Shown here piece by piece: positions 1-20,609 of a stretch of DNA of 20,609 bases; within the stretch, counting starts at the first letter, position 1, and every line of letters begins with the position of its first letter. The notes beneath the pieces were generated by a model, which had not been told where the DNA came from, made no database searches, and saw only the letters and a list, made by a program, of their open reading frames with translations. A program made the position numbers and the translations under genes. Location of the stretch: positions 1 through 20,609 of the IMG/VR virus record IMGVR_UViG_3300035670_001452; one strand, given 5' to 3'. The DNA is from a virus.

Positions 1-852
1 GTCACCTGCCGAGAGCGGAACAGCGACCTTGTTCCACCTGACATTCGGAACCTGAATACGGAGCGTGGACGGAACAGAGCCGCCAGCGACCGTGGTAGAA
101 GTCAAGTGAAGGTCTACGTCGAAGATTGTTTCACCAAGGAACCTGTCATACTCCGACGTGTCGGTGAAGTCAATCGTCAGAGACAGGGTGACCTCACGCA
201 TACCGAGCGCCATACGCTTCCAAGAACGGGTCTTGCGAAGTGTACCGATACGCTCCATGTTGTTGTTGACACCGAAGGTAAACTCCTTGACCGTTGTCAG
301 GAGAGTGCCCGAAGCGACCTTGATATCGACGCCGGAGAAGTGGAACGGAACAACGTTCGAGTAGGACGGTGTGCCCGCCGAACCCTGCTTTGCGCGGTTC
401 GTGCCTTCGAGGCCGAAGGAAGCGGTGACGATTTCGCCGTACGCTGCCTTGATTTCAAGGGTATTGACACGAACACCGGAGTAGCGCATGATGAGAACAT
501 CTGCTGCGCTGGACTCGAAGGTGAACGTCGGTTCCTCCGAAGCCGGGGTGTATACGTGCTCGTAACCGCCACCAGCGTACGCGCCGGAAGACACCGTTGC
601 TGCAAAGGCCGACTTCAAGAGGGAAGCGATATCCGTTGGGATAAGTTCCATTTCCATCGAGCCAGATACAACGTACGGGGCTGCCATTGCGATGTACTTG
701 TCGCGGCTGTGCCTAATCTGGTCAGGCACGATAAAGTCGTTGGAGTCCTCGAATGAGAACGAAGATACCGGGAGCCACTTCGTCGGAGCGACGAAAGTAC
801 CATCGGTAACCTCTACTCCATAACCTACGTAGCCAAGTGCGCCAAGGCTCAT
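1..852 (-). CDS. Tail tube protein (partial, C-terminus off window)
   Basis: This frame is open from an ATG at 852 to the window edge, giving 284 residues with no stop. An AAGAGGAAA ribosome site lies just upstream. The product starts MSLGALGYVGYGVEV and is rich in beta-strand, Thr, Ser and Gly, with the pieces IRHSRDKY and SGSMEME near residues 45-70 that resemble phage tail tube proteins. It follows the adaptor, gp10-like and tail-terminator genes, which is where the major tail subunit normally sits. It would polymerise into the tube through which DNA passes, supporting a siphovirus morphology. Identification rests on context and general resemblance, not on a diagnostic motif. Confidence 0.72.
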   Translation of the reverse strand, partial: MSLGALGYVGYGVEVTDGTFVAPTKWLPVSSFSFEDSNDFIVPDQIRHSRDKYIAMAAPYVVSGSMEMELIPTDIASLLKSAFAATVSSGAYAGGGYEHVYTPASEEPTFTFESSAADVLIMRYSGVRVNTLEIKAAYGEIVTASFGLEGTNRAKQGSAGTPSYSNVVPFHFSGVDIKVASGTLLTTVKEFTFGVNNNMERIGTLRKTRSWKRMALGMREVTLSLTIDFTDTSEYDRFLGETIFDVDLHLTSTTVAGGSVPSTLRIQVPNVRWNKVAVPLSAGD

Positions 853-867
853 ACTATAGTTTCCTCT

Positions 868-1350
868 TTACGCTTCGCGCCCACGCTGCTTGTTGACAGT
901 GAGCGTGACTTGTGCGGACTTGGCAATGACCGAGCCGCGCACCTGCACCATGTAGTCAGTCGCGGAGGCAACAACCTCCCTGACGCCTGTAAGGCCGTTC
1001 AGAGAACGGGTGGAGTCCCTACGGAACCAGTTGCGAACCTTCTCCATGACTTGAACCATCTGCCGGTCTGCCGTTGCTTCAAGGACAGTTGCGTCCCAAA
1101 ATGCACGAGAGTCCACGACGAGGGTTACTAGAACTTCAAGGTCCCTTACTTCGTACCCCGTCGTCTCAATGTCGGGCAGGTCACGAACCGGCTGGACCAA
1201 GAAAGCCGGGTAACTGTTCACGGGAATGACGCCGGGGTCGCCCCAGTAAACGGCTTCGATGTGAATAATGTCGGAGCACCCGCCGTTGGCGCTATCGGTG
1301 TCCTTGAACTCCGTCAGCGCCGTGACGATAGCGTCTACAACCGCTTCCAC
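868..1350 (-). CDS. Tail terminator / tail completion protein
   Basis: A 160-residue protein starting with GTG. That start overlaps the stop of the upstream gp10-like gene by one base (TAGTG), with GGAG eight bases upstream, so translation is probably coupled. The N-terminal helix (residues 1-15) followed by alternating beta segments and the AxVTLTV end resembles small tail-completion proteins that cap the tail tube and join it to the head. Size and its place between the gp10-like protein and the tail tube match the usual siphovirus order. The role is inferred mainly from synteny. Confidence 0.6.
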   Translation of the reverse strand: MEAVVDAIVTALTEFKDTDSANGGCSDIIHIEAVYWGDPGVIPVNSYPAFLVQPVRDLPDIETTGYEVRDLEVLVTLVVDSRAFWDATVLEATADRQMVQVMEKVRNWFRRDSTRSLNGLTGVREVVASATDYMVQVRGSVIAKSAQVTLTVNKQRGREA

Positions 1351-1874
1351 TACAACTTCTCCAAGTCTCTCGCAATAGCGATGCGCGCTTCCTTGCGGGC
1401 TGCGTCCAGAACGTCGCCGTTGACGAACCAGTAGGGACGAGCGGCCATGTTGCCACGCCCAACCTGATGCACAGCCTTGCTACCGCTGGCTGTAACATTC
1501 ACAGAGCCACGTTTCGGCTCAACCTCGACTCTGATGCTCCCTCCCTCGAAATCCGTCTTAGCGAATGTTGCAGCGCCTCTGACAGCCCCTAGTTGGGTCG
1601 TCGTCAGCATCCGCAAGTCCTCGTAGCGGTGGAGGATGGGTCCAGTGCCGCCAAGGCCCATTTCCTCACGCTCCTTGACGGTGCGGGCTTTGAGTTGGTC
1701 CCAACCGCCGACCATAGAGCCCTCTGAGCGGAAGTTCTTGGCGAAAACGGTGCTTGCGCCACGAAGACCGGCGAGTGCGTACTTGTCGGTGCCGATGCGG
1801 AGCGTACGGTCAACACGGCGCATCATTGTCTTGGTGCCTTCGAGGCCCTTGACAGTGACAGTTACGCGCAGCAT
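1350..1874 (-). CDS. HK97 gp10-like head-tail joining protein
   Basis: A 174-residue protein. It opens with MLRVTVTVKGLEG, a beta-strand start typical of the HK97 gp10 / virion morphogenesis group, followed by a basic helix. Residues about 75-100 contain W..LK..T...RE..G.GG.GPIL and LRMLTT, the family pattern of a Trp followed by a Gly-rich turn and the sequence before the first long strand. ARPYWFVN near residue 145 matches the (A/R)RP-F signature near the end of these proteins. Its ATG overlaps the stop of the adaptor gene (TAATG). It would sit in the neck between connector and tail. Confidence 0.7.
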   Translation of the reverse strand: MLRVTVTVKGLEGTKTMMRRVDRTLRIGTDKYALAGLRGASTVFAKNFRSEGSMVGGWDQLKARTVKEREEMGLGGTGPILHRYEDLRMLTTTQLGAVRGAATFAKTDFEGGSIRVEVEPKRGSVNVTASGSKAVHQVGRGNMAARPYWFVNGDVLDAARKEARIAIARDLEKL

Positions 1875-2422
1875 TAGCCAATCCTCTCGCGCCTGTACGG
1901 TTCCAGCAGGTCAACAATCATCTGGTCGATGTTCGTGACCATGAAGATTTCTCGGTCTTGCGGGCCTTGGTACTGAGGCTGAACGAGGTTTGCGACCTTT
2001 AGCGCAGTGGCACGCTGCACGTTGGAGGGAACGGGGTCGTATCCGGTCACGTAGCCAACGGTATAGAAGTAATCCCTGTACCAAGGCCCGTTGATTGGGT
2101 TCTTGAACTCGATGATGCCTCCTGCACGGATACGCACCAGCGAGGGGTCAACGGTGCCGCTTGTTCCCAAGTCGTTGACCCACGCAATCGAGTTGACCAC
2201 AGTGACCGGGAAGTCATCGAGGATGAGCCTGTTACCACCGCTGCCAAAAGACTCCGTGTAAGCGGAGGCAGAGGCAAACTTGCGGTCGCAGTAGTTCTCA
2301 ACCCAGTCCGATGCTTCTGTGATGAGGGTTTCAAGGGCATAGGCGGAAGGTGCGAAGGATTGCTTCAATCCGAGCGTTGCCATTTGCTCCTGAATGTACT
2401 CTGCGGTGATGAGGTATGCCAT
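1874..2422 (-). CDS. Head-tail connector / adaptor (gp6-like)
   Basis: A 182-residue protein. The N-terminal half is helical (YIQEQMATLGL; LETLITEASDWVENYCDRKF), a pattern of phage gp6-like adaptors, in which an early helix precedes an amphipathic helix ending in a Cys or Arg/Lys-Phe. The central beta part reads LILDDFPVTVVNSIAW, and the C-terminal helix MIVDLLEPYRRERIG matches the usual LL.PYR ending. This protein docks on the portal ring after DNA packaging. The start overlaps the stop of the small basic ORF upstream (TAATG), and a GAGAGG ribosome site lies seven bases before the ATG. Confidence 0.78.
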   Translation of the reverse strand: MAYLITAEYIQEQMATLGLKQSFAPSAYALETLITEASDWVENYCDRKFASASAYTESFGSGGNRLILDDFPVTVVNSIAWVNDLGTSGTVDPSLVRIRAGGIIEFKNPINGPWYRDYFYTVGYVTGYDPVPSNVQRATALKVANLVQPQYQGPQDREIFMVTNIDQMIVDLLEPYRRERIG

Positions 2423-2523
2423 TATGCGCCTCTCAGAAGACGGCTACGCTTTTGACGCTTCTTCCTGAACAGGGTGCCAGCACGAGACGATGCACGGCGG
2501 CTTCCTGCGATAACCTTGGCCAT
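2422..2523 (-). CDS. Very small basic protein, unknown
   Basis: A 33-residue ORF starting four bases after the glycosyltransferase stop and ending in a TAATG overlap with the adaptor gene. About a third of its residues are Arg or Lys (RKKRQKRSR near the end). The frame stays open upstream: alternative starts are an ATG at 2559 (45 residues) and a TTG at 2682 (86 residues), both overlapping the glycosyltransferase gene. No start has a strong ribosome site; AGG six bases before the ATG at 2523 is the best. The junction geometry supports expression, but I do not recognise the product. Confidence 0.45.
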   Translation of the reverse strand: MAKVIAGSRRASSRAGTLFRKKRQKRSRLLRGA

Positions 2524-2527
2524 GGAC

Positions 2528-3826
2528 CTAAGCGGAAGGTTCCGCCTGTCGTCCTCCATCTTCAACCGTACTCTCTCGAAGTACGACGGGCGACGACCCG
2601 GCTTCCTGCCGCCCTTGATTGATTTGTTCCTCGATGACTGGCTCTGCCTTAGGCCGGGAGCAGACCTTCTCAATCTTGCCAACGATGATTTCCTCGAAGG
2701 CAGACCAGTCGAACTGCTTGACTGCCTCTAGCCCCTGCGCACGCATGCGAGCCATCTTGCGAGGGTCGCGCTTTAGCGAAAGGATGACCTTGGCGATATC
2801 CTGCGGGTTCAGGTTAGCGTAGCGAGTACCCGACTTATGGACCTCCCAATCGTACGGTTCAATGCCGACGCCGCCACCAAGTCTTGCAACTTCCCAACCG
2901 GCACCATACTTGGTGACGGCGACCGGCGTGCCACAGGCCATGGCCTCCGCGATGGGAAGACCAAAGCCCTCAACCTGAGAAGGCAGCACGAACAAGTCTG
3001 CTGCTGCCACCAGTTCACGAAGGCCGGGAACGTCCAAATCCCCCAGTTCAGGCACGGCCTTCCCGAAGCCAGACATGAGGGGGTTGAAGATGACGCTCTG
3101 CTGAATGGCGAACGCTGTGGCTACCTCGGGCAAGTTCCACCCTTCGAGCCAATGGTTCTGGAAAGGAACGGTGTGCAGGTAAAGCAGAACGTCCTTCTGA
3201 TTGTACTGATGCTTTAGGATGCTGATTGCTTCGATAAGACGAGTAAGTTGCTTCCTGCGAACGTTTTGCGACACACAGACGACGACAAACTTGTCACCCC
3301 AGCCAAGCCTATCGCGCATGACTGCGCGGTCTTCGTCGGTCATCGGCGTGAACACGTCATGGTCAACGCCGTGGTAAACGAAGTCGATATCCTTCCCGAT
3401 ATCGCGCTTCACAACCTCCTGCCCATACTTGGAGCAGGTCATGAACTCGATGTGCCCAAGAATGGTGCGCCAGTGCATGTTGACGATTGGCTCACCCTCG
3501 ATTGGGACATACGCGAAGAACGGCATGGCCTCGGGGATTACAGCGGACATTCCGGTCACGCTTCCGGGGTCGCCGGTCATGTAGATTACGTCAGGCTCGT
3601 ACTCTTTGTCTTCGAGCACCTTGATGAGCCGTAGGTAGCCCATCGGGTCGTTGCTCTCTGGCACAAACTGGGTGACTGGCAGGTCAGTCTCAGCGGCCTC
3701 GAACTTTAGCCCCGTTACGGTGGCTACGTCCCATCCCTTACTTAGGAATGCGCTTAGTGCGTGGGAGTTGACTCTCCCGAACCCCGTCTTCCCCAGCGGG
3801 CTGTCCCCCACCATCAGAACTTTCAT
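2528..3826 (-). CDS. Glycosyltransferase family 4 (GT-B fold)
   Basis: A 432-residue glycosyltransferase that should move a sugar from a nucleotide-sugar donor to an acceptor. The start at 3826 is chosen over an upstream ATG because AGGAGAG lies seven bases before it and the protein then begins MKVLMVGDSP, the standard first strand and Gly-loop of GT-B enzymes. The N-terminal acceptor domain covers about residues 1-165. The donor domain contains SQNVRRKQ (186-193), the conserved basic motif, and EGFGLPIAE (286-294) with the E-x7-E pair that binds the donor. From about residue 395 the tail is charged and probably disordered. It sits among head genes, so the substrate may be a virion protein, though host-surface or DNA modification is also possible. 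Confidence 0.88.
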   Translation of the reverse strand: MKVLMVGDSPLGKTGFGRVNSHALSAFLSKGWDVATVTGLKFEAAETDLPVTQFVPESNDPMGYLRLIKVLEDKEYEPDVIYMTGDPGSVTGMSAVIPEAMPFFAYVPIEGEPIVNMHWRTILGHIEFMTCSKYGQEVVKRDIGKDIDFVYHGVDHDVFTPMTDEDRAVMRDRLGWGDKFVVVCVSQNVRRKQLTRLIEAISILKHQYNQKDVLLYLHTVPFQNHWLEGWNLPEVATAFAIQQSVIFNPLMSGFGKAVPELGDLDVPGLRELVAAADLFVLPSQVEGFGLPIAEAMACGTPVAVTKYGAGWEVARLGGGVGIEPYDWEVHKSGTRYANLNPQDIAKVILSLKRDPRKMARMRAQGLEAVKQFDWSAFEEIIVGKIEKVCSRPKAEPVIEEQINQGRQEAGSSPVVLRESTVEDGGRQAEPSA

Positions 3827-4085
3827 CTGCGCTCTCCTGTACGGCGCTATCAGCACTCTTGGTGCTCAGGGAGGCTACGAGTTCGTCAAGGCTGATTTCG
3901 CGGCCTGTAACGGGGTCGAGGCGGTAGCCCTTCATCCATGCACGCTGCGCCCAGTGAGTGAACTTGGGGTCGCGTGGCAACTCGATTACGCCAAAGTGAA
4001 CGTCAACCTCGCCCTCGTAGAAGTAGAACTTCTGGTCAGGGAGTTCGTTCGGGTAGATGTGCTTTAGAAGTACCTTCTCGGCCAT
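3738..4085 (-). CDS. Small structural-operon protein, unknown
   Basis: A 115-residue protein between the capsid and glycosyltransferase genes. The start could be either of two adjacent ATG codons (4088 or 4085) behind TAGGAG. The first 70 residues look folded (aromatic-rich, for example KFYFYEGEVDVHFGVIELP); from about residue 72 it becomes Ser/Glu/Gly-rich and probably disordered. The last 89 bases overlap the beginning of the glycosyltransferase gene in another frame, so this tail is overprinted. I do not recognise a family. A head decoration or small connector role is possible from position only. Confidence 0.65.
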   Translation of the reverse strand: MAEKVLLKHIYPNELPDQKFYFYEGEVDVHFGVIELPRDPKFTHWAQRAWMKGYRLDPVTGREISLDELVASLSTKSADSAVQESADESSDGGGQPAGEDGVRESQLPRTKRIPK

Positions 4086-4107
4086 CATCACGGCTCCTAG
4101 TCTAGCA

Positions 4108-4135
4108 GGAGGGGTCACATTTCTGCAACCCCTCC
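4108..4135 (-). other. Intercistronic hairpin after the capsid gene
   Basis: GGAGGGGT and ACCCCTCC form a perfect 8-bp stem with a 12-base loop, 15 bases after the major capsid stop codon. On the transcribed strand no T run follows, so it is not a classical terminator. It may protect the capsid mRNA 3' end or attenuate readthrough. On the opposite strand it is followed by CGTTTT. Confidence 0.55.
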
Positions 4136-4150
4136 CGTTTTAGTTACGAC

Positions 4151-5032
4151 TTAAAGAGTAAAGTTCTTCAAGTGAACCGGACGCCCTTCGAGCGCGAAGC
4201 CGAAGTAGCCCTTAATCATGAAGTCCACAGAGTCCTTGGTCTTGGCCAGTTCCTCGAATGTGAAGTCCTGATGGACGAGCAACTTAGCGTCTGCACGCTT
4301 GAAGAACAGAATGTCCGTGTTCGTCTCCCAGTGGAGGTCCGTAACAATCGGCAAGCCGTCGTACGTCAGAACACGGAAGCCCGCAGCAACCTCAACACGG
4401 TCATTGAAGTTCTGCTGAGCCTGCAGGAGGGAGTTAATCTTCCTGCGAACCGCACGCGAAGTGAGGATGATATCAACGTCACCACGGGATGCGTCGATAG
4501 CCTCGTCAATCTTTGCGAGGGTCAGGGTTGCAGCGGCAGCGTCAACGACGCCAGTGCCGGAAGCACCCCAGTTGAGAACGTCAGAAGTATCAATCTGGTG
4601 AATGATACCCTGAATGTCGTCGGAGCCGCCAGTTGCCGTAGCAATGTCGGTGGACAACTTCTCAACGAGAGCCTGCGAGTGTGCCTCGACTTCCATCGCC
4701 ATAGCGTTGAACAACGACCCTGCAGCACGCTGCATCGGGCCGGTGACCTCGCCACGGGTGTACAGGTAGGCAACAGACTTCTGCTGCTTGCTGTACGTGG
4801 ACTGCGTAGCGGCAGGCAGAGAGCCGCCGTCCGTAGCCCAAGAAGCGGTCGGGAGGGCATCCCTACGACGGATGAAGTAGGTGTTGGTTGCCCACGGGAC
4901 CTTGTTCACGACGTTATACAGGACCGGCTGCTCTGCAGCGTAGTCGCGGATAGCGCCGTCAACTACCTCAGGGATGAGGTAAGAGCCGGTGCTCGCAAGG
5001 TCAAGAGCCTTGCGAATAGTCATCTGGTCCAT
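4151..5032 (-). CDS. Major capsid protein (HK97 fold)
   Basis: A 293-residue protein that forms the icosahedral shell. It starts MDQMTIRKALDLAS after an AAGGAAG ribosome site. Features of the HK97 fold: an N-terminal arm with RRRDALPTASW near residues 55-65, the E-loop/spine region GSLPAATQSTYSKQQ with the following beta hairpin (SVAYLYTRGEVTGPM), a long spine helix (LFNAMAMEVEAHSQALVEKLSTDIA, about 107-131), then the A domain with DIILTSRAVRRKINSLL and a closing FGFALEGRPVHLKNF. There is no separate scaffold or delta domain; the acidic, coiled-coil tail of the preceding protease probably supplies that function. Confidence 0.85.
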   Translation of the reverse strand: MDQMTIRKALDLASTGSYLIPEVVDGAIRDYAAEQPVLYNVVNKVPWATNTYFIRRRDALPTASWATDGGSLPAATQSTYSKQQKSVAYLYTRGEVTGPMQRAAGSLFNAMAMEVEAHSQALVEKLSTDIATATGGSDDIQGIIHQIDTSDVLNWGASGTGVVDAAAATLTLAKIDEAIDASRGDVDIILTSRAVRRKINSLLQAQQNFNDRVEVAAGFRVLTYDGLPIVTDLHWETNTDILFFKRADAKLLVHQDFTFEELAKTKDSVDFMIKGYFGFALEGRPVHLKNFTL

Positions 5033-5041
5033 GTTTCTTCC

Positions 5042-6214
5042 TTACTTGCCCTGCGTCTGCAGAGCCAGAGCGAGACGCAACCTCTCGGACGGGGTAGCCT
5101 TGCTCAGGAGGTCAGCGAGTTCGCTTTCCTGAGACTTCCTCGTCTCGTCGGTGATTGCACCGGGGATTTGCGTACGCGGAGCCTTTTCAAGTTCCTCGAT
5201 ACGAGCGGCTTGCTCCGCGTTGGCCTTAGCAAGGGCCTCAATCTGAGCCGTCAGAGCAGCAAGACCGTCGTCTGCCGTTTCCTCTGTTGACTTGTCGAGG
5301 GTATCTTCCTCAGCCTCGGAGTCCGACTTCTCGGAACCGACTTCACCAAGAAGACCAAGGTCTGTCAAGGTGCTTGTCATTTCGTTATAGAGCGAAAGCA
5401 ACTTCTTGCCGTTAGCGGCGGAAATGTTGCGCCCAGCCTTGTCAACGTCATCGGAGTCGTCCTCAGCGGACTTGTCAGTCTCGTCCTCGGTGACTTCCTC
5501 AGTCTCAGACTTGTCAGTCTCGTCGGCAACGGCGCTCGAAGCGTCGGTGTCCTCCGCTGACTTGTCTGTAGTTGCGTCGTCAACTACCTGCTCGTCGGCA
5601 GCCTTGTCCGTAGCGTCCTCGACGTTCTCGTCAAGGAGTTCGCCGTTCGGTCCAACCTTCATTGCGTTTACTCCGTCAGAAGCGTCTTCGAGTGACGCAT
5701 CCTTAATGCTCTTGGAAAGTACCGACCCGAAGGACGGGTACCATGCAGGGCGTGTGGTGTTCGAGATTTCATCAAGAACCACGTCCTTGTACGTACGGAT
5801 GGGCTTGGAATAGCCTTCAACAACGTCGTAAGCGTAGTCAAGTACCCTACCGCTCACGGACATGCCGTACTGCTTTCCCTTGTCCAACTGCTTCCACAGG
5901 TAGGAGGATGCAGGGTTGTCGTCGTCCAGCCTGACTTCGATGCCAAGGTGGAAGTGCTCGTTGACCCAAGCCTTCGTAATGACGCCAAGGTCGCGCAGGA
6001 CCCCATCAGGGGCGTGTGCGTCACGGTAGACCAAACCTTCGTCGGGCCTCTCGTTGATTTGAGCCGCGAACCGCTCGATGAGTTCGGGAGCCATGCGCTC
6101 ACCCTCGGAGTCAACCTCCGGGCCGCTCGCATAGCCGATGACGTACTTACCGTCAGCGCGCTGCTCGCTCTTGATGATGGGGAACGTGTACTTGAACGTT
6201 GCCGCAAGAGTCAT
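5042..6214 (-). CDS. Prohead protease fused to acidic scaffold-like domain
   Basis: A 390-residue protein. Residues 1-165 look like a phage prohead serine protease of the XkdF/U35 kind: GYASGPEVDSEGERM (27-41), a candidate catalytic His67 in YRDAHAPDG and a candidate Ser119 in GMSVSG. Residues about 195-315 are very acidic with repeated TDKSAED-like units. Residues 315-345 form a coiled coil (LTAQIEALAKANAEQAARIEEL), and the C-terminal helix includes LADLLSKATPSERLRLALAL. The second half therefore looks like a scaffold that directs capsid assembly and is then digested. The gene lies between portal and capsid, the standard place. The ribosome site before 6214 is weak. Confidence 0.8.
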   Translation of the reverse strand: MTLAATFKYTFPIIKSEQRADGKYVIGYASGPEVDSEGERMAPELIERFAAQINERPDEGLVYRDAHAPDGVLRDLGVITKAWVNEHFHLGIEVRLDDDNPASSYLWKQLDKGKQYGMSVSGRVLDYAYDVVEGYSKPIRTYKDVVLDEISNTTRPAWYPSFGSVLSKSIKDASLEDASDGVNAMKVGPNGELLDENVEDATDKAADEQVVDDATTDKSAEDTDASSAVADETDKSETEEVTEDETDKSAEDDSDDVDKAGRNISAANGKKLLSLYNEMTSTLTDLGLLGEVGSEKSDSEAEEDTLDKSTEETADDGLAALTAQIEALAKANAEQAARIEELEKAPRTQIPGAITDETRKSQESELADLLSKATPSERLRLALALQTQGK

Positions 6215-6217
6215 AGA

Positions 6218-7636
6218 TTATCCGTCCGTCTGGTCCTCGCCCCCGGAGCCTTCTCCGGTTGCGGGAGCCTGACCGCCCTCGCTACCGTTAGCCGGTGGCG
6301 GGGAGCCTGCTGCGGGCGGCTGATTTTCGGTTCCCTGCCCGCTGATTGGCTGTCCAGATGGGCCGATTAGACGAGCCGCAACGTCATCCAGCCACTCGAC
6401 CGGGATTGCGCCCGCCGCTGTCTGGACAAAGTGAACGTCGCCGCCGTCAATCTTCGGCAGGCCGAGTTCGCCCTTAATCTGGTTGATAGACATAACGCCA
6501 AGCCTCTCGGCCTCACCGTACAACTTCATCATGTCGAGCATGTCACGACGGCTAGAGTCGTTCTGCCTGAACAGAATGTCGTCCCACTTGTAGAGCAAGA
6601 GGATAAGGTCGTTGTTGATTTCTTCCTCGACAACCAACTGCAGCGGAGCGATGTTCTCCTGCCTGAATGTGTTGTCGGCTTCCTTCGAGGTCGAACGGTT
6701 CGAGTCCTCAGTGATGCCCAACTTGGAAGGGTCAATGTCGAGAACGGAGAGGATTTCCTGACGGTTGAACTTGCGCCCCTCGATGAACTGCATTTCCTGC
6801 CGGGTGGACACTGATTTGTTGATATCAATGTCGCCTTCGAGCAGGACAGGCTTGTGTGCATTTTCGGGACCGACGTAGTTCTGCGTCAGCCACTCACGGT
6901 TGCGCTCGACTTCTTCCTTGTTGCTGTTCTTCATCGAGAAGATGATGCCAGTATGGGCAGAGTTCTCGAAGAACCTCTCGTTGAACTTCATCGCAAACAG
7001 GTCGGATGCGACTGTCAGTTCAAGCGAAGATAGGAGGCTAAGACCACGAATATCGTTGTCGGGGTCATCGAACTTGAACTGTACGATATCCTCGGCACTG
7101 TACTCGATTGCGTCTTCGCTCTCAGCGATAGGTCCGTAGCGCCACTTTGACAACTGGCCATCTACGGTCTTCTCGTCCATGTAGTACGGATGCAGCCTGC
7201 GGGCGCTGATTGGCGTTCCCGCTGCGCTCTTGTCGCGGATGATGAGCCAGAAGGCTTCACCGTAAATCAGCAAGTCCTTGTAGGTCACACGGAGCAACTG
7301 GCTGCCGTTTGACACACGGAAGAACTTGCGGAGCGCCTTGACCTTCGTGTCCTCGACTGGCTCGTCTGGCTCAGCCGGTACGAAACGGTACCCGTTAGCA
7401 ACGGCTACCTTGGCAATCTTTTCGATGCCAGCACGCACAGTTGGGTGCTGCTTGTACATTTCGTAGAAGGTCGCATAGCGAGCCTTCCTGCTGCGGTCGA
7501 TGAAGTACGCCTCGCCGTTCTTGGTCGCACCAAGGACAGTGAAGTTCGCCCTCACCGCGCCGGGAGCCGTCTGGCCAACCTGCGCCTTCTGTGCAGCAGC
7601 GTCGGTTGCTGTCTTAGTCCTTCTAGTCGCTGCCAT
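6218..7636 (-). CDS. Portal protein
   Basis: A 472-residue protein that should form the dodecameric ring at the DNA-entry vertex. The ATG at 7636 follows AAGGA at five bases. Typical portal features are YATFYEMYKQHPTVRAGIEKIAKVA (residues about 53-77), YGEAFWLIIRD (wing strand), EYSAEDIVQFKF, GLSLLSSLELTVASDLFAMKFNERFFENSAHTGIIFS (about 199-235, the conserved stem region) and NRQEILSVLDIDPSKLG near 294-310. The last 50 residues are Gly/Pro-rich and low complexity. It overlaps the small gene upstream by 14 bases. Confidence 0.9.
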   Translation of the reverse strand: MAATRRTKTATDAAAQKAQVGQTAPGAVRANFTVLGATKNGEAYFIDRSRKARYATFYEMYKQHPTVRAGIEKIAKVAVANGYRFVPAEPDEPVEDTKVKALRKFFRVSNGSQLLRVTYKDLLIYGEAFWLIIRDKSAAGTPISARRLHPYYMDEKTVDGQLSKWRYGPIAESEDAIEYSAEDIVQFKFDDPDNDIRGLSLLSSLELTVASDLFAMKFNERFFENSAHTGIIFSMKNSNKEEVERNREWLTQNYVGPENAHKPVLLEGDIDINKSVSTRQEMQFIEGRKFNRQEILSVLDIDPSKLGITEDSNRSTSKEADNTFRQENIAPLQLVVEEEINNDLILLLYKWDDILFRQNDSSRRDMLDMMKLYGEAERLGVMSINQIKGELGLPKIDGGDVHFVQTAAGAIPVEWLDDVAARLIGPSGQPISGQGTENQPPAAGSPPPANGSEGGQAPATGEGSGGEDQTDG

Positions 7637-7838
7637 TGTCGTCCTTACGCAGGTAGAATGTCCACGTGCAACTCAGTCCGTTGGGGTCCGAGACGCGGAC
7701 ACTCCATGAGTTCTTCCTCACGGTAAAGCCCGAAACGTCCCCACGCTCAATGGCGCGACGAACACGGCGAAGTGCTACCTTCACCAACGGGCTGAGTTCT
7801 GTCTTGGAAACAAGACGGTCGAGTTCACGTGTGTTCAT
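7623..7838 (-). CDS. Small protein, unknown
   Basis: A 71-residue protein; I take the ATG at 7838, three bases before which lies the stop of the zinc-finger gene, with GGAGAC about eleven bases upstream. The first half is a basic helix (MNTRELDRLVSKTELSPLVKVALRRVRRAIERGD) and the second half is beta-strand like (FTVRKNSWSVRVSD...CTWTFYLRKDD). Its end overlaps the portal start by 14 bases. No family recognised. Its conserved-looking context suggests a real gene of the packaging module. Confidence 0.55.
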   Translation of the reverse strand: MNTRELDRLVSKTELSPLVKVALRRVRRAIERGDVSGFTVRKNSWSVRVSDPNGLSCTWTFYLRKDDNGSD

Positions 7839-7840
7839 GG

Positions 7841-8029
7841 CTATGCTGTCTCCGGTCCTTCCTTTGCGACCCACTTTACAGTGGTGCCACACTTTCGGCA
7901 GGGGCCTTCGACAGAGCCACGGATAATCCTGTAGAGGTCACGGTGCTTGATGGCGATGCGCTCACCAGAAGCCTCCGCGTACCCAAAGAGGGTACCGCAG
8001 GTGCACCTGACCGGCACTGGTCTACTCAT
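7841..8029 (-). CDS. Small zinc-ribbon protein (Com-like)
   Basis: A 62-residue protein with one CxCG knuckle near residue 9 and a CRKCG knuckle near residue 44, a four-Cys zinc-ribbon arrangement. The layout (short protein, two knuckles separated by about 30 residues, basic ends) recalls the Com family of phage translational regulators, but the spacing between knuckles is longer, so this is only a resemblance. It starts 19 bases after the large terminase stop. It may bind nucleic acid, for example in translational control of the packaging operon. Confidence 0.6.
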   Translation of the reverse strand: MSRPVPVRCTCGTLFGYAEASGERIAIKHRDLYRIIRGSVEGPCRKCGTTVKWVAKEGPETA

Positions 8030-8048
8030 TGGCTCTTGGCCCTCTCGG

Positions 8049-9467
8049 TCAGCCGATGATGGACATGCGAGGGGCTACACGCCCTTCGCCGTACATGGCA
8101 AGCATCAGTGACCAGAAATAGTCGTCCGAAGCGTTGCCTTCACCGGCAAACTTGTAGAAGTTAGCCTCCGTCTTGGTTCGACGGATGCCGTGGATTTGAC
8201 GCCTCAGGTCCCCTAGGTTGGGGAAACTGACTCGCCCTGTCTGCATGTCACCCTTGAACTGGGTTGCCCACTTTTCCTTCTTGGCGTTGGTGAAGACCAC
8301 ACCCTCAATGTTGGTATTGAGGATGAGGCGCTTAGCGTCCTCCACAAACGTTGCACCGACACCAGTCTGGTCGATGGAAACCCGGTTTGGCTTGACCGCC
8401 TCGATGAGGCGCTGCATGTATTGAAACTGCTCGTTGTACGGGTCCTGCGACGGCCTTGTGAACAGAACCTTCTTGACGCCATCGTCAAGGTGCTCTACGA
8501 CCGTGAAGACCGTTTGGTCGCGTTCCTTTGCAAGGTCAACGCCGATGCTGAGGTATCCGGCTGCGTCGTAAGACGGGTGCCACTCGCGCCAGATTGCGGC
8601 CTCGTTATCGGTGCAGTTGACAATGAGGTCCCATGTGTAGTACGCTGTAGCCTCGTCAGCGAACGAAGCCTCGTACTCCGTCTGGAACCCGATAAGGTCG
8701 CCACCGAAGTTGTTGTAGATGATGCGCAGTTTGTCCGTGCCGTACTTTAGGACTCGTTCCTCAGAGCCCTCGACCGCAGCGGCCAGAGCCAAGGCTTCCT
8801 CGTAAAGTTCCGGCTTGACCATTGCCGAGCACTCCCACCACGGAACGCCGTGGCGGCTGTACTCAGGGTAAGCCTGCGTGTTCGTCATAATGTCGTAGAA
8901 CAGACCAGACTGGCCGAGCGGGGTGCTGATGATGGTCAGGCGGCTGTTTCCACGAGTGATAGCGGGCATCGCGGCGCGGTACAACTTCTGAGCGTCCCTG
9001 ATGTGGGCAAACTCGTCAAAGTACACGTCCTTGCGTCCACCACGGACAGCAGACGATGCTGGCTGGCTGATGATGGTGCTCGTGTGCGGTGGGCGGTGGA
9101 AACTGATTTCTGTGTCAGCGTCCGTCCACAGGACCGGCTTTAGGGCCGGGTCGTGCGTCTTGAACTCGTCAGGAATGCTGTGGTAGATGTTCCGCGCAAT
9201 CTCAATCTTGTCAGAAGCCTCCTTCTGGTTGATTGAAATGATGTTAGCGCGGTATGCCTGACCTACTGCAGCCTTGTGGACGACCTCGCCCGCGAGGATT
9301 GTCGAGAAGCCAATCTGGCGGCTCTTGTTGATGATGCGGAAGAATGAATGGTCATTCAGGTAGCGAACCTGATACGGTTCGAGCCGGAATGGCGCTCCAT
9401 CCAGTTCCGTCAGTGTTTCCAGCCATACTGCCGGGTACTGAGCCAACAAGGATACCAAGTCGTCCAT
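8049..9467 (-). CDS. terL: Terminase large subunit
   Basis: The packaging motor: an N-terminal ATPase and a C-terminal RNase H-like nuclease. I start at the ATG at 9467 (472 residues); a TTG at 9494 would add nine residues, and neither has a good ribosome site. The phage adenine-binding PYQ (about 31-33), Walker A-like KSRQIGFST (48-56) and Walker B VYFDEFA (148-154) are present, followed by the coupling motif STPLGQSG near 181. Nuclease acidic residues are visible in IGVDLAKERD (about 309-318), VSIDQTGVG and the late SDDYFWSLMLA. The first 116 bases overlap the preceding gene in another frame. Confidence 0.9.
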   Translation of the reverse strand: MDDLVSLLAQYPAVWLETLTELDGAPFRLEPYQVRYLNDHSFFRIINKSRQIGFSTILAGEVVHKAAVGQAYRANIISINQKEASDKIEIARNIYHSIPDEFKTHDPALKPVLWTDADTEISFHRPPHTSTIISQPASSAVRGGRKDVYFDEFAHIRDAQKLYRAAMPAITRGNSRLTIISTPLGQSGLFYDIMTNTQAYPEYSRHGVPWWECSAMVKPELYEEALALAAAVEGSEERVLKYGTDKLRIIYNNFGGDLIGFQTEYEASFADEATAYYTWDLIVNCTDNEAAIWREWHPSYDAAGYLSIGVDLAKERDQTVFTVVEHLDDGVKKVLFTRPSQDPYNEQFQYMQRLIEAVKPNRVSIDQTGVGATFVEDAKRLILNTNIEGVVFTNAKKEKWATQFKGDMQTGRVSFPNLGDLRRQIHGIRRTKTEANFYKFAGEGNASDDYFWSLMLAMYGEGRVAPRMSIIG

Positions 9468-10017
9468 TTGCAAGGAGGTTTCGGTCTGCAACAATCTTCA
9501 CAAGCGGCTGTTCGCCGTCCTTCTCTGTATCCTTGCCCTTTTCGACCTGATGGCGAAGGGTAAGGAGCGAGTTGAGCACCTTTAGGCGGTCAGTTACGTC
9601 CCTGCGGAAGACAACCTTCTTGACAGTGCCAAGAACCTCGCCTGTGTCAGGGTCAATGTCGATTTCGTTCTCGCCCTGCATTTCTGCGATGAGCGCCGGG
9701 TGCAGATTGCGGCCCAAGAGCAGGATGAGAATGTCGAGTTCGCGCTCAGTCGAGACAACCTCGCCACCCTTGACGACCTTCTTTAGGTACTCGTAGTGCT
9801 CAGGCGGGATTACGCCGTCGAACTGGATGAGCAACTGGTCTGCCAACTCTGTCGGCACCAACGACTTGCTCTTGTTCTTCGAGCCGGGTGGGCGACCCCT
9901 TCCGCGCTTCTCTCCGCTCAGGTTGCGCGTGCGAGCCACAGCACCGGTCCTCTTGCTGCCCTCTGTGGAGCGCAAGCCGGTTCTACTGTTGGCGTGGCGG
10001 GGTTCGGTGTCAATCAT
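9352..10017 (-). CDS. Putative terminase small subunit (AT-hook)
   Basis: A 221-residue protein directly before the large terminase, so probably the DNA-recognition subunit. The ATG follows GAGGA at four bases. Residues 36-48 (EKRGRGRPPGSKN) are an AT-hook-like segment suited to minor-groove binding. Residues 55-85 are helical, 86-125 include LDILILLLGRNLHPALIAEM, and 140-165 hold a helix rich in Lys and Arg (VTDRLKVLNSLLTLRHQVEKG), which could mediate oligomerisation. The last 38-47 residues overlap the large terminase start and look less conserved in style. The assignment is from position and DNA-binding character. Confidence 0.6.
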   Translation of the reverse strand: MIDTEPRHANSRTGLRSTEGSKRTGAVARTRNLSGEKRGRGRPPGSKNKSKSLVPTELADQLLIQFDGVIPPEHYEYLKKVVKGGEVVSTERELDILILLLGRNLHPALIAEMQGENEIDIDPDTGEVLGTVKKVVFRRDVTDRLKVLNSLLTLRHQVEKGKDTEKDGEQPLVKIVADRNLLANGRLGILVGSVPGSMAGNTDGTGWSAIPARTVSGSLPE

Positions 10018-10036
10018 GCTTTCCTCTTGGGAATGC

Positions 10037-10074
10037 GGAAGCCCCCGCCACCCGCTCAGGCGACAGAGGCTTCC
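10037..10074 (-). other. Leader hairpin before the packaging operon
   Basis: GGAAGCC and GGCTTCC pair across a 24-base interior in which CGCC can pair with GGCG. It lies in the 5' leader, 20 bases before the small terminase start. No T run follows on the transcribed strand, so an RNA-stability or translational role is more likely than termination. Confidence 0.45.
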
Positions 10075-10151
10075 AGATTAGTCTCCCTTTTGGCCACTGG
10101 GATAAGTGGTGAACGGTGAGATTGCCTACTCACATGCGCGTGCAAAGTTGG

Positions 10152-10180
10152 TTTATAGCAGTAAACTGTAAACCACGCAA
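10152..10180 (-). promoter_or_regulatory. Putative promoter of the head operon
   Basis: Reading leftward: TTGCGT, 17 bases, TATAAA. Start of transcription would be near 10145, giving a leader of about 130 bases before the small terminase gene. The -10 and spacer are inside an imperfect dyad (GGTTTA...TAAACC, 10150-10174, with CAGT-AA-ACTG inside), which could be an operator. Confidence 0.5.
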
Positions 10181-10471
10181 CCCTACGTTAGCCTCCCGGC
10201 AAGAGTTCACGGCTGGCACCGCTCCGCACCTTCCGCCGTTTAGACGCAGCCCGCTCATCGCGTCGGCCACTGCCCACGTACTTCCGATACGTTTTCTATC
10301 TCCGTAGTCCCGATATGCCCCCACTCTGCGGTAGAGGCTATTCCGGCACGTTCCTGACGAGGCCGCTAAGCCCCGCCATTATATAGTTCCCGGTTACGCT
10401 TTTCCGGGGTCATCCTAAGGCAACTCCGCTGACCCGCTGCAGACGGCAAAGGCATCGCTGGCGACCGTTTA
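10181..10471. other. Gene-free spacer between tRNA array and head operon
   Basis: About 290 bases with no convincing gene. One leftward -10-like TATAAT (about 10370-10380) has no good -35. A 64-residue leftward ORF (10130-10324) starts with GTG, lacks a ribosome site and has atypical composition. No tRNA T-arm signature occurs here. It may be the trailer of the tRNA transcript. Confidence 0.4.
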
Positions 10472-10545
10472 TGGCTGGCCCGCTAGGACTCGAACCTAGA
10501 CCAGCGGGGTCAAAGCCCGCTGTCCTGCCATTAAACGACAGGCCA
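10472..10545 (-). tRNA. tRNA-Gln(TTG)
   Basis: Full cloverleaf on the minus strand with encoded CCA; anticodon loop CTTTGAC between GCGGG and CCCGC. Last tRNA of the array in transcription order. D-arm TTTAATGGCAGGAC is typical of phage tRNA-Gln. Confidence 0.9.
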
Positions 10546-10549
10546 ATGT

Positions 10550-10624
10550 TGGTGAGCCGAGAAGGACTTGAACCTTCAACCTAGGGGTTAAGAGTCCCTT
10601 ACTCTGCCGTTGAGTTACCGGCCC
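10550..10624 (-). tRNA. tRNA-Lys(CTT)
   Basis: Anticodon loop CTCTTAA, TTCAAGT T-loop, encoded CCA. Pair 31:39 is A-C. A 4-base spacer follows, the longest within the tight part of the array. Confidence 0.88.
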
Positions 10625-10625
10625 T

Positions 10626-10703
10626 TGGAGAGTCAGACGAGACTCGAACTCGCATCATAGGCGGGGTAAAAGCCCGCTGGTCGCCGTTGACCTTCACTGA
10701 CCC
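10626..10703 (-). tRNA. tRNA-Lys(TTT)
   Basis: Anticodon loop CTTTTAC on a perfect GCGGG/CCCGC stem; CCA encoded; one base to the next tRNA. Its D-arm (AGGTCAACGGCGACC) is nearly identical to that of the tRNA at 11646, marking the two as paralogues. Confidence 0.88.
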
Positions 10704-10705
10704 AT

Positions 10706-10780
10706 TGGTCGCCGTGGGTGGACTCGAACCACCGGTACAGTGCTTATGAGACACTTGCCTTACCGCTTGGCTACACTGCG
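10706..10780 (-). tRNA. tRNA-Met(CAT)
   Basis: Anticodon loop CTCATAA, paired acceptor end, encoded CCA. One of two CAT tRNAs. Elongator Met is most likely; an Ile tRNA read through lysidine cannot be excluded. Confidence 0.85.
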
Positions 10781-10782
10781 AT

Positions 10783-10858
10783 TGGCCTCTCCTACAGGAC
10801 TCGAACCTGTGGCCTTGGCGTTAGGACCGCCCTGCACTGTCCACTGTGCTAAGGAGAG
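10783..10858 (-). tRNA. tRNA-Arg(CCT)
   Basis: Anticodon loop GTCCTAA; perfect seven-pair acceptor CTCTCCT/AGGAGAG; CCA encoded. Confidence 0.9.
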
Positions 10859-10859
10859 T

Positions 10860-10935
10860 TGGCACCACCGGAGGGACTCGAACCCTCATATCGACCGCTT
10901 AGAAGGCGGTTGTTCTTCCATTGAACTACGGCGGG
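10860..10935 (-). tRNA. tRNA-Arg(TCT)
   Basis: Anticodon loop CTTCTAA on ACCGC/GCGGT. The terminal acceptor pair appears to be a C-T mismatch. CCA encoded. Confidence 0.87.
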
Positions 10936-10936
10936 A

Positions 10937-11011
10937 TGGAGGTCCCTGTCGGACTCGAACCGACGATGATGTGGGTTGCAACCACACGCCTTGCCTCTTG
11001 GCTAAGGAACC
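10937..11011 (-). tRNA. tRNA-Cys(GCA)
   Basis: Anticodon loop TTGCAAC on TGTGG/CCACA, T-loop TTCGAGT, CCA encoded, T discriminator as expected for Cys. Confidence 0.9.
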
Positions 11012-11013
11012 AT

Positions 11014-11090
11014 TGGTGCTGCCAGTGGGCCTCGAACCCACGACCGGGAGTTTTTCAGGCTCCTACTCTACCGAACTGAGTTACAGCAGC
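11014..11090 (-). tRNA. tRNA-Phe(GAA)
   Basis: Anticodon loop CTGAAAA on GGAGC/GCTCC-type stem; CCA encoded, A discriminator. Followed upstream by a 169-base gap in the array. Confidence 0.9.
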
Positions 11091-11100
11091 ATGTCGCGGT

Positions 11101-11214
11101 TTAGGAGACTTCCCGCAGACGCTCCCGTTTCCAGCGCGCCCCAGCCACCGGGAGTCCCCAGTAGCCGCCTCCACCATCGCCGGGTTCGAGTTTCCCAGCG
11201 TGCAGGCTTATCAT
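11101..11214 (-). CDS. Possible 37-residue ORF inside the tRNA array
   Basis: The 169-base gap between tRNA-Phe and tRNA-Thr(TGT) contains a leftward ORF from an ATG at 11214 to a TAA ten bases before tRNA-Phe. The product has a Gly-rich centre (GDGGGGYWGLP) and a basic end (RWKRERLREVS). No ribosome site precedes the ATG, so it may be non-coding; the rest of the gap shows no tRNA. Confidence 0.28.
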   Translation of the reverse strand: MISLHAGKLEPGDGGGGYWGLPVAGARWKRERLREVS

Positions 11215-11259
11215 TATGCCGTTAGGTTTTACGTCCAGACCCCGGCGAACGGACTCATA

Positions 11260-11333
11260 TGGAGCACCCATTCGGACTCGAACCGAAACCAGTTGCTTAC
11301 AAGACAACTGTCCTACCATTAAACGATAAGTGC
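11260..11333 (-). tRNA. tRNA-Thr(TGT)
   Basis: Anticodon loop CTTGTAA; T-arm TTCGG-loop-CCGAA; CCA encoded. Confidence 0.9.
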
Positions 11334-11334
11334 T

Positions 11335-11411
11335 TGGCGAAGCCAATGGGACTCGAACCCACTATCTCTAGCGTGACAGGCTAGTATCAATACCTCTTAG
11401 ACCTTGGCTCC
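11335..11411 (-). tRNA. tRNA-Asp(GTC)
   Basis: Anticodon loop CTGTCAC on CTAGC/GCTAG; G discriminator; CCA encoded; acceptor pairs fully allowing G-T. Confidence 0.9.
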
Positions 11412-11412
11412 A

Positions 11413-11491
11413 TGGTCCTTGCTGCTGGACTCGAACCAGCGGCCTCCACATTATCAGTGTGATGCACGCATACCTACCGTGCTCAGCAAGG
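11413..11491 (-). tRNA. tRNA-Ile(GAT)
   Basis: Anticodon loop CTGATAA; perfect acceptor CCTTGCT/AGCAAGG on the plus strand; A discriminator; CCA encoded. Confidence 0.9.
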
Positions 11492-11564
11492 ATAGACGCC
11501 CTTGTCGTCTCGAACGACTCCTGCGGGGGTGACCCGCCGTGCTACCGATACACTACTGGGGGCT
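11492..11564 (-). pseudogene. Degenerate tRNA (closest to Val, anticodon CAC)
   Basis: Occupies a normal slot in the array and keeps a recognisable D-arm and TTCGAGA T-loop. The acceptor has several mismatches, no CCA is encoded (TAT instead), the variable region is too short and the anticodon arm reads GTCACCC or a 5-base loop. It looks like a decayed tRNA; if functional it would read GTG. Confidence 0.5.
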
Positions 11565-11565
11565 A

Positions 11566-11644
11566 TGGTACCGTAACGGGGACTCGAACCCCGGACCTCC
11601 TACTTGGCAAGCAGGCGCACTAACCGAGACTGTGCTACTACGGT
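11566..11644 (-). tRNA. tRNA-Gly(GCC)
   Basis: Anticodon loop TTGCCAA; strong T-stem CGGGG/CCCCG; CCA encoded. Confidence 0.9.
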
Positions 11645-11645
11645 A

Positions 11646-11723
11646 TGGACAGCGCGACGGGACTCGAACCCGCATAATCGACTGGTTAAGGGCCAGTTGG
11701 TCGCCATTGACCTACACGCGCCG
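11646..11723 (-). tRNA. tRNA-Lys(CTT)-like with C33
   Basis: Anticodon stem ACTGG/CCAGT frames the loop CCCTTAA, so the nearly universal U33 is C. Anticodon would be CTT. D-arm is almost the same as in tRNA-Lys(TTT) at 10626. CCA encoded. Identity as Lys is by anticodon only. Confidence 0.7.
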
Positions 11724-11725
11724 AT

Positions 11726-11801
11726 TGGCTCCAGAATGAGGACTCGAACCTCACACTCCACGGTTAACAGCCGCGTATGTTACCACTAACACCATTCTGG
11801 A
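11726..11801 (-). tRNA. tRNA-Asn(GTT)
   Basis: Anticodon loop CTGTTAA; perfect acceptor TCCAGAA/TTCTGGA (plus strand); G discriminator; CCA encoded. Confidence 0.9.
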
Positions 11802-11802
11802 A

Positions 11803-11878
11803 TGGTCAGGGTAGCAGGACTCGAACCTGCGACCACTTGTATCCGAAACAAGTGCGCTACCAACTGCGCTACACCCTG
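11803..11878 (-). tRNA. tRNA-Pro(CGG)
   Basis: Anticodon loop TTCGGAT on CTTGT/ACAAG; acceptor pairs along its length; CCA encoded. Confidence 0.9.
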
Positions 11879-11879
11879 T

Positions 11880-11956
11880 TGGTCACACCCGCGAGACTCG
11901 AACTCGCACTACACACGGTCTGAACGTGCTCCCTCTGCCATTTGGGGTACGGTGTG
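11880..11956 (-). tRNA. tRNA-Leu(CAG), short variable loop
   Basis: Anticodon loop TTCAGAC. A73 fits Leu. The variable region is about five bases, unlike the long arm of standard bacterial tRNA-Leu. D-arm contains CCCCAAATGGCAGAG, shared in form with the tRNAs at 11959 and 12624. A G-G apposition ends the acceptor stem. Confidence 0.78.
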
Positions 11957-11958
11957 AT

Positions 11959-12035
11959 TGGTACTGATGGTGAGACTCGAACTCACACTGAATAGGCTCT
12001 CGACCTACCCCCTCTGCCGATTGGGGTACACCAGT
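11959..12035 (-). tRNA. tRNA-Leu(GAG), short variable loop
   Basis: Anticodon loop TCGAGAG, so position 33 is C. A73, short variable loop, D-stem CCCC/GGGG around AATCGGCAGA. CCA encoded. Confidence 0.7.
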
Positions 12036-12036
12036 A

Positions 12037-12113
12037 TGGCACCGCTGATAGGACTCGAACCTACAACCTAAACGTTCGTAGCGTTTTGCACTATTCCATT
12101 GTGCTACAGCGGT
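12037..12113 (-). tRNA. tRNA-Arg(ACG)
   Basis: Anticodon loop CTACGAA on a perfect AAACG/CGTTT stem; perfect acceptor. A34 would need host TadA to make inosine. G discriminator; CCA encoded. Confidence 0.92.
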
Positions 12114-12114
12114 A

Positions 12115-12191
12115 TGGTCGGGTCTAAGGGAGTCGAACCCTCATTGTCCTGCTTGAAAGGCAAGTTTCCTAGGCCATTAGAAGAAGACCCG
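12115..12191 (-). tRNA. tRNA-Glu(TTC)
   Basis: Anticodon loop CTTTCAA; perfect acceptor AGACCCG/CGGGTCT on the plus strand; CCA encoded. Confidence 0.9.
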
Positions 12192-12193
12192 AT

Positions 12194-12267
12194 TGGCAAC
12201 GGCTCTAGGACTCGAACCTAGATTTTGGGGTTCAGAGCCCCTCGTCCTACCATTGAACGAAACCGTT
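12194..12267 (-). tRNA. tRNA-Gln(CTG)
   Basis: Anticodon loop CTCTGAA on a four-pair GGGG/CCCC stem; D-arm resembles that of tRNA-Gln(TTG). CCA encoded. Its 5' end lies six bases after the 3' end of the RNase P RNA. Confidence 0.88.
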
Positions 12268-12273
12268 ATGTGT

Positions 12274-12582
12274 TAGAGATTGACTGTAAGCCCCGTCCTG
12301 TATCCCCGTGGTTCGGACGCCTTGCGGCTCCCACGACAGGTGACTGCCATCCAACTTGGTCGGCTGTTACCAGACGACTCTTTTCGTACACTCGGCACCG
12401 TGGCGTTGCTCCCCAGTAGGTGCCCGACTTTCTCCACGTTCAGATTGCCCGTTTCACTCCGGCGAACCGGCATCGTCACTGTTGCTCTAATGCGCACCTT
12501 GCGGTGGAAGGCCGTTAGCCTCAACGCTGCAACTGAGAGCGGGGACTTTCCTCACCGTAGCGCGGCAGTCCATCAATCTCTA
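12274..12582 (-). ncRNA. rnpB: RNase P RNA (phage-encoded, compact)
   Basis: This RNA would be the catalytic subunit that cuts the 5' leader from pre-tRNAs, working with the host RnpA protein. Helix P1 is a perfect 10-bp pairing of 12573-12582 with 12274-12283. The universal block GAGGAAAGTCC lies about 35 bases from the 5' end. P4 is formed by AAG-T-CCCCG (12540-12548) with CGGGGCTT (12288-12295): it keeps the bulged T and changes the usual CCGGG/CCCGG pairs compensatorily. ACAGGACGGGGCTTACAG matches the conserved 3' block ACAGAACCCGGCTTA. Also present are AGAGCAACAGTGACG (CR-II/III-like), GAGTGAAACGG, GGGGAGCAACGCCA (CR-IV-like), hairpins with GCAA loops (12495-12506, 12319-12328) and a TTCG loop (12459-12470). 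P3 is reduced to about three pairs. CTGGTAACAG after CR-IV may supply the GGU that binds CCA. At about 309 nt it is shorter than most bacterial homologues. Confidence 0.93.
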
Positions 12583-12587
12583 GCGAG

Positions 12588-12616
12588 AGTGTACCACGGA
12601 TGACCGTGGCTGTCAA
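12588..12616 (-). promoter_or_regulatory. rnpB promoter with spacer dyad
   Basis: TTGACA (12611-12616), 17 bases, TACACT (12588-12593), reading leftward. The predicted start is A at 12581, the first base of P1. The spacer is filled exactly by the inverted repeat CCACGG-TCAT-CCGTGG (12594-12609), which may be an operator. The promoter fits in the 41-base gap between tRNA-Leu(CAA) and rnpB. Confidence 0.82.
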
Positions 12617-12623
12617 CTGTATT

Positions 12624-12700
12624 TGGTAGCCCCCACAGGACTCGAACCTGTACTGTACCGGGTTTGAGCCGGTTCTCTCTGCCGATTGGAGTACGGAGCC
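12624..12700 (-). tRNA. tRNA-Leu(CAA), short variable loop
   Basis: Anticodon loop CTCAAAC on perfect ACCGG/CCGGT; A73; five-base variable loop; D-arm CTCCAATCGGCAGAGAG like the other two Leu tRNAs. CCA encoded. Confidence 0.8.
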
Positions 12701-12701
12701 A

Positions 12702-12777
12702 TGGTACCCGAGGTAGGACTCGAACCTACGACGCTCTGCATGTAAAACAGACGTTCTTGCCGCTGAACTACACGGGC
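12702..12777 (-). tRNA. tRNA-Val(TAC)
   Basis: Anticodon loop TTTACAT; T-arm GTAGG/CCTAC; A73; CCA encoded. Confidence 0.9.
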
Positions 12778-12778
12778 A

Positions 12779-12855
12779 TGGTGCACGCTACTGGACTCGA
12801 ACCAGTGACCCCCACCATGTCAAGGTGGTGCGCTAACCAACTGCGCTAAGCCTGC
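12779..12855 (-). tRNA. tRNA-Val(GAC)
   Basis: Anticodon loop TTGACAT on a perfect CCACC/GGTGG stem; one acceptor mismatch; CCA encoded. Confidence 0.9.
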
Positions 12856-12857
12856 AT

Positions 12858-12934
12858 TGGGGCGAACTGTGGGACTCGAACCCAACATTGACGGGTTCAC
12901 AGCCCGTTGACTTAGCCTTTAGTCTAAGCCCGCC
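12858..12934 (-). tRNA. tRNA-His(GTG)
   Basis: Anticodon loop CTGTGAA on ACGGG/CCCGT. The extra 5' G-1 is encoded and faces C73, the His identity pair. CCA encoded. Confidence 0.92.
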
Positions 12935-12935
12935 A

Positions 12936-13009
12936 TGGAGCATCCTACGAGACTCGAACTCGTAACAACAGTTTGGAAGACTGTTGTGTTGCCATTACAC
13001 CAAGAATGC
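12936..13009 (-). tRNA. tRNA-Gly(TCC)
   Basis: Anticodon loop CTTCCAA on ACAGT/ACTGT; CCA encoded. Confidence 0.9.
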
Positions 13010-13010
13010 A

Positions 13011-13087
13011 TGGTAGCACCTGAGGGGCTCGAACCCTCGATTTCCAGTTTGAGAAACTGGTGCCTTGTCCGACTTGGCCAAGGTGCC
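13011..13087 (-). tRNA. tRNA-Glu(CTC)
   Basis: Anticodon loop TTCTCAA on CCAGT/ACTGG; 5' end GGCACCT, D-arm TGGCCAAG; CCA encoded. Confidence 0.88.
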
Positions 13088-13088
13088 A

Positions 13089-13164
13089 TGGAGCCAACGG
13101 AGAGACTCGAACTCTCTACCTCGTTCTTACCAAGAACGCGCACTGCCGGTTGTGCTACGAAGGC
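13089..13164 (-). tRNA. tRNA-Thr(GGT)
   Basis: Anticodon loop TTGGTAA on CGTTC/GAACG; CCA encoded. Acceptor has two adjacent T-T appositions (4:69, 5:68), also seen in the neighbouring tRNA-Thr(CGT). Confidence 0.87.
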
Positions 13165-13165
13165 A

Positions 13166-13240
13166 TGGAGCCAACCCACGGACTCGAACCGTGAACCTAC
13201 GCTTTACGAAAGCGTTGCACTACCATTGTGCTAGGAAGGC
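13166..13240 (-). tRNA. tRNA-Thr(CGT)
   Basis: Anticodon loop TTCGTAA on a perfect ACGCT/AGCGT stem; CCA encoded; shares the tandem acceptor T-T mismatch with tRNA-Thr(GGT), so likely a tandem duplicate. Confidence 0.87.
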
Positions 13241-13242
13241 AT

Positions 13243-13328
13243 TGGTGGGGACGGCAGGGTTTGCACCTGCATAGCCCGAAGGCGACTGTTTTACAGACAG
13301 ATGATTTCGCTCACTTACCATCGGCCCC
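13243..13328 (-). tRNA. tRNA-Tyr(GTA)
   Basis: An 86-nt class II tRNA with a long variable arm (GCC-TTCG-GGC). Anticodon loop CTGTAAA. T-loop is TGCAAAC rather than TTCGAGT, unusual in this array. CCA encoded. Confidence 0.87.
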
Positions 13329-13330
13329 AT

Positions 13331-13404
13331 TGGCAGAAGTCCAGAGACTCGAACTCTGAGTCGCAGTTTTGGAGACTGCTGGTTTACCGTTAACCGAGAC
13401 TTCT
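13331..13404 (-). tRNA. tRNA-Trp(CCA)
   Basis: Anticodon loop CTCCAAA on GCAGT/ACTGC; perfect acceptor; G discriminator; CCA encoded. Confidence 0.92.
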
Positions 13405-13405
13405 A

Positions 13406-13480
13406 TGGTGGAGAAGGAGGGACTCGAACCCTCAACCTTATGCTTGCAAGGCATTTGCGCTCCCATTGCGCCACAACCCC
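13406..13480 (-). tRNA. tRNA-Ala(TGC)
   Basis: Anticodon loop CTTGCAA; only Ala tRNA in the set. Acceptor has two mismatches near its base. First tRNA after the promoter at 13493. Confidence 0.87.
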
Positions 13481-13492
13481 ATGTAGTGATGT

Positions 13493-13522
13493 ATAGTACC
13501 ACAAGACTACCGATACCTGCAA
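13493..13522 (-). promoter_or_regulatory. Promoter of the inner tRNA block
   Basis: TTGCAG (13517-13522), 18 bases, TACTAT (13493-13498), leftward. Predicted start near 13486, six bases before tRNA-Ala. It lies in a 102-base gap (13481-13582) that otherwise holds nothing recognisable. Confidence 0.6.
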
Positions 13523-13582
13523 CCCCCTCGTTTAAGCGCGCTTCGGGTGTCCGGTTGACCTGCACGGTGGCAGACATTTAGT

Positions 13583-13667
13583 TGGCGGATGCTAAGGGAC
13601 TCGAACCCCTACGTCTGTGACGACCTCACCGCTTTCGAGGCGGCGTACCGCTCCTTTGGGAGCATCC
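13583..13667 (-). tRNA. tRNA-Ser(CGA)
   Basis: Class II with long variable arm; anticodon loop CTCGAAA; perfect acceptor; G73; CCA encoded. Confidence 0.92.
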
Positions 13668-13669
13668 AT

Positions 13670-13755
13670 TGGCGGAAACGTAGGGACTCGAACCCTAAAC
13701 GCCTTTCAGCGCGCCTGTTTAGCAAACAGGTTCCTCGACCATTCGGGTCGTTTCC
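13670..13755 (-). tRNA. tRNA-Ser(GCT)
   Basis: Class II; anticodon loop TTGCTAA on CCTGT/ACAGG; perfect acceptor; G73; CCA encoded. Confidence 0.92.
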
Positions 13756-13756
13756 A

Positions 13757-13841
13757 TGGCGGAAGTTGTAGGACTCGAACCCACACTGCCTTTCGGCAAT
13801 CACGCTTTTCAAGAGCGATAAGCACGCCTATGCGAACTTCC
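13757..13841 (-). tRNA. tRNA-Ser(TGA)
   Basis: Class II with variable hairpin TGCC-GAAA-GGCA; anticodon loop CTTGAAA; perfect acceptor; G73; CCA encoded. Confidence 0.92.
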
Positions 13842-13843
13842 AT

Positions 13844-13895
13844 TGGTGTAGCCGAGGGGAGTCGAACCCCACTCCGTCCTTATCACGTTGGCCAC
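13844..13895 (-). pseudogene. Truncated tRNA, 52 nt, lacking the D-arm
   Basis: Keeps six acceptor pairs (GTGGCC with GGCTAC), a T-arm (GGGG-TTCGACT-CCCC), A73 and encoded CCA, with normal 2-nt spacers on both sides. Between acceptor and T-arm only about 19 bases remain, folding at most as CGT-GATAAGG-ACG. It resembles an acceptor-T minihelix. A deletion remnant is most likely. Confidence 0.7.
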
Positions 13896-13897
13896 AT

Positions 13898-13983
13898 TGG
13901 CGGAACCTAGAGGACTCGAACCTCTGTGCCCTTACAGACTCAGCATTTCCAGTGCTGCGCATTTACCATTCTGCCAAGGTTCC
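13898..13983 (-). tRNA. tRNA-Ser(GGA)
   Basis: Class II; anticodon loop CTGGAAA on CAGCA/TGCTG; perfect acceptor; G73; CCA encoded. Confidence 0.92.
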
Positions 13984-13988
13984 ATGAT

Positions 13989-14004
13989 GCGGTTTGGGAA
14001 CCGC
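13989..14004 (-). other. Short hairpin between the 55-residue ORF and tRNA-Ser(GGA)
   Basis: GCGGTT-CCCA-AACCGC, just before the tRNA 5' end. No T run follows. It may mark the mRNA/tRNA boundary for processing. Confidence 0.4.
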
Positions 14005-14047
14005 CAAGACGGAACCCCGTACGCCACCACCGCAAGGTGCAATATGG

Positions 14048-14215
14048 TTACGCCTTTCGGCGTGGTCCCGGTGCGATGCCGTGACGGGCACGATACTTTG
14101 TCGTGCTGTGTGTCACACCGTCCCACCGGTAGTTTCGTCCGACCTTCCGGCCCTTGTTCTTCTGCTTCTTGCCCTTCTTACGGCCAAGCGCAGCAAGTGC
14201 TGTGAGAGCGTCCAA
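14048..14215 (-). CDS. Small very basic protein encoded inside the tRNA array
   Basis: A 55-residue ORF starting with TTG at 14215 behind a perfect AAAGGAGG ribosome site at six bases. The product opens with a short Ala/Leu helix (MDALTALAALG), then RKKGKKQKNKGRK, then an aromatic and basic part (RNYRWDGVTHSTTKYRARHG) and ends PRRKA. High positive charge and the lysine run suggest RNA or DNA binding. It is co-transcribed with tRNAs and lies between tRNA-Met/Pro and tRNA-Ser(GGA). No family recognised. The strong ribosome site and codon structure make it likely real despite its size. Confidence 0.68.
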   Translation of the reverse strand: MDALTALAALGRKKGKKQKNKGRKVGRNYRWDGVTHSTTKYRARHGIAPGPRRKA

Positions 14216-14229
14216 TGACTACCTCCTTT

Positions 14230-14244
14230 CTAGAGTATAGTCAT
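14230..14244 (-). promoter_or_regulatory. Tandem Shine-Dalgarno region with four-codon ORF or -10 box
   Basis: Reading leftward: AAAGGAGG, five bases, ATG ACT ATA CTC TAG, then directly AAAGGAGG and the TTG start of the 55-residue gene. The mini-ORF (MTIL) could couple ribosomes onto the gene. The same bases hold TATACT (14234-14239), a good -10 without a clear -35, so a promoter is the alternative reading. Confidence 0.5.
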
Positions 14245-14330
14245 TCGCGCCTCCTTTCTTGAAGTGGAGGGAGGGGGGCTGCAACCCGAGCGGGTGGGGA
14301 GCCGACCCCATCCTCCCAACGGAACTTATT

Positions 14331-14406
14331 TGGTTGCAGCCTGCAGAGTCGAACTGCCGAAGCCAAGGCTTATGAGGCCCAGCGGGAACCGTCCATAAAG
14401 ACTGCT
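14331..14406 (-). tRNA. tRNA-Met(CAT), possibly initiator
   Basis: Anticodon loop CTCATAA; CCA encoded. The 1:72 position is an A-A mismatch and three G-C pairs sit at 29-31:39-41; an unpaired 1:72 end is a mark of initiator tRNAs. T-loop is TTCGACT. Some other stems are imperfect. Confidence 0.75.
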
Positions 14407-14407
14407 A

Positions 14408-14481
14408 TGGTCTGAGATAGAGGACTCGAACCTCTGTCACGTGGTCCCAAACCACGAGCGCAACCTCTACGCCAATCTCAG
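14408..14481 (-). tRNA. tRNA-Pro(TGG)
   Basis: Anticodon loop TTTGGGA on a perfect CGTGG/CCACG stem; perfect acceptor; CCA encoded. First tRNA of the array in transcription order. Confidence 0.92.
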
Positions 14482-14519
14482 TTGAGTGACGGTGCCTACT
14501 CCGTCTACGCATGCTGCGG

Positions 14520-14549
14520 ATATTAGCACAGATAGTAGCAGTCTTGCAA
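14520..14549 (-). promoter_or_regulatory. Promoter at the head of the tRNA array
   Basis: TTGCAA (14544-14549), 18 bases, TAATAT (14520-14525), leftward. Predicted start near 14513, giving a leader of about 30 bases before tRNA-Pro. Same form as the promoters at 13493 and 19986. Confidence 0.65.
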
Positions 14550-14552
14550 CTG

Positions 14553-14852
14553 TTACTTCAAGCGGAACTTTCGGTTGCTCAGCGTGTAGTTCGTTGCGGT
14601 CGATGCGAAGGCAAAAACTGCCCAAGCGGCGAAGACTCCGAACCACTGGTAGCCCATCGCACCACCCTCAAAGACCGCCGTCTCGACTGCGAGCGGCACG
14701 AGGAACGAGTACCCGACAGTCAGCATTGAAACCAACTGCGAGCGGAATGAGCAGCGTGGCGGCGAAAAGTCGTGGAACGCAGCAAAGTAGACCCCCATCG
14801 ACACCCCACCGAGCATCGCTGCAAGGATTACCCCGAGACTGATAAGGTCCAT
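14553..14852 (-). CDS. Three-helix membrane protein, possible holin
   Basis: A 99-residue protein with three predicted membrane segments at about 5-27, 40-60 and 66-88 and a basic end (SNRKFRLK). The loop after helix 1 carries SPPRCSFRSQ. Its ATG overlaps the stop of the upstream coiled-coil protein (TAATG), so the two are probably made together. Size and topology fit class I holins, which open the inner membrane at lysis, but there is no endolysin in the window, so another membrane role is possible. Confidence 0.6.
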   Translation of the reverse strand: MDLISLGVILAAMLGGVSMGVYFAAFHDFSPPRCSFRSQLVSMLTVGYSFLVPLAVETAVFEGGAMGYQWFGVFAAWAVFAFASTATNYTLSNRKFRLK

Positions 14853-15169
14853 TACTTCTTGACTCCCGCGTCAACAAGGCGACGGAGCAGGTCAAGGTTC
14901 TCGACAGTGAGGTCACGGACCTCTTTCGAGAGTTGGTCAACCTGTGTGGACAGGGCCTCGTTCTTGCGCGTCAGGTCCGCGACCTGCCGTTCCAGTTCAG
15001 TGATGCGTGTGCCCAGTGCTTTGTTCATGCCTTCCAACGTATCTTGGTAGGCTTCCTGAGCCTCACTCAGACCAGACTTACGGTTCAGAAAGAAACCGAT
15101 GCCCTGAACCACGATGGCACTGATTGCGCCGACCACGCCGACGATGATAACTTCCATATGTTTGACCAT
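14852..15169 (-). CDS. Membrane-anchored coiled-coil protein
   Basis: A 105-residue protein: an N-terminal membrane helix (about 6-28, EVIIVGVVGAISAIVVQGIGFFL) followed by a long heptad-rich coiled coil (about 35-100, with ITELERQVADLTRKNEAL). One membrane anchor plus a coiled coil recalls spanin or holin-accessory proteins. Start is either ATG at 15169 or ATG at 15157; neither has a clear ribosome site. Translation of the downstream membrane protein is coupled by a TAATG overlap. Confidence 0.6.
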   Translation of the reverse strand: MVKHMEVIIVGVVGAISAIVVQGIGFFLNRKSGLSEAQEAYQDTLEGMNKALGTRITELERQVADLTRKNEALSTQVDQLSKEVRDLTVENLDLLRRLVDAGVKK

Positions 15170-15248
15170 CACGACGTACTTCAAGGAGGGTGGGAAAGGC
15201 GGGCGCTTGTTCCGGCCTCCGGCTTCAATAGGGTGCCGCGAGGAACGC

Positions 15249-15313
15249 GGATGCTGACCCCGCCAAATAGAGGGACGCATTGCCCTCTACTATATAAGGC
15301 GAGTTCAGCATCC
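15249..15313 (-). other. Large nested hairpin
   Basis: GGATGCTGA/TCAGCATCC (9 pairs) encloses CGCC/GGCG and TAGAGGG/CCCTCTA (7 pairs) around an 8-base loop. It lies 11 bases after the stop of the 35-residue ORF at the end of the thyX operon. No T run follows on the transcribed strand; on the other strand CCTTTTGCCCGTTTT follows. Probably an mRNA 3'-end structure or structured RNA. Confidence 0.6.
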
Positions 15314-15324
15314 TTTTGCCCGTT

Positions 15325-15432
15325 TTATGAGTCCCATCCCCGGTAAACGTGCGGGAAGCAAGGTCCGGGGCATTTCGAGAACCATTGGCTCACCTTCTCG
15401 ATTGCCTGATTGAGTTGGTGCTCCCTAATCAT
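15325..15432 (-). CDS. 35-residue ORF after thyX
   Basis: Starts ten bases after the thyX stop and ends just before the large hairpin, which makes a tidy last cistron. The product begins with a helix (MIREHQLNQAIEKVSQWFSKC) and has two Cys in KCPGPC and a Trp-Asp end. The ribosome site is weak (GAGAAG next to the ATG). No family recognised. Confidence 0.42.
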   Translation of the reverse strand: MIREHQLNQAIEKVSQWFSKCPGPCFPHVYRGWDS

Positions 15433-15442
15433 CTTCTCGAAG

Positions 15443-16084
15443 TCAGCGGGCGGCGCGCTTTCCGGCTTCAAGGTCTTCTTTGACATCTGCGAATACCTCC
15501 GGGTACAGTTCGAGAAGTTGGTCGAGGATTTGGTTGGCGATGACCTGCATTTCCGGCTGAGCCGATGGGTGGCAGCGAAGCCTGCAGAAGTGACGCCACT
15601 CGCGCAGGTTGGCCTTCATGATGATGCGGGTCCTAGTGCCATTCGGCAGGACGTAGCGGGCCAACTGGCTCTTTACGCCGAGAACCTTCAACTTCTTGTA
15701 GGCACGGGCTGCATACTCGTAGGCATCCTCCAAGATGATGCGCTCCGTTGGGTCCAACTCAGGCGGGACAAAGAACAGGTCTTCCGGTTCTTCTTCGTCG
15801 TAGCGGACATACCGCTGCGACTCCTGCTGGTAGGATGCGATGCGGTGGCGCACGAGTTCATGGCTGACAACGCGACTGCATTCAATCTCGAACGTCGCGT
15901 CGGCCATTTCGACCATGGACTCGTGGCCACTCTCAATCCAGCGACCGATGATTGACCTGTCTCCCATCTTTAGGCGGGAGTTAGGGCCGTAGTCAACGCG
16001 CCCAGCGTACTCGATGAGGTCTTGCGGCTCGTCAAGAAAGCCAAGCGTCTGAGTGACGGCAATCAGGGTCGCTCTAGGTTCCAT
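15443..16084 (-). CDS. thyX: Flavin-dependent thymidylate synthase
   Basis: A 213-residue ThyX, which makes dTMP from dUMP using FAD, NADPH and methylenetetrahydrofolate. The family signature RHRx7S is intact at residues 79-89 (RHRIASYQQES, then QRY). ESGHESMVEM near 51-60 supplies the conserved His and Glu, and ANLREWRHFCRLR near 155-168 is the second substrate-binding region. Length matches the family. The ATG follows AAGGGG at five bases, nine bases after the secreted protein's stop. With nrdJ it would raise dTTP supply for phage replication. Confidence 0.95.
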   Translation of the reverse strand: MEPRATLIAVTQTLGFLDEPQDLIEYAGRVDYGPNSRLKMGDRSIIGRWIESGHESMVEMADATFEIECSRVVSHELVRHRIASYQQESQRYVRYDEEEPEDLFFVPPELDPTERIILEDAYEYAARAYKKLKVLGVKSQLARYVLPNGTRTRIIMKANLREWRHFCRLRCHPSAQPEMQVIANQILDQLLELYPEVFADVKEDLEAGKRAAR

Positions 16085-16093
16085 GGTTCCCCT

Positions 16094-16609
16094 TTACTCT
16101 GTGTCCGTAGCCGGTGGGGTAGGAATGGGCGTGGACGGTACCGGCGTGGGAGTGCTCGTGGGTGAAGGTGTGACCGAGGGCGTCGGTGTGACTGTGGGCT
16201 CTGGACTCGGAGACTCGCTCGGCTCTGGTGAAGGTGGTGATGTAACCTGCGGGGTTGCCGAGGGAGCCGGAGTCATGGACGGTGAGGCCGATGGTGTCGT
16301 CGTCGGCTGCGGTGTAATAGGCGGGGTGGCAGATGGTTCGACTCCTTCGTAGACTACGTAGTATGAAACGTCGTGACCGTTGCCCAAGTACGCGAACAGC
16401 GTCGTGGTACCGTCAGCGGTGAGGATGCCTGTGGCCTCAGTGCTGCCCTTGACGCAGAACGATGTTCCGGCAGGGAGGACGGTAGTGTTGTAGTTGCCCT
16501 CGAACTTGGTGCCCCAATCCGGGCAATGCTCGGTCTTGGCAAAGACCGGCAGGACAAGAACCGACAGCAGCATTGCGATTACTACTGTGGCCCCGAGAAC
16601 CTTGCGCAT
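16094..16609 (-). CDS. Secreted protein with Pro/Thr/Ser-rich tail
   Basis: A 171-residue protein with a clear signal peptide: basic start MRK, hydrophobic core to about residue 22, and VFA before the likely cut after residue 24. There is no lipobox Cys. Residues 25-90 form a small beta-rich domain with two Cys (HCPDWG and SFCVKG) that could make a disulphide. Residues about 92-171 are almost only Pro, Thr, Ser, Ala, Glu and Val in PxxTPxPS-like repeats, an extended stalk often O-glycosylated. AAAGGAGA precedes the ATG. Function unknown; an envelope-exposed protein could affect superinfection. Confidence 0.78.
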
Positions 16610-16650
16610 TCTATCTCCTTTTGCTATCAGGGCGACTTGCCCCTAGCGTG

Positions 16651-16679
16651 AGTATATGCCCTACGGCTCTCGGTGCCTA
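16651..16679 (-). promoter_or_regulatory. Possible promoter before the secreted-protein gene
   Basis: TAGGCA (16674-16679), 17 bases, TATACT (16651-16656), leftward, about 40 bases before the start codon. The -35 is only four of six. Confidence 0.38.
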
Positions 16680-16695
16680 CCAGATTGGTGCGTGC

Positions 16696-16839
16696 TTACA
16701 ACATATCCTCTAGGACCGGCTTGGCAATCCAGAAGCCGATGATGCCGGTCAGCAGGCCGGGTAGCCCGAAGACCTGAGCAAGCCCGACCGTGGCGACGAC
16801 GCCACAGAAGATGATGAAGACTAGTGCCGCCCTATTCAC
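16696..16839 (-). CDS. Two-helix membrane peptide
   Basis: A 47-residue protein starting with GTG at 16839 behind GAGG at six bases; the start overlaps the region of the upstream stop (GTGAATAG). Two hydrophobic helices, about 5-21 and 25-39, are separated by a Gly-Leu-Pro turn. Too small for a standard holin but similar in topology to pinholin-like or accessory membrane peptides. Role unknown. Confidence 0.55.
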   Translation of the reverse strand: MNRAALVFIIFCGVVATVGLAQVFGLPGLLTGIIGFWIAKPVLEDML

Positions 16840-17026
16840 GAGGAACCTCGTATAGCATGCGCATGGGGGCTCCACAGTTGTCGCACTGCGGACCACGCTT
16901 CCACTTGCGCGGAGTGTAAGCCTTTCCGAAGTAGTTGCCGACCCTTGCGCCCGGACGGTGCTGGCAGCACTTACCGGAGCAGATTGCGAAGATGGTCGGG
17001 TCATCGAACTCTAGCGTGATTGCCAT
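16832..17026 (-). CDS. Small Cys-rich, probably zinc-binding protein
   Basis: A 64-residue protein with an excellent ribosome site (AGGAGG, four bases, ATG), nine bases after nrdJ. Cys16, Cys20, Cys21 and His23, with a second knuckle Cys48-x2-Cys51 (QCDNCGAP), suggest one zinc site. The middle is basic (GKAYTPRKWKRG). Position right after nrdJ could mean a role in reductase function or redox supply, but it lacks a glutaredoxin CxxC active-site context. Confidence 0.65.
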   Translation of the reverse strand: MAITLEFDDPTIFAICSGKCCQHRPGARVGNYFGKAYTPRKWKRGPQCDNCGAPMRMLYEVPRE

Positions 17027-17034
17027 GGTTCCTC

Positions 17035-19491
17035 CTAGCAGACTGAGTGGCCGCAGGTGAGGCACTTGGCGCACCCTTCCTCGCGGATGAATGACGCCGT
17101 GCCGCACTCAGGGCAAAGGTCAGCCTTCGTCCTGATGGTGACTGTGGGGCTTGTCGGGGCCGGGGTGAACTTCACGGAGTCAGCCTCAGCCTCGTACGTG
17201 CCAGACTCGTTCTGCATGACGATTGTCACCTTCTTGCTCTCACGGGGCTTGTTGGCCGCTGTGAGGGCTTCACCAATAGCGTGCGGGATGGGCTTGTTGA
17301 ACTGTGCGCTTCCGCCGACTCCCTCCAACTGGTTCGCCACGCCGCCAAGCGTTGCTCCCTTGCGGAGGGCAAGGGAAGCGAGCCTTCCCATGGCTTCTGC
17401 CATAGATGCCACGTCGCTGCCAGCCTTGCCGACGTTGAAGAACACTTCGACTGCGCGGCCAGTGTCAGGGTCGCGGTTGACCGTGATGTAGGCCGTGCCT
17501 GCGCGGGTGCCGGTCTTGACGGTGGTGCCGTCGAGCAGTTCCGGCCTCTGGTATTCCTGAGCGTACTCGAACAGGGAGTAGTTGGCGTCCAGCATTTCGC
17601 GCAGGTCGTCAATGACGTTCAGCGCATCCTCGTAGAGGAACTGGTACGACTCCCCCGTCTCCGGGTCAATCTCGTCCTTTGGCGTCTCCTTGTAGAGAAC
17701 CTGTGCGCGGCCAGAGCCGTCACGGAAGTAGGCCAGACCCTTCAAGCCGGAGTCGTATGCCAGCGTGTAGGCACGCTCAACATCGTCAACCGTGTGGCTG
17801 TTTGGGCCGTTGATGGTCTTGGACACCGACGAGTCGATGTACTTCTGTGCTGCGGCCTGCATTGCGATGTGGCCTTCGACGCTTACGTCATTGGAGGTCA
17901 CGAGGTACTTCGGCTTTAGCACGCCTTCCGGCACGTACTTCTCGATGGCCGGGGCCACGACGATGTGCTCGCCGGTACGGTCCTTGCGGGTGTACTTGAA
18001 GTCGAAGTACGGCTCGATGCCGCTGTTCACGCCAGCGAGGATGCTGGTGGTCCCGGTCGGTGCCTGCGTGAGCAGGAACAGGTTGCGCATGCCGTAGTTC
18101 TTGACCTGAATGCCGAGAGGCGTCCCGGCAATGCCCTTCAAGTACGGCCTGCTCGCCATGTCCTTCGTCCACGCCGGGGCAGGACCCTTGACCTTGGCAA
18201 GGTTGTTTGAGGCACGGACTGCGTGCGTCTTCATCAACTTGAAGACCTTTTCGGTGAAGTCAACGGCATCCGGCTCGCCATAGGTCAGGCCAAGCGCGAT
18301 GAGCGCATCAGCCAGTCCCATGACGCCGAGGCCGATGCGGCGCAGGTTCTTCTGCGCAGCCTCGTTCTCAGGGATGAAGTAGAAGTTCTTGTCGATGACG
18401 TTATCGAGGAAGCGGACTGCGACCTCAACGTCATTGCCGAAGGAGTCCCAGTCGAACACGTAGGACGTGTGGTACTTGGTCTTGTTGCCGACCTTGATGT
18501 AGGCATCGAGGTTCATGGCACCAAGGTTGCAGACGGAGTATGGGCCAAGGCCCTGCTCGCCGCACGGGTTGACGCTGATAATGTCCTCGACACCGGCTCC
18601 GGTGCTCAGCGCATTGTAACGTCCCAAGAACACCACTCCGGGTTCACCGGACCCCCAAGCAGCATCAGCAAGGCTGCGCCAAATGTCTCTGGCTCGCACT
18701 GTGCGGTAAGTGACAACCTCGCCTCCCTCAGCCTCCCACTTGGCAAGATTTCCTGTCCAGTGAGTGTTATATCGAGGGTCACTCGTGTTCGGGAAACGAA
18801 GTCTCCACTCACCGTCACTTCGGACAGCCTCCATGAACTCGTCGCTGACGGCAACAGAGACGTTAGCGTTTGTAATGAGCGAGAAGTCTCGCTTGGCATT
18901 GATGAAGTCCTCCACGTCAGGGTGCCAGTCATCGAGCATGAACATCGCTGCACCACGGCGAGAACCGCCCTGCTCAACGACACCGACCGCACGGGAGGCC
19001 ACGTCCATCCAAGAGACAGGGCCGGAGGTCGTGCCGTTGACACGCTTCAAGTGTGCGCCCTTCGGGCGAAGAACGGACCAGTTGATGCCGACCCCGCCGC
19101 CACGGCTCATGATATCGACCATCAGGCCAATCGTGTCGAAGATGGCCTCACGGCTGTCATTGCCGGGGTCGCTGTACATGCGGGGCGGAAGAACCTCAGC
19201 CTGAACCGGGTACTCCCTAGAAGCCCTGCGGACCTTCGTCTCCACGGGGATGACGTAGCAGTTGTAGAAGGTGACCTCGCTCTCGGTGCCAGCCCCGCTC
19301 AGGATGCGGCCACCGGGGACGAACTTCCAGTCCAGAAGGAGACGGTTGAACTCGTCCCGCTCCTGCTCATTGTCGCCAATGGCCAGAGCGACACGGCTCC
19401 ACATTTCGTAGGGCTGCGACTCGATGGGCTGGCCAGTCTCGTCCTTGCGTGCGTAGCGGTCTAGGAAGACCTTTGTTCGTTGTTCGTTCAT
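17035..19491 (-). CDS. nrdJ: Class II (adenosylcobalamin-dependent) ribonucleotide reductase
   Basis: An 818-residue enzyme converting ribonucleotides to deoxyribonucleotides. The active-site NPCGEQ is at 308-313 (Asn308, Cys310, Glu312). The redox Cys pair is Cys78 (TFYNCYVIP) and Cys321 (SVCNLGAMNLD). PTGTTSILAGVNSGIEPYF is the conserved phosphate-binding stretch. The C-terminus has a CPECG...CAKCLTCGHSVC zinc ribbon with the reducing Cys pair, typical of NrdJ. No NrdB-like subunit or NrdD glycyl-radical site is present, and B12 would have to come from the host. The start overlaps the upstream stop (ATGA). Confidence 0.93.
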   Translation of the reverse strand: MNEQRTKVFLDRYARKDETGQPIESQPYEMWSRVALAIGDNEQERDEFNRLLLDWKFVPGGRILSGAGTESEVTFYNCYVIPVETKVRRASREYPVQAEVLPPRMYSDPGNDSREAIFDTIGLMVDIMSRGGGVGINWSVLRPKGAHLKRVNGTTSGPVSWMDVASRAVGVVEQGGSRRGAAMFMLDDWHPDVEDFINAKRDFSLITNANVSVAVSDEFMEAVRSDGEWRLRFPNTSDPRYNTHWTGNLAKWEAEGGEVVTYRTVRARDIWRSLADAAWGSGEPGVVFLGRYNALSTGAGVEDIISVNPCGEQGLGPYSVCNLGAMNLDAYIKVGNKTKYHTSYVFDWDSFGNDVEVAVRFLDNVIDKNFYFIPENEAAQKNLRRIGLGVMGLADALIALGLTYGEPDAVDFTEKVFKLMKTHAVRASNNLAKVKGPAPAWTKDMASRPYLKGIAGTPLGIQVKNYGMRNLFLLTQAPTGTTSILAGVNSGIEPYFDFKYTRKDRTGEHIVVAPAIEKYVPEGVLKPKYLVTSNDVSVEGHIAMQAAAQKYIDSSVSKTINGPNSHTVDDVERAYTLAYDSGLKGLAYFRDGSGRAQVLYKETPKDEIDPETGESYQFLYEDALNVIDDLREMLDANYSLFEYAQEYQRPELLDGTTVKTGTRAGTAYITVNRDPDTGRAVEVFFNVGKAGSDVASMAEAMGRLASLALRKGATLGGVANQLEGVGGSAQFNKPIPHAIGEALTAANKPRESKKVTIVMQNESGTYEAEADSVKFTPAPTSPTVTIRTKADLCPECGTASFIREEGCAKCLTCGHSVC

Positions 19492-19730
19492 TCGGCAAGC
19501 ACCTTCTTGATTTCTCGGAGCATGTACAGTACCTCGCTCCCGCGAATGCGGTCACGGTACCACTCATCCTCGTGGGTTGTGAAAACTGGTTCGTAGAACT
19601 GGTATCCGTTCTCTTGGACCGGTTCACCGAACTCGACCGTAATCTTACGGCCATCTGCCGTGCGTAGGCCCCAAAGGCTCCCGTCTAGGAACTCCCGGCT
19701 CATCAGCACGAGCATCGTATGCTCATCCAT
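19488..19730 (-). CDS. Small acidic protein, unknown
   Basis: An 80-residue protein immediately before nrdJ (ATGA overlap), with its own ATG overlapping the HicB-like gene's stop. GGAGG lies about twelve bases upstream. Beta-rich middle (SLWGLRTADGRKITVEFGEPV), then YRDRIRGSEVLYMLREIKKVLAE, a C-terminal helix. No family recognised. Confidence 0.6.
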   Translation of the reverse strand: MDEHTMLVLMSREFLDGSLWGLRTADGRKITVEFGEPVQENGYQFYEPVFTTHEDEWYRDRIRGSEVLYMLREIKKVLAE

Positions 19731-19947
19731 CGCTTGCTCTTTCCTCCACAATGTCGTAGCCGGAGAATGGATACGTCCTGCGAACAGCAGCACGCATGTT
19801 GGCCAGTGCCTCTCGCTTGGTGGCACCAATCCCCTTGATGCCCCTCAACTTGGGGTCGTCACAGGAGACGGCAAAGTACGGCTCGACCGAGTACCGGATG
19901 GTAACGGTCTGCCGTTCAGCGGTGGGAACTTGTTTGGCCCTAGCCAC
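19723..19947 (-). CDS. HicB-like small protein
   Basis: A 74-residue protein. I choose GTG at 19947 because GAGG lies six bases upstream. Residues about 18-60 (TIRYSVEPYFAVSCDDPKLRG...GATKREALANMRAAV) follow the HicB pattern: a strand with an aromatic residue, a Pro-Leu-x-Gly-like turn, then (T)xxEAxxN leading into the helix. HicB proteins are antitoxins that bind HicA. No HicA-like partner is visible next to it and no DNA-binding domain follows, so it may be an orphan used as an anti-toxin defence or a different small fold. First gene of the metabolic operon. Confidence 0.55.
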   Translation of the reverse strand: MARAKQVPTAERQTVTIRYSVEPYFAVSCDDPKLRGIKGIGATKREALANMRAAVRRTYPFSGYDIVEERASDG

Positions 19948-19985
19948 GCTCAACCTCGTCTAGCGATGTTCATTCATCTTGGAGC

Positions 19986-20015
19986 ATTATGCCACACCCG
20001 AGTCTCCGGTTGCAA
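19986..20015 (-). promoter_or_regulatory. Promoter of the nrdJ-thyX operon
   Basis: TTGCAA (20010-20015), 18 bases, CATAAT (19986-19991), leftward. Predicted start near 19979, about 32 bases before the GTG of the HicB-like gene. Same -35 and spacing as the tRNA promoters. Confidence 0.62.
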
Positions 20016-20123
20016 CCGCCAGAGGTCACGTTTTTCCCTCGCGGCCCGAACCATCATCCTCTTATGACATAGAGAGTGTTCTTAGACCTCCTTACCATAG
20101 AGAGAGGATACTACTCCTTCTCT

Positions 20124-20139
20124 CTCTATATATATAGAG
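20124..20139. repeat. 16-bp perfect palindrome
   Basis: CTCTATATATATAGAG reads the same on both strands and gives TATATA on either. It lies in a run of CT- and GA-rich direct repeats (catagagag near 20071 and 20094; gaggatactac and gaggatactcc). Confidence 0.6.
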
Positions 20140-20252
20140 GATGATAACAAGGAGACTAGAGGATGGCATCCCTGATAGTCATGCTATCTACTGTGGCCAT
20201 GGATGGCCATGGCTAGTGGAGGATACTCCCTTCTGGCTCTCTCCGGCAACTC

Positions 20253-20346
20253 TGCATGATTATGCACTCCATGCAGTGTTTCATGCATGGTTATGCAGCC
20301 TGAGCGAGGTACCCATGCATAATGATGCAAAATGCATGAATATGCA
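20253..20346. repeat. Four TGCAT-N4-ATGCA inverted repeats
   Basis: Copies at 20253-20266, 20284-20297, 20316-20329 and 20333-20346, with centres 31, 32 and 17 bp apart. The 10 arm bases are identical in all four; the N4 centres differ. Half-sites (ATGCA, TGCAT) occur between copies. The pattern fits a dimeric DNA-binding protein with three-turn spacing, as in an operator array or origin. Confidence 0.8.
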
Positions 20347-20502
20347 GTGGTAAGGGTGGTTGGGCTGCTGTTCCGCATCGGGGAGAGTTTGGAAACTGCT
20401 TTTATTTACCGGGGTCACCTGCCCGTGCATAGGGCGGGCCGATGGGAGCCTACCGAAGGGGCCGCCGAGCATACCGCTATCGGCACGTATCGGTATGCAT
20501 AG

Positions 20503-20601
20503 CGGCCCGATAGCGGCCCGATACCATCCGAACGGCCCGCGATACCGAACGGCCCGACTAGTTGATTGCGCACGCAACTAATCCGAATGTGCGACGGCCC
20601 G
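20503..20601. repeat. Five CGGCCCG repeats
   Basis: Copies at 20503, 20514, 20533, 20550 and 20595, often followed by A(T)A. They alternate with CGATA/TATCG words. The cluster continues to the window edge, so the full extent is unknown. No gene is seen in this stretch. Confidence 0.6.
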
Positions 20602-20609
20602 AGAATACG

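Follow-up and report, generated by a model that had tools for sequence, protein, structure and literature searches.

Four ARG-box-like palindromes ahead of a phage gene block suggest a host-ArgR operator, with similar pairs preceding terminase genes in other virus contigs

An array of four palindromic TGCAT-N4-ATGCA sites stands ahead of a long gene block in the 20,609 bp of viral DNA analysed here (the window). We read this array as probably being a host-ArgR operator of four ARG boxes, placed in the control region that heads a block of ribonucleotide reductase (RNR), ThyX, tRNA, terminase and capsid genes. Because the window is a complete IMG/VR virus record, the array lies 263 bp from the contig end. 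Similar sites before the packaging gene in several unrelated phages suggest that these viruses read or soak up a nutrient regulator of their hosts. The operator type is well known, while its location in a phage is apparently unreported: on ARG boxes in phage genomes, the literature searched yielded only untested lambdoid predictions and a disproved site in P1.

A scan of the whole 20,609-bp record returned four exact matches to TGCATNNNNATGCA, given without strand, at 20253–20266 (site 1, TGCATGATTATGCA), 20284–20297 (site 2, TGCATGGTTATGCA), 20316–20329 (site 3, TGCATAATGATGCA) and 20333–20346 (site 4, TGCATGAATATGCA), with start-to-start spacings of 31, 32 and 17 bp, the last separating sites 3 and 4. 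An additional ATGCA half-site, likewise unstranded, is located between sites 1 and 2 (20271–20275). Dinucleotide-preserving shuffles of the record contained 0.01 matches on average and never reached four. The array and the spacing described in the initial annotation are confirmed. No further exact copy was present outside the array in the entire record, and the random spread that the annotation had named as grounds for refutation was thus not seen. When up to two mismatches were permitted, 12 sites were found compared to 5.9 expected, the extra ones being scattered and near chance level. The centres of the four sites, which had been called variable, do differ, but they are not random once oriented (GATT, GGTT, CATT with the third site reversed, and GAAT).

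In order to identify the motif, we scored the window with an ArgR matrix. It was trained on 37 ARG boxes that lie in S. coelicolor DNA bound by ArgR (PMC5839063; boxes in ArgR-shifted fragments are tabulated in Table 1 there) and made symmetric, and its consensus is GTCTGCATGATCATGCAGAC. The top four scores in the 20.6 kb belonged to the four sites (sites 1 and 2, 17.5 each; site 4, 14.0; site 3, 13.7), with sites 1 and 2 on a par with the best natural S. coelicolor box (17.7). In the nearest syntenic relative found (L029; IMGVR_UViG_3300049846_000503, 51,193 bp), the two exact copies of the motif were the best two matrix matches in 51 kb. Training without the boxes of arginine genes left two of the window sites in first and second place (16.9) and the two L029 sites on top, while the remaining two window sites dropped to fourth and sixth.

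The ARG-box reading was formed after the motif had been seen. To test it independently, we looked for close motif pairs in 84,980 species genomes and obtained at least 120 stretches. Among the matches listed, seven of nine actinobacterial close-pair loci were located directly at argC, with a spacing of 20–21 bp, indicating that the motif is an ARG box in actinobacteria. Four such actinobacterial genomes held three to four perfect copies each. Compared with the 20–21 bp of the argC operators, the 31/32/17 spacing of the window counts against an ARG-box reading; however, tandem spacing of 20–21 bp is usual at arg operons rather than obligatory, and L029 has 21 bp. In S. coelicolor, single ARG boxes and, at rstP, boxes 10 nt apart have been reported.

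Which protein would bind the array? ArgR is a hexamer and arginine its co-repressor. The initial annotation had expected a dimeric binding protein. Its idea of a protein-binding array is supported, but with ARG boxes as the sites one would expect the hexameric ArgR of the host to bind them, and not a dimeric repressor of the phage. An Arg_repressor domain was found in none of 21 phage records, while control bacterial genomes were positive in the same search. The likely binder is therefore the host's own ArgR, which appears to be the most economical candidate. Relatives of the terminase (for other phages with arrays), the portal protein and DUF7178 are mostly actinophage proteins, and these protein relationships point indirectly to an actinobacterial host. 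tRNA identity to 296 Actinomycetota reached 84% at most, which does not settle the host, and a terminase search of 396 Actinomycetota genomes gave no match. Absence of ArgR in S. coelicolor leads to a transient rise of the RNR genes, and nrdA is preceded by an ARG box at a distance of 158 bp (PMC5839063), which by analogy would fit an array ahead of an RNR-led block.

The main genes of the window are all encoded on the minus strand and point away from the array, which heads a long same-strand gene run. This run opens with a small conserved gene (19723–19953, minus strand, like all genes of the block), which has a homologue at the same place in L029 and for which a search for relatives gave none. 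Downstream follow RNR with a barrel and a TSCPD domain (17035–19491), the thymidylate synthase ThyX (PF02511; 15443–16084), 34 tRNA genes (10472–14481), the terminase large subunit (8049–9494; about 10.8 kb from the array), the portal protein (6218–7636) and the major capsid protein (4151–5032). The 34 tRNA genes are packed into 4 kb of the 20.6-kb fragment and cover 18 amino acids, with no Tyr or Asp. A group 1 glycosyltransferase gene, also matched weakly by GT4-conflict, sits among the head genes at 2528–3856.

Around the array itself there are only short overlapping ORFs, in agreement with the gene-free region noted in the initial annotation. A promoter predicted for the RNR block at 19986–20015 (minus strand; TTGCAA-N18-CATAAT) is the only conserved promoter-like site and lies about 240–330 bp downstream of the array, a distance that weakens the operator reading and lends no support to simple promoter occlusion. 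Its layout recurs in L029 (TTGCAG-N18-TATCAT) and in a further relative, L025 (TTGCGG-N18-TATGAT), so that the three share the element TTGCNN-N18-YATNAT followed by CTAGAYGAGG. Between array and promoter, an imperfect 24-nt inverted repeat (20053–20145, minus strand) has an RNA fold of −39.9 kcal/mol, somewhat better than shuffles (z −2.3), and includes an ATATATA stretch. A blastn search of the region against phages gave no match.

L029, with 68% identity to the window in RNR and 85% in terminase, is noncoding over about 1.8 kb at the homologous place, a gap that separates divergent gene blocks. Inside this gap it keeps two exact copies of the motif with a spacing of 21 bp, one at 3141 and one at 3162, the former carrying the same 14-mer as site 2 of the window, together with two degenerate sites, and the distance of the pair to the first gene is homologous to that in the window. 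Loss of the motif in relatives, the other outcome considered refuting, was thus not observed in L029. The operator reading of the initial annotation is sustained by the protein-binding type of the array, by its position ahead of a gene block and by the two sites that a relative has kept. More distant RNR relatives were without ARG boxes, which counts against the ARG-box reading. The homologous control regions also contain a LexA-like palindrome, GAACN4GTTC, with 12 copies (mostly TAGAACATATGTTCTA) in L025 at 2511–4114 and five copies in L029 at 2441–2835, alongside the ARG boxes there; the window contig stops short of the part homologous to this region.

The same comparison bears on the replication-origin iterons that had been offered as a second reading of the array. 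A noncoding region that combines repeats with AT-rich stretches is what such iterons would look like, but the homologous region of L029 shows no GC-skew turn (minimum at 47,554, maximum at 13,969), and the motif, already known as an operator of transcription, recurs in pairs before argC and terminase genes. We therefore regard the iteron reading as extremely improbable.

The motif is placed similarly in other viruses. Two viral scans yielded 38 contigs with close motif pairs, and in 17 of these (L008, L009, L010, L014, L021; L013, L198, L200, L202; L015; L017; L020; L201; L203, L213; L209; L212) a pair was located within 1.6 kb upstream of a correctly oriented gene for the terminase large subunit, compared to 3 of 71 contigs for two palindromes of matched composition that served as controls (Fisher P ~5e-7 on contigs, before removing relatives). 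Counting each lineage once, with lineages grouped by eye at a stage when the fusion contigs had not yet been identified as terminases, left 9 of 30 versus 3 of 63 (P ~0.0015). Terminases were surveyed with phrog_2 for motif contigs and with phrog_2, phrog_9 and phrog_38 for controls; the shared protein search was seeded mostly from motif contigs, a possible bias that extra control searches were meant to offset. phrog_9 confirmed the terminase in L017, L203 and L213, and L204 and L205, which would count only if their contigs were circular, were left out. At least three PHROG families are represented among the terminases of the 17 contigs, indicating that the terminase-adjacent pairs are not one inherited region. 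The AT-rich pair of L202, TGCATATTTATGCA-N6-TGCATATTTATGCA, is almost identical to the operator at argC in L120, TGCATAAATATGCA-N6-TGCATATTTATGCA.

By count alone, virus contigs were not enriched in motif pairs (40 hits in the two scans versus 45 and 26 for the controls); only the position next to the terminase sets the motif pairs apart from the controls. ARG pairs were absent from five cultured actinophages, comprising Arthrobacter, Microbacterium, Propionibacterium and Corynebacterium phages, and the feature is thus not general among actinophages. Pairs of the control palindrome ACGTA-N4-TACGT, present in 45 virus contigs (L218–L262), outnumber those of the motif under study and may be operators of something else. 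In L203 (5174–6868) and L213 (2630–4324), an HNH endonuclease domain is apparently fused to the terminase large subunit, and four ARG-box-like sites closely precede the fusion.

These placements and the conservation in L029 also allow the remaining alternatives to be weighed. A regulator encoded by the phage, either a repressor or a late activator, could bind the array, the likeness to ARG boxes being coincidental. Phage control regions usually carry the sites of their own repressor, L025 has its 12 GAACN4GTTC copies at the homologous place as if relatives exchanged operators, and the genome is known only in part. Against this, the same 14-bp specificity occurs in phages of three terminase families and in bacterial argC operators, which would be unexpected between unrelated phage regulators, and the sites match the ArgR matrix, flanking positions included. 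We regard a phage-encoded binder as unlikely, if still deserving of attention.

A packaging (cos/pac) region, in which ArgR or terminase acts as an architectural factor, would account for pairs that in several unrelated phages are flanked by an HNH gene on one side and the terminase genes on the other, a frequent cos location. The window array, in contrast, heads a gene block about 10.8 kb away from its terminase, and unrelated terminases would not share recognition sites, which makes a packaging role very unlikely. A higher, though still small, chance is given to the array as a sponge, which would titrate host ArgR during infection and lift the repression of arginine, pyrimidine and dNTP genes while leaving the adjacent phage promoter uncontrolled. 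Four near-consensus sites per phage genome, set against three to four perfect copies in the entirety of a small actinobacterial genome, and the distance of the array from the promoter-like site are in line with such titration. It leaves unexplained, however, why pairs are placed specifically before terminase blocks (17/38 versus 3/71).

For the reading that we prefer, a host-ArgR operator, binding would regulate transcription of the block and most likely restrain it, although repression, activation and titration are indistinguishable by sequence. Arginine-loaded hexamers of host ArgR would bind adjacent boxes, bending or looping the DNA, and expression of the block, perhaps also of a divergent one, would in this way be coupled to the cell's arginine and nitrogen state. 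A box spacing of three helical turns, together with the known biology of ArgR, suggests that bending or looping is allowed. More tentatively, and with a somewhat less than even chance of being right, we propose that several unrelated actinobacterial phage lineages independently recruited host ArgR before their packaging and late genes, tying virion production to arginine status. If true, a nutrient-sensing host repressor would be a recurrent input to late gene control in actinobacterial phages, and host arginine metabolism and phage production would be connected by a directly testable link.

Several known systems resemble parts of this arrangement. NrdR boxes before RNR operons are, like the array, paired palindromes about three turns apart, but their core differs from TGCATN4ATGCA. 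In uncultured Acidimicrobiales and other Actinomycetota (L071, L105, L120, L131, L153, L181), the argC operators contain exact paired TGCATN4ATGCA cores; unlike in the window, these are spaced 20–21 bp apart and lie 12–48 bp from the argC reading frame, a layout matched better by the phage contigs L029 (21 bp) and L202 (20 bp). Use of host ArgR by a mobile element has a parallel in ColE1 cer and in the ArgR site proposed at P1 loxP (PMC2409434). At cer, in contrast to the window array, ArgR is accessory to XerCD recombination, whereas the window yielded no recombination site, and the proposed binding at P1 loxP was disproved (PMC2409434). For the p1/pI promoters of lambdoid phages (PMC7093339), host ArgR has likewise been proposed to act at a phage promoter, whereas the sites there are single, software-predicted boxes of the E. 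coli type. The closest system is that of the S. coelicolor ARG boxes at argH, argG and argC (PMC5839063), which have the same 14-bp core TGCATN4ATGCA with the preferred flanks and centre and, as in the window, occur several together, including one box reported upstream of nrdA. The window array differs from these in its phage genome, its four perfect cores, its 31/32/17 spacing instead of contiguous 20-bp boxes, and its position far from the promoter-like site.
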